From: a virus
Direction: 5' to 3' (one strand)
IMG/VR virus record: IMGVR_UViG_3300032242_002732
Span: 1 to 41,059 of that record
Length of the DNA stretch: 41,059 bases
Notes under the pieces: model-generated
What the model saw: the letters and a program-made list of their open reading frames with translations, nothing else
Told to the model about the DNA's origin: nothing
Database searches by the model: none
In this document: positions 1 to 41,059 of the stretch, piece after piece
Layout of the letters: every line of letters begins with the position of its first letter
Numbering within the stretch: the first letter of the stretch is position 1
Program-made: the position numbers and the translations under genes

Positions 1-404
1 ACCGCTTTGTCAAGATAAAGATCTAAATAAGAGGATACATTTTCTACAAGATTTTTAGTAAAGTCTTTAGCTTCAACTTTTGAAGACTTCTCGTAAAGTT
101 TTACTAAATTAACTAATTTTGCAGAGTGATCTTCATCAAGTTTATTGAGAGCTTGAGCAAATTGAGAAGCATGTAGATCATCAATACGGCTTACAATCTT
201 TTGTAGTTTAGCTGTATGATCTGCATCAATAGCTTCTAAAACTTTTTCAAGTTTGGAAGAATACTCTTCGTCTTGTTGAACTAAAGCAGCTTCAACCGCG
301 AGGTTAACTTTCGCATCAACAGCTTCTGAAACTGCTTTTAGCGATTCCTCGGAAAGGAGGTCTTTGGTTGCCTCTTTAAGAATTGTAGAAATGTCTTGGC
401 TCAT
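1..404 (-). CDS. 22: Prohead core scaffold protein, gp22-like (partial, N-terminal 134 residues)
   Basis: The reading frame opens with ATG at 404 (MSQDISTILKEATKDLLSEE) and runs off the left edge without a stop. The visible part is highly charged, almost free of Gly and Pro, and strongly helical, as expected for the rod-like scaffold that fills the T4-type prohead and is later degraded by the gp21 protease. Its place just downstream of a gp21-type protease and a gp67-like small gene matches the T4 capsid operon. LSE near residue 18 fits the (L/I)xE cleavage rule of gp21. The identification rests on context plus composition, not on a distinctive motif. A putative late box lies 10 bases upstream. 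Confidence 0.75.
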   Translation of the reverse strand, partial: MSQDISTILKEATKDLLSEESLKAVSEAVDAKVNLAVEAALVQQDEEYSSKLEKVLEAIDADHTAKLQKIVSRIDDLHASQFAQALNKLDEDHSAKLVNLVKLYEKSSKVEAKDFTKNLVENVSSYLDLYLDKA

Positions 405-414
405 ATCGTGTTAA

Positions 415-422
415 ATATTTAG
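415..422 (-). promoter_or_regulatory. Putative late promoter octamer for gp22
   Basis: CTAAATAT read on the minus strand, ending 10 bases before the gp22 ATG. It resembles the T4 late box TATAAATA recognised by gp55. Confidence 0.45.
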
Positions 423-426
423 TAAA

Positions 427-600
427 TTATGCCCTGTTATCAGGATTTTTTGTTGGTTTGTTTGCTAAAGTCATATCCGCTTTCTGGATACGTTGCTTAA
501 GTTTTTCATTAATTACTGTTTGTAATGTTGAATTAGCAGCTGAATAGTTTTTATCCACTACGTGTTTAATAAAATTTGCGACTTGGTTCTTTTGATTCAT
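427..600 (-). CDS. Small prohead core protein, gp67-like
   Basis: This 57-residue protein starts with ATG at 600, one base after the gp21 stop. An in-frame ATG at 657 lies inside gp21 and is less likely. The sequence NFIKHVVDKNYSAANSTLQT followed by a basic helix resembles the N-terminal part of T4 gp67 and its relatives, which are small helical prohead core proteins, but the acidic tail of T4 gp67 is absent. Position between protease and scaffold supports a core role. In T4, gp67 lies between gp20 and gp21 rather than after gp21, so the gene order differs here. Confidence 0.6.
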   Translation of the reverse strand: MNQKNQVANFIKHVVDKNYSAANSTLQTVINEKLKQRIQKADMTLANKPTKNPDNRA

Positions 601-601
601 A

Positions 602-1261
602 TTATTTAAGATTGTTAATAAAGCGAATAATGTGCTCTCTAAGATATAAGTCGACATCTTTTTTAGGTAAAGTACTGAGTTTACCCTCTAAAGTATCGTA
701 TATTTCTTCATAGCGACCGTCTTGTTTAATAATAAAATTCTTAGATTCAAGTATACCGTTAACAAATGCTCCAGGAGCAGACGGATCAGCTACTGCATCA
801 ACTGTAATGAGCTTCATATTTGTAACGTAATTAGTTCCGCCTTTTTCTTCTACGGTTCCTAATGCTCTAGAACTCATACCCATTTTAACTCCATCCTGTA
901 CTAAAGATCTCATAATTTCTCCTAATGGTGTATGTAGTATCTTGCTTTTACCTCTTACCATATTACCGTCCATCTTAAGTTCAGTAATTAAATGACACGC
1001 TCTCTCACTGCTAACATTAGCGCTATTTGGATGTTCGAGCTCTCCTAGAGCTCTGTTTGTTTTAACAAATTCTTGATTGTAACGTTCTACTTCCCGAGCC
1101 ATTTCCTCTCGGCTATAAATACGATTGTTCCTGTTTTTCTCTTCTGCTACCATATAAATACCAGAAACATAAATATTTGCTGGCTTGTCTTTATTGCCCT
1201 CTTCTATTAAATAATCAAGTCCCTCAGTGATAGGGGTTTGAGTTATGAGTTTGTAGACCAT
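602..1261 (-). CDS. 21: Prohead protease, gp21-like (peptidase S77 type)
   Basis: A 219-residue protein, close to the length of T4 gp21. The likely catalytic histidine is H77 in GELEHPNS, the serine is S130 or S131 in KMGMSSRALG, and VDAVADP at 154-160 follows in the expected place, all typical of the herpesvirus-assemblin-like phage prohead proteases. In T4 this enzyme cleaves scaffold, capsid and internal head proteins after (L/I)xE. It heads the leftmost minus-strand block (gp21, gp67-like, gp22). The start is ATG at 1261, with a putative late box 5 bases upstream and no Shine-Dalgarno sequence. The divergent GT2 gene begins 78 bases away. Confidence 0.93.
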   Translation of the reverse strand: MVYKLITQTPITEGLDYLIEEGNKDKPANIYVSGIYMVAEEKNRNNRIYSREEMAREVERYNQEFVKTNRALGELEHPNSANVSSERACHLITELKMDGNMVRGKSKILHTPLGEIMRSLVQDGVKMGMSSRALGTVEEKGGTNYVTNMKLITVDAVADPSAPGAFVNGILESKNFIIKQDGRYEEIYDTLEGKLSTLPKKDVDLYLREHIIRFINNLK

Positions 1262-1266
1262 TGACT

Positions 1267-1274
1267 ATACTTAT
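1267..1274 (-). promoter_or_regulatory. Putative late promoter octamer for gp21
   Basis: ATAAGTAT on the minus strand, 5 bases before the gp21 ATG. It shares the divergent intergenic space with a sigma70-like element that faces the GT2 gene. Confidence 0.45.
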
Positions 1275-1304
1275 GTATACATGCTAATAAAACTATATAA
1301 TCTC

Positions 1305-1332
1305 TTGTATTTTTAATGAGTTAGCATAAAAT
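1305..1332 (+). promoter_or_regulatory. Putative sigma70-like early promoter for the GT2 gene
   Basis: TTGTAT (1305-1310), a 16-base spacer and TAAAAT (1327-1332). The -10 box ends 6 bases before the ATG at 1339, so the leader would be almost absent. Confidence 0.4.
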
Positions 1333-1338
1333 ATAATA

Positions 1339-2394
1339 ATGATCTTAAAAGACGTAACTGCAACAATCTCTACAAGAGGTCGTACGAATACAACAGTACC
1401 GATAGTTCTATCCTCATTACTCTGTCAGAATATGAAACCATGTAAGGTTATTATATTTGACGATAACGATGAATTTGTAGATCCACGTAAAAATGATGTT
1501 ATTAACAATATACTTTCGGCATTTTCTTTAGCTGGTATCCAGTGGTATTGGATACCTGGAGCAAGGACCGGTCAAGTTACTAACCACGAAAACGCCCGTA
1601 AGACTTGCGAAACACCTTACTTGTGGCGTATAGATGATGACAACATGCTTTTGCCGAATACATTAGAAGTACTTTATAATACTATTACCTCTAATGATAA
1701 AATAGGGGCAGTAGGGCCCTCGATAGTAGATCCAAAAAATCCTATATTTAATCAACTAGCTTCCAATAAAATGGATGATATATATTTGGGTTTAAATGAA
1801 CAATGGAATTATACTACAGGTAACTATAAGTTTAAGGAAGTAGAACATTTGCAAGGTAGTACATTTTTATATAGAGTTGCTGCAGCCACTCACGGATACG
1901 AAACTACTTTATCTAGAAAAGGTCATAGAGAGGAAACTATTTTTACATATGAAATGTTTAAAGCTGGTTGGGGTTTAGTTGCAGTGATTGGTTTAACAAC
2001 TTGGCACTTTCATTATCAAACAGGGGGTATTCGCAGTGAAAAAGATGATAAAATGTTACAAAGTGATGAAATGGTGTTCCGTAATAAAATGCGAGAATGG
2101 AAAATATACCCCAACAACTATAAGTTTTATTACCTAGATAGTGGTCGTGGAGATCATTACGCATTTAAGCATTTGTTGCCCGAAATATTAAAACGTTATA
2201 AAGAGTTCAAAATAGTTATTGGTTGTTGCTATCCTAGTTGTTTTTGGGATATAGAAGACGAAAATATTATTTTATGTTCTTTAGCAGACGTTGCACCTTT
2301 TGTTGATAAAGATAAACAAAATGCATACAAATATATGTTTGAAAATAACTGGAAAAATAGCTTAGTTGACGCAATGAGAAAGGTATACCTATGA
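1339..2394 (+). CDS. GT2-family glycosyltransferase with a GT9-like N-half appended
   Basis: A 351-residue protein. Residues 1-230 form a GT-A fold glycosyltransferase of family 2: TATISTRGR at the N-terminus, the nucleotide-sugar and metal motif RIDDDN near 98-102, and a later GHREET motif. Residues from about 258 to the end (FYYLDSGRGDHYAFKHLLPE) look like the N-terminal Rossmann half of a heptosyltransferase-like GT9 protein; the matching C-half is the next gene. The stop overlaps that gene's ATG (ATGA at 2391-2394), so the two are translationally coupled. The island lies on the opposite strand to the head genes around it. The acceptor is unknown. Confidence 0.8.
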   Translation: MILKDVTATISTRGRTNTTVPIVLSSLLCQNMKPCKVIIFDDNDEFVDPRKNDVINNILSAFSLAGIQWYWIPGARTGQVTNHENARKTCETPYLWRIDDDNMLLPNTLEVLYNTITSNDKIGAVGPSIVDPKNPIFNQLASNKMDDIYLGLNEQWNYTTGNYKFKEVEHLQGSTFLYRVAAATHGYETTLSRKGHREETIFTYEMFKAGWGLVAVIGLTTWHFHYQTGGIRSEKDDKMLQSDEMVFRNKMREWKIYPNNYKFYYLDSGRGDHYAFKHLLPEILKRYKEFKIVIGCCYPSCFWDIEDENIILCSLADVAPFVDKDKQNAYKYMFENNWKNSLVDAMRKVYL

Positions 2395-2894
2395 AAATTA
2401 TAATTAGTCCATATTCTCAAAAATTACCTAAAGAGGCTTTTAAAAATGATATTAACCCAAGTATGGTTAACCCTAAAAACTATCCATATTGGGAACAGTT
2501 AATTGCTTTACTAAAACAAGAATTACCCGAACTTGAAGTAATACAAACTGGGGTAGCAGGAGAAGCAATTCTTAAAGGGGTAGACACTATTAAACATAAT
2601 CTAGGGCCTAAAGAATTATCTGAACTTGTTAAAGATTGTGATGGTTGGTTTTCAGTAGATAATTTTTTCCAACATTTTGCTACATACTATAAAGCCCGTA
2701 ACGGTTTTGTAATGTTCGGGCAATCAGATCCTAATATATTTGGATATAAAACTAATACTAATATACTTAAGGATCGCAAGTATTTAAGGCCTGATCAATT
2801 TGGATTTTGGTGGGACAGACCTTATACAGAAGAGGCATTTCTTGAAGCGGAAGAAGTATTAAAGATAGTACTACCAAAGCTTAAGGCCTCCTAA
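2391..2894 (+). CDS. GT9 (heptosyltransferase)-like C-terminal half protein
   Basis: A 167-residue protein with the layout of the nucleotide-sugar-binding half of GT9 enzymes: an opening strand KIIISPYSQ, a helix with WEQLIALLKQ, then GVDTIKHNLGPKELSELV, a segment like the 'vDnfxqHfA' block (VDNFFQHFATYY at about 88-99) and VMFGQSDPNIFG. Normal GT9 proteins are about 320-350 residues, so this is only half of one. The other half seems fused to the end of the upstream GT2. A small SD-like AAAGG lies before the ATG, and the 4-base overlap couples it to that gene. Confidence 0.6.
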   Translation: MKIIISPYSQKLPKEAFKNDINPSMVNPKNYPYWEQLIALLKQELPELEVIQTGVAGEAILKGVDTIKHNLGPKELSELVKDCDGWFSVDNFFQHFATYYKARNGFVMFGQSDPNIFGYKTNTNILKDRKYLRPDQFGFWWDRPYTEEAFLEAEEVLKIVLPKLKAS

Positions 2895-2898
2895 GTAT
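2891..2898 (+). promoter_or_regulatory. Putative late promoter octamer for the 2903 gene
   Basis: CTAAGTAT, ending 4 bases before the ATG at 2903. It overlaps the stop codon of the upstream gene. Confidence 0.45.
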
Positions 2899-2902
2899 AC
2901 GT

Positions 2903-4081
2903 ATGGCGGCATACGAATACTACCCAACACCAGCATATACTAATGTCACCGGAACAAGCGGTGGCATTGTTTCGTTTTTTAATATGGCTGGTTTTCCTGC
3001 TTCGGGTACGTCTTACCCAATAAATCAGACACCAAGTATTAATGATGTAAAAATAGGATGGTTTGTTAATGGTACAGGGGTATCAAATAGTATTGTAAGA
3101 GGTTTGACTGGTCAGAATACTGGATATGTAACCGTACAGATAGATCAATCAAATGCTTTACCAGGTAACAATTATACATTTTCTGTAAACCAATATAGAG
3201 CACCTGTTACTAATGTCTCAACAGTTGGCCCTGCTGCATTCTTATCTACTAACTTAAACAACCGTATACAAAGTTACGATATGTTAGCAGAACGTATTTT
3301 CTTTCAATTAGGTGCACCTTTAGTTAATTTAGAAGTTGCTTGTATAGCGGCGTATGACATGATTGCATACGCAATTGAAGTTTTTACTCGTTTCACTCCT
3401 GGTACAGAAGAACTTCTTATATTTGATTCTTCTTTATATACAAAAGGTCAAGGTATAAAGATTGATACTTTAATTAATTACACACCAGAAATTTCTGCGT
3501 GGGATAGTACATTTCAGTCAGGATGGGATTATGATTTAAACAATTATAGAAAAGTAATTGACATTTATAACTTCCAAGAAGGTACTAATGAAGGGGTTAA
3601 TACTCTATTTACTATAGAGCAGTCTTTAGCTCAACAAATGCATTTTGCTTATTCTTTAGGTAGCAAAGCATTTGATTTAATTACTTGGCACGTACTTAAA
3701 GACTGGTTAAAAACTCGTGAAAAATTATTTGCGCAAAAACAATATTGTAGGTTTGACCCTCGTACACAAGTATTAAGAATTACTCCAGATCCTACAACAA
3801 AAAATAATGCGAAGTATTATGGCTGTATCGGTGTATATCTAGAAAGACCTATTAAAGATTTAGTTAAAGAACGCTGGGTAATGGAATACGCAAAAGCTTT
3901 AATAAAAATTTCAATTGCAAACACTCGAGGTAAATTCGGTAACACTCAATTATTCGGTTCTGGTTCTTTACAGTACCAAGATTTAATGAATCAGGGTATT
4001 AATGAAAAGAAAGCACTAGAAGACGAACTAAAGAGTGGACATTCAGAGGTTCAAGAACCTCCAATGTTTTTCTTAGGTTAA
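2903..4081 (+). CDS. Virion structural protein (connector or neck type), function unassigned
   Basis: A 392-residue protein without a signal peptide or membrane segment. The first 110 residues are a Gly/Thr/Asn-rich beta domain. The rest is mixed, with a conserved-looking C-terminal part: CRFDPRTQVLRITP, YLERPIKDLVKERW, then a helical tail ending in EPPMFFLG. This resembles proteins I associate with the head-tail region of T4-like aquatic phages, but I cannot name the T4 counterpart. Head genes on both sides and a late box 4 bases upstream support a virion role. Its stop overlaps the portal stop on the other strand (TTAA, 4078-4081). Confidence 0.5.
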   Translation: MAAYEYYPTPAYTNVTGTSGGIVSFFNMAGFPASGTSYPINQTPSINDVKIGWFVNGTGVSNSIVRGLTGQNTGYVTVQIDQSNALPGNNYTFSVNQYRAPVTNVSTVGPAAFLSTNLNNRIQSYDMLAERIFFQLGAPLVNLEVACIAAYDMIAYAIEVFTRFTPGTEELLIFDSSLYTKGQGIKIDTLINYTPEISAWDSTFQSGWDYDLNNYRKVIDIYNFQEGTNEGVNTLFTIEQSLAQQMHFAYSLGSKAFDLITWHVLKDWLKTREKLFAQKQYCRFDPRTQVLRITPDPTTKNNAKYYGCIGVYLERPIKDLVKERWVMEYAKALIKISIANTRGKFGNTQLFGSGSLQYQDLMNQGINEKKALEDELKSGHSEVQEPPMFFLG

Positions 4082-5904
4082 GCTGGTAAAGCACTACCGC
4101 CTGGTGCAGCTGCTGGTGCACCGCCTGGTGCAGGGGTAGCGCCTGGTTTTTCTTCTGTGCCTGGTTCAGCTCCAGCTTCAGGACCACCTGGTCCAGGGCC
4201 AAACCCTGGAGCACTATTTGCTCCTGGAGCAGCACCACCACCTACACCAGGCTGGCCACCAGCACCACCGGTCATTGCTTCTTCCCAGTTTTTACCTAAT
4301 GTAGCAATTTTTTCTAACTCAAATTGTAATGCAGCATCTTTGCGTTGCCATTCTCTATTAGCAATTAATTCATCATCTGACCAGGCTAAATATTTCTTTA
4401 ATGCGTATGACTTAGCTACTAAATTATCTGTTTGTGTGGCGCTCTTTAAGTTGTCCCATCTAATTTGTAATAATTGTTGATCTCTTACCGCAGCAAAATG
4501 AGACGGCGGGTTAAGATTAATAGATATGTCATTTTCTCTTAATTTATACTCACTCCATAAGCCTTTGAGTTTGAGATGAGTAATAAAAGTATCTTTAATG
4601 GTGGATGCAAAATGTCTTTGTAAACGTATAATTAATTTTGCAAATTTAAGTTCTTCTCTTAAAATTTCTCCACCATCAGCAAACTTTGTATCTGGGTTTA
4701 GTCTACTTGCAGGTACTCGTAATGCTTTATATAATTTATTAACAAAATAATTTAAATCATCGAGTTTACCTAAATTAGAACCACCATTTAATACTTTAAC
4801 ATCGGTACCATCTTGACCGTTACGACGGGCAAACCAATAACTATCTAACATTGACTGTGGGTCATAAACATTAACAGTACTATTTTGAGAGCCATCATAT
4901 GTACGTTTTGACCAATAATTTTGCATTAAACGTTTTAAATAAGCTTCTGCTTTTGCTGCAGGCATATTACCAACATCAACATAAAATGCTAAACGCTCTG
5001 GGGCACGCACTAAACGATATACAACTATACTGTCTTCAATTAAGCTTAGTTGTTTGTATGCGCGTCGAGCAACTTCTAAATAAGGTAAACGAATTGTTTT
5101 GCTTTCATTCCAAGTATGAGAATGAAAGTAAGTTACTTGGTGACGCTCAAGAGGTATTAACTCCATACCATCTTTTTTTGGACCACCAGAAGGTCCTCTG
5201 TTATTAACGTTAAAACCACCTGTTTTGTCTTCTTTAGGTAATGGCTTGCGTAGCAAATAACCCTTAATAATCATATTTTGAACATTATCAAAAATAGGGT
5301 TAATATGCTCTGTAGGTATTTGTACTAAGCTTATAATACCAGCTTCTTTGTTTTCTTCGTTAATTACATTTTCAAAAAATACTTCAGCATCAATTAAAAG
5401 TGTTCTAAAATATTCCCAACCTCTATTGTCGAGATTAAATAGATCCATTACATATTCAAAACTTTTTTGAATTTCTTTTTTTTGATTTTCATCTAGCTTT
5501 TCACTAATATGCAATTGACCGTATTTGCCTTTATCATCTTTAACTAAAGTTTCATCGCAAATTTCATCTAATGCATGACTAATTTCAGCATAAGAAGCCA
5601 TAATACGATAATCAGCAACTCTCTTACCCTTATCTGTATCAACTAAAGCGTATAAATAATCGTGATAACCTTTATCAATAATAACCCCGTTTAGGTTACT
5701 TTGAGGATTATTAGGATCTTGTACAACTGAAACAGCTTGTCTTAGGTTTCTTTCTTGTTGAGTGCTACCTATTTTATAGAACGTCTCGAACTTTGGATTT
5801 AACTCAGCAATATTATCTATAACCGTAGAGTTACCAGTGTATGGCAGTTTATTAACAAAATTGTTAAAAGATTTCTGAAAAAAGTTTTGCTGTGGTTGAG
5901 CCAT
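4078..5904 (-). CDS. 20: Portal vertex protein, gp20-like
   Basis: A 608-residue protein; T4 gp20 is about 520. It has the typical T4 portal core: IEDSIVVYRLVRAPERLAFY around 310-330, YVDVGNMP just after, VNVYDPQSMLDSYWFARR, and LNGGSNLGKLDDLNYFVNKL leading to VPASRLNPDT. It forms the dodecameric ring at the unique capsid vertex through which DNA enters. After about residue 540 there is a tail of some 65 residues made almost only of Gly, Pro, Ala and Glu, absent from T4 gp20 and probably disordered. Translation starts at ATG 5904, 6 bases after a late box. Confidence 0.95.
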   Translation of the reverse strand: MAQPQQNFFQKSFNNFVNKLPYTGNSTVIDNIAELNPKFETFYKIGSTQQERNLRQAVSVVQDPNNPQSNLNGVIIDKGYHDYLYALVDTDKGKRVADYRIMASYAEISHALDEICDETLVKDDKGKYGQLHISEKLDENQKKEIQKSFEYVMDLFNLDNRGWEYFRTLLIDAEVFFENVINEENKEAGIISLVQIPTEHINPIFDNVQNMIIKGYLLRKPLPKEDKTGGFNVNNRGPSGGPKKDGMELIPLERHQVTYFHSHTWNESKTIRLPYLEVARRAYKQLSLIEDSIVVYRLVRAPERLAFYVDVGNMPAAKAEAYLKRLMQNYWSKRTYDGSQNSTVNVYDPQSMLDSYWFARRNGQDGTDVKVLNGGSNLGKLDDLNYFVNKLYKALRVPASRLNPDTKFADGGEILREELKFAKLIIRLQRHFASTIKDTFITHLKLKGLWSEYKLRENDISINLNPPSHFAAVRDQQLLQIRWDNLKSATQTDNLVAKSYALKKYLAWSDDELIANREWQRKDAALQFELEKIATLGKNWEEAMTGGAGGQPGVGGGAAPGANSAPGFGPGPGGPEAGAEPGTEEKPGATPAPGGAPAAAPGGSALPA

Positions 5905-5910
5905 TTAAAT

Positions 5911-5918
5911 ATATTTAC
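5911..5918 (-). promoter_or_regulatory. Putative late promoter octamer for the portal gene
   Basis: GTAAATAT on the minus strand, 6 bases before the portal ATG. Confidence 0.45.
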
Positions 5919-5973
5919 ACTGTAGGTTGTTATTATATACTGGATTTGCTAAAATGCAAAAGATGTTTTACTA

Positions 5974-8900
5974 TTATACTAACCGCTCAATACTAATCAT
6001 ATTGTTGTTAAAAGCACCACCAATCATTACAGTAATGCGATAGGACTTGGTGTAGCCATAATTCAGTATATAAGTTGCGGCATCACCTTCGCTGCCAAAA
6101 CTCCATCCAAAAATTGATGTGCTTGGGGTTGTTGTCATCGAAAAACCAGCAGAGTTTCCGCCAACAGTGGCACCACCAAACATACCATAAGTACCACTTA
6201 TATAACAACTTGCTGTTCCAGATACTGTGGCCAAACTTAATCCACGATTACCGCTGGTTGGCACTGTGGCTTTGATATTGTCCATTGTGACAAATGTACC
6301 AGCATTGACAAAAGCACTCACACGATTGTTTAATAACGTATCCACCCCTGCTGCTGCTTGGGACAAATCAATATATGCTCCGCGAGCCGTTCCACCACCT
6401 TCAAAAAATCTAACTCTATCAATATATTGATCAATAACGACCATACTACCACTTAGACTTGAGTTAGGGCATTTAGCTAAGTCTAATTCTCCACCTTCAT
6501 TACCACTTGCGTTAGTGGAATAGAAAGTACTGGCGGTTGCAATACCAGTTACAGTTAAATTATTTGCTGCACTAAGTGAACCTACGGTACCTGAATAACC
6601 AGAAGTACCAGCAGCTCCTTGCGCTCCAGTAGCTCCTTGCGCTCCAGTAGCTCCTTGCGCTCCGTTTGTACCAGTAGCTCCTTGTGCTCCAGTAGCTCCT
6701 TGGGAACCTATAGCTCCTTGCGCTCCGTTTGTACCAGCAGCTCCTTGCGCTCCAGTAGCTCCTTGCGCTCCGTTTGTACCAGTAGCTCCTTGTGCACCTT
6801 GGGCACCTGTTGTACCCGAATAACCAGAAGTACCTTGAACGTTTTGTAATTCAATAGCATATATAACCGGTCCAGCAGCTTCCCCAAAAGTAACCGCCAC
6901 GTTAGGTGCAGTTACAGCCTTTAATGAGTACGTATACGTACCAGCTGGAGGATTATCTATAACAGAAAGACTAAATTCTTGATTTTCATTTGCTCCACTG
7001 CCTTCTATAAATGTTTCATTACCTATTGCTGAAGCACCTCTATAAAGATTCAATTTGCAGAAAATATTAGACCCTGCATTATACCCATCCCCGTATACAC
7101 AAACTTGCACGGGATTACCATTAGTGGTTAAATTTACCGAAACAATAGTATATGGATAGGTACTACCTGTAGGTACGGTTACTTGATTGCTTTTATTTTG
7201 AGCATAATTTAATGCCCCTAATGCGGTGTGACCTGAATATCCAGAAATGCCTGAATTACCAGAATAACCAGAAGTACCGGTAGCTCCTTGCGCTCCATTT
7301 GTACCTGTCGACCCTTGGGCTCCTTGCGCTCCATTTGTACCTGTCGACCCTTGGGCTCCTTGCGCTCCATTTGTACCTGTCGACCCTTGAGCTCCTTGCG
7401 CTCCATTTGTACCGGTTGATCCTTGTGTCCCGTTAGCACCTTGGGCGCCTTGTGTGCCAGTTGCTCCTTGAGCGCCTTGCGTACCCTGTGCTCCATTTGC
7501 ACCGGAATAACCAGAAGCGCCCATTGGTCCGTTATTACCAACTGAACCTTGAGCACCTTGTGCACCTGTTACCCCACTATAACCCGAATTACCATATGCT
7601 ATTAAATTAGCACTGAAGTAAGTGCCTTGACCCGCACCACCCTGAAAAATAGTTTGACCACCGGTTTGGGTGTTGTAAGTAGTAAAATCAAGATAATCAG
7701 TTGTACCGTTAAGATATACGATTTTTGTTGCAGCTAACGAATAACCAGTGCCTGATAATGGGTTTGTTTGACTAATAGATTGAGTCGAACCATTTTTTCT
7801 TATTTGTATATTATTTTGGCCCCACGCGTTTTCAGGTGGTGAGCTATGCCACCAAACTTGATATTCTACTTGGTAATAACCAGCTATTGTTGGTGTAAAT
7901 TGATAAGTTGAAGTGTTTAACCAGTTATTAGGATCAGCTACAACTGTTTGCCAAGACATTAATGTGTCCGAACCACCTGCTGCAGTAATATCGCCGCTTA
8001 AAGTAGCAATAGTTATATAGTTACTTGCTCCAAATGTACCGGGTGCACCAGAATAACCAGAAGACCCGCTATAGCCTGAAGAACCTGCACCACCTGCAGG
8101 CCCGTATGTAATTTCTGCTGTAGATGTATTATAATACACAGCATTTGTAACAGAGTCTGTATCGTTACGTACTGGTTTTACAAAGAAACCACTGCTTAAT
8201 GCTGGGGTAACGTTGCCTGTTGCGTTAATAACAATACTATTAGGTACTTGATAGGGATAGTCGCTTTCACTACCACCAGCATAATGACCAATAGCGATAG
8301 CGTTATTACCTTGTTGATAATGACCAGCAAATCTACCAATAGCAATAGCGTGTCTACCTTGACCAGTCGCACCAGCGTGGTTACCAATAGCAACTGATTG
8401 ATCAAGTTGATCTGTGGAACCAGCATATGTACCGATAGCTACTGAATCAGTGTGTTGATTTGTATTACCAGCGTTTAAACCGATAGCAACTGAGTCTGTA
8501 GATTGAGAAGTGATTCCTGCACCTGTACCGATTGCAATTGGGTTAGTAAAATTATTAACCCCTGTATAAGCTGTAGTTTGTATTGAACCGTCTGGAAATA
8601 CTATTGTACCGCTTAACCCTATACTAGTACCAGCTTGAGAAACTGGATCTATTGCTGCTGAAGGTAATATAAACCTACCACTTAAATCAAAATTCCAATT
8701 ATTAAATAGAGACCCACCGTTATCTACACTAGTTTGTATCCAGGCACCGTCATCTTGCGCAAAAACTATTTGATTGTAATTACTGTTGTATACGCCTGCT
8801 GAATTACCTGAAGCAGCCACAACACTACCACTACCTACTGAAGACCCGTCTCCAAAAACTATCGCCGTACCGCTATTAAAATACAAATTACCATCTGCAG

Positions 8901-8997
8901 ATAACGTAGCTGTGTTTGAGCCGTTTATAAGTTGATCTGTAGGGCCTCCGCTACTACCGCCCGACAAACCAGGAAATAAGTTTCTATTCCAATACAT
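5974..8997 (-). CDS. Collagen-like, YadA-repeat-containing tail fibre or virion fibre protein
   Basis: A 1007-residue fibre-like protein. In order: an N-terminal beta region; six VAIGxxAG repeats at about 150-245, like the head repeats of trimeric YadA-type adhesins; SGYSG linkers; a jelly-roll-like segment at about 325-465; a first collagen-like Gly-X-Y tract (GAQGAQGSTGTN units); a second globular segment; a second Gly-X-Y tract; and a C-terminal domain of about 190 residues. Gly-X-Y tracts and YadA repeats both form trimers, so a trimeric fibre with a receptor-binding tip is likely. No intramolecular chaperone motif was recognised. It starts 3 bases after the upstream fibre gene and lacks its own late box. 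Confidence 0.75.
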   Translation of the reverse strand: MYWNRNLFPGLSGGSSGGPTDQLINGSNTATLSADGNLYFNSGTAIVFGDGSSVGSGSVVAASGNSAGVYNSNYNQIVFAQDDGAWIQTSVDNGGSLFNNWNFDLSGRFILPSAAIDPVSQAGTSIGLSGTIVFPDGSIQTTAYTGVNNFTNPIAIGTGAGITSQSTDSVAIGLNAGNTNQHTDSVAIGTYAGSTDQLDQSVAIGNHAGATGQGRHAIAIGRFAGHYQQGNNAIAIGHYAGGSESDYPYQVPNSIVINATGNVTPALSSGFFVKPVRNDTDSVTNAVYYNTSTAEITYGPAGGAGSSGYSGSSGYSGAPGTFGASNYITIATLSGDITAAGGSDTLMSWQTVVADPNNWLNTSTYQFTPTIAGYYQVEYQVWWHSSPPENAWGQNNIQIRKNGSTQSISQTNPLSGTGYSLAATKIVYLNGTTDYLDFTTYNTQTGGQTIFQGGAGQGTYFSANLIAYGNSGYSGVTGAQGAQGSVGNNGPMGASGYSGANGAQGTQGAQGATGTQGAQGANGTQGSTGTNGAQGAQGSTGTNGAQGAQGSTGTNGAQGAQGSTGTNGAQGATGTSGYSGNSGISGYSGHTALGALNYAQNKSNQVTVPTGSTYPYTIVSVNLTTNGNPVQVCVYGDGYNAGSNIFCKLNLYRGASAIGNETFIEGSGANENQEFSLSVIDNPPAGTYTYSLKAVTAPNVAVTFGEAAGPVIYAIELQNVQGTSGYSGTTGAQGAQGATGTNGAQGATGAQGAAGTNGAQGAIGSQGATGAQGATGTNGAQGATGAQGATGAQGAAGTSGYSGTVGSLSAANNLTVTGIATASTFYSTNASGNEGGELDLAKCPNSSLSGSMVVIDQYIDRVRFFEGGGTARGAYIDLSQAAAGVDTLLNNRVSAFVNAGTFVTMDNIKATVPTSGNRGLSLATVSGTASCYISGTYGMFGGATVGGNSAGFSMTTTPSTSIFGWSFGSEGDAATYILNYGYTKSYRITVMIGGAFNNNMISIERLV
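6607..6800 (-). repeat. Collagen-like Gly-X-Y repeat tract (C-terminal)
   Basis: Imperfect 9- and 18-base units encoding GAQGAT and GTNGAQ blocks within the 5974-8997 fibre gene. The units differ by single bases and are shuffled. Confidence 0.8.
7283..7413 (-). repeat. 36-bp tandem repeat in the fibre gene
   Basis: Units begin at 7283, 7319, 7355 and 7391. The first two are identical over 36 bases, the third differs only in its last base, and the fourth keeps the first 23 bases. Each encodes the 12 residues GAQGAQGSTGTN (in rotated register). Near-perfect DNA identity points to recent expansion, and length changes would stay in frame. Confidence 0.9.
8262..8550 (-). repeat. YadA-like head repeats (protein level)
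   Basis: Six copies of the VAIGxxAG pattern, each about 14-16 residues, within the fibre protein. Known structures of such repeats form left-handed beta-rolls in trimeric adhesins. Confidence 0.65.
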
Positions 8998-9000
8998 AAA

Positions 9001-12000
9001 TTATGGTCCCACTCCGTTTAGGGTTTTAATAGTAGCTGCTATTCTATCTAAAGCCTCTTGTATGGTTGTAGGGGCAGCTCCATTCCAGTTTGAAGGTACA
9101 GCAGGTGTATATTCACCTGTATACGCTGTAGTTTGTGTAGAGTTGTCAGCAAAATTAATAGCACTTACTGAACCAATTTGTAAAGTAGTTGTAGCTTCAA
9201 CTGTACTTAAATAAATTGTATTGGTGTTACTAACAGCTGTTATTTGTAAATTTGTAGCAGAGGTACTTAATGCAGACAAAGAATCGTTATAATTATCAGA
9301 TAAATAAGGATTATTACCTACTATAATAGATCTAGTCTGTAAACCGTTTGAGCCTAGAATCTGTACACCAAAACCACTTAAGCTAGAAGTTCTAGAAGGT
9401 ATATAAACACCTGGTACATATTCACTATATTCTGCTTCAGAAGCAATTAATATACTTGCTTTACTGTTAGTACCAGTAAACGCTAACATTTCTTCTGCAG
9501 ATAAAGGATATCCTGGCACGTCAACAATACTATATGCTGTACCGTTAAACACTGAACCACCTGCATTTGTTCTATAAAATTCTATCCAAGTACCACCATG
9601 AATATTACCATGTAAATTATCTTTAATTTGCAAACCAGGACCATCAGAATCTATAATAGTATAGCCGTTATTTGCAGACAAGGTAATGTTACCATTTAGT
9701 AATGGGTTTTTTGTAGCTATAATATAGCTATTAGCTAAAATTTCTAAATTTTGAGATGCACTTATAGTAGATGCATGGGTTGAAGATTTTGCACCAAAAT
9801 GCAAATTAATTGCAGAATGAGAATTATAATGGGTATCCCCAGCTAGCATTTCACCCCCAACATTTAATAATGGAGTCGTTAAACCGTAGCGGCCTGTAAC
9901 TTGTACTTTATACCCTGATAGACTATTGTTTACAGAAGGTATGTAAACACCTGGTACATTGTACATACTATAGTCTGAAACACTAGCTATGTATATACCT
10001 GTATTGTTTGTATTACCAGTAAGAACAATACTTTCATTATCGCTGTTTCGTATTGGAAAATTAAGTACATCTTTAATGGTATATGCAGTGCCTGTGAATA
10101 CCCCAGAAGCAGCATTTGTTCTGTAAAATTCCGCCCAAGTACCACCAGTGTTGTTGCCTTGTAAATTATCTTTAATTTGTAAGCCTGGCCCGTCAGACTC
10201 AACAATAACATAACCGTTATTTGCAGATAAAGTAATATTACCGTTATGCAACGGGTTAGTAGTACCAATTAATATATTATCAGAAAGTAATCGAGTACTT
10301 TGACCACCGCTTAATATAGTAGACCTAGCATTCGCATCAGGATAAATTTCAAAATTAATACTTGAAGTTGCACCAGAAATATTATAACCTGCATATGTGT
10401 ATTGACCGCCTACTGTAATTTTGCGAGTTAATACGCCGTTACGGCCTAATATTTCTGTTTTATAACCTGCAAGATCGTTGTTAATAGAAGGTATATAAAT
10501 TGCAGGTACATCTTGATTATAATCTGGGTAAACCGAGAAAAATAAACTTGAATCATTATGTGAACCAAGCGTTAGTAAAGCTTCTGTGGTATGACCTGTT
10601 GGCCAAGAAGGAGAATCTTGTATTGTATAAGAAGTACCAGTAAAAATACCTGAAGCAGCATTTGTTCTATAAAATTCTATCCATGTACCACCATACTCAG
10701 TACCTTGTACATTGTCTTTAATTTGTAAACCTGGTCCATCTGATTCAATAATAGTATAACCGTTATTTGCAGATAAAGTAATATTACCATTACGTAAGGG
10801 ATGAGTAGTACCTATAAACACGCTATCAGATAACACTCTAATATTTTGTACTCCACTTAATACTGTAGAATTAGTAGCTGCATCAGGGTAAATTTCAAGA
10901 TTAATGCCCGAAGTTGCACCTGATGTGTTATAACCTGCATATGTATATTGCCCACCAACAGTAATTTTACGAGTTAATACACCATTATGACCAAGTATCT
11001 CTGTTTTATAACCCGCTAAATCATTATTAATAGAAGGTATATAAATTGCAGGTACGTCTTGATTATAGTCTGGGTAAGACGAAAAATACAAGCTTGAATC
11101 GTTATGGGAACCGTATAGTAAAAAACTTTCTGTAGAATGCCCTGTTGGCCAAGAAGGAGAATCTCCAATACTATATGCTGTACCTACAAAAATACCTGAA
11201 GCAGCATTTGTCCTATAAAATTCTACCCAATTACCACCATATTGGGTACCCTGAACATTGTCTTTAATTTGTAAACCAGGCCCGTCTGTGTCAATAATAA
11301 CATAACCATTGTTAGATGATAATGTAATGTTACCGTTACGCAAAGGATGGGTTGTGCCAAACCAAATATCATCAGCGTATGTTTTTAATATACTACTAGA
11401 AGCACTTAAATGAACAGACGACAAACCTGTATTAATATTAAAACTAGCATTAGGATTTGTCCAATAACCGTCAAAATTATCTGGGTTAAATCTTAATTGA
11501 CCACCAACTGTAATTTGCTGGGTCAATATACCTGCAGGCCCGTTTAGTTCAATTTTACTACCTGTACTAGCGTTAGCAACTGAAGGTATATAAATACTAG
11601 GATTAGTATAAGAGCTACCTAAAGAAGAAGCAAAATATAAACTTGTATAGTTGTCATTGCCGTTTAATACTAAAGAATCAATTACATTTTTACTAGCCCA
11701 TGGCCCTGCAGGCGCTTCAAGCGGTAAATCTTTTAAAGTATATGCTGTCCCTTCTAATATATCAGCAGAACTTAAACTATTTATTCTATAAAATTCTAGC
11801 CAATTACCACCGTAAATATTATTCTGTAAACTATCTATTAACTGAGTGCCTGGACCATCTGAACAAAGTTTAATATAGCCATTGTTAGCTGAAAGTGTTA
11901 TATTACCGTTTAACAGAGGGCTTAAAGTGCCTAAAAAAACATCAGCTGCTCTAATCTTAATAAAATCATTAATATAGTCTCCAGTACCACCACCAGCAGA

Positions 12001-12171
12001 TAATTGTATATTACGTGTTGGATAAGACGTACCAGTACCTTGTGCGCTTAAAGCAGATAGAGAAACACTTAATGCAGTTAACCCAGTATTTAAGTTTAAA
12101 AAATTCTGATTTAGTATAGAACGGCTGTTCTTAAGAAAATCTAGAGGTTGTAATGTGGTAATCTGGGCCAT
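9001..12171 (-). CDS. Large repetitive tail fibre or virion protein with five ~182-residue repeats
   Basis: A 1056-residue protein. A short N-terminal helix (TLQPLDFLKNSRSILNQNFL), likely an attachment segment, is followed by five repeats of about 182 residues. Each contains NGNITLSxNNGY, SDGPGLQIKDN, GGxWxEFYRTN, a TAY(T/S)I segment and YIPSxNN, and most end with TRKITVGGQ-like text. The C-terminus returns to a short domain with DNSTQTTAYTGEY, which also occurs in similar form in the neighbouring fibre (DGSIQTTAYTGV), suggesting a shared junction module. The ATG at 12171 lies 12 bases after a late box. The exact role (long fibre, whisker or side fibre) cannot be decided. Confidence 0.65.
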   Translation of the reverse strand: MAQITTLQPLDFLKNSRSILNQNFLNLNTGLTALSVSLSALSAQGTGTSYPTRNIQLSAGGGTGDYINDFIKIRAADVFLGTLSPLLNGNITLSANNGYIKLCSDGPGTQLIDSLQNNIYGGNWLEFYRINSLSSADILEGTAYTLKDLPLEAPAGPWASKNVIDSLVLNGNDNYTSLYFASSLGSSYTNPSIYIPSVANASTGSKIELNGPAGILTQQITVGGQLRFNPDNFDGYWTNPNASFNINTGLSSVHLSASSSILKTYADDIWFGTTHPLRNGNITLSSNNGYVIIDTDGPGLQIKDNVQGTQYGGNWVEFYRTNAASGIFVGTAYSIGDSPSWPTGHSTESFLLYGSHNDSSLYFSSYPDYNQDVPAIYIPSINNDLAGYKTEILGHNGVLTRKITVGGQYTYAGYNTSGATSGINLEIYPDAATNSTVLSGVQNIRVLSDSVFIGTTHPLRNGNITLSANNGYTIIESDGPGLQIKDNVQGTEYGGTWIEFYRTNAASGIFTGTSYTIQDSPSWPTGHTTEALLTLGSHNDSSLFFSVYPDYNQDVPAIYIPSINNDLAGYKTEILGRNGVLTRKITVGGQYTYAGYNISGATSSINFEIYPDANARSTILSGGQSTRLLSDNILIGTTNPLHNGNITLSANNGYVIVESDGPGLQIKDNLQGNNTGGTWAEFYRTNAASGVFTGTAYTIKDVLNFPIRNSDNESIVLTGNTNNTGIYIASVSDYSMYNVPGVYIPSVNNSLSGYKVQVTGRYGLTTPLLNVGGEMLAGDTHYNSHSAINLHFGAKSSTHASTISASQNLEILANSYIIATKNPLLNGNITLSANNGYTIIDSDGPGLQIKDNLHGNIHGGTWIEFYRTNAGGSVFNGTAYSIVDVPGYPLSAEEMLAFTGTNSKASILIASEAEYSEYVPGVYIPSRTSSLSGFGVQILGSNGLQTRSIIVGNNPYLSDNYNDSLSALSTSATNLQITAVSNTNTIYLSTVEATTTLQIGSVSAINFADNSTQTTAYTGEYTPAVPSNWNGAAPTTIQEALDRIAATIKTLNGVGP
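9300..11915 (-). repeat. Five ~182-residue direct repeats in the fibre gene
   Basis: The block encoding NGNITLS recurs near 11907, 11338, 10792, 10247 and 9697, a spacing of about 545-570 bases. Copies two to four are the most alike. Confidence 0.85.
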
Positions 12172-12183
12172 AATAGGTCTATA

Positions 12184-12191
12184 TTATTTAG
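12184..12191 (-). promoter_or_regulatory. Putative late promoter octamer for the fibre genes
   Basis: CTAAATAA on the minus strand, 12 bases before the ATG at 12171. It probably serves both fibre genes. Confidence 0.4.
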
Positions 12192-12208
12192 TATAAATGC
12201 TTAGATGT

Positions 12209-13486
12209 TTATACAGTTAACCAAGTATATGTATTGCCCTCCCATGTAAACGTGCTATCTATCCAGTCAATTTCAATTGGGGTGACAGTGACTACCTTAA
12301 TACCGTGTAATGCGTATGGTTGTTGCACAGGCATACTAGGCTGATAGGTGTCTTGAGATAATATAGAATATCCAGCCGGATTAACTACAATTATGTCAAA
12401 ATATCCGCCATTAGTAGCTGCAGCAGGGGCTGGGTATGTTACAATAATTTTATTGTTGTTAACAATCGCGTAATTTAATGCCGGCCAGACCCCTTCAACA
12501 TTAGGGTATTTTAACAACAATGAAGGCTCTCCAGCAAATGCAGACAAGGTTAACGTGTTACCGTATCCAAACATTCCAGGTACAGAAGCACTTAAATATA
12601 CCCCATTTGTATAATTAAACATATCTCCTAACAGAGTGCATGTACCAGAAAGACTATTATCCCATAAATTACCTCGTTCCCGATAATAACTGTCTGTACC
12701 GGAGAGACTTGTTGGTGTTATCCAGCGATCAGTATAAGCTACAAATGGACGGGCTGAAATAGTAACTGTTTCATTATAAGGTGTACCGTTTAATTCATTT
12801 AATATATTATATATTGAACCATAAGCAGACTCATCAGTAGGTATTGCAGAAACTGCATAAAAATTACTATCAATTTTAAATATTCTACCTGCAGGGCTTT
12901 GTGTAGATTTAAACAACCACCCTTTAATAGTAAAAGTGGTATCGCATGTAACTCTTGTACGGCTCAAATCCGTTAGTTCCATTGGGTAACCCATTTTTAA
13001 ACTACCATCCCATAACACTTCAGTTCTTATTTCTTGACCAGGTAAAGATTCGTTAGTAGTTGAAATGATAAAATAAGGATCACTCCACGGAACAAAATTA
13101 CTAAGAATTTGATCCATATCGGTTTGAAACCGGGTTACTACATTAATATTAACTGCAATATTAACAGGTACAGGTTGTAAAGTATGTACACTAGCAGAAT
13201 CAGTAGAATTAACGTTATAATAAGCCCCACTAAGTTTATTAAATACTCTATTGTTATCTCGAGATATTGAAGCTATACTAAACGCTACAACAGGGAGTGT
13301 TATTGTCTGGGCCTTGTCTACTAGATCATGTAATACTCTTTGTTTAGCGGAATAAACATAACGAACCGAAACGGCAGCGCCTGGGTTTCTTTTATTGTCG
13401 AAACGTTTTACTACAGCGCCATCGAAAGCTTGCAAGAATTGTGTTAATAAATCCTTGATCTCCCAGTGGTAATTATATTGTTGCAC
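12209..13486 (-). CDS. 15: Tail sheath stabiliser / tail completion protein, gp15-like, with C-terminal extension
   Basis: A 425-residue protein starting with GTG at 13486 (MQQYNYHWEIKDLLTQFLQA). The first 230 residues follow the plan of T4 gp15: an N-terminal helix, VSVRYVYSAKQRVLHDL, ITLPVVAFSI, PVPVNIAVNINVVTRFQTDM, ILSNFVPW, and FTIKGWLF near the end. In T4, gp15 forms the hexamer that caps tube and sheath and joins the tail to the neck. T4 gp15 is about 270 residues; the extra 150-190 residues here look beta-rich and Ig/TIG-like (TLSAFAGEPS ... NNKIIVTYPAPAA ... FDIIVVNPAG). A late box lies 5 bases upstream. Confidence 0.75.
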   Translation of the reverse strand: MQQYNYHWEIKDLLTQFLQAFDGAVVKRFDNKRNPGAAVSVRYVYSAKQRVLHDLVDKAQTITLPVVAFSIASISRDNNRVFNKLSGAYYNVNSTDSASVHTLQPVPVNIAVNINVVTRFQTDMDQILSNFVPWSDPYFIISTTNESLPGQEIRTEVLWDGSLKMGYPMELTDLSRTRVTCDTTFTIKGWLFKSTQSPAGRIFKIDSNFYAVSAIPTDESAYGSIYNILNELNGTPYNETVTISARPFVAYTDRWITPTSLSGTDSYYRERGNLWDNSLSGTCTLLGDMFNYTNGVYLSASVPGMFGYGNTLTLSAFAGEPSLLLKYPNVEGVWPALNYAIVNNNKIIVTYPAPAAATNGGYFDIIVVNPAGYSILSQDTYQPSMPVQQPYALHGIKVVTVTPIEIDWIDSTFTWEGNTYTWLTV

Positions 13487-13491
13487 GAAAT

Positions 13492-13499
13492 ATACTTAC
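13492..13499 (-). promoter_or_regulatory. Putative late promoter octamer for gp15
   Basis: GTAAGTAT on the minus strand, 5 bases before the GTG start and overlapping the helicase stop codon. Confidence 0.45.
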
Positions 13500-15112
13500 G
13501 TGTCTCTATATATTCTGTCTAAAAAGTGTTTTGGTAATTTGTCTCTGCAGTCATCTATGATTTTACTCGCTAATCCATCAAGAATATACGTACAACTCTC
13601 GTCTTCTTTAGTTCTAGTACATCTTCCAGCCGCTTGAATTAAAGTTATAAGCATTTTCATGCGATACCAATCTGAATCTTTTTCTTGAAGCATCTTGATT
13701 CGCTTGTTTCCTAAAGGAAGGTATGGTAATTTTATAATTATTTGCCATTTTCCTAGATCTCCTTTAAGATCTAACCCCATAGTCAACGAAGGACTTACTA
13801 TAACTGTAGCGTCTGTACGTAAATAATGCTCTTTTACTATAGTTTCATTTGTAGTGCCTTCTTCTCTGTACAGATATCTCTTACCGTTTAGCTTTCTTTG
13901 TAATTCTTGGGTAATTTTAAACGTATGAGTATGTATGATACCCTTTTCATCTTTATGGTAATTGGCAATTTTAACTGCTTCTGCTATTACCCCTGGTAAA
14001 TTTTTCTCTAACAGTGCATGATTTAGTGGTAGTTTATTGCCTAATACAATAGGGCTTTTTTTCGGGTCAAAAGTCGATGGTACTTCTATGTACTTGTAGT
14101 CAACAATACCTAAGTTTTTAGCAAATATATCTCGATCTACTATAGTTGCACTCATCAATATAACAACTTCTGCGTAATCAAACAAGCAATGTGTTAAACG
14201 ATCAATCTTTAGTGGTGTAACAATTACTTTTTCTACATCTTTCTCGACAATATACTGTGCGTCATCCCAGTGATTAATTGTATGTTTAATAGCATCACAA
14301 AGATCCTTACGCTGTCTTTGTTTAGCCAACTCAACCTTGTTTTTTTCAAAGCGAGCACGCTCGTTAAAGCTTTCAATTTTGTCTTCTACTGCTTCTTGTA
14401 CATCTAATAACCAACCAAGTACCTTGGGCTGTGCTTCGCTGGCAAGCTTTTCTACCTTTACATCAAGGTATGCTAATGATTTGTAGTTTACTACTACCGA
14501 AAAGTTCTTAACAATCTCATCTTCTACTTCTGATGCTTCATCACATACAATAATCTGACGTTTTTTAATATGATTAGGTAAATTAAAGAAAGAAGCATAA
14601 TTTAAAACAGTAAATCTGTCAATCACTGCTTCATTACGCATTTCATAATATGGACAAATGCAATTATTCCAGCAGCTCTTTTTTTGGTTAGGGGAAATCA
14701 CACAGGGAGCTTGGTCTACAGTAAAACTATCGTCAATTTCACATTGGTAATTAGACTTACCTTTAAAAATTGTACTATCATCAAATAAATCTCCGTATTG
14801 GTCTTGTAATGCCTTAGTGGTAGTCAGTGCAAATAACCCATGATTAGCAAAACGGTTAAATACGGGCGGAAAATCTTTATCATACGCTTGATAATTATTA
14901 ATTAATTTTTCATATTCTGGATCAGCTTTGTTAGTTGTATTAGAAAGCGTTTTACTGAAAAATGATTTACCTGAACCAGTAGGGGCTTGTATGATAATAA
15001 ACTTAGTACCAGAATTTATAGCCTCTTCTATTTGTTGTAGAGCGAAAATCTGATGCTCTCTAGGTGTATGAGGCGCAGGAAAATAACTAAGCAATGGTTT
15101 TTCTAACTTCAT
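13496..15112 (-). CDS. Superfamily 2 DNA helicase, DinG/XPD-like with iron-sulfur cysteines
   Basis: A 538-residue protein. Walker A is IQAPTGSGKS at 41-50. The four cysteines expected for a 4Fe-4S cluster lie in a segment with NYQCEIDD, APCVISPNQ, SCWNNCICPYY. The Walker B box is VCDEASEVED (DEAS in place of DEAH). Motif III is ILMSATIV and motif VI is QAAGRCTRTKED. Known DinG/XPD enzymes are 5'-3' helicases that unwind forks, R-loops and flaps. This is not one of the classic T4 helicases (gp41, Dda, UvsW), so it may be an extra repair or recombination helicase. It has its own sigma70-like promoter overlaid by a near-perfect dyad. Confidence 0.88.
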   Translation of the reverse strand: MKLEKPLLSYFPAPHTPREHQIFALQQIEEAINSGTKFIIIQAPTGSGKSFFSKTLSNTTNKADPEYEKLINNYQAYDKDFPPVFNRFANHGLFALTTTKALQDQYGDLFDDSTIFKGKSNYQCEIDDSFTVDQAPCVISPNQKKSCWNNCICPYYEMRNEAVIDRFTVLNYASFFNLPNHIKKRQIIVCDEASEVEDEIVKNFSVVVNYKSLAYLDVKVEKLASEAQPKVLGWLLDVQEAVEDKIESFNERARFEKNKVELAKQRQRKDLCDAIKHTINHWDDAQYIVEKDVEKVIVTPLKIDRLTHCLFDYAEVVILMSATIVDRDIFAKNLGIVDYKYIEVPSTFDPKKSPIVLGNKLPLNHALLEKNLPGVIAEAVKIANYHKDEKGIIHTHTFKITQELQRKLNGKRYLYREEGTTNETIVKEHYLRTDATVIVSPSLTMGLDLKGDLGKWQIIIKLPYLPLGNKRIKMLQEKDSDWYRMKMLITLIQAAGRCTRTKEDESCTYILDGLASKIIDDCRDKLPKHFLDRIYRDT

Positions 15113-15119
15113 TTAATTT

Positions 15120-15143
15120 AAAGATACAGTATACTATATCTTT
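15120..15143. promoter_or_regulatory. 24-bp inverted repeat over the helicase -10 box (operator-like)
   Basis: The arms AAAGATA and TATCTTT flank the palindromic core AGTATACT; only one base pair (T/G) breaks perfect symmetry. There is no loop and no U-run, so it suits binding of a dimeric protein better than termination. The core contains the helicase -10 box. Confidence 0.5.
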
Positions 15144-15155
15144 ATTATTTTACAA
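15128..15155 (-). promoter_or_regulatory. Putative sigma70-like early promoter for the helicase gene
   Basis: On the minus strand: TTGTAA (15155-15150), a 16-base spacer and TATACT (15133-15128), ending 15 bases before the ATG. Confidence 0.4.
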
Positions 15156-15482
15156 GCTTGAAATTGTCATTACACTATCATAAAAACGACTATTTTTGAT
15201 TTTATTGATAGATTTAACAGTTAATAACAATTCAAAGTCATTTTCCGCGAGTGTATCTAGTTTATAATCAAAATATACTTTATTTTTTTCTAAATAAGCT
15301 GAATAAGGAAACGGAATTTCAAATGTTTCTTTCTTTTTTTCATTAACCAGTATAAAAGATAAATAATTACCGGATAATTTATACAGCAATAGTTTGCCGC
15401 TTTTATAGTTTTTTTGTTTAAAACTAAAAACAACATCTCTCTGCAATAAAGGCATTAGCAATGTATCAATTTTATCGGTCAT
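15150..15482 (-). CDS. Hypothetical protein, 110 residues
   Basis: Not recognised. The protein is small, basic and beta-strand-rich (MLPLLQRDVVFSFKQKNYKS), with no cysteine, signal peptide or membrane segment. Its ATG overlaps the stop of the upstream 124-residue gene by 4 bases (ATGA), so the two are probably co-expressed. Its stop lies in the -35 box of the helicase promoter. Confidence 0.6.
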   Translation of the reverse strand: MTDKIDTLLMPLLQRDVVFSFKQKNYKSGKLLLYKLSGNYLSFILVNEKKKETFEIPFPYSAYLEKNKVYFDYKLDTLAENDFELLLTVKSINKIKNSRFYDSVMTISSL

Positions 15483-15853
15483 GTGTGCATAAACGAGACC
15501 TTTTGCCCCTCTGACATTTTAGATAGTACTCTATTAAAGAAGTCCCAAAACTCTTCTGGTGGAGTAGTCTTTATTGCTCTTACTACTTGAACATTTTCTG
15601 CAGGTATTAATCTAAAATCTTGCATTAAAATGTCCCAGGTCATAACTAACCCTTTTTGCTCGGGACTAAATTTTAACCTCCCTGGTGCGCCGTGAAAATT
15701 TAAAGCTATACGACCTGGCATACTATTAAGTAGGTTTGTATCATTTGTAGCGAGCATTCTTCTTATAGGATTGCCTGGTAAAGGTCTCCGTCTATCAAAT
15801 CTTAGTTCGACCGCGTGGCCGTTTAAAATTTGTTCTAATGCTCCTGGAGACAT
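15479..15853 (-). CDS. Small SH3-barrel/WYL_2-like protein
   Basis: A 124-residue protein. Residues around 48-95 (RIALNFHGAPGRLKFSPEQK, then MTWDILMQDFRLIPAENVQVV) follow the pattern of small Sm/SH3-barrel proteins of the WYL_2 type that are common in T4-like phages: a 'text-to-value' beta hairpin, then 'v.D....r.i..dnv..v'. Function in phages is unknown; nucleic acid or ligand binding is a guess. It carries a late box 5 bases before the ATG, so it may act late even though its neighbours are replication genes. Confidence 0.55.
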   Translation of the reverse strand: MSPGALEQILNGHAVELRFDRRRPLPGNPIRRMLATNDTNLLNSMPGRIALNFHGAPGRLKFSPEQKGLVMTWDILMQDFRLIPAENVQVVRAIKTTPPEEFWDFFNRVLSKMSEGQKVSFMHT

Positions 15854-15858
15854 ACATA

Positions 15859-15866
15859 TTATTTAG
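15859..15866 (-). promoter_or_regulatory. Putative late promoter octamer for the WYL_2-like gene
   Basis: CTAAATAA on the minus strand, 5 bases before the ATG at 15853. It contains the last codons of the GroES-like gene. Confidence 0.45.
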
Positions 15867-16317
15867 CGGGAGCTGCTCTTCCAAAAATGCGTTCTTCGTT
15901 TAAAAACACAATATTTTTCAATCCATTCATTTTAGCACATTTAAGACCGAAATTACTAGGAAAAATTACATGTTCCCCGACTTTAGTCTTACAACGAGGG
16001 CCTGCAATAATAACTTTAGCTACGCGCCATGCAGACTGTACTACATTAGCGGGTACAAAAATACCTTCTCGCATAATAGCAGTATTATCTTCATTGCAGT
16101 CAGCAAACTGGCACATTAAAAGATCGTCTAATAAAGACGTTAATGTCCAATCTGTGAGATTAATATCAGAACCGAGATAATTTTCAAGTCTAACTAAACC
16201 TTTTGTATTATCCGTCTCAACCGCTTCGTTTGCTTCAAGTGCTTTGTTTTGATCAGCTCGGTTTAAACCAGAAGCTTTCAAATCTCTTTCAACTTTGTGT
16301 TGTATGTTTTTCGTCAT
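15859..16317 (-). CDS. GroES-like co-chaperonin (gp31-type)
   Basis: A 152-residue protein. From about residue 64 it follows GroES: LLMCQFADCNED, a mobile-loop-like REGIFVPANV (GIFV at 85-88 in place of the GIVL-type contact), AWRVAKVIIAGPRCKTKVGE, HVIFPSNFG and a final FLNEERIFG. Co-chaperonins cap the host GroEL, and T4 gp31 is needed to fold the capsid protein. GroES is about 97 residues; the extra 60 N-terminal residues are charged and helical. The only plausible start is ATG 16317, 29 bases inside the upstream clamp-loader gene. Confidence 0.75.
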   Translation of the reverse strand: MTKNIQHKVERDLKASGLNRADQNKALEANEAVETDNTKGLVRLENYLGSDINLTDWTLTSLLDDLLMCQFADCNEDNTAIMREGIFVPANVVQSAWRVAKVIIAGPRCKTKVGEHVIFPSNFGLKCAKMNGLKNIVFLNEERIFGRAAPAK

Positions 16318-16696
16318 TTTGTTTTGGTAGAATTAAATTAAAATATTCTATATATTGATTTACCTCTCTACTAGAAATTTCAAGATTGTTTGCAACTTTA
16401 AGAATTGTTTCGTTAGATTTCTTTACTATCTCTTTTTTGGTCTTTTTTATGTATGAAATCTTTTTAAATCTACAAGTTGGAATGATAGAATCTAATGCTG
16501 CGTACCAATCTTTGTTATTCTCATATATTTTCCAGTATCTATTGGTAGAATCATTAACTAATGAGGTAACAGAGGTAGAGTACATGGTACACCAACGCTG
16601 GATAAGGAATGGTTGAAATTCCTTATCCTCGTTAAGATTTACTAAGTCTGTGTCAGGTTGTTTTTTGTATAAAATATTGTTTAAATGTGCAAACAT
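16289..16696 (-). CDS. 62: Clamp loader small subunit, gp62-like
   Basis: A 135-residue protein from ATG 16696 (MFAHLNNILYKK), one base after the DUF366 stop. A TTG three codons earlier would overlap that gene. The plan matches the phage clamp loader A subunit: MFxHLNxI start, FQPFLIQRWCTMYSTSV, a central YAALDSIIPTCRFKKISYIKK and a C-terminal helix SSREVNQYIEYF. T4 gp62 is about 187 residues; shorter versions occur in other T4-like phages. With gp44 it loads the sliding clamp gp45; neither partner is in the window. Confidence 0.75.
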   Translation of the reverse strand: MFAHLNNILYKKQPDTDLVNLNEDKEFQPFLIQRWCTMYSTSVTSLVNDSTNRYWKIYENNKDWYAALDSIIPTCRFKKISYIKKTKKEIVKKSNETILKVANNLEISSREVNQYIEYFNLILPKQNDEKHTTQS

Positions 16697-16697
16697 A

Positions 16698-17279
16698 TTA
16701 AACAATAACCTTAGTAGTAGCTACAAAAATATTATCCACCATACTATAAAATAGTTGATGTACTTCTCTTTGGAACTTATCTGCTTGTTCAGCTGTCAAA
16801 TTGGTACTATATGCAAATGCGGGTGCTTGTTTACCAGCGGTAATATTAATACCAGTATGACCGATAGCTACATTGTCTTTTGAATATGTAATGCTAACAG
16901 ATGCTTTGCCTTTTTGCTGGATGACACCACCCTGAGTAAATTCTGCATGAACAATAAAGTCATCTCCCTTCATTTCAATAGGTTTACCGATATAACGGTG
17001 TAAAATATTAGCTATATTGGTATTAAACAGACGCTGAAAACAAACTGCCCCGAACGGTTCTAAGTTAGGTATTTCCCAACAAAAATTAACCATCGAATCA
17101 CTATAAATATAGTCTTTTTCGAGAGAGTCTTCTAAGTCAATAAGGTTTAAAGTTACTTCTACTGGAGCAACAAAACTTACAATATTACCTACAGCTAGAG
17201 TCTTATCTCTAAAATATTTATAAGCAAAGCGTTTATGTATAAAGTCTCCGTCGTATTTTGTTTGATCTGTAATAATCAT
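16698..17279 (-). CDS. DUF366-family protein, possible 7-deazaguanine pathway enzyme
   Basis: A 193-residue protein that matches my memory of the DUF366 family over most of its length: YDG near the start, FAYKYF, IVSFVAPVEVTLNLIDLED, SDSMVNFCWE, the QRLF segment, KGDDFIV, KASVSITYSKDNVAIGHTGI. DUF366 occurs mainly in archaea and thermophilic bacteria. I recall that a phage protein of this kind was proposed as the 7-carboxy-7-deazaguanine decarboxylase DpdL, but I cannot verify that here. Three que-type genes and an amidotransferase in the same window fit. It has a sigma70-like promoter and sits next to gp62. Confidence 0.7.
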   Translation of the reverse strand: MIITDQTKYDGDFIHKRFAYKYFRDKTLAVGNIVSFVAPVEVTLNLIDLEDSLEKDYIYSDSMVNFCWEIPNLEPFGAVCFQRLFNTNIANILHRYIGKPIEMKGDDFIVHAEFTQGGVIQQKGKASVSITYSKDNVAIGHTGINITAGKQAPAFAYSTNLTAEQADKFQREVHQLFYSMVDNIFVATTKVIV

Positions 17280-17285
17280 AGTGAT

Positions 17286-17313
17286 ATTGTATTATAAAAA
17301 TTAATATTGTCCA
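17286..17313 (-). promoter_or_regulatory. Putative sigma70-like early promoter for the DUF366 gene
   Basis: On the minus strand: TGGACA (17313-17308), a 16-base spacer and TACAAT (17291-17286), ending 6 bases before the ATG. Confidence 0.4.
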
Positions 17314-17987
17314 GTCCTTGCTTTGTTAATAAACCAATCTTGACCTAATCTAAATTCGTCAGAATAATTTTGTAAACCTGGAGAAGCATGTATAACATTA
17401 ATATTAGTTGTACCAAGTTTAAGCTTGGCTTTGTTACACTGCAAGCAAAAATCTAAATCATAAAAGTGAAACTTAGAAGGACAAGTTTCATCAAACTTAA
17501 CACCGGCTTCAAATATTTTTTTCGGGTTAAATGCTAAGAACAAACCGTCTAAAAGTGCCACTCTACCGTTTTTACCGAAATGGGTATTAAATACGCTATT
17601 TTTACCGAAATCTACATGATTAACACTGCCTTTTAAATCTTCTTTTGCACACATTAAGTGCCATAATGCCGGGGCTTGTATTTTAGGATTAATACCACCC
17701 GCTAACCCTACTATATCATATTTCTGTAATGATTGGTGTAGTTTGTTTACCCAATCTTTATCGGTTATAACTACATCATCGTGAGCCAACACTAGTACAC
17801 AATTCTCATTACTATAAGAATTGATATAAGAATTATATACTTTAGCAATTGCTGTTTTATTATTAAAAACCCCGTTAGAAGCTGTTACACTTTCTAAGCC
17901 TTCACTATGAGTAATAGTAAATTTGTTTTTATTTGTAAGATCTAAATATGAAGAAGCGGTAGTACAGTAACCTATGTACGTATTCAT
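17301..17987 (-). CDS. Glycosyltransferase, GT2-like (Glyco_tranf_2_5 type)
   Basis: A 228-residue GT-A protein. Metal-binding HDD lies at 69-71 (VLVLAHDDVVI), followed by a W-x-x-x-L helix, GLAGG, ALLDGLFLAF and HFYDLDFCLQC near 173-183, the usual acceptor-side motif of this GT2 group. N-terminal strands lack the usual 'vsiiip' start, so it may be a shortened form. It starts by an ATG that overlaps the preceding stop (TAATG). Its 3' end holds the promoter for the DUF366 gene. Confidence 0.75.
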   Translation of the reverse strand: MNTYIGYCTTASSYLDLTNKNKFTITHSEGLESVTASNGVFNNKTAIAKVYNSYINSYSNENCVLVLAHDDVVITDKDWVNKLHQSLQKYDIVGLAGGINPKIQAPALWHLMCAKEDLKGSVNHVDFGKNSVFNTHFGKNGRVALLDGLFLAFNPKKIFEAGVKFDETCPSKFHFYDLDFCLQCNKAKLKLGTTNINVIHASPGLQNYSDEFRLGQDWFINKARTGQY

Positions 17988-18247
17988 TAATCTTGTATAA
18001 TAGTTTCTTGAGGTATATTAGGAAAGCGTTTAGCAATCAGTTCTGATTCTGTATCTGCATACATATCAGTTTTATACATATAAATATTATGTAATTTTAT
18101 ATTTTTATCGTTTATTTTATCTGCAAGATCAATAATAAGCTTGCGATGTGCTGTGGTATGATCTGAACATACATCACAACCAGCCGTAAACAATAACGAT
18201 TCTACAAGTAATTGCTTTTCTTCTGTATTTAACTGTAAGCCTTTCAT
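17987..18247 (-). CDS. Hypothetical protein, 86 residues
   Basis: Not recognised. A small, mostly helical protein (LNTEEKQLLVESLLFTAG), with a CDVC motif at 24-27 followed by SDHTTAHR, which might bind metal. It leads an operon with the following glycosyltransferase. An early-type promoter element precedes it that has the same layout as the one before uvsY. Confidence 0.55.
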   Translation of the reverse strand: MKGLQLNTEEKQLLVESLLFTAGCDVCSDHTTAHRKLIIDLADKINDKNIKLHNIYMYKTDMYADTESELIAKRFPNIPQETIIQD

Positions 18248-18258
18248 ATAGTGCTTAC

Positions 18259-18286
18259 AGTATAAAGGTTTATAAAAATAAATCTA
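18259..18286 (-). promoter_or_regulatory. Putative early promoter (TAGATT-N16-TATACT)
   Basis: On the minus strand: TAGATT (18286-18281), 16-base spacer, TATACT (18264-18259), then 11 bases to the ATG at 18247. The two boxes, spacer length and 11-base distance are the same as in front of uvsY at 28516-28543. Confidence 0.4.
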
Positions 18287-18289
18287 CTA

Positions 18290-18658
18290 CTATTTTCCGA
18301 AAAAATGAATTAACAAATCAGTAACACTACTAATTAATGCAACCCAAATAGCTGTTTGCATATGCCAGTGTAAACCTTGCTGTTTAGCATGTTTAGCGTC
18401 ACATTTACTAACAGCTGTATACATCTCTTTATGGTATACTTCCATTAAATCTCGTGTTTCATTAAATCTGCCGTCCATTTCTGCTTTTAAATGAACCACG
18501 TCATTGTTAAGCGTTGAAACTTGTTGCATTATACTTGGATGGCCGTTACCATCTCGTACAATTTTACTAAGATTAGCTATTTCTGTTTTTACATTGACTA
18601 TGTCTCTATTAATATAATCAATAGCAGTGTTTCTTTCGGATTGTTTACGAGTGGGCAT
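18290..18658 (-). CDS. Coiled-coil protein with C-terminal membrane segment (holin- or XhlA-like candidate)
   Basis: A 122-residue protein. Residues 1-90 are charged and helical (heptad-like stretches around IVNVKTEIANLSKIV and VVHLKAEMDGRF), and residues 99-118 form one membrane segment (MQTAIWVALISSVTDLLIHF). This layout resembles small phage membrane proteins such as XhlA-type haemolysin-like partners of holins, but no diagnostic motif was seen. The late box 4 bases upstream would fit a lysis or virion role, and the lysozyme gene at 25870 is also late-type. Confidence 0.5.
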   Translation of the reverse strand: MPTRKQSERNTAIDYINRDIVNVKTEIANLSKIVRDGNGHPSIMQQVSTLNNDVVHLKAEMDGRFNETRDLMEVYHKEMYTAVSKCDAKHAKQQGLHWHMQTAIWVALISSVTDLLIHFFGK

Positions 18659-18662
18659 ACAT

Positions 18663-18670
18663 ATACTTAG
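18663..18670 (-). promoter_or_regulatory. Putative late promoter octamer for the membrane-protein gene
   Basis: CTAAGTAT on the minus strand, 4 bases before the ATG at 18658. It overlaps the stop codon of the amidotransferase gene. Confidence 0.45.
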
Positions 18671-19323
18671 AAAATAAAGTACGGAGATTTGTGCTTAAAT
18701 TTACCAGCCGGTACAATACAATTATAATCCTGTATTGCATATATAATTCCTTCTTCTAGTGGCACACTACCTTCAAATTCTGTAGATGAAAAATCCCCGT
18801 TGTTTTTGTTTGCAAATAAAGTACTAGCGCTTCTAGCTAGATACGTTATTTTGTATTTAGTATTAAATGCCCAAATAGCATATGTACCTTTCAATGACTC
18901 AATAGCAGATGATACATTTATTTTTTTTTCTAGCATACGAGGTATAATACAACTATCAGTTCTACCTGTAAAATCTTCGTCAGGAAAATGCTCTCTACAT
19001 AATGTTTCGAAATTGCTAATAATACCATTATGTGCCACTATCCAGTCCCCGTAATAAAACGGGTGATTATTTATTGGATCAAAATTTTTCGTTTCTACAG
19101 TCGGCCCACGAGAATGGTAAAGCCAATACCGACCTTGAGTGCTTATAACTGGTGGTTGAAAACATTCTACTGGCTCGGTGAATGTGTTTAATACCTTTTT
19201 AATAATATATGTATTGTTAGAATCAAATATTAACGCCCCAGAACTATAATAACCTCTATCGAGATTATTTTTATATAACTCAAAAGCTCTCGGTTTAAAA
19301 TTACTTCCCGCTATTCCGCACAT
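18667..19323 (-). CDS. Class II (Ntn) glutamine amidotransferase, partner of QueC
   Basis: A 218-residue protein starting MCGIAGSN at 19323, which places the catalytic cysteine at position 2 as in all class II amidotransferases. An upstream in-frame start at 19380 would bury that cysteine and is rejected. Other family marks: YHSRGPT near 70-75, AHNGIISNFE near 95-104, and GRTDS near 118-122. The domain hydrolyses glutamine to give ammonia. It overlaps QueC by 23 bases. In archaea and some phages a Gat domain is fused to QueC (Gat-QueC, archaeosine-type modification), so this pair may be the unfused version. No asparagine synthetase or GlmS domain follows. Confidence 0.85.
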   Translation of the reverse strand: MCGIAGSNFKPRAFELYKNNLDRGYYSSGALIFDSNNTYIIKKVLNTFTEPVECFQPPVISTQGRYWLYHSRGPTVETKNFDPINNHPFYYGDWIVAHNGIISNFETLCREHFPDEDFTGRTDSCIIPRMLEKKINVSSAIESLKGTYAIWAFNTKYKITYLARSASTLFANKNNGDFSSTEFEGSVPLEEGIIYAIQDYNCIVPAGKFKHKSPYFIF

Positions 19324-20044
19324 ATGTAGATTTAGTATAAGGTTTACAATCGTATTTAGACCAAGGCACTTCTTTTGCATACGGTACCGGGTCTATTACT
19401 TTATTATCTATAAAAGCTTTTAATCTTGCTGAACACGATACACATTCTCCGCATGCTATTTCTTTACCCTCGTAACAAGTATGTGTTTGTTTAAAATTAA
19501 CACCTAGTTCAATACCCTCTGCAACAACCTCTTCTTTAGAGTGTTGCATAAAAGGTGCATTAACTTTAATAACGTTTTTACGATTAAGACTATATAGTTC
19601 ATTAACTTTATTAAGGAACAACGACGTACAGTCCCAGTAACCTGAGAAATCATCAGTCTGTACTGCCCCGTAAAATAGGTCTGAAGCTCCAACAGATTCA
19701 GCCCAACCAGCAGCCGTGGTAAGTAGAAGTAAATTTCTAAAAGGAACATAACTTAAAGGCTGTGCATTACCAATATCATCTTTAGCTTTTGGTATATTTA
19801 AGTTAGTATTGGTAAGAGCAGACATAGTAGATATATCTCTAAAGAAATCCATATCTACTATCTTATGTTCTTTAACTTTGCAAGCATCTACCTGATATTT
19901 TGCGCAATCGATTTCTCGAATGATCCGCTGCCCGTAATTAAACGTAATAGCATATACTTCATCGTATTTAAGTTTTTTAGTTACATGGTGAAGTAGTATT
20001 GAGCTGTCCATTCCACCTGATAATATGACTAATGCTTTTAACAT
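19301..20044 (-). CDS. queC: 7-cyano-7-deazaguanine synthase, QueC
   Basis: A 247-residue protein. The PP-loop SGGMDSS lies at 9-15; FNYGQR follows near 39-44, then YVPFRNLLLLTTAAGWAE and GAVQTDDFSGYWDC. The C-terminal zinc site is THTCYEGKEIACGECVSC, with four cysteines. QueC turns 7-carboxy-7-deazaguanine into preQ0 with ATP and ammonia, through the amide ADG. A tail of about 30 residues after the zinc site is coded by sequence that leads into the amidotransferase start. A sigma70-like promoter ends 6 bases before the ATG. Confidence 0.93.
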   Translation of the reverse strand: MLKALVILSGGMDSSILLHHVTKKLKYDEVYAITFNYGQRIIREIDCAKYQVDACKVKEHKIVDMDFFRDISTMSALTNTNLNIPKAKDDIGNAQPLSYVPFRNLLLLTTAAGWAESVGASDLFYGAVQTDDFSGYWDCTSLFLNKVNELYSLNRKNVIKVNAPFMQHSKEEVVAEGIELGVNFKQTHTCYEGKEIACGECVSCSARLKAFIDNKVIDPVPYAKEVPWSKYDCKPYTKSTYVRNSGK

Positions 20045-20050
20045 ATGACT

Positions 20051-20078
20051 ATAATAATGTATACTAATAGAAATTCAA
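20051..20078 (-). promoter_or_regulatory. Putative sigma70-like early promoter for queC
   Basis: On the minus strand: TTGAAT (20078-20073), a 16-base spacer and TATTAT (20056-20051), ending 6 bases before the ATG. Confidence 0.4.
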
Positions 20079-20088
20079 TAGTAAAACA

Positions 20089-20096
20089 GTAAATAA
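20089..20096 (+). promoter_or_regulatory. Putative late promoter octamer for the 20102 gene
   Basis: GTAAATAA, 5 bases before the ATG at 20102. Its spacing favours 20102 over the ATG at 20096 as the start. Confidence 0.45.
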
Positions 20097-20101
20097 TGTA
20101 T

Positions 20102-20851
20102 ATGAAGAATCAGTTTATATCCGCATTTAATGAATCCTTAGACAAAGAAAGTAACGCAGGTATTATGCACTTAAAGGACGTAGAAGCAAAAAAAGCTGGT
20201 AAAACTTCATTTAAATTAGGAGATAAAACATTTCCTGTTAAAGAAAAGGGTAGAGTTTTAGATAAAGAAGGAGCCGGTATTTTGCATTTTAAAGATCAGA
20301 AAGCTAAAGAAGCCGGTAAAGACACATTTAAACTAGGTGGAAAAACATTTCCAGTCAAGGAAAATAATAAAAAGCATCGCTCCCAACATGTAACTAATTT
20401 TGCAAAGAACGTACAAGAAGCATTAAGCGAAAATTTTTTAGAAGCTAAACCAGCAGTTAAACCAGCAGCCTCCCCCACCCCAGGAGGAGAAGACCATGCT
20501 AGTTGGTCTAAAACATTAGATCCAAAAACAGACCCTAAGGCTTTTGACGGAGCTTCTAACCCAGCTTTAAGACTTGACACAGAGGGTGTTGCTAAAGCTC
20601 GGGAGTGGGTTAAAAAGCTTGATGATATGGCTACTTTTATTAATGGTGTAGATGAAAACAGTTTAAATGCCCAAATTAATGCTTTAGAAATGCGCAATTC
20701 TATACCATTCAAAGGTATTGTACGTCGAGAAGAAAAACGTATTACTAAATTAGCAGAAAATTTACGCGGTTTAGCAGAATTATTTAAAACTGTTATTACA
20801 AGTTCGGGTAAAAAGATACACGACGCTACAAGTAAAATTACTACTCGCTAA
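20102..20851 (+). CDS. Virion-type protein with two tandem ~36-residue repeats, function unknown
   Basis: A 249-residue protein starting MKNQFISAFNESLDKES. An ATG two codons upstream is possible, but it overlaps the late box. Two tandem repeats follow: AGIMHLKDVEAKKAGKTSFK and its partner AGILHFKDQKAKEAGKDTFK, each ending in LGxKTFPVKE. Then come a Pro/Ala-rich linker (PAVKPAASPTPGG) and a helical C-terminal half. The short leader resembles those of other small head-type proteins here, but lacks a clear (L/I)xE. It is the only gene of its island, and its stop overlaps the primase stop (CTAA, 20848-20851). Confidence 0.6.
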   Translation: MKNQFISAFNESLDKESNAGIMHLKDVEAKKAGKTSFKLGDKTFPVKEKGRVLDKEGAGILHFKDQKAKEAGKDTFKLGGKTFPVKENNKKHRSQHVTNFAKNVQEALSENFLEAKPAVKPAASPTPGGEDHASWSKTLDPKTDPKAFDGASNPALRLDTEGVAKAREWVKKLDDMATFINGVDENSLNAQINALEMRNSIPFKGIVRREEKRITKLAENLRGLAELFKTVITSSGKKIHDATSKITTR

Positions 20852-21864
20852 GTAGGTCTTTTAATTTGAGAGTACTGTATTAACCCTTTCATACCTTTAT
20901 AGGTATTTTGTATTATATTAGTATACTGTATTTCATCTTGACCTTGCTTGTCACAAAACTCGTTTAAGTCTTTGTATTGGTTATACTCTTTAGGCCATAT
21001 AAATACCTGCTCCCCTCTATCTAAAAGCTCTTTAGTTACTTTGTAAGAAGTCTTATCTATCCACTGATTGTCTAATACATAAATTAACTCATGCATAGGG
21101 TATGTTTTACGTATTAGTTCTAGTTGCTCTATCGTTGGTTGTATACCAGCTAATGCTACACTGTTACGTAAAAACATAGCATCAATAGGCCCTTCTTGTA
21201 AAAATATGTATTCTATATCAGAAGATATTTTATCTAAATTAAACACACCTTTGTCACTATTAACTTTGGACAAGTACTTTGCTTTTTCCTCGTCTTCTTT
21301 ATACAAAGCTCTGGATTGATAGGTTATAATTTTACCTTCTATATTATAGAAAGGAAACACCACTCTATTCTTATGAACCATATCAGTCAAACTAATCCAA
21401 AGTGATTTAGGTCTATTAATAGCAGTGTTTAAGCGTCTTTTATTGATAAAACTAAGAGCATCCCTAACTACCTGATTCTCTTTATAAAACGATACTTGAT
21501 TATTGTCAAATAAATTTATACTGTCATAAGGTAAAGGATTAGGATTTGCTTTTTTATAAAAAGTCGATTTTTTAATAAGTTCTTCTACTGTGTCTGAATG
21601 AGAGCCTGCTTCAGTTAGTATTTCACTAACTGACATTCGAGTCATATCTTTAACAAACTCTAATCCGTTTTTACTCTCTCCGCAATTATGACAAAACAAA
21701 TGATCATCTTCCGTAATATAGTAAAATCTACGTTTTTTACCCGAACTCTTACCTTCATGACAATATGGACATTCTCCGCTATACGTGTTAGTAGTCTTTT
21801 TAAATACAGGCCTCTTCGTATACTGAAAAAACGTTTGTATTACAAAATTTTGAGGAACAATCAT
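20848..21864 (-). CDS. 61: DNA primase, gp61-like
   Basis: A 338-residue protein (T4 gp61 is 342). The start is ATG 21864 (MIVPQNFVIQTFFQYT); an upstream extension would run into the divergent gene. The zinc ribbon has C32, C35 (GECPYCHEG) and C58, C61 (FCHNCGES). The TOPRIM part has FLQEGPIDAMFL, VALAGIQP and YVLDNQWIDK, where the usual DxD reads DNQ. It makes RNA primers for lagging-strand synthesis together with the gp41 helicase, which is not in the window. Confidence 0.9.
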   Translation of the reverse strand: MIVPQNFVIQTFFQYTKRPVFKKTTNTYSGECPYCHEGKSSGKKRRFYYITEDDHLFCHNCGESKNGLEFVKDMTRMSVSEILTEAGSHSDTVEELIKKSTFYKKANPNPLPYDSINLFDNNQVSFYKENQVVRDALSFINKRRLNTAINRPKSLWISLTDMVHKNRVVFPFYNIEGKIITYQSRALYKEDEEKAKYLSKVNSDKGVFNLDKISSDIEYIFLQEGPIDAMFLRNSVALAGIQPTIEQLELIRKTYPMHELIYVLDNQWIDKTSYKVTKELLDRGEQVFIWPKEYNQYKDLNEFCDKQGQDEIQYTNIIQNTYKGMKGLIQYSQIKRPT

Positions 21865-21867
21865 AAA

Positions 21868-21875
21868 GTAAATAT
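21868..21875 (+). promoter_or_regulatory. Putative late promoter octamer for gene 4
   Basis: GTAAATAT, 5 bases before the gp4 ATG at 21881. It directly abuts the -10 box of the divergent primase gene. Confidence 0.45.
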
Positions 21876-21903
21876 AGTATATGGGTATATCAAAAAATAA
21901 CAA
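21876..21903 (-). promoter_or_regulatory. Putative sigma70-like early promoter for the primase gene
   Basis: On the minus strand: TTGTTA (21903-21898), a 16-base spacer and TATACT (21881-21876), ending 11 bases before the ATG at 21864. The promoter lies within the first codons of gp4. Confidence 0.4.
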
Positions 21904-22333
21904 GTACATTCAAGGAATTTATACCCCTATAAATAAAAGTAAATACATGGGTTCAAATAATCCTGTATACAGGTCTGCATTAGAAAGAGATTTTTTTTTA
22001 TTTTTTGATCAAAATTCAAACGTCACTGCCTGGGCTAGTGAAGGTATAGTTGTACCTTATTATAATGACGTTGACCATAAAATACACAACTATTATGTAG
22101 ATTTAATAGCAGCTATTAAAGATAAAGATGGTAACACCCAAAAATACTTGATTGAATTGAAGCCCTATTCTCAGACTATACCACCTATACAATCAAACAA
22201 AAAGAAAAAAAGCACTATCTTGTATGAACATTTAATGTATCATAAAAATCAATGCAAATGGAAAGCTGCAAGCGAGTATGCAGCTAAAAAAGGTATGAAA
22301 TTTATTATTCTTACCGAAAAATATTTAAATTAG
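21881..22333 (+). CDS. 4: Head completion nuclease, gp4-like
   Basis: A 150-residue protein (T4 gp4 is 150). The family pattern is clear: IYTPINKSKYMGS, VYRSALERDFFLFFD, WASEGIVVPY, a shared HNYYVDL strand and YLIELKPYSQT. D74, E92 and K94 fit a PD-(D/E)xK nuclease site of the Vsr/TnsA type. In T4, gp4 acts at the end of packaging to finish the head before tail joining. The gene is a one-gene plus-strand island between two minus-strand genes; its stop overlaps that of the next gene (TTAG, 22330-22333). Confidence 0.92.
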   Translation: MGISKNNKYIQGIYTPINKSKYMGSNNPVYRSALERDFFLFFDQNSNVTAWASEGIVVPYYNDVDHKIHNYYVDLIAAIKDKDGNTQKYLIELKPYSQTIPPIQSNKKKKSTILYEHLMYHKNQCKWKAASEYAAKKGMKFIILTEKYLN

Positions 22334-22974
22334 TCCTGACCCTCGTAATCATAAGGGTTTTGACTACCTGTTCCGCCCACTACTTCTGGTTCATCTGGTA
22401 CTTCAAAACCTTTTAAAGGTTCTCCAGATACTTTACCAGGTTTTTTATGTTTAAAAGCAGCTAAATTCTTAAGAGCATTTTTGAGAGCAGCGCTTTTATC
22501 TGCAGAGGTAATTTTCATACCTTTTGCAGCTATACGATCTCTAATAGCGTTTTTTCTTAGTTCAGCGGGATCTAATACTGGTTCCATTTCTCCGCCGACA
22601 TCACTTTGTGCGTCTGCAATAGCAGATTTTACTACTTCTGGATCAAGATTAAGAGGTGTTTCTTCTGAATTTTGAGAACCAATAGCAGACATCACTTCCT
22701 CAGGTGTTGCACCTGGATTATGCTGTAAGTAAGTTGCTACAGCATCTTTAGTTCTAAGAGTGTCTGGAAGTTCTTTATATTTCATGGCTGCTGGTTCAGC
22801 AGCAGGTACTGCAGCAGATGTATTTCCACCATTACGAGCATTGACGATATTACGAGCTTTATAATAAGGCATACCTTGTGCTACAAGTTTTTCAATTTCA
22901 GGGTTTTTTGGCTTAGCCATTTCTAAATCTAGAGTGGTTTCAGCAATATAATTAATGGCGTCGTCAAATTTCAT
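22330..22974 (-). CDS. Late protein with capsid-targeting-like leader, function unknown
   Basis: A 214-residue protein. I take ATG 22974 (MKFDDAINYIAETTLDLEMA) as the start; a TTG at 22983 lies within the late box. The leader contains IAE at residues 9-11, the same tripeptide before the gp21 cut in T4 internal proteins. The rest is rich in Ala, Pro, Glu and Lys, without cysteine, and has two helix-rich parts joined by a PAAEPAA-type linker. Not recognised by motif. An internal head protein is a reasonable guess. Confidence 0.55.
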   Translation of the reverse strand: MKFDDAINYIAETTLDLEMAKPKNPEIEKLVAQGMPYYKARNIVNARNGGNTSAAVPAAEPAAMKYKELPDTLRTKDAVATYLQHNPGATPEEVMSAIGSQNSEETPLNLDPEVVKSAIADAQSDVGGEMEPVLDPAELRKNAIRDRIAAKGMKITSADKSAALKNALKNLAAFKHKKPGKVSGEPLKGFEVPDEPEVVGGTGSQNPYDYEGQD

Positions 22975-22982
22975 AGGATACA

Positions 22983-22990
22983 ATACTTAT
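22983..22990 (-). promoter_or_regulatory. Putative late promoter octamer for the 22974 gene
   Basis: ATAAGTAT on the minus strand, 8 bases before the ATG at 22974. Confidence 0.4.
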
Positions 22991-23706
22991 TAAATCTTGA
23001 ATGGTTTTTTATCCGTAATACCTAACTGATCCGCTAGTAATTGCTGCTCAGCAAGATCTTTTTGAATTAAAGAATCCTCTTCTCCAAAGAATTCACATTT
23101 ATCATTAATATACATCGATATTTGTGCAACACGTTCTAGTGGTGTACCGTAAATAGGTATAATAGGCGGGCAATCATCGGATTCAAAAAATCTAGAATTT
23201 GCAGATTGTTTAGCTTGATATAATGCATCAAATAATACTGCTATTTCTCCGCGGTAAATAGGATCAACATCTCTATTCTCTTTAGATTGAAGAAGTACAT
23301 CATTTTCTAATGTTAAGGGTATATAAAAAATAACTGAATAAAATTTAACTGCTTGGCGCACTTGAGATACGCACTTGTCAATGAAAGCTTCATCAACTCC
23401 CCCTAAACCTTTTTCAAATAACCATAACGAATATACTAAGTTATCAATGGGTGTGCGATCAAAAACCATTTTCTTTTTGCCATAATTAGCCATTGCTTCG
23501 TCTACAAGGTAATTAAGTATTATTTCTTGAGATTCTTTAGTACCTTGTTTATTAATTGTTAATTTTTTTTCTTTAATTATATCTCTATATGTTTTTTCAG
23601 GACGATTTAATTGAGGCCACTGTAACAACATATCATCTACAAGAGTGGTCTTACCGATACATTGTGTACCGATAATACCTATTTTATTAAGCTTAGTATA
23701 ACTCAT
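22990..23706 (-). CDS. P-loop NTPase, nucleotide-kinase or AAA_28-like
   Basis: A 238-residue protein. The Walker A motif is GTQCIGKTTL at 13-22, after a short beta strand KIGIIG. Further on are MVFDRTPIDN (a DR-type motif near 80-90, as in thymidylate and deoxynucleoside kinases), then QVRQAVKFYSVIFYIPL. The fold fits a small-molecule or nucleotide kinase, or an NadR-like ATPase; the substrate is not decided. It shares one base with the stop of the upstream gene (TAATG type) and belongs to the QueD/QueE block. Confidence 0.7.
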   Translation of the reverse strand: MSYTKLNKIGIIGTQCIGKTTLVDDMLLQWPQLNRPEKTYRDIIKEKKLTINKQGTKESQEIILNYLVDEAMANYGKKKMVFDRTPIDNLVYSLWLFEKGLGGVDEAFIDKCVSQVRQAVKFYSVIFYIPLTLENDVLLQSKENRDVDPIYRGEIAVLFDALYQAKQSANSRFFESDDCPPIIPIYGTPLERVAQISMYINDKCEFFGEEDSLIQKDLAEQQLLADQLGITDKKPFKI

Positions 23707-24020
23707 TACTTTGATTTATTCTTCTTAACTGTTTTAGCAAATTCTCTCTGTATTTCATTTTTTGCGTCAGATTCTATTACGAGATCCTGAACACTAATAT
23801 TATCTTCAGGTGGTTGACCGGTTTCCACGTCTACCCAATCAAGTACACAGTTGTCTGACGGATAATAACCCATAGCCCTAACAAAAGCATTAAACTGTTC
23901 TGTTAGTTCTTCTAAACCAACTTGACCATCAAGTGTAATTTCAATCTTACGAGGTACACTAACGTTGGTGTCGTCATCAGTATGCTCTAACGTATATGTG
24001 AATTTTATTTCTTGTTTCAT
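23706..24020 (-). CDS. Hypothetical small acidic protein, 104 residues
   Basis: Not recognised beyond resembling small acidic proteins common in T4-like genomes. The N-terminal half is a beta sheet (IKFTYTLEHTDDDTNVSVPR), followed by a helix LEELTEQFNAFVRAMGYYPS and an acidic C-terminal third that ends in basic residues. No membrane part, cysteine pair or signal sequence beyond C58. Confidence 0.6.
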   Translation of the reverse strand: MKQEIKFTYTLEHTDDDTNVSVPRKIEITLDGQVGLEELTEQFNAFVRAMGYYPSDNCVLDWVDVETGQPPEDNISVQDLVIESDAKNEIQREFAKTVKKNKSK

Positions 24021-24023
24021 ACA

Positions 24024-24185
24024 TTATACCATTTCTTCAATTATACCGAGTATTTCTGCTACGATTAGTAATACACCAGTAACCCAAAAGCTACCAAAGC
24101 AAAGGCACGTACCCGCAATAATGCGGATAATGCTTTTAATAATACTAATGTTTTTATGTTTTTTAGGGTCAGGAATATCGTTCAT
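24024..24185 (-). CDS. Small membrane protein, 53 residues
   Basis: A short frame from ATG 24185 to TAA 24026-24024 that fits exactly between the QueE stop (24189) and the next start (24020). It reads MNDIPDPKKHKNISIIKSII, then a hydrophobic stretch from about residue 21 to 48 (RIIAGTCLCFGSFWVTGVLL and beyond). Tight packing in the operon and the clear membrane segment support a real gene. Function is unknown. Confidence 0.6.
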   Translation of the reverse strand: MNDIPDPKKHKNISIIKSIIRIIAGTCLCFGSFWVTGVLLIVAEILGIIEEMV

Positions 24186-24188
24186 ATA

Positions 24189-24995
24189 TTAGACTTTAAG
24201 GGCCTTGTTCCACAGCTGTAAATGCATTCTGTTAGAGAACTTAAAGTTGTACTTTTTACATAAGTCAGCAACGATAGGCCCATTGACAAGTAGTTCTTCT
24301 CTACTTCCACACATAGGCATAATCCATACTTGACTGGAATGTAAACCGATATCAGGGTTATTGAGATAGTTCTCTAACACTTCATTTAAGTCAGACTCTT
24401 GACGAGCTACAAACTTAAAGCAAGCATCTTGTTGTACTAAATAACGTAATACTTCTGGTTTAAAGCGTTTCTCGGTAGGATCACCGTTACTTGATAGTTT
24501 AGGAGACGTGGTATAAGTTATCTTACAACCTAAGTGACTCCATTCTTCATCTGGCATGATAGTACCATTAGTTTCAAAGTCAATATGTAATTGAGGTCTG
24601 CCTATGTCATTAGCAGTAAGAGCTTTACTGTAATTAGCAAATTTCCAACGATCTCTAATAAATTTAACAAATTCAATTAATCCTTTTTGCTGAATAAAAG
24701 GTTCTCCACCAGTTAGCTTGAGTAAAGCTCCTTCTTTTAAACGTTCATGATAATCGTTCTTCTCAAACAGCTGAGCAATCTCTTCAAATGTCATTTTATT
24801 TTTCTTAGACCAGCTGACATAACTATCACAACCGTGCGGAGAGTCTTCACTCTTAAAGCCAATACAGGTTAAGTTACACATAGCCATTCTCATAAACACT
24901 GAAGGGTAGCCGATATAACGACCTTCTCCTTCTAGAGTATAGAAAACAAAATCATCTGAAATAAATAAAGTTTTATTAGGGTCTATATTAGACAT
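24189..24995 (-). CDS. queE: 7-carboxy-7-deazaguanine synthase, QueE (radical SAM)
   Basis: A 268-residue protein. Family signs are YTLEGEGRYIGYPSVFMR near 19-36, the cluster cysteines C40, C44 and C56, LLKLTGGEPFIQ near 91-102, and HIDFETNGT. The cysteine spacing is C-x3-C-x11-C, so the last gap is longer than the usual x2. QueE rearranges 6-carboxytetrahydropterin into the 7-deazaguanine ring, between QueD and QueC. It follows QueD in the same operon, 14 bases apart, and a TATAAT box ends 6 bases before the ATG, although no good -35 box was found. Confidence 0.9.
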   Translation of the reverse strand: MSNIDPNKTLFISDDFVFYTLEGEGRYIGYPSVFMRMAMCNLTCIGFKSEDSPHGCDSYVSWSKKNKMTFEEIAQLFEKNDYHERLKEGALLKLTGGEPFIQQKGLIEFVKFIRDRWKFANYSKALTANDIGRPQLHIDFETNGTIMPDEEWSHLGCKITYTTSPKLSSNGDPTEKRFKPEVLRYLVQQDACFKFVARQESDLNEVLENYLNNPDIGLHSSQVWIMPMCGSREELLVNGPIVADLCKKYNFKFSNRMHLQLWNKALKV

Positions 24996-25009
24996 AAAAA
25001 TATTATATA

Positions 25010-25450
25010 TTAAACTTCGTAAATTGCACTATTTTCTGGGTGTTCCCATACTTCTACTTTAGAACACCAGCAACGACCATCAGTCAAATCGTCAATATAG
25101 TCGTTAGCTACATTATAACAATATTCCGCAAAACGCTCAATACCGACGCCATCTTCCATAACAACTAGTTCGATTATGCGCTTATCTGCTAACAACTTAA
25201 AAGTGTCAATATCGGGGTCATTAGATGCGACAATTGTCTTGTGATCAAATGTTTTTTCTAAAGTGTTTTTAAGTTCTTTTAAAGAACCAAAATCTACAAC
25301 CCAGTTGTTATTATCTAGTTCGTTACAATTAAACCAAAATTTAGCTTGTAAACGGTAACCATGTATAAATTTGCAATGACTTTTTGCAAACGGCTGTCTA
25401 AATGCAGCACTACCTAACGGTATGATTTTAGTTGACGTAAATTTACCCAT
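25010..25450 (-). CDS. queD: 6-carboxytetrahydropterin synthase, QueD-like
   Basis: A 146-residue protein of the 6-pyruvoyl-tetrahydropterin synthase fold. The region SAAFRQPFAKSHCKFIHGYR (14-33) corresponds to AAHxL...C...HGH of classical QueD. Here the first His is Phe (F17) and the last His of HGH is Tyr (Y32), while C26, H25 and H30 remain. Other family parts: VVDFGSLKELK, TFDHKTI and the end WEHPENSAIYEV. This FRQ...HC...HGY variant is, to my memory, a known phage and alphaproteobacterial subtype. It supplies the QueE substrate. Confidence 0.85.
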   Translation of the reverse strand: MGKFTSTKIIPLGSAAFRQPFAKSHCKFIHGYRLQAKFWFNCNELDNNNWVVDFGSLKELKNTLEKTFDHKTIVASNDPDIDTFKLLADKRIIELVVMEDGVGIERFAEYCYNVANDYIDDLTDGRCWCSKVEVWEHPENSAIYEV

Positions 25451-25455
25451 AACTT

Positions 25456-25483
25456 ATGGTATAGGCTAAAATAAAAAACTCAA
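25456..25483 (-). promoter_or_regulatory. Putative sigma70-like early promoter for queD-queE
   Basis: On the minus strand: TTGAGT (25483-25478), a 16-base spacer and TACCAT (25461-25456), ending 5 bases before the queD ATG. Confidence 0.4.
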
Positions 25484-25484
25484 G

Positions 25485-25883
25485 TTAAATTAAGTCTTTT
25501 GTATATTTGCTTATCCATTCTTCTAATATCCGCGGTTTTATGTCTAATGGAGTAGATATAACAGCATTACTTTCATCATTTGAATTAAACAAATATCTTT
25601 GTATATCCTTTTTTTCTTCCCTGCTTGGCAAACAAACATATAAATCCGCTCTTTTGTCTTTAATAACAGTATTACCAGCTAATGCTATATCTACACATTT
25701 TACCGGTACAAATGCTTTATGATCATTGTAACATGCCAACATGTCTATAAATTCTCTTTTGTTTTTGTTGCTTTTAAAATATAAAAACAAAGGCACATCA
25801 TCGCTGCTATATTTTTTGTTTCTGTATTTTAGTACCACGCAATTATTTATTAGCTTTGTAAATAATAATATGGCTGATCGCAA
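25485..25883 (-). CDS. Hypothetical protein, up to 132 residues
   Basis: Not recognised. No ATG start is available near the 5' end. TTG at 25883 gives the longest form but overlaps the divergent lysozyme start by 14 bases; GTG at 25838 (117 residues) avoids this. The protein has beta strands (VVLKYRNKKY, VPLFLYFKS), an IDMLACYNDHK helix and a VDIALAGNTVIKD segment. It may be the last early gene upstream of queD. The start is uncertain. Confidence 0.5.
   Translation of the reverse strand: MRSAILLFTKLINNCVVLKYRNKKYSSDDVPLFLYFKSNKNKREFIDMLACYNDHKAFVPVKCVDIALAGNTVIKDKRADLYVCLPSREEKKDIQRYLFNSNDESNAVISTPLDIKPRILEEWISKYTKDLI
25858..25865 (+). promoter_or_regulatory. Putative late promoter octamer for the lysozyme gene
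   Basis: GTAAATAA, 4 bases before the ATG at 25870. Confidence 0.45.
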
Positions 25884-26457
25884 AATTTATGTAAATGTTA
25901 AAGAAGCTGTGAATCTCCCTCCACCACCAATACATTTTGATATAAAACAACCGCCAGCTATAGTATCATACCAGCAGTACCATAATAGTCAGTTCCAGTT
26001 AACATCAGACTTTATAAATTATATTAAAAGTGTAGAAAACGGTATAAAGGCAGGTTTTAAACATGGTAATTGGTATCCTCATAAAAGTGTTGAGGGTGGT
26101 ACTGACACAATTGCTTACGGTCATAAATTACATCCAGGAGACAATTACTCTCGCGGTATTACAGATGCACAAGCTACAGAACTACTCAAAAAAGATATAA
26201 TGTCGGCTGCAAAAAGAGCAGAGCAAATTATTAATTTTAAATTTGGTAAAGGGGCTTGGGAACGTCTAGATAATACTAAAAAAGAAATGTTAATTGACTT
26301 TGCTTTTAACGGGGTATTAGCAAAATTCCCGCGGTTTCTAAATGGGGTGGTAACAGGAGACGATAATGAGGTTAAAACTCAATATATACGTTATGTAAAT
26401 GGCCAAGAAATGACCGGCCGGAACCAAGCATTTGCTAAAAGATACTTAAGTAATTAA
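25870..26457 (+). CDS. Lysozyme, GH24-like (endolysin or virion muramidase)
   Basis: A 195-residue protein from ATG 25870; a longer frame to 25741 lacks the late box. After a Pro-rich N-terminus of about 45 residues comes the T4-lysozyme-like core: E56 in IKSVENG (general acid), then GGTDTIAYGHKL, where T80 matches T26 of T4 lysozyme, and ITDAQATELLKKDI. KKEMLIDFAFNGV and FPRFLNGVV match the C-terminal lobe. There is no signal peptide, so access would need a holin, or it is carried in the virion like gp5. A one-gene island on the plus strand; its stop overlaps the next gene's stop (TTAA, 26454-26457). Confidence 0.85.
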   Translation: MADRKIYVNVKEAVNLPPPPIHFDIKQPPAIVSYQQYHNSQFQLTSDFINYIKSVENGIKAGFKHGNWYPHKSVEGGTDTIAYGHKLHPGDNYSRGITDAQATELLKKDIMSAAKRAEQIINFKFGKGAWERLDNTKKEMLIDFAFNGVLAKFPRFLNGVVTGDDNEVKTQYIRYVNGQEMTGRNQAFAKRYLSN

Positions 26458-26810
26458 GCTTTACCTGCTAGTTTATTGAGTATGTCCATTATACCACCTG
26501 GTTTGTCTTTATTTTCCATGGTGACTGGCATAGTGAGTACTTTAACATCATTTTCATTGACCGAGCTCGGATTATTGCGCACATTCATAATAGCATCTTT
26601 AGCAATATCTAGAAGTTCTGTTTCCCAATTTTTAAGCTCTGTTGGAGAACGATCTGCTGCAGTATCATTGCCTGGAGCGGCTTGTACTGGTCCACCATCT
26701 TGAGGTAACCCCGCTGCAGGTGCTTGTTGCTGGGGTGCGGCCTGAGGTGGTACGTCTGCTTCTAACAAAGTACGAAATATACCATCTGCTATTTTATCAA
26801 ATTTTTTCAT
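26454..26810 (-). CDS. Small protein with capsid-targeting-like leader
   Basis: A 118-residue protein starting MKKFDKIADGIFRTLLEADV. The leader is an amphipathic helix ending in LLE at 15-17, which fits gp21 cleavage. A Pro/Gln/Ala/Gly-rich stretch follows (PPQAAPQQQAPAAG), then a helical C-terminal half. Not recognised by family. It starts one base after the stop of the upstream gene and probably shares its promoter. Confidence 0.55.
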   Translation of the reverse strand: MKKFDKIADGIFRTLLEADVPPQAAPQQQAPAAGLPQDGGPVQAAPGNDTAADRSPTELKNWETELLDIAKDAIMNVRNNPSSVNENDVKVLTMPVTMENKDKPGGIMDILNKLAGKA

Positions 26811-26811
26811 A

Positions 26812-27111
26812 TTAAACCGCTGGGGTTACCCCTGATGGTACACTAACATTAGAGTTTGTGTTACTTGTACCTGAAGTACTTGATCCGGCTTGAGCAATTT
26901 TTTGCATTAAAGCTTGAAGCTTAGTTGGGTCCTTTAAAGCATCGGGTCCGTCTGGGTGTGCTAGTAAAGCGGCATGCAACTGAGTATCATAATTAGTTTT
27001 AGCAGTGTTAACACCGCTAACACCTTGCGCGATCTGTTGCCCAACTGCTTGAGGGTTAACATCCTCAGAAATTTGATTTAATAGTGTTAAAAACTTACTT
27101 TTTGGCTTCAT
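26812..27111 (-). CDS. Small protein with capsid-targeting-like leader
   Basis: A 99-residue protein starting MKPKSKFLTLLNQISEDVNP. The amphipathic leader ends in ISE at 14-16. Then come Gln/Ala/Gly-rich helices and a Ser/Thr/Asn-rich tail (SSTSGTSNTNSNVSVPS). No known domain. It has its own late box 6 bases upstream and heads a two-gene unit with the following gene. Confidence 0.55.
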   Translation of the reverse strand: MKPKSKFLTLLNQISEDVNPQAVGQQIAQGVSGVNTAKTNYDTQLHAALLAHPDGPDALKDPTKLQALMQKIAQAGSSTSGTSNTNSNVSVPSGVTPAV

Positions 27112-27117
27112 TTTAAT

Positions 27118-27125
27118 ATATTTAC
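27118..27125 (-). promoter_or_regulatory. Putative late promoter octamer for 27111-26454
   Basis: GTAAATAT on the minus strand, 6 bases before the ATG at 27111. Confidence 0.45.
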
Positions 27126-27200
27126 GACTTTTTTGTATATTTGCACTTGATTTTTATTGGCAATAAAGTAATATAAAGTGTCGTCGGTTTAAGGGGTATA

Positions 27201-27302
27201 CCACATACAATATATAATATTATATGTTAAGGTTTGTGGACTCAGGAGCAAGCTCCTTCGTCTCAGTCTTGCAGACTTTTCACTTAGTTCGCTGCGCTCA
27301 CT
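27201..27302. other. Structured intergenic element with an AT palindrome and three hairpins
   Basis: The 214-base gap 27112-27325 is the longest gene-free stretch in the window. It holds CCACA (27201-27205) and TGTGG (27235-27239) around the perfect 14-base palindrome ATATAATATTATAT (27212-27225), then hairpins AGGAG-CAAG-CTCCT (27244-27257), AGTCT-TGC-AGACT (27265-27277) and AGT-TC-GC-TGC-GC-TC-ACT (27286-27302). No T-run follows in either direction, so it is not a standard terminator. It could be a small RNA, a processing or protection element, or a replication-related site. Confidence 0.5.
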
Positions 27303-27325
27303 ATATATATAGAGGTTCAATCCGT

Positions 27326-27811
27326 TTATAGTTTGAAGGAAGTTAAAAGGGATTCCATACCAAACTTAGTACAAAACCGTTTAACCTTGTTAAAACTATA
27401 TTTGCTAAAATCAATTGAATATCTAAACTCCTTGAGTTCAGTAGTTACTTCCGTGTATTCCGCGGTATTTTTGTTAGCTAATGCCATTTTAAACGGTTTG
27501 TCTGTAATGTAAAGTAATACAGGAAAACTTCTTTTAATTTCTTTTACAAAATTTAATATATCCGGATTACATGTTTGCTTATCAATCCAGAATATAGTAT
27601 TTTTTTTATGTACTAGTTCAGTGTAATTTTTAAAAATATTAACTAACGTAAAATAATGTACAAGCTTGAGATAATCTTGTTTAGGCAAACTATCATAAGT
27701 CTGTATGTTAAGACTTAATAGTTCCTTCTGAAAGGAATTTAGAATTTGAATTTCTATTTCCTGAAAGTTAATCAGATACAAGTTGTACTTTAAAGGGTAA
27801 GGAGTCACCAT
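27326..27811 (-). CDS. Hypothetical protein, 161 residues
   Basis: Not recognised. ATG 27811 is the best start; a TTG at 27844 would lengthen the overlap with the GIY-YIG gene, which is already 44 bases. The protein is rich in Phe, Tyr, Lys and Leu, alternates helix and strand (YLKLVHYFTLVNIFKNY, NTIFWIDK, FPVLLYITDK) and ends in a helix with KRFCTKFGMESLL. The FWID ... LLYITD pattern could be a nucleotide-binding alpha/beta fold, but no motif proves it. Confidence 0.5.
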   Translation of the reverse strand: MVTPYPLKYNLYLINFQEIEIQILNSFQKELLSLNIQTYDSLPKQDYLKLVHYFTLVNIFKNYTELVHKKNTIFWIDKQTCNPDILNFVKEIKRSFPVLLYITDKPFKMALANKNTAEYTEVTTELKEFRYSIDFSKYSFNKVKRFCTKFGMESLLTSFKL

Positions 27812-28259
27812 ATAATAAGATAGGCTCTTTACTTTTTTGTGCAAGCTTTTTTAACAAAGCATCTGGGGCTCTGCCTATACGGCAATTAATAATACCGTTG
27901 TAATATTTTTCATTCAACAACACATCATGATCGAACTGTATTTTAGCTTCATAGTAAGCTAATTCAAATTTACTGTCGCAAAATCTTAATATTTCAAATA
28001 CAAATTTGTCTTTACCTAACTTTTTTATATCTATATTAACGTCGTTAGAAGATGAAGTATAAGTTTTCCAATCTGTTTCTATGTCAAAGTGTCTTTTATT
28101 TTTTTTACCTTTGAGAGGTTTGAGTTTTTTAACGCTCTTGATCTGTTTTTTACCGAAATAAATTCTATTGGTGACGGTATTAACAATACGGTATATAAAC
28201 CCGTAAGGTAAATTATTGCTGTTATAACTCTCATTTGTAATCCAATGACCTAAGTCCAT
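27768..28259 (-). CDS. GIY-YIG nuclease domain protein, SegE-like
   Basis: A 163-residue protein. The GIY part is YGFIYRIVNTVTNRIYFGKK (19-38), then a lysine-rich loop, DIETDWKTYTSSSND, DKFVFEILRFC and the catalytic-side YYEAKIQFDHDVLLNEKYYN (Glu in YEAK). This matches SegE-type proteins frequent in T4-like phages, which are either homing endonucleases or general phage nucleases. It overlaps the next gene and no intron or split gene is near it, so homing is not shown. A weak late-like box GTAAGTAG lies 5 bases before the ATG. Confidence 0.75.
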   Translation of the reverse strand: MDLGHWITNESYNSNNLPYGFIYRIVNTVTNRIYFGKKQIKSVKKLKPLKGKKNKRHFDIETDWKTYTSSSNDVNIDIKKLGKDKFVFEILRFCDSKFELAYYEAKIQFDHDVLLNEKYYNGIINCRIGRAPDALLKKLAQKSKEPILLYGDSLPFKVQLVSD

Positions 28260-28268
28260 GCAACCTAC

Positions 28269-28514
28269 TTACATCCCTTTTGGAAATGTTCTACGCTGTA
28301 TTGGGATTAAAGGCTGTGGCTCTCCATTCATTTTTTTCTTTTTGTTTTTATTATTTTTTTTATTAGTAGTACCCCAAATATTACGGGCATCTCCTGGGGC
28401 ATAAAAATCACTTGATTGACCATTTACAGGGGCATGTGCTTGGCCTGCCCCAAATGCCCCGGTTGTAGTTACATCTTCTAAAAGCTTAGTATACAAATTA
28501 TTAAAGTTTTTCAC
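28269..28514 (-). CDS. Small basic protein with capsid-targeting-like leader
   Basis: An 81-residue protein starting with GTG at 28514 (MKNFNNLYTKLLEDVTTTGA). The leader ends in LLE at 11-13. It is followed by a Gly/Ala/Ser-rich part and a strongly basic Lys/Asn tract (TTNKKNNKNKKKKMNG), which would suit DNA binding inside the head. Not recognised by family. The late box is 24 bases upstream, farther than usual. Confidence 0.55.
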   Translation of the reverse strand: MKNFNNLYTKLLEDVTTTGAFGAGQAHAPVNGQSSDFYAPGDARNIWGTTNKKNNKNKKKKMNGEPQPLIPIQRRTFPKGM

Positions 28515-28515
28515 G

Positions 28516-28543
28516 TAGATTTATTAAATTTATAATATATACT
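28516..28543 (+). promoter_or_regulatory. Putative early promoter for uvsY and the plus-strand operon
   Basis: TAGATT (28516-28521), 16-base spacer, TATACT (28538-28543), then 11 bases to the uvsY ATG. TATAAT at 28531-28536 is an alternative -10 box with a poor -35. Confidence 0.35.
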
Positions 28544-28546
28544 TAG
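28539..28546 (-). promoter_or_regulatory. Putative late promoter octamer for the 28514 gene
   Basis: CTAAGTAT on the minus strand. It overlaps the early -10 box of the divergent uvsY gene by five bases. It lies 24 bases from its own GTG start. Confidence 0.35.
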
Positions 28547-28554
28547 TAAGATTT

Positions 28555-28956
28555 ATGGACTTACTCAATATAGATAAAATATTTAACGAATTTCAAGTAG
28601 AACTTAATAATGATATTAAGATGGATGAACTTACTATTAAAGAAAAATCTATGCTTGCCCCCACCACTAAACATCGATGGGTAGCAAGAACTATGCAATA
28701 TAAAAGCACTTTGCTTAAACTTGAATATACCAAGAAGCAAAAAATTAAAGCAAAAATAATTAATTCCCCTGTGTCTTTGTCAAGAACCGCCCGGGATGAA
28801 ATAACACAAAATGATGATGAAATTGCATCTATTAACGCATGTATTGATCAAGTAAAAATAATAGTAGAATATCTTGAAAAAATTGAAAAACTAACAGGTT
28901 CATTGACATTTGATTATAAAAATGTAATAGATCTACAAAAACTTGAAACAACATAA
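28555..28956 (+). CDS. uvsY: Recombination mediator UvsY-like protein
   Basis: A 133-residue protein (T4 UvsY is 137), all-helical and basic, with KHRWVARTMQYKSTLLKLEY in the place of the conserved W-containing helix and a long C-terminal helix pair. In T4, UvsY helps load the UvsX recombinase on gp32-covered single strands. The weak direct similarity is backed by its position: its stop shares a base with the UvsW start (TAATG), and uvsY and uvsW are also neighbours in T4. It heads the plus-strand operon. Confidence 0.7.
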   Translation: MDLLNIDKIFNEFQVELNNDIKMDELTIKEKSMLAPTTKHRWVARTMQYKSTLLKLEYTKKQKIKAKIINSPVSLSRTARDEITQNDDEIASINACIDQVKIIVEYLEKIEKLTGSLTFDYKNVIDLQKLETT

Positions 28957-30419
28957 TGGTAGTTGAGTTTCAATACGACCCGAAACGTAAGGAAGTAAAA
29001 ATCGTATCAGATTATCTTCCTAGTATTAAAGAGTTCTTTAGTGTAAAGAACCCAGGTGCACGTTTTAATCGTTTTCAAAGATTTTTACCTCAACGTATAT
29101 ATGCTATAACTAATGCAGGGTATTGTGGTATAGGTTTAGTACCAGAGATTAAAAAATATCTTGCAAATCAAAACATACCTTTTGAAATTAAAGTTAATCA
29201 AGAGTATAGTGAAATATTGCAACAAACACAATTGTTAAATCTCAAATCTGAACCGTCTATTAAAAAATTAACAGGGGATTATGTACTTAGAGATTATCAG
29301 CAACAAGCTATAGACAGCGCACTAGATTACGGTTACGGGGTTGTTGAACTAGCTACAGGTGGTGGAAAGACTTTAATTATTGCTAACTTAGTGTATGCTG
29401 CATTACATGAAATTGAGCTTACACATAAGATATTAATAGTTGTACCAGACTTAGGTTTAGTTACGCAAACTTATAAAGATTTTATCTCGTACGGTTTTCC
29501 GATAGAAATTGTCAGTAAATGGACCGGTAATACTGAATTAGACCCTAATGCCCGGGTTATTATTGCTAATATGGGTATTTTGCAAAGTAAAAACTCAGAT
29601 ATTAGTTGGTTTAATAAAATAGGTTTATTAGTTGTGGATGAATGCCATAAACTACGCAGAGGCAACAAAGTATGTAAACTACTTGACAAAGTACCTACAT
29701 TAAGACGTATCGGCTTTACAGGAACATTACCAGAAAACGATATTGATACATGGAATATTAATAACTTTATTGGACCGGTCATTTTTAAAAAAACCACTAC
29801 AGAATTAAGAGAAGCTGCTGGTGGAGAATATATTGCTAATGCACAATGTATAGCTATTAAGCTTAATTACGACTTTAAGCCAGATTATACTGCAGTGTCT
29901 TCTGCACAAAAATATCTTTTAGAGTTAGACTATATACATAACAGTATGTTTAGAAATAAAGTAATTAAGCAGTTAGCACATAATTTTAAAAATAACTGTC
30001 TTATACTTATAGATCATATTGCCCACGGAGATAATCTTTATAAAGAGCTGTTAACTTTAACAGATAAACAAGTATTCTTTATACAAGGTAGTGTAGAGGT
30101 TGAAGAACGGCGCAGAGTACAAGAAATTATGGAACAACATAACAATATTGTGTGTATTGCCATTAGTAAAATATTTTCCACTGGCATTTCTATAAAAAAC
30201 ATACATTATATAGTATTTGCTGCAGGCGGTAAATCAAAAATTAAAACTTTACAATCTATTGGTCGTGGATTACGTGTTCACGAAAACAAAGATATATTAA
30301 CATTGGTTGATATTGTTGACAATTTAATTTATGGTATTAAGCACTACGACAAACGAAAAGAATTTTATGACCTTGAAAAAATCAAAATTACCGAAAAAAC
30401 AATTACTGAAACAGCATGA
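28956..30419 (+). CDS. uvsW: UvsW-like superfamily 2 helicase
   Basis: A 487-residue protein (T4 UvsW is 503). A UvsW-specific N-terminal domain is followed by LRDYQQQAID (Q-motif-like), Walker A LATGGGKTL at 132-140, LVVDECHKLR, IGFTGTLPE (motif III), then in the second RecA domain SKIFSTGISI and SIGRGLRVHE (motif VI). UvsW migrates branched DNA and removes R-loops, and in T4 turns off origin-dependent replication. The last codons overlap the gp55 gene. Confidence 0.93.
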   Translation: MVVEFQYDPKRKEVKIVSDYLPSIKEFFSVKNPGARFNRFQRFLPQRIYAITNAGYCGIGLVPEIKKYLANQNIPFEIKVNQEYSEILQQTQLLNLKSEPSIKKLTGDYVLRDYQQQAIDSALDYGYGVVELATGGGKTLIIANLVYAALHEIELTHKILIVVPDLGLVTQTYKDFISYGFPIEIVSKWTGNTELDPNARVIIANMGILQSKNSDISWFNKIGLLVVDECHKLRRGNKVCKLLDKVPTLRRIGFTGTLPENDIDTWNINNFIGPVIFKKTTTELREAAGGEYIANAQCIAIKLNYDFKPDYTAVSSAQKYLLELDYIHNSMFRNKVIKQLAHNFKNNCLILIDHIAHGDNLYKELLTLTDKQVFFIQGSVEVEERRRVQEIMEQHNNIVCIAISKIFSTGISIKNIHYIVFAAGGKSKIKTLQSIGRGLRVHENKDILTLVDIVDNLIYGIKHYDKRKEFYDLEKIKITEKTITETA

Positions 30420-30903
30420 AGAGCCGTCAACTGTAAAAATTACTAAAATAGCAAAAGCAGATAAACCTAAAAAGCCATTAAGTGAATCTGCTAAAGCTAA
30501 AAAAGTATACTATGTAAGCCCTGCTGAATTTACAGAAGAACTTCGAAAATATTACGCAACTAATGTAATGAGTGATAATCTCGCCATTATGATACGCAAT
30601 ATTGCTTATGGGTTAGCACATGCTTCAAATTTTATTAATTACACATTTAAAGAAGAAGCTATTGGAGATTCCCTTATCAATATGTTCAATGCTTTAAAAG
30701 ATAAAAAGTATAACTTTGATAAAGGTTTTAATCCTTTTTCATATTTTAATTCTATAGCTTTTAATTGTTGGCGTTCTCGTATTAAAAAAGAAAAACGTAT
30801 GAGAGAGACTTTAGCTGCTTATCAAGAAGAAGTATATAGTGTTATAGGCCCTAATGTTGGTGTAGAAGATCCAGTAAACCCAATTAGTAAACATGTTGAT
30901 TAA
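30367..30903 (+). CDS. 55: Late transcription sigma factor, gp55-like
   Basis: A 178-residue protein (T4 gp55 is 185). ATG 30367 is chosen (MTLKKSKLPKK); a start at 30331 lies deeper in uvsW. A basic, low-complexity N-terminus leads to a sigma-2-like helical core: MIRNIAYGLAHASNF, FKEEAIGDSLINMFNAL, FDKGFNPFSYFNSIAFNCWR and SRIKKEKRMRE. In T4, gp55 recognises the late box TATAAATA together with gp33 and the sliding clamp. Its presence supports reading the octamers in this window as late promoters. Confidence 0.88.
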   Translation: MTLKKSKLPKKQLLKQHEEPSTVKITKIAKADKPKKPLSESAKAKKVYYVSPAEFTEELRKYYATNVMSDNLAIMIRNIAYGLAHASNFINYTFKEEAIGDSLINMFNALKDKKYNFDKGFNPFSYFNSIAFNCWRSRIKKEKRMRETLAAYQEEVYSVIGPNVGVEDPVNPISKHVD

Positions 30904-31945
30904 AGGAACAGAAGTCGGTATATTTTCAGACCCACACTATGGGGTGCACCGTAATAGCGCTACATGGCATAAAATTGCTCTAGACCACGCTAAATGGGCT
31001 GCGCAGCAATTTAAATCTAAAGGTATACAAGATATAATAATTCCAGGAGATATATTTCATGATCGTAATGACATTGCTGTTAACACTCTTCATGTGGCTA
31101 CTGACATATTTGATATACTTCGCGATTTTAATATTATTATTACCGTGGGTAATCATGACGCTTATTATCGAGATAACTCTTCAGTTAATTCCGTTTCAAT
31201 TCTTCGTGGGTGGTCTAATATTACTGTTGTTGACACTCTTGTTGTTGAAACCCACCAAGGTAAAAAAATAGCTTTTTGCCCATGGGGTCAAGACATTAAT
31301 GAAGTACCTAAATGTGATTTAATTATAGGTCATTTTGAAATTAATAGTTTTAAAATGAATTCTTATAAAGTGTGTACCAATGGTTTAAAATCTTCTGATT
31401 TAACTGATAGAGCGTCTTTAACTATTACAGGCCATTTCCATCATAGAGAAGAACGCAAATATAAAGAAGGTACAATACTGTATGTAGGTAGTCCTTATCA
31501 AGAAGATTGGGGAGATTTCGGGACCACAAAAGGTCTTTATATACTAGATTTATCTGATTTAAGTTATAGTTTTATTGAAAACGATATATCTCCGCGTTAC
31601 ATGCGTTTGCAGTATACTCAATTGACAGACGGTACGTATACTTCAGATACACTTAAAACAGCTATTGCAGGTAATATTGTTAAATTTGTAGTTGACAAAA
31701 CAGTAGATCCGGTTGCGCTGGAAACAATAGTACGTAAATTAGTAGCTGTTAAACCTGTGGAATTTACTATAGAACATGATGTTACAGAACAAAGTAAAAT
31801 TAATATTGAAGAAGCTGCTAACAAGGAATTTAATATTAGTGTAGAAAAGTCTATAGAAGAATTTATAGAACTAATGGATATTAAAAACAAAGAAGCAGCT
31901 AAAACTTATGTAGTAGATCTTTATAGTAGAGCTATTAAAATGTAA
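30893..31945 (+). CDS. 47: Recombination endonuclease subunit gp47 (Mre11/SbcD-like)
   Basis: A 350-residue protein (T4 gp47 is 339). Metallophosphoesterase motifs appear in order: IFSDPHYGVH (D13, H15), IPGDIFHDRND, TVGNHDAYY, IGHFEI and TGHFHHREE. With gp46 it forms the T4 version of the Mre11-Rad50 complex that resects DNA ends for recombination-dependent replication. It overlaps gp55 by 11 bases. Its partner gene is 5 kb downstream, beyond six glycosyltransferase genes, whereas in T4 the two lie close together. Confidence 0.95.
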   Translation: MLIKGTEVGIFSDPHYGVHRNSATWHKIALDHAKWAAQQFKSKGIQDIIIPGDIFHDRNDIAVNTLHVATDIFDILRDFNIIITVGNHDAYYRDNSSVNSVSILRGWSNITVVDTLVVETHQGKKIAFCPWGQDINEVPKCDLIIGHFEINSFKMNSYKVCTNGLKSSDLTDRASLTITGHFHHREERKYKEGTILYVGSPYQEDWGDFGTTKGLYILDLSDLSYSFIENDISPRYMRLQYTQLTDGTYTSDTLKTAIAGNIVKFVVDKTVDPVALETIVRKLVAVKPVEFTIEHDVTEQSKINIEEAANKEFNISVEKSIEEFIELMDIKNKEAAKTYVVDLYSRAIKM

Positions 31946-31946
31946 T

Positions 31947-32924
31947 ATGAAAATAGGCATACATTCAAATCAATTCGATGGTCGTGGCACAGGTAAAACA
32001 CCGTACGATTATGCGGTAGCACTTAGAGACATACTAGGTCATGAAGTAGTATTTCTTACCACACATGATGATCCTAACGAGGGTTTACCTAAACTTCAAG
32101 AAGAGTTTCAGTCATTCCAATACCACGGTAATGCTAACAGAGCCCCTGCACAAGAAGTTAAGAGTCAGTTAGAAAAAATAGTAGCTGAACAAAAAATAGA
32201 TTTTGTTCAAATGATGAAGTCTGGTGCTAATGATTTTGTTAATCCAGAAAACTGTAAGACAGGCACTCATTATATATTTGATGGATCTCAGCCTCATGGT
32301 ACATCATTTGCAGCTGTTTCTGACTTTTTAGCGCGCAAGTTTAAACAAACAGCATACGTGCCGCATATAATGTATAGTATACCACCCACTAAAGATATTA
32401 GAGCTGCATTAGGTATACCAAAAGATGCTTTAGTTATTGGTAGACATGGGGGTAAAGAATCATTTGATATACCTTGGGTACAGAAAGCTGTTTCAGATAT
32501 ATTAAATACTCGTAAAGATGTTTATTTTATATTTCTATCTACTAATCAATTTATTTCACATGAAAGAGCTATATTTTTCCCTTGGGTAAAAGATGAAAGG
32601 GGTAAGTTTAATTTTATACATGCATGTGATATTATGCTACACGCAAGACAAATAGGAGAAACATTTGGCTTAGCAGTAGGGGAGTTTTCAGCAAGTAATA
32701 AACCAGTCATGACATGGAGCGGAATGGGTTATTCAGGATATGATACTGCACATGTAGAACATATGCTTGGCAATCCTTATTTGTATCATGAGTATAATGA
32801 CTTAATGACTACATTAAAACAATTGGATGTTAATTATATACGAGGTAAAAATTGGGACTGGTTTACAGAGAAATTTAGCCCAAAGTCTGTAATTACTCAG
32901 TATAAAGACATATTTTTAAAATGA
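31947..32924 (+). CDS. Glycosyltransferase, GT-B fold (GT4-like)
   Basis: A 325-residue protein. The N-terminal half opens with MKIGIHSNQFDGRGTGK, an acceptor-side strand, and the C-terminal half has the donor side: VIGRHGGKESFDIPW, then HARQIGETFGLAVGEFSASN near 226-245, the E-x7-E-like motif of GT4 retaining enzymes. It is first in the cassette between gp47 and gp46, one base after the gp47 stop, and overlaps the next gene by ATGA. Confidence 0.75.
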   Translation: MKIGIHSNQFDGRGTGKTPYDYAVALRDILGHEVVFLTTHDDPNEGLPKLQEEFQSFQYHGNANRAPAQEVKSQLEKIVAEQKIDFVQMMKSGANDFVNPENCKTGTHYIFDGSQPHGTSFAAVSDFLARKFKQTAYVPHIMYSIPPTKDIRAALGIPKDALVIGRHGGKESFDIPWVQKAVSDILNTRKDVYFIFLSTNQFISHERAIFFPWVKDERGKFNFIHACDIMLHARQIGETFGLAVGEFSASNKPVMTWSGMGYSGYDTAHVEHMLGNPYLYHEYNDLMTTLKQLDVNYIRGKNWDWFTEKFSPKSVITQYKDIFLK

Positions 32925-33739
32925 AAATTGGTGTTGGTATAATTACTTGCAATAGAAATGAATATCTTAAAGGGTTGCTAGCAACTTTACCCGAAGATAT
33001 AATAAATGAACTTGTAATTGTTAATGACGGTAAAGCTGAAAACCGTATAGATGTACCTGGTATCTGGTTGCAAAACAAAGTCAATCTAGGGGTAGGTAAA
33101 TCTAAAAATAAAGCAATGAAACATCTTTACGATAAAGGTTGTGAACATATTTTTATTATTGAAGATGATATGCTTATTAAAGACAAAAATGTATTTATAA
33201 AATACATTGAAGCATATAAAGATTCAGGTATACAGCATTTTAATTACGGACCAGGATCTCCATTTAACCGTAAACAAAATATTGCTTTTGATTTACACAA
33301 TAGACATTTATTAGATCAAAAAAGCCCTCCCAACCCTAAACTTATAGTGGAATACCCTCACTGTAAAATTGCTTTATATGAGCATACAGTAGCAATGTTT
33401 TCGTTTTTTACCCGAGAGGTATTAGAGAAAGTCGGTTATATTGACGAACAGTTTTATAATGCTTGGGAGCACGTGGATCATACTTATCGTATTGCTTTAG
33501 CAGGTTACCACCCTCCATTCTGGTGGTTTGCTGATATAGCAGATAGTGAAAAATATCTTGAAGAAGCTCCAGGTGCTATTGATAATTCTTCTATAGCCGA
33601 TAAAAAAGAACAGTGGCACAAGAACGTTTATGGTGGTAGAGAACTTTATTTAAAAAAACACGGCCATTATCCTAATGAACCTAAGATATACTCTCAAGAA
33701 CAAGTAATTAAAATTTTAAAACAAATTAAATCTAGATGA
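32921..33739 (+). CDS. Glycosyltransferase, GT2-like (GT-A fold)
   Basis: A 272-residue protein. GVGIITCNRNEYLKGLL at 4-20 is a typical GT2 start, IVNDGK near 33-38 follows, the metal site is IIEDDM near 79-84, and FYNAWEHVDHTYRIALAGY lies in the acceptor region. Second gene of the cassette, coupled on both sides by 4-base ATGA overlaps. Confidence 0.85.
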   Translation: MKIGVGIITCNRNEYLKGLLATLPEDIINELVIVNDGKAENRIDVPGIWLQNKVNLGVGKSKNKAMKHLYDKGCEHIFIIEDDMLIKDKNVFIKYIEAYKDSGIQHFNYGPGSPFNRKQNIAFDLHNRHLLDQKSPPNPKLIVEYPHCKIALYEHTVAMFSFFTREVLEKVGYIDEQFYNAWEHVDHTYRIALAGYHPPFWWFADIADSEKYLEEAPGAIDNSSIADKKEQWHKNVYGGRELYLKKHGHYPNEPKIYSQEQVIKILKQIKSR

Positions 33740-34518
33740 ACGAAATAATAACATACGGGCAAAATTATACTCTTAACAAAGGTATAAAAGCTTTTATTAA
33801 GTCTGCTGTTAAAACCGGCAACAAAACAACTGTTATTGGGTATAATTTACAGAATGACACTATTAAGTTTTTTAAAGAAAACAATGTAAACTACGTAGAT
33901 GCATTACCTATTGCTGCAAAATATAATGTAGATTTAAACTTATCACCCTACACTCTTAAAGTTATTTTCTTTTATTTATATTGTAATAAAATCTCTACCG
34001 CTAGTAGTGTATTTTTATGTGATTTTACAGATGTTTATTTTCAAGACGATGTTTTTAAGTTTTTACCTAAAACTCAAGGCAAACCTACTGTTTTTATTGA
34101 ACCAGAACAAATAGCAAATTGCAAAACAAACACTACATGGATGAATTTATGTTATAATAATGACATATATAATCTTACTCGTGGGTATGAAATTATTAAC
34201 GGAGGTGCTATATTAGGACATAGAGAGCGCTGTGCTGAACTATTAAAAGAAATGTGTTCAGATATTTCAATTATAATTGGTCGAGTTGGTAATTATCCTA
34301 ATATAGATCAAGCGGTTTTAAACAAAGCCGTACGCTTTGATTATCTTAGATACAATATTTTTAGCTGGGATGTAGTAGCTAATATGGCTTATGCTAATGT
34401 AAAATTACCAGTAGTAATACGTAATAGCAAAATTGTAGTAGGGGATGTTATCCCAGCTGTGGTACATCAATATGATGTTAACAAAGATATAGAAAAATTT
34501 ATAAATGAACAAAGTTGA
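33736..34518 (+). CDS. Putative glycosyltransferase, GT-A fold with DxxD motif
   Basis: A 260-residue protein. VFLCDFTDVYFQDDVF at about 92-107 holds a DxxD-type metal site like that of several eukaryote-like GT-A families, EIINGGAILGHRE follows near 152-164, then NIDQAVLNKAV and VVHQYDVNKD near the end, all in the order expected for such enzymes. The exact GT family is not clear. It overlaps the next gene by 14 bases. Confidence 0.65.
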   Translation: MNEIITYGQNYTLNKGIKAFIKSAVKTGNKTTVIGYNLQNDTIKFFKENNVNYVDALPIAAKYNVDLNLSPYTLKVIFFYLYCNKISTASSVFLCDFTDVYFQDDVFKFLPKTQGKPTVFIEPEQIANCKTNTTWMNLCYNNDIYNLTRGYEIINGGAILGHRERCAELLKEMCSDISIIIGRVGNYPNIDQAVLNKAVRFDYLRYNIFSWDVVANMAYANVKLPVVIRNSKIVVGDVIPAVVHQYDVNKDIEKFINEQS

Positions 34519-35254
34519 TATAATTATTTTATCTCTTGCAGAAGACGACAAGAGCTTTCAAACTACCAAGAGTTGTGTTGATTCTTATATAGCTACCGCT
34601 GATGAGTTAATTAACAAAATATACATTATTGAATCATGCAAACAATTTAATAAAGATTATAATAATTCTAAAGTAGAGGTAATAATACCCACTCAAGAGT
34701 TTAACTATAATCAATTTTTTAACATTGGTTTAAGTCGTTGTAAAGCTGAATATATAATGGGGCCTAATAATGATTTAACAATACAGAAAGATTGTATACA
34801 GAATATTGTTAAAGAATTTGAAACTAATAGTTTTGTTAGTTCTATTAGTCCTATTGATAGGGAATGGCATCGTCATACTAAACAGTATTTTGTTAATGAT
34901 AATAAGTTATACTACGGGTGGGAAATAGCATTACATATGTTTGGAGCGTGTTTTTGTGCTCGCAGAAGTGTATTTGAAAAAATTGGTTATCTAGATGAGA
35001 GGTTTTACTTTTTTTATCAAGACAATGACTATATATTAAGTTTACAGCGTAATAATCTTGTACACGGGGTATTAACTAGCGCGCGAGTAAGCCACAAGAG
35101 TGGAGATACAGCTAAAGCTAATCGTGGACCACGGAGATGTCAATATATACCAGAAAATATGAACGCTCAGGGTAATATACTTGGTAAAAAATGGCATGAA
35201 GAAGAACCATACAAATCTGGCGGATTTAAAAAATTTAAAGAATATACTCTATAA
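34505..35254 (+). CDS. Glycosyltransferase, GT2-like
   Basis: A 249-residue protein. VDIIILSLAEDDKSFQT begins the GT-A fold, FNYNQFFNIGLSRCKAEYIM fits the region before the metal site, where GPNNDL (86-91) replaces DxD with NND. A later MFGACFCARRSVFEKIGYLD and FYQDNDYILSLQ segment is very typical of GT2 enzymes. The altered metal motif may affect donor choice or activity. Confidence 0.8.
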   Translation: MNKVDIIILSLAEDDKSFQTTKSCVDSYIATADELINKIYIIESCKQFNKDYNNSKVEVIIPTQEFNYNQFFNIGLSRCKAEYIMGPNNDLTIQKDCIQNIVKEFETNSFVSSISPIDREWHRHTKQYFVNDNKLYYGWEIALHMFGACFCARRSVFEKIGYLDERFYFFYQDNDYILSLQRNNLVHGVLTSARVSHKSGDTAKANRGPRRCQYIPENMNAQGNILGKKWHEEEPYKSGGFKKFKEYTL

Positions 35255-36145
35255 ATGAATATTTCATTTTTATATGCCAGACTACCTAAAGACGTTTGGA
35301 ACACATCAATAGCATTACAAAGAGAGTTTGAGACAGCTGGTCATAAAACTAAATGCTATTCTTCAATGAATTTACAGGAAAAGTATACTGAAGACGGTAT
35401 AACTGATTTACTCTTTGAAGCTAAATCAGGTATATTTGTACCAGATGTAGTTATTAACTTTGATTATGGTATGTTTCGTAGTTCTCTCTTAACTAAAAAC
35501 CAATTTCCTTCTGCTAAATGGATATTAGAATCTGGAGATGACCCTCAAAGTTTTGGTTACAATCATCAAAAAGCTGTAACCGGTAATTTTGATATTATTT
35601 TATCTCCAGATATTAGATGTGTACAGCAATATACAAAAGAAGGTTATAACGCTATGTGGTTTCCACATTTTGCAGATACTGCTATGTACCCAGATAAAGT
35701 TTATAATATTGTTCCTGATTTAGATGCTGTATGTACTAGAGATGTATCAGATAAATTCTTTCAAAGTGTAAAAACACGTCTAGGTAAACGTTTTGATACT
35801 CGTAGTGGTTTGCATGCATTAGAACACTCTTCATATCTCAGAAGAGGTAAAATAGTACTACAAAACAGTCAATATAAAGAAGTTACACGACGTATATTTG
35901 AAGGTATGCTAGCCAATAGGATGGTTATTGCTGATAGACCCGATAAAGATACCCGTATTGATTTAATATTTGAAGAGGGTAAAGAAATTGTTTACTTTGA
36001 TTCATTAGATGATTGTATTGATAAGGTTAATTATTACACTAACAATGAACTAGAAAGACTTAAAATTGCGCAAGCTGGTTACAACAAAGTAATGAAATAC
36101 CATACAGCTACTACTAGAGTAAAATCATTATTAAAATTTTTATGA
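35255..36145 (+). CDS. Glycosyltransferase, GT-B fold (CgeB/Glyco_trans_1_2-like)
   Basis: A 296-residue protein. N-terminal half: ISFLYARLPKDVWNTS and WILESGDDPQSFGYN, then DIILSPDIRCVQQY. C-terminal half: QNSQYKEVTRRIFEGMLANR, IADRPDKDTRI and IVYFDSLDDCIDKVNYY, followed by the final helix AGYNKVMKYHT. This order is characteristic of the CgeB-like group. It starts directly after the previous stop with no gap. Confidence 0.8.
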   Translation: MNISFLYARLPKDVWNTSIALQREFETAGHKTKCYSSMNLQEKYTEDGITDLLFEAKSGIFVPDVVINFDYGMFRSSLLTKNQFPSAKWILESGDDPQSFGYNHQKAVTGNFDIILSPDIRCVQQYTKEGYNAMWFPHFADTAMYPDKVYNIVPDLDAVCTRDVSDKFFQSVKTRLGKRFDTRSGLHALEHSSYLRRGKIVLQNSQYKEVTRRIFEGMLANRMVIADRPDKDTRIDLIFEEGKEIVYFDSLDDCIDKVNYYTNNELERLKIAQAGYNKVMKYHTATTRVKSLLKFL

Positions 36146-37002
36146 AAGTACTTTATTTAACTAAGGGAGATCATGTAGACTATCAAAATGATGCTGTTCT
36201 GATTGGTTTAAAAGAGCTGTACGGAGCAGATATTTTAGACCTCAACAAGCAAGAACATAATTACGAAAATTACGATGCTGAAAGAGCTAGTAAGCTTTAT
36301 GGTATGGGTATGACTGTTACCCGTGTATTACCCGATTTAAATGTAGACCGCACTGATATTACTTCGAAGATAGTTAACAAGTATTTTGATTATGTGGTAT
36401 ATGGTTCTATATGGAGATGTAGTGATTATCTAGATGAAATACTACAACATTATCCTGTTAATAAAGTTGTTGCTATAGACGGAGAAGACGAAACCAATAT
36501 TCACCCTTCTTACAATAAAGGCATTGTTTATTTTAAACGAGAACTTATTTATGATAAACCCAGAATGTTTCCTATAAATTTTGCAATTCCTGTGTGTAAG
36601 ATTAATTTTAACATAAATAAAATCAAAAATCAATCGTTTATTACACCACTAGACAAAAGCACTTACATTTATAAAAATGAAAAAGACTACTATAATGACT
36701 ACAACCAGTCAAGATTTGGTGTAACGGTTAAGAAAGCTGGTTGGGACTGTTTAAGACATTATGAAATACTAGGTAACGGTTGCATACCTGTATTTTACAA
36801 TATAGATAAATGCCCTGACCTTACAATGAAGTACTTTCCTAAAAAAGAATGCCAAAATGTACTAGCAGACATATCTAATAAAGAAAAACCTGAAAACATT
36901 TACGACAAGCATATTGAATCGTTTAAACAGGCATTATACCAAAATTGTACCACAACTGCGGTAGCGAAAAGAATGTTAGAGACGTTGAATAGTTTAGTTT
37001 AG
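36142..37002 (+). CDS. Glycosyltransferase-like protein (exostosin-like C-terminal motif)
   Basis: A 286-residue protein. The key block is SRFGVTVKKAGWDCLRHYEI at about 190-209 followed by LGNGCIPVFYNIDKCPD, which recurs in bacterial and viral GT-B or exostosin-like proteins. The N-terminal half is an alpha/beta domain (VLYLTKGDHVDYQ, YVVYGSIWRC). Last gene of the six-gene cassette, with a 4-base ATGA overlap at its start. Catalytic residues cannot be assigned. Confidence 0.65.
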   Translation: MKVLYLTKGDHVDYQNDAVLIGLKELYGADILDLNKQEHNYENYDAERASKLYGMGMTVTRVLPDLNVDRTDITSKIVNKYFDYVVYGSIWRCSDYLDEILQHYPVNKVVAIDGEDETNIHPSYNKGIVYFKRELIYDKPRMFPINFAIPVCKINFNINKIKNQSFITPLDKSTYIYKNEKDYYNDYNQSRFGVTVKKAGWDCLRHYEILGNGCIPVFYNIDKCPDLTMKYFPKKECQNVLADISNKEKPENIYDKHIESFKQALYQNCTTTAVAKRMLETLNSLV

Positions 37003-37012
37003 AGTTTATAAT
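36985..37012 (+). promoter_or_regulatory. Putative sigma70-like early promoter for gene 46
   Basis: TTGAAT (36985-36990), 16-base spacer, TATAAT (37007-37012), ending 9 bases before the gp46 ATG. It would let gp46 be made independently of the glycosyltransferase cassette. Confidence 0.45.
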
Positions 37013-37021
37013 AGTAAACTA

Positions 37022-38845
37022 ATGCAGTACGTCTTTTTTAAGAATATAAAAATTACTAACTTCCTGTCTGTAGGTAAAAGACCGGTTGCTGTAGATTTTA
37101 AGCCTGGATTAAATATTATTACAGGCCGTAATTTAGATAAAGCTGATCGAGCTAACGGGGTAGGCAAATCTACAATAGCAGATGCTATACATTTTGCTCT
37201 ATACGGTTCAACTATAAGAGATCTCAAGAAAGAAAATATAGTTAACAACCTTTATCCAGAAGATGTGTGCGAGGTAGAAATTGAATTTACAGTTAGCGAT
37301 AATGATATAAAATCAGATTATAAAATAGTACGCACGTTAAACCCTACTAAATGTTTTTTATACATAAACGGAGAAGATAAAACTCGTTCTGGGGTACCAC
37401 AGACTACTGAATATATTATTGATATAATAGATACCTCTCCAGAAGTATTTCAAAATAGTATAGTAATGACCATAAACAATACAGTTCCGTTTATGGCACA
37501 AAAAAAGATTGAAAAGCGTAAATTTATTGAAGGTATTCTTGGTCTAGAAGTGTTTAGTAATATGTTAAGTATCGCTCGCTTTGATTTTAATGAAACAAAA
37601 CGCAACCTAGATATCGAGCATACTAAAGTAGATGAATCTGAGAGAGTACTACAAGATAGTATCAAACAAAAACAGACTTACGAAGAAACAAAAAGTAAAC
37701 GTAGAGAAGTGCTACTTACTCGACAGCGCAATAATGAACAAGAGATTGCATTAATTAATGAAAAAGTTGGTAAGTTAGAGTCTGTAGATGCCGCGACTCA
37801 AAAAAATATAGAAGATAATTTAGCTGCACTTAAAATCGCAGAAAGTACTTGTGATAAAAAAATAGCTGCAGTTAATAAGCTTATTACTGAAGCAGAAACT
37901 CACATTAAACTTAATAACGATCGGGTTAAAAAACTTAAAAAAGTAGATAGTAAATGTCCACATTGCGGTAAAGATTTAGCTGAAGCTACTAACGTTCAGT
38001 ACGAAAAAGATAAAGCTGAATGTCAGTCAGAAATACAGAAGTATACAGAAGCTATTTCTAAAGAAAAGCCTCGCTTAGTAGAAATACAAACACATTTAGA
38101 TAAAATAGAGAAAGGCATTACATCTACTCAGAAGAAGTTAAATGACCTTAATATTCGCCGTAAAGAGGTAGAGAATATTAACTCTCGTTTAAATCAGCTC
38201 AATGTTTGGCAGTCACAGCTTGTGGTTGATTTAGATGCATTAAATAACGATGATCATACATACAACGATAGTATTAAGAAGATAGAAGACCGTTTAACAG
38301 AGATTAAAATTAAAGTTAACGAGTTACAGACTAAGATTGACATTATTGAATCTGCAAAGTTTATTACTTCTGAAGAGGGTGTAAAGTCATTTATTGTAAA
38401 AAAAATACTAGAAGTACTAAATCTTAGACTTGCATTTTATCTTAAAAGACTTGAAAGTAATAGTACTGTTAAATTTAATGAATTCTTTGAAGAAACCATT
38501 ACTAATGAACGTGGTGTTGAATGTAGTTACTTTAACTTTTCTGGAGCAGAGCGTAAAGCTATTGATCTTGCGATGATATTTACATTTCAAGATATCCGTA
38601 GAGCTCAAGCTAACGTATGGTTAAACATATCTGTATTTGATGAGTTATTAGACTCATCATTAGATGAAAAAGGTATTGAATTAGTATTGGATATAATACG
38701 GGAGAGAGTAGAAAAATACCAAGAGGCAGTATATATAATATCACACCGTAAAGAAAGTATGAAATACTGTACTAGCGGTGAAATTATATTCCTCGAAAAG
38801 AAAAATGGTATAACTGTAAGATCAACAAATTTTAATAATGAATAA
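37022..38845 (+). CDS. 46: Recombination endonuclease subunit gp46 (Rad50/SbcC-like)
   Basis: A 607-residue SMC-like ATPase (T4 gp46 is 560). Walker A is NGVGKSTIAD at 45-54, with a Q-loop region near QNSIVMTINN. Two coiled-coil arms flank the zinc hook CPHCGKDL (C312 and C315). The C-terminal lobe has the signature-like FSGAERKAIDLAMIF and the Walker B SVFDELLDSSLDEKG; the final YIISHRKE supplies the H-loop. It works with gp47 in DNA end resection. Confidence 0.95.
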   Translation: MQYVFFKNIKITNFLSVGKRPVAVDFKPGLNIITGRNLDKADRANGVGKSTIADAIHFALYGSTIRDLKKENIVNNLYPEDVCEVEIEFTVSDNDIKSDYKIVRTLNPTKCFLYINGEDKTRSGVPQTTEYIIDIIDTSPEVFQNSIVMTINNTVPFMAQKKIEKRKFIEGILGLEVFSNMLSIARFDFNETKRNLDIEHTKVDESERVLQDSIKQKQTYEETKSKRREVLLTRQRNNEQEIALINEKVGKLESVDAATQKNIEDNLAALKIAESTCDKKIAAVNKLITEAETHIKLNNDRVKKLKKVDSKCPHCGKDLAEATNVQYEKDKAECQSEIQKYTEAISKEKPRLVEIQTHLDKIEKGITSTQKKLNDLNIRRKEVENINSRLNQLNVWQSQLVVDLDALNNDDHTYNDSIKKIEDRLTEIKIKVNELQTKIDIIESAKFITSEEGVKSFIVKKILEVLNLRLAFYLKRLESNSTVKFNEFFEETITNERGVECSYFNFSGAERKAIDLAMIFTFQDIRRAQANVWLNISVFDELLDSSLDEKGIELVLDIIRERVEKYQEAVYIISHRKESMKYCTSGEIIFLEKKNGITVRSTNFNNE

Positions 38846-40007
38846 TTCCTTTGTATTAGGTGCACCCGCTTTACCGTTTGGAGCTCCAGCTTTTGGCTCT
38901 CCTGTGTCTCAACAGCCCGCGTACCAAAGCCCAGCAGGTGGTACTCCAGCAAACATGGCTATTAGTTTTGCAGCTGACCATGGTGGGTGTGGTTTTTGGA
39001 GAATGCATTGGCCAGAGTCTTTAATTAATTCATCAGGTAAGGGAGTTGTAACAAATTCTACAATGATGCTACTAGACCCTCGTATGTATGCTGGGGTCAA
39101 ATCTGTAAAAATACAACGTCAAGTAACCCCACCACAATTACAATTTGTAAAATTTTTAAGAGAAACATCTGACAAGGGAAATAAGTTTAAACTTTATTAT
39201 GAAATAGATGATGTTATTTTTCCAGAAGATATTCCACTGTATAATAAATCTAGAGAAGCTTTCGTTGATCCTGTTATTAGTCAAACAGCAATAGAGATTA
39301 TTAAAAATTGCGATGCTGTTACTTGCCCCACTAAATTTATGGCAGACTATTATACAGAAAAGACTGGAGTGCCTGCTATAGTAGTACCTAACTATATGCC
39401 AAAGTTTTGGATAGACCGTTTTTATAGTAAAGCTAAAGTTGTAGAAAACTTCGATCGTAACAAGAAACGTCCGCGTATTGGTTATGTAGGCAGCCCGACT
39501 CATTTAAACGTACAGAGACTGCCTGGTGTTATGGATGATATTGAACCATTTACTGATATTATTCGTAAAACTTACAGAGATTACAAGTGGGTATTCATGG
39601 GCGCAGTACCTAATACAATACAAGATTTAGTAAAAGCTGGAGAGGTAGAATTTATAGGCTGGAAATCATTATATGAATATGCATATGCATTTGATTCTCT
39701 AAATCTTAACCTAGCTTTTGCACCACTTCAAAACAACAAGTTTAACTATGCAAAAGCACCTATTAAATATTTAGAAGCTGGTGCATTAGGAGTACCTTGT
39801 TTATGCCAAGATGCTCCACCATACAATACAGATCCAGTAGCACCTCTACGGTTTAATACCCCTGATGAAATGATGGATCTAGCTAAGAAGCTACTAAGAG
39901 ACCGTAGAATGTACTTAAATGAATCGGATGATGCTCGTAAGGTTGCAACCAAGTATTGGTTAGAAGATCACATTGATGAGCACATGAAAGTTTACTTTCC
40001 TTCTTGA
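38838..40007 (+). CDS. Glycosyltransferase, GT-B fold (GT4-like)
   Basis: A 389-residue protein. The first 38 residues are low complexity (Pro, Gly, Ala, Ser, Gln), then an N-terminal Rossmann half with FKLYYEIDDVIFPEDIPLYN and CDAVTCPTKFMADYY, and a donor half with RIGYVGSPTHL, WVFMGAVPN, VEFIGWKSLYEYAYAF and the GT4 motif KAPIKYLEAGALGVPCLCQD near 313-332. It overlaps gp46 by 8 bases and is followed directly by the polymerase gene, so it is a second insertion in the recombination/replication operon. Confidence 0.85.
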   Translation: MNNSFVLGAPALPFGAPAFGSPVSQQPAYQSPAGGTPANMAISFAADHGGCGFWRMHWPESLINSSGKGVVTNSTMMLLDPRMYAGVKSVKIQRQVTPPQLQFVKFLRETSDKGNKFKLYYEIDDVIFPEDIPLYNKSREAFVDPVISQTAIEIIKNCDAVTCPTKFMADYYTEKTGVPAIVVPNYMPKFWIDRFYSKAKVVENFDRNKKRPRIGYVGSPTHLNVQRLPGVMDDIEPFTDIIRKTYRDYKWVFMGAVPNTIQDLVKAGEVEFIGWKSLYEYAYAFDSLNLNLAFAPLQNNKFNYAKAPIKYLEAGALGVPCLCQDAPPYNTDPVAPLRFNTPDEMMDLAKKLLRDRRMYLNESDDARKVATKYWLEDHIDEHMKVYFPS

Positions 40008-40037
40008 TTAGTTAGTAAGAAGGTACATAATAGTGTT

Positions 40038-41059
40038 GTGTATCGTAACGTATATTATAATTCTAGAGAGTCTTCTGCATTTCTATTTACTTGGGATAAA
40101 ACTGGTAAACGTGTTGTAACTAAAACACCTTACAGTCCTTATTTTTATGTAGAAACTAATCAGGATAATGCTGATGCTTTGTCTATTTTTAACACTAAGT
40201 TAAAGAAAAAAATTTTTAAGAATTCGTTTGAACGCAATAAAGCTGCGCAAGACGGTGCAATTAAACGCTTATATCATAATATTCAGGTAGAACAGCAGTT
40301 TCTTATTGAAAAATTTAAAGACGATTACGAAAAGCCTGAATTCTCTGAAAACGCTTTAAAGGTTTGTTTTCTTGATATTGAAGTTTATTCTCCGGACGAA
40401 TTCCCTGAAGCTAAGGATGCTAAACACCCTATTAATCTTATAACCATATATGATAACTTATCTGATACATTTTATACTTTTGGTGCAAAACCTTATACCC
40501 CTACTCGTAAAAATGTAGTATATACTGAATGTAGTGGTGAGATTGATTTACTTAACAAGTTTTTAGAATTTTGGGAAAAAGACTATTATCCCGATATACT
40601 ATCTGGTTGGAATACAGATTTTTTCGACTTTCCTTATTTAATTAATCGTATTAGTAGTATGCTAGGAGAAAGCGACGCTAAGCGCTTATCTCCGTTGAAA
40701 AGTCTTTGGTGTCGTAAAGGCATTTTTGTTAAAGGTCAAGAACTAGATCGTTGGTATATACATGGTATGTCTGCTATGGACTATATGGAAGTGTATAAAA
40801 GTTTAGCTAGGGGTTTATTAGAGTCTTATGCTCTTAATTTTGTTGCTCAGCATGAACTTGGAGAAGGTAAATTAGCTGTTAACGCAACCAGTTTAGCCTC
40901 TCTGTCTATTGATGATTGGAAATCTTTTGTAGACTATAATATTCAAGACGTTGATCTTTTAGTAAAAATGGAGAAAAAACTCCAATTCTTTAAGATTATC
41001 CGTATGTTAGCCTATAAAGGTTTAACTAGTTTTGAAGCTGCTTTAGGTAAAGTACAAAT
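40038..41059 (+). CDS. 43: DNA polymerase, gp43-like family B (partial, N-terminal 340 residues)
   Basis: No ATG is available. I take GTG 40038 (VYRNVYYNSRESSAFLFTWD, with Met in place of Val); an AAGAAGG stretch lies 14 bases upstream. The frame is open to the right edge. The 3'-5' exonuclease motifs are present: Exo I CFLDIEVYSPDEF, Exo II SGWNTDFFDFPYLINR, Exo III DYNIQDVDLLVKME. The polymerase palm is beyond the window. The GTG start and long gap suggest weaker translation than for the coupled genes before it. Confidence 0.92.
   Translation, partial: MYRNVYYNSRESSAFLFTWDKTGKRVVTKTPYSPYFYVETNQDNADALSIFNTKLKKKIFKNSFERNKAAQDGAIKRLYHNIQVEQQFLIEKFKDDYEKPEFSENALKVCFLDIEVYSPDEFPEAKDAKHPINLITIYDNLSDTFYTFGAKPYTPTRKNVVYTECSGEIDLLNKFLEFWEKDYYPDILSGWNTDFFDFPYLINRISSMLGESDAKRLSPLKSLWCRKGIFVKGQELDRWYIHGMSAMDYMEVYKSLARGLLESYALNFVAQHELGEGKLAVNATSLASLSIDDWKSFVDYNIQDVDLLVKMEKKLQFFKIIRMLAYKGLTSFEAALGKVQ

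Follow-up and report, generated by a model that had tools for sequence, protein, structure and literature searches.

QueC, which makes 7-cyano-7-deazaguanine (preQ0), is usually assumed to draw on free ammonia. A 2026 paper on the QueC family gives ammonia as the nitrogen donor of the enzyme and discusses a GMP synthase whose GATase subunit is the product of a separate gene (PMC13329287). In phage 9g and in Crenarchaeota, a class II glutamine amidotransferase (Gat) domain and QueC are joined in one polypeptide, Gat first (phrog_10428). Together with DpdA, this fused Gat-QueC gives dG+ (PMC6884629), the product in phage 9g, whose annotated cluster has no QueF. Other phages carry different bases: the DNA of Vibrio phage nt-1 contains, per million nucleotides, 232 dPreQ0, 72 dADG and 44 dG+, the last credited to an ArcS homologue by the 2019 phage survey (PMC6884629), and in Vibrio phage 6E35.1a, which has QueF, QueC and Gat genes, dPreQ1 amounts to 15% of dG (PMC12028318). 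Flavobacterium phage immuto has a cassette of QueD, QueE, FolE, DpdA, formyltransferase, kinase and QueF genes, and Campylobacter firehammerviruses replace all of their dG by a 7-deazaguanine (PMC10273834).

The window analyzed here, 41,059 bases long, is an entire IMG/VR record and a fragment of a T4-like phage genome, as indicated by genes for a portal, head protease, tail sheath stabiliser, head closure protein, late sigma factor and SbcCD-type nuclease. It stops within the DNA polymerase gene. The features relevant to 7-deazaguanine metabolism and its neighborhood are as follows.

19301..20044, minus strand: queC, 7-cyano-7-deazaguanine (preQ0) synthase, 247 aa (Pfam QueC 8.9e-62; TIGR00364)
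18667..19323, minus strand: gat, predicted stand-alone class II glutamine amidotransferase (glutaminase), 218 aa, starting MCGIAG (GATase_6 5.2e-8)
19301..19323, minus strand: 23-base overlap of the end of queC and the start of gat (from the sequence)
24189..24995, minus strand: queE, 7-carboxy-7-deazaguanine synthase, a radical SAM enzyme (phrog_2076 1.3e-42)
25010..25450, minus strand: queD, 6-carboxytetrahydropterin synthase (PTPS 1.7e-19; phrog_2389 8e-37)
16698..17279, minus strand: DUF366 protein (PF04017), four genes downstream of gat (Pfam 3.9e-21)
40038..41059, plus strand: start of the phage DNA polymerase gene, truncated by the end of the window (81% to the polymerase of a relative, G007)

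The preliminary description of this DNA placed the start of a class II amidotransferase with Cys2 inside the final 23 bases of queC, and the coordinates and the overlap proved correct, with both genes on the minus strand. The gat reading frame opens at 19380, and the start was taken at the MCG at 19323, the biologically sensible choice that makes the cysteine residue 2. QueC of the window is a canonical member of its family. It matches PF06508, scores 180.6 bits against TIGR00364 (cut-off 150.3), and has the SGGMDS P-loop, CYEGKEIACGECVSC and the zinc-binding cysteine cluster with its CxxCxxC motif, the first spacer of the cysteine motif being 7 rather than the published 8. Next to queC, a plus-strand gene at 20096-20851 encodes a repeated motif, GILHxKDxxAKxAGKxxFKLGxKTFPVKE, that varies among relatives.

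When aligned to GlmS, PurF and AsnB, the window Gat has the residues of a class II glutaminase, namely the Cys2 nucleophile, the glutamine-binding R72 and D123, and the oxyanion-hole pair N99-G100. These five residues are invariant across 38 distinct Gat relatives, and gat has a dN/dS of about 0.06-0.2; judged from these residues, the glutaminase site is intact and has been kept. A confident AlphaFold model (pLDDT 89) found its best Foldseek match in 1xff, the glutaminase domain of GlmS (E 2.5e-11), with the same fold and catalytic C2, R, N, G and D. Unlike GlmS, Gat has no sugar isomerase domain and sits with QueC. The possibility that Gat is instead closer to an asparagine synthetase-like family, raised in the preliminary description, was ruled out, as the GlmS glutaminase domain is the nearest solved relative. 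The only PHROG matching the window Gat over its full length is phrog_12378.

The pair is a constant feature of the phage clade to which the window belongs. Sixty IMG/VR loci encode a QueC with 74-96% identity to that of the window; three of them stop within 46 bases of queC and were left out of the count, and in all 57 that extend past queC the gene directly following it is gat (Gat identity 51-87%), within a long shared gene order. A direct Gat-pattern search of viral contigs recovered two loci, and the remainder were reached through QueC. Spacings of the two genes lie between -26 and +20. Only the closest relatives of the window have the 23-26-base overlap (7 loci plus the window, near-identical contigs being counted apart), while spacings elsewhere run from -1 to +20, so that adjacency is conserved and overlap is not. 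As the 57 loci form a single syntenic clade and include some near-identical contigs, they are not independent observations, and independent evidence for the pair comes from its recurrence in other phage groups.

Such recurrence is found among cultured phages: a distant Gat adjoins queC both in Pseudomonas phage pf16 and in KVP40-like phages of Vibrio. In Vibrio phage nt-1 this is a 202-aa class II amidotransferase (VPFG_00173, phrog_12378) annotated as hypothetical, and the first base of its gene is the final base of queC; the queC-gat junction of KVP40-like phages is of the ATGA type. A tblastn search with the nt-1-type Gat returned 51 cultured phage records, 49 from Vibrio and two from Pseudomonas, and gat followed queC in every one of them whose coordinates were compared. 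The order FolE-DpdA2-QueF-QueC-Gat occurs in pf16, 1.081.O, F86 and 6E35.1a (Gat p0048), Vibrio phage 2.275.O has QueF, a YhhQ-type transporter, QueC, Gat and FolE, and nt-1 has the pair with no QueF. Several of these Gats are labelled only as hypothetical protein or nucleophile aminohydrolase, for example at L080:20717-21325, MW824377 24672-25277 and NC_041881 39648-40286.

The pairs of the KVP40-like phages, pf16 and 2.275.O resemble that of the window in gene order, in genes that abut or nearly so, and in a stand-alone class II Gat of about 200 aa with an MCG start. They are accompanied by FolE and mostly also by QueF and DpdA2, whereas the window clade has a DpdA-type protein like those of immuto and Campylobacter phages. 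Their Gats are only about 24% identical to the window Gat. Vibrio Gats also have Gln at the position of its glutamine-binding Arg, and findings from Vibrio phages may therefore not carry over fully to the window. Because Gat follows QueC both with QueF (pf16, 1.081.O, F86, 6E35.1a and the window clade) and without it (nt-1), QueC is the constant partner; Gat tracks QueC and not one particular end product. The adjacency of queC and gat is no accident. This bears on the proposal that Gat is a GlmS- or EgtC-like enzyme that acts on some other substrate, either a sugar or an amide that it hydrolyzes, and is merely co-transcribed with QueC. That proposal fits with the closest solved folds (the glutaminase domain of GlmS, PurF and EgtC, a stand-alone hydrolase) and with a glycosyltransferase encoded three genes downstream of gat. 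We nevertheless consider it unlikely, since Gat adjoins queC specifically in distantly related phages, and the neighborhoods of the pair otherwise differ considerably between KVP40-like phages, pf16 and 2.275.O.

The locus had also been described as a split version of Gat-QueC, which now appears doubtful. The fusion and the pair are predicted to share class II Gat and QueC activities. However, the fused protein is one polypeptide with Gat first, while the window has two genes with queC first, a reversal that the preliminary description had correctly recognized. Unfused genes in this reverse order are present at all 57 loci. Fused Gat domains belong to another lineage, with an RAEPTTE motif. 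In hhalign comparisons the window Gats matched stand-alone Vibrio Gats at E 3e-19 (190 columns) and the fused Gat domain at E 9.5e-10, and a tree separated stand-alone from fused Gats with support of 92/89; this tree evidence is moderate, given midpoint rooting and long branches. Profile comparison and tree together place the window Gat outside the fused lineage with moderate support. A further Gat-QueC-like fusion was seen in Xanthomonas phage PhiXhv-12 (L125:2667-4190), beside a glycosyltransferase and a deacetylase. The annotation shows no folE, queD or queE for about 3 kb around it, and this fusion may serve a different pathway.

Since the record ends inside the polymerase gene, the QueF, DpdA-type protein and formyltransferase of the window phage are predicted from its relatives, which share its synteny and have QueC proteins up to 82% identical to that of the window. 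In all six relatives that reach past the polymerase, the order is polymerase, DpdA-type protein, a small gene, formyltransferase, AAA_28 kinase-like protein and QueF, and FolE is present in the three longest relative contigs. It is likely that the window phage carries the same genes just past the end of the window. QueF is complete in 6/6, with the NADPH motif ESKSMKLY and the catalytic SNCKITKQPD (SNC-QPD, Cys and Asp), and matches TIGR03138 at 2.6e-63, yet under the cut-off of that model. The formyltransferase-like gene (L069:8985-9578) and the AAA_28 kinase-like gene (L069:9568-10137) lie between the genes for the DpdA-type protein and QueF, and immuto has them in this order too. The window itself encodes another AAA_28 protein, at 22990-23706.

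The DpdA-type protein, 268-271 aa in length (L069:7953-8762; G007:64953-65762), was found only by way of its position next to the polymerase, which it occupies in 7/7 relatives examined. Sequence profiles showed no similarity of this protein to TGT, DpdA or DpdA2, its profile had no match among solved structures, and searches of the clade with PF01702 (TGT), DpdA (from 9g) and DpdA2 (from nt-1 and relatives) returned no match. Its function as a transglycosylase is thus suggested by homology to annotated and measured phages: it is 47-51% identical to immuto gp206, annotated as DpdA, and, at about 40% identity, it resembles proteins from 15 records of Campylobacter phages. The family is known as DpdA3. 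The immuto formyltransferase is likewise similar (41-49%), as are its kinase and QueF. Immuto differs from the window in having no Gat beside queC and a QueC that is only about 25% identical.

The presence of this protein also bears on whether the pathway serves DNA at all. PreQ1 is a substrate of bacterial tRNA TGT as well, and a PF01702 protein was not found in the relatives, so the phage genes might feed queuosine into host or phage tRNA. We regard this as highly improbable, because a homologue of the immuto/Campylobacter-type DNA transglycosylase stands beside the DNA polymerase in all seven relatives examined and the firehammerviruses with this protein replace all of their dG by a 7-deazaguanine (PMC10273834).

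With a QueF that keeps its NADPH motif and catalytic Cys and Asp, preQ0 should become preQ1 in this clade. Because the relatives encode a formyltransferase and the DpdA-type protein as well, we predict a base of the preQ1 type that may be formylated. It had been suggested that the pair amidates preQ0 to give a G+- or ADG-type base. Such an end product is not supported: apart from the genes of the relatives, 6E35.1a has dPreQ1 and nt-1 mainly dPreQ0, and neither of these two measured phages with an unfused pair has mainly G+ in its DNA. A related possibility is that the pair is an archaeosine synthase in two pieces, with ammonia from Gat used to convert preQ0 to G+ as in 9g. The fused protein, which with DpdA yields dG+ (PMC6884629), has the two activities that the pair would combine, and nt-1 DNA does contain a trace of dG+. 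Against this, QueF, found in all relatives that cover the region, would draw preQ0 off towards preQ1, the pair-bearing 6E35.1a has dPreQ1, the fused Gat domain forms its separate lineage, and in nt-1 dPreQ0 is five times as abundant as dG+, a trace for which the ArcS homologue could account. Archaeosine synthesis by the pair is accordingly a distinctly unlikely reading.

We instead favor, as fairly probable, the interpretation that queC and gat encode a two-gene preQ0 synthase unit in which Gat feeds QueC, leading to a preQ1-type base in DNA. The genes, their adjacency, the synteny and the intact active-site residues are observed; contact between Gat and QueC and the transfer of ammonia are inferred. 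The precursor, 7-carboxy-7-deazaguanine, would be made by the phage itself through FolE, QueD and QueE. Gat would act as a stand-alone glutaminase that frees ammonia from glutamine, and QueC would use ATP and this ammonia to convert the precursor to the amide and then to preQ0. In the relatives QueF would reduce preQ0 to preQ1, the DpdA-type transglycosylase would exchange guanine in DNA for the preQ1 base, and formylation of the inserted base is probable. Formylated dPreQ1 was reportedly described in 2023. The likely outcome would be that dPreQ1 or formyl-dPreQ1 takes the place of guanine and protects the phage DNA against restriction. Calculated nucleoside masses are 295 Da for dPreQ1, 323 Da for formyl-dPreQ1, 291 Da for dPreQ0, 308 Da for dG+ and 309 Da for dADG. 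That many phages make deazaguanines with a QueC but lack Gat counts against this interpretation. Supplying ammonia is the economical role for Gat, as QueC needs ammonia (PMC13329287), and it is a role consistent with every phage in which the pair occurs. The earlier idea of an overlapping pair acting as one unit that feeds QueC thus holds in part: the unit is conserved, its glutaminase site appears intact and ammonia supply is its likeliest role, but the overlap itself is not conserved.

A more far-reaching version, which we offer tentatively as a rather unlikely extension, is that this is a two-subunit phage preQ0 synthase whose own glutaminase was recruited separately from Gat-QueC, in a clade that replaces much or all of its guanine by formylated or further tailored preQ1, with DUF366 perhaps involved in the tailoring. 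The DUF366 protein is 79-97% identical across loci, is more conserved than most of its neighbors and evolves under strong purifying selection (dN/dS about 0.01-0.06). No paper linking DUF366 and 7-deazaguanine was found, and the protein had no match in the genome contigs searched. The one phage relative found, distant and weak, is from a Microcystis phage with no que genes nearby, and its structure model is poor (pLDDT 56); for these reasons we claim no pathway role for it.

Machinery of this kind for 7-deazaguanines is known, and the unfused Gat partner appears to be the new part. The word amidotransferase is absent from the 2025 Vibrio phage paper (PMC12028318), and no stand-alone Gat beside QueC was found in the accessible part of the 2026 QueC family paper (PMC13329287). 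The accessible literature, supplements aside, yielded no description of one, and a prior notice is possible. In about 50 sequenced phages Gat has gone unrecognized under the label "hypothetical protein", and an uncultured T4-like clade has it too. Its position next to QueC is no safe sign of archaeosine, and for the window clade there is a testable prediction that the DNA base is of the preQ1 type. With a dedicated unfused glutaminase, preQ0 synthesis in the infected cell would be driven by glutamine.

Follow-up and report, generated by a model that had tools for sequence, protein, structure and literature searches.

Freshwater relatives of phage T4 bear a set of glycosyltransferase (GT) genes at one fixed site between gp47 and gp46. 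Comparison across these phages shows a fixed address, a single change of occupancy on the gp46 tree, turnover of content, block exchange and transfer involving a second address. Glycosyltransferases in phages tend to be encountered one at a time, with DNA or the host surface as their assigned target; here, five or six travel jointly across lineages and two addresses, and GT7, encoded beside them, stays put. In a literature search we found no title or abstract describing such a gp47-gp46 insert, which is not proof of absence.

Layout and identity of the glycosyltransferase genes

The analysis started from the window, a stretch of 41,059 nucleotides of viral DNA. A sequence-only reading had reported six consecutive GT-like genes between gp47 and gp46, and six plus strand ORFs (GT1 to GT6; 325, 272, 260, 249, 296, and 286 amino acids) indeed occupy 31947 to 37002, bordered by gp47 on the left and gp46 on the right (Table 1). 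The junctions, in bases, are +1 for gp47-GT1, -4 for GT1-GT2, -4 for GT2-GT3, -14 for GT3-GT4, 0 for GT4-GT5, -4 for GT5-GT6, and +19 for GT6-gp46. That reading overlooked a seventh gene, GT7, which follows gp46. It also called 46 and 47 near neighbors in T4, a description that needs correction in that 46.1 and 46.2 separate the two genes there; T4 a-gt sits beyond 47, on the side away from 46.

Table 1. Features of the window discussed in the text
Feature	Position	Strand	Evidence
Two-gene pair, prohead protease to neck gene interval	1339..2894	+	weak GT profile matches only
Collagen-like Gly-X-Ser/Thr tail fiber, candidate acceptor	5974..8997	-	tail fiber PHROGs; Gly-X-Y runs
Further GT outside the cassette	17301..17987	-	PF13712 1.2e-11
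UvsY-like recombination mediator at the head of the operon	28555..28956	+	phrog_231 1.6e-8
UvsW-like helicase	28956..30419	+	phrog_16 8e-75
gp55 late sigma factor	30331..30903	+	phrog_234 5.9e-17
gp47 (SbcD/Mre11-like), left border	30893..31945	+	phrog_100 1.1e-64
GT1, GT-B-like glycosyltransferase, weak profile evidence	31947..32924	+	PF13692 0.008, PF00534 0.036, both below cut-offs
GT2, predicted GT-A family 2 glycosyltransferase	32921..33739	+	phrog_2456 5.5e-30; homologues Girr gp100, LittleE gp18
GT3, predicted GT-A fold (glycogenin/GT6/GT8-like)	33736..34518	+	predicted model vs PDB, best E 4e-6
GT4, predicted family 2 glycosyltransferase	34505..35254	+	PF00535 1.4e-7; Gordonia phage and LittleE gp17 homologues
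GT5, predicted GT-B glycosyltransferase	35255..36145	+	PF13524 5e-21
GT6, probable GT-B glycosyltransferase	36142..37002	+	weak GT-B fold matches
Hairpin immediately 5' of gp46 start codon, overlapping TATAAT box	37003..37020	+	base-pair counts in relatives
gp46 (SbcC/Rad50-like), right border	37022..38845	+	phrog_77 2.7e-87
GT7, GT-B-like glycosyltransferase between gp46 and gp43	38838..40007	+	phrog_7162 3.1e-25
gp43 DNA polymerase (presumed, from family knowledge), truncated by window end	40038..41059	+	open frame; synteny with full-length gp43 in relatives

By profile, GT2, GT4, and GT5 are clearly predicted to be glycosyltransferases. GT3 would be one by its predicted fold, and GT1 and GT6 are weakly indicated as such. 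Neither GT3 nor GT6 matched a GT profile, and the GT3 protein of the window matched no Pfam or PHROG family. The predicted GT3 model (mean pLDDT 64) matches GT-A enzymes, including glycogenin, a blood-group glycosyltransferase, and BoGT6a. The GT6 model (pLDDT 61.5) gave weak GT-B matches only (PglH and MurG; best E 2e-3, none <1e-3), where PglH is what we take entry 6eji to be, listed in the match table only as a glycosyltransferase. The cassette thus contains both folds, in line with the sequence-only reading, although GT6 as GT-B is not firm. Sequence searches of solved structures with the GT7, GT6, and GT3 profiles gave no match, and GT3, GT5, and GT6 had no relatives among 50,697 cultured-phage records (E 1e-3). 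The GT6 family is common in cellular genomes, with 134 relatives confirmed in genome contigs, 80 of which were kept; few branches are well supported in its 23-row tree, into which L189 and L190 were not entered.

Occupancy, turnover and transfer of the cassette

Among 46 relatives with both gp47 and gp46, a set that omits loci without either gene and leaves near-identical contigs unmerged, the site is filled in 33 (insert of 3.2 to 9.4 kb) and empty in 13, where gp47 and gp46 overlap by 4 bases. Because the two genes directly overlap in these relatives, and also in G022 and G023, the cassette is an insert, as had been proposed. Families GT1 to GT6 recur in identical order in 14 of the 46, and the arrangement is thus beyond chance. 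The GT2 family was found in all 33 filled relatives. GT7 is present in 77 of 79 relatives, at filled and empty sites alike, and the remaining two end within gp46. On the gp46 tree, the filled and empty pattern amounts to one change (support, 96/92). From the 33 filled and 13 empty loci, the tree took 18 and 11, respectively, those left off being mostly near-copies; its 40 rows also include 8 further filled loci, G022, G023, and the window.

The content of the site turns over. Cassettes of other members carry GT11 and GT10 fucosyltransferase, GT7C, GT25, and GT47 homologues, together with RmlD-like, UDP-GlcNAc dehydratase-like, and sugar O-methyltransferase genes. Nucleotide-sugar genes thus occur in relatives' cassettes and are absent from that of the window; a related cluster has a UDP-galactopyranose mutase (TIGR00031, 7e-76, below that model's cut-off). 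Non-GT genes (dGTP_diPhyd_N, RpiB-like, and PfkB-like) are carried by some members. Judged from DNA identity with L008, which is 94 to 95% over GT1-GT2 and 80 to 87% elsewhere, GT1-GT2 is shown as a block exchange.

A GT2-GT3-GT4-GT1-GT6 operon lies at a second address in G022 and G023, and the gp47-gp46 site is empty in both. Second-address operons lead on to helicase, sheath stabilizer, portal, and neck genes. Between G017 and G022, identity is 60 to 71% in the operon versus 36 to 43% in core genes; therefore, the operon moves between phages. In five of five genes, the G022 operon is nearer to G017 than to G022's own relative G023. Our initial tally of 37 contigs at gp47-gp46 assigned contigs by default. 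In a flank check of 65 loci, several from the same contigs, 41 had both borders, 14 had one, and 10 had none; two of these 10 repeat contigs G022 and G023, and one stops at a contig edge. The sequence-only reading would have been countered by finding these genes in late, fiber-linked loci only, and half of that picture was found: the operon lies away from gp47-gp46 in 7 of 45 contigs (placed in L168 and L190 by left-flank genes only and in L185, L186, and L189 by flank genes read by eye), two of the seven running into sheath stabilizer-portal-neck genes, and most contigs have it at gp47-gp46.

Expression signals around the cassette

Of six virion genes tested, five have the late-promoter-like motif TAA[AG]TA[AT] upstream; GT1 to GT7, gp47, gp55, and UvsW all lack it. 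We favor the view that the cassette would be expressed early, within an early-type operon. This part of the sequence-only reading stands, and its step from early expression to products other than virion proteins is weakened by the GT array of phage LittleE, which adjoins a capsid gene and whose gp18 and gp17 are among the closest cultured relatives of GT2 and GT4. Sought at the second address too, the motif is absent before the operon start at both addresses, a point that counts against a virion acceptor; two inner L170 genes carry it.

A promoter of its own had been claimed for gp46. The TTGAAT-16-TATAAT site at 36985 to 37012 is one of 60 such sites in 13 kb, compared with 66.1 expected by shuffling, and it overlaps the hairpin. 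In the hairpin, the arms vary and pairing is largely kept among the nearest relatives (88.1% paired; seven distinct rows), with a different register in L003 and L020. Hairpins upstream of gene starts in general occur close to the shuffled rate, so the case for this one is made from the pair counts.

Candidate acceptors and known systems

We give an even chance to a soluble pathway that builds a short glycan on a protein of the phage particle. Soluble glycosyltransferases, produced early alongside the recombination operon, would work sequentially in the cytoplasm to yield a short oligosaccharide, in an order of sugar addition that we infer, and the conserved GT7 may supply or lengthen an inner portion that the glycans share. 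Cassettes would be swapped between phages via recombination in the conserved flanking genes, the glycan changing and the address staying, and the benefit may lie in evading recognition or tuning adsorption. A membrane-like segment (one each) was found in only 2 of the 139 distinct proteins of the cassette clustering. In an 11-protein set, GT2 has homologues in Girr gp100 and LittleE gp18, GT4 has homologues in LittleE gp17 and Ronaldo gp122, and the galactosyltransferase family C9 resembles Che8 gp109; GT2 and GT4 homologues were found in the full phage collection, too. LittleE gp17 and gp18 sit in a GT array (gp15-21) with the major capsid gene on one side and the head-tail connector on the other. 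The window's cassette has no such linkage to virion genes, and the Che8 GT genes lie near the right end of that genome, distant from virion genes; Che8 itself is reported with capsid glycans (PMC11256854).

The acceptor would most likely be a particle protein, and the giant Gly-X-Ser/Thr collagen-like fibers are the best candidate in the window's clade. The window's fiber has Gly-X-Y runs, with 58 Ser/Thr in 237 residues. Collagen-like Ser/Thr-rich ORFs occur in 8 of 17 records (the window and G001 to G007; G015 and G016 are short records), all cassette-bearing. Such fibers are absent from cassette-bearing G010, G011, G013, and the 217-kb G017, so they are not a general acceptor, and their presence tracks phylogeny. 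A more specific proposal, which we hold tentatively and rate as rather unlikely, is a phage-owned serotype locus, in which a mobile, hot-swapped pathway would place an O-antigen-like oligosaccharide on the virion, on Ser/Thr of the collagen-like fiber in the window's clade, and close relatives would differ by sugar coat and not by protein sequence.

That the enzymes instead alter host lipopolysaccharide (LPS) or polysaccharide precursors during infection, blocking superinfection by competitors, is doubtful but conceivable. Relatives of GT6 are common in cellular genomes, with a nucleotide-sugar epimerase-like gene in the flank of 25 of the 80 kept GT6 loci, and early-type promoters fit a takeover of the host. 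Zaragoza-Solas et al. prefer host O-chain modification for the pelagimyophage GTs (PMC7029224). The scarcity of membrane proteins counts against it, yet soluble enzymes could act on LPS core precursors; so does the resemblance of GT2, GT4, and C9 to mycobacteriophage GTs with one array adjoining a capsid gene. Still more doubtful is loose cargo, meaning unrelated auxiliary genes collected at a permissive site with no shared pathway. The non-GT genes of some members would fit it, but the order is conserved, the overlaps are tight, and five GTs were transferred as a unit.

Glycosylation of a modified base of the phage genome, as by the T4 alpha- and beta-glucosyltransferases, is improbable. The cassette does share with gp46, gp47, and gp43 an operon for recombination and replication, and T4 a-gt likewise adjoins gp47 in the recombination region. 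However, a-gt is a lone DNA enzyme that requires hydroxymethylcytosine, and here there is a multi-GT set with no matching pathway found: the thymidylate synthase/dCMP hydroxymethylase family (PF00303) was found in 0 of 28 records (0 of 16 and 0 of 12, some perhaps fragments and the window outside this set). Nor did the profiles of GT1 to GT7, or nine more from cassettes or the window, match T4 alpha-GT, and genes of the fucosyltransferase, GT47, and O-methyltransferase kinds are an unusual complement for DNA modification. The window has QueC, QueE, and QueD, and its clade has a TGT/DpdA-like gene 3' of gp43 (weak TIGR00449 match, 0.013; phrog_19058, function unknown); together these suggest 7-deazaguanine DNA. 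A link between these genes and the cassette is contradicted in both directions, with QueC but no gp47-gp46 cassette in G008, G009, and G014, and a cassette without detected QueC in G010, G013 (a 37-kb fragment), and G017. PF12851 (TET/JBP) matched 0 of 17, but its controls were likewise silent, and the TAGT match of GT2 (0.029) is below the cut-off.

Bacterial O-antigen and capsule serotype loci exchange GT sets between conserved flanks. Like them, several members here combine nucleotide-sugar enzymes, varied GT families, and methyltransferases at a fixed, exchangeable site; unlike Wzy-type loci, which have a flippase, polymerase, and initiating transferase, the 20 scanned representatives contain no such Pfam family. 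The pelagimyophages, too, are T4-like phages of aquatic habitats, rich in GT and nucleotide-sugar genes of variable content. Their genes are described as grouped in twos and threes or located in the host-recognition region (PMC7029224), whereas here there is a single fixed gp47-gp46 site, relatives with an empty site exist, and the operon has a second address as well. The virion GTs of mycobacteriophages (Che8, Corndog gp35-38, and LittleE gp15-21) likewise form small sets, with GT2, GT4, and C9 homologues. In Corndog, GTs and an O-methyltransferase lie between portal and protease (PMC4351075), side by side as in some cassettes here. These belong to another phage group, host, and address, and the glycan reported for Che8 is on the virion (PMC11256854), whereas the one here is predicted. 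If it is on the virion, the particles would have exchangeable sugar serotypes, bearing on adsorption, host-range evolution, and recognition; closely related phages whose common backbone carries cassette type A, B, or C form a simple natural experiment.

Two loci outside the cassette also carry GT-like genes. The GT at 17301 to 17987 is found in relatives mostly close to GATase-QueC genes. The pair adjoining the prohead protease and neck genes consists of a GT-A-like ORF at 1339 to 2394 (weak NCBIfam match, 3.5e-4) and a short partner at 2391 to 2894 (NCBIfam, none) and is kept in the window's clade.

Contents of the gp47-gp46 site

The window is T4-like, with a G+C content of about 33% and no end repeats in its 41,059-base IMG/VR virus record. 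Its operon runs UvsY, UvsW, gp55, gp47, GT1 to GT6 (the glycosyltransferase-like cassette), gp46, GT7, and gp43. Successive junctions from GT1 to GT6 are overlaps of 4, 4, and 14 bases, a gap of 0, and an overlap of 4 bases. In T4, 46.1 and 46.2 alone intervene between 46 and 47, and the alpha-glucosyltransferase gene lies past 47, on the side facing 55; in cyanophage P-HM2, 47 and 46 are parted by one small ORF. Profile matches identified GT2, GT4, and GT5 as glycosyltransferases, and GT3 is a predicted glycosyltransferase by its GT-A fold. GT1 gave weak glycosyltransferase profile matches, and GT6 gave weak fold matches to GT-B enzymes.

Coordinates of features in the window and in related records
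Record	Positions	Strand	Feature
Window	17301-17987	-	PF13712-type glycosyltransferase
Window	18667-20044, 24189-25450		QueC, glutamine amidotransferase-like gene, QueE, QueD
Window	31947-37002	+	GT1-GT6, six ORFs between gp47 and gp46
Window	37003-37020		Hairpin immediately upstream of gp46 start codon, TATAAT box inside
Window	38838-40007		GT7, between gp46 and the DNA polymerase gene
L041	8372-9927	-	Pair of cassette genes from the GT11-type and GT7C-type families, in reverse orientation to the operon
G003	20814-21638		TGT/DpdA-like ORF (phrog_19058), downstream of gp43
G023	36468-44552		Second-address operon with flanking pairs
G023	36468-37324, 43594-44552		Paralogous copies of a two-gene pair
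G001	1549-12694		Giant Gly-X-Ser repeat fibre(s)
G006	112870-118533		Giant Gly-X-Ser repeat fibre

Searching IMG/VR with gp46 gave 79 loci, and GT7 was present in 77; the remaining two stop within gp46. Among the 46 loci that contain both gp47 and gp46, some of them near-copies of each other, the two genes overlap by 4 bases in 13 (empty sites) and flank an insert of 3.2 to 9.4 kb in 33 (filled sites). Each of the 33 carries the GT2 family. Fourteen carry the same six families as the window (type A). Five retain GT2, in some cases also GT1, with other genes in place of the rest (type B). In 11, a GT2-like gene is accompanied by enzymes of GT11, GT10, and GT7C type and by further genes (type C, including one partly inverted and one longer locus), and three are deeper and richer.

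History and movement of the operon

In a gp46 tree of 40 rows (27 filled, 13 empty), in which several long branches converge, a single branch (96/92) splits filled from empty sites. The simplest reading is that a single insertion took place long ago and its content then turned over, because gp47 and gp46 are adjacent or nearly so in the empty relatives and in T4-like outgroups; a single loss is the alternative reading. Between the window and L008, DNA identity is 95% in GT1 and 94% in GT2 versus 80 to 87% in the other ten genes, indicating a block exchange of GT1-GT2. GT1 and GT3 have diverged more than the flanking genes in the majority of other comparisons among type A loci.

Alignment searches with GT6 and GT3 yielded 45 distinct contigs, in 7 of which the operon has no nearby gp47 or gp46. 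In L170 and L171, it runs into a block of helicase, tail sheath stabiliser, portal, and neck genes, identified by search in L170 and by eye in L171. The whole contigs of these loci, G022 and G023, have overlapping gp47 and gp46, GT7 in its usual place, and the operon elsewhere, at a second address. G012, with an empty site, has related glycosyltransferase genes near an ORF resembling the second-address flanking ORFs, with tail collar, structural, and endolysin genes within about 12 kb. Identity between G022 and the filled 217-kb contig G017 was 60 to 71% for operon proteins versus 36 to 43% for core proteins; for G022 compared with G023, its own relative, the values were 52 to 66% and 55 to 69%, respectively. 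All five G022 operon proteins were closer to G017 than to G023. Site labels were intermixed in the GT6 tree, which has 5 changes; well-supported branches require at least 2 of them. These identities and mixed labels show that the operon transfers between phages and between addresses. The flanking pairs in G023 look as if the operon had inserted with duplication.

Glycosyltransferase clusters in aquatic T4-like phages were already known (PMC7029224), and four putative glycosyltransferase families are among moraphage core genes (PMC12619734). Within the literature searched, three features are new: a fixed location between gp47 and gp46 alongside relatives whose site is empty, cassette contents that fall into types, and one operon's transfer between two addresses.

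GT6 also lies with other cassette families (GT1, GT5, and O-methyltransferase, or GT10/GT11-type genes) in L253 and L279, binned as Winogradskyella and Chitinophagaceae; these are either phage contigs that were binned wrongly or they point to a cellular source.

Expression timing

Upstream of gene starts, the window's clade shows strong enrichment of the motif TAA[AG]TA[AT], which we infer to be the late promoter. In the window it lies 11 to 19 bases upstream of five of six virion genes tested (prohead protease, neck, portal, one fibre, and sheath stabiliser) and was not found upstream of GT1-GT7, gp47, gp55, UvsW, gp46, or gp43; its frequency was 2.4% of 30-base windows in six other loci. On that inference the cassette looks early, in agreement with the early expression proposed in the sequence-only reading. 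The first operon genes at the second address also lack the motif. Across seven type A sequences, the arms of the gp46 hairpin vary and pairing is mostly retained (88.1% paired; 4 cells altered on both sides; 1 of 500 shuffles scoring as high). A similar hairpin precedes gp43 in type C relatives L024 and L027.

Candidate acceptors

We consider the phage particle the foremost candidate acceptor, at about an even chance. Mycobacteriophage glycosyltransferases resemble GT2, GT4, and the cassette galactosyltransferase family C9, and one such array adjoins the LittleE capsid gene. In Corndog, glycosyltransferases accompanied by an O-methyltransferase occupy the interval from portal to protease (PMC4351075), and Che8 is reported to bear capsid glycans (PMC11256854). 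Fibres in the window's clade have long Gly-X-Ser/Thr runs (maximum, 1,203 residues in one ORF of G006), which were not found in other cassette-bearing phages. Action on the host surface is rather unlikely; cellular genomes are rich in GT6 relatives, but the cassettes have almost no membrane components. Glycosylation of DNA is more doubtful still, since the thymidylate synthase/hydroxymethylase family was not found in 28 records and 7-deazaguanine genes occur both with and without the cassette; Tet_JBP gave no match, but control profiles were silent as well. That the genes are loose cargo is the least probable reading.

The giant repeat fibres reach 1,887 amino acids, with X mostly Tyr, Ile, Phe, or Trp and nearly no proline in the repeats shown. 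The Que genes and the TGT/DpdA-like ORF of the window's clade point to probable 7-deazaguanine DNA. The PF13712-type glycosyltransferase occurs in G011, G012, and G017, records without detected QueC, and in relatives usually lies near GATase-QueC genes.
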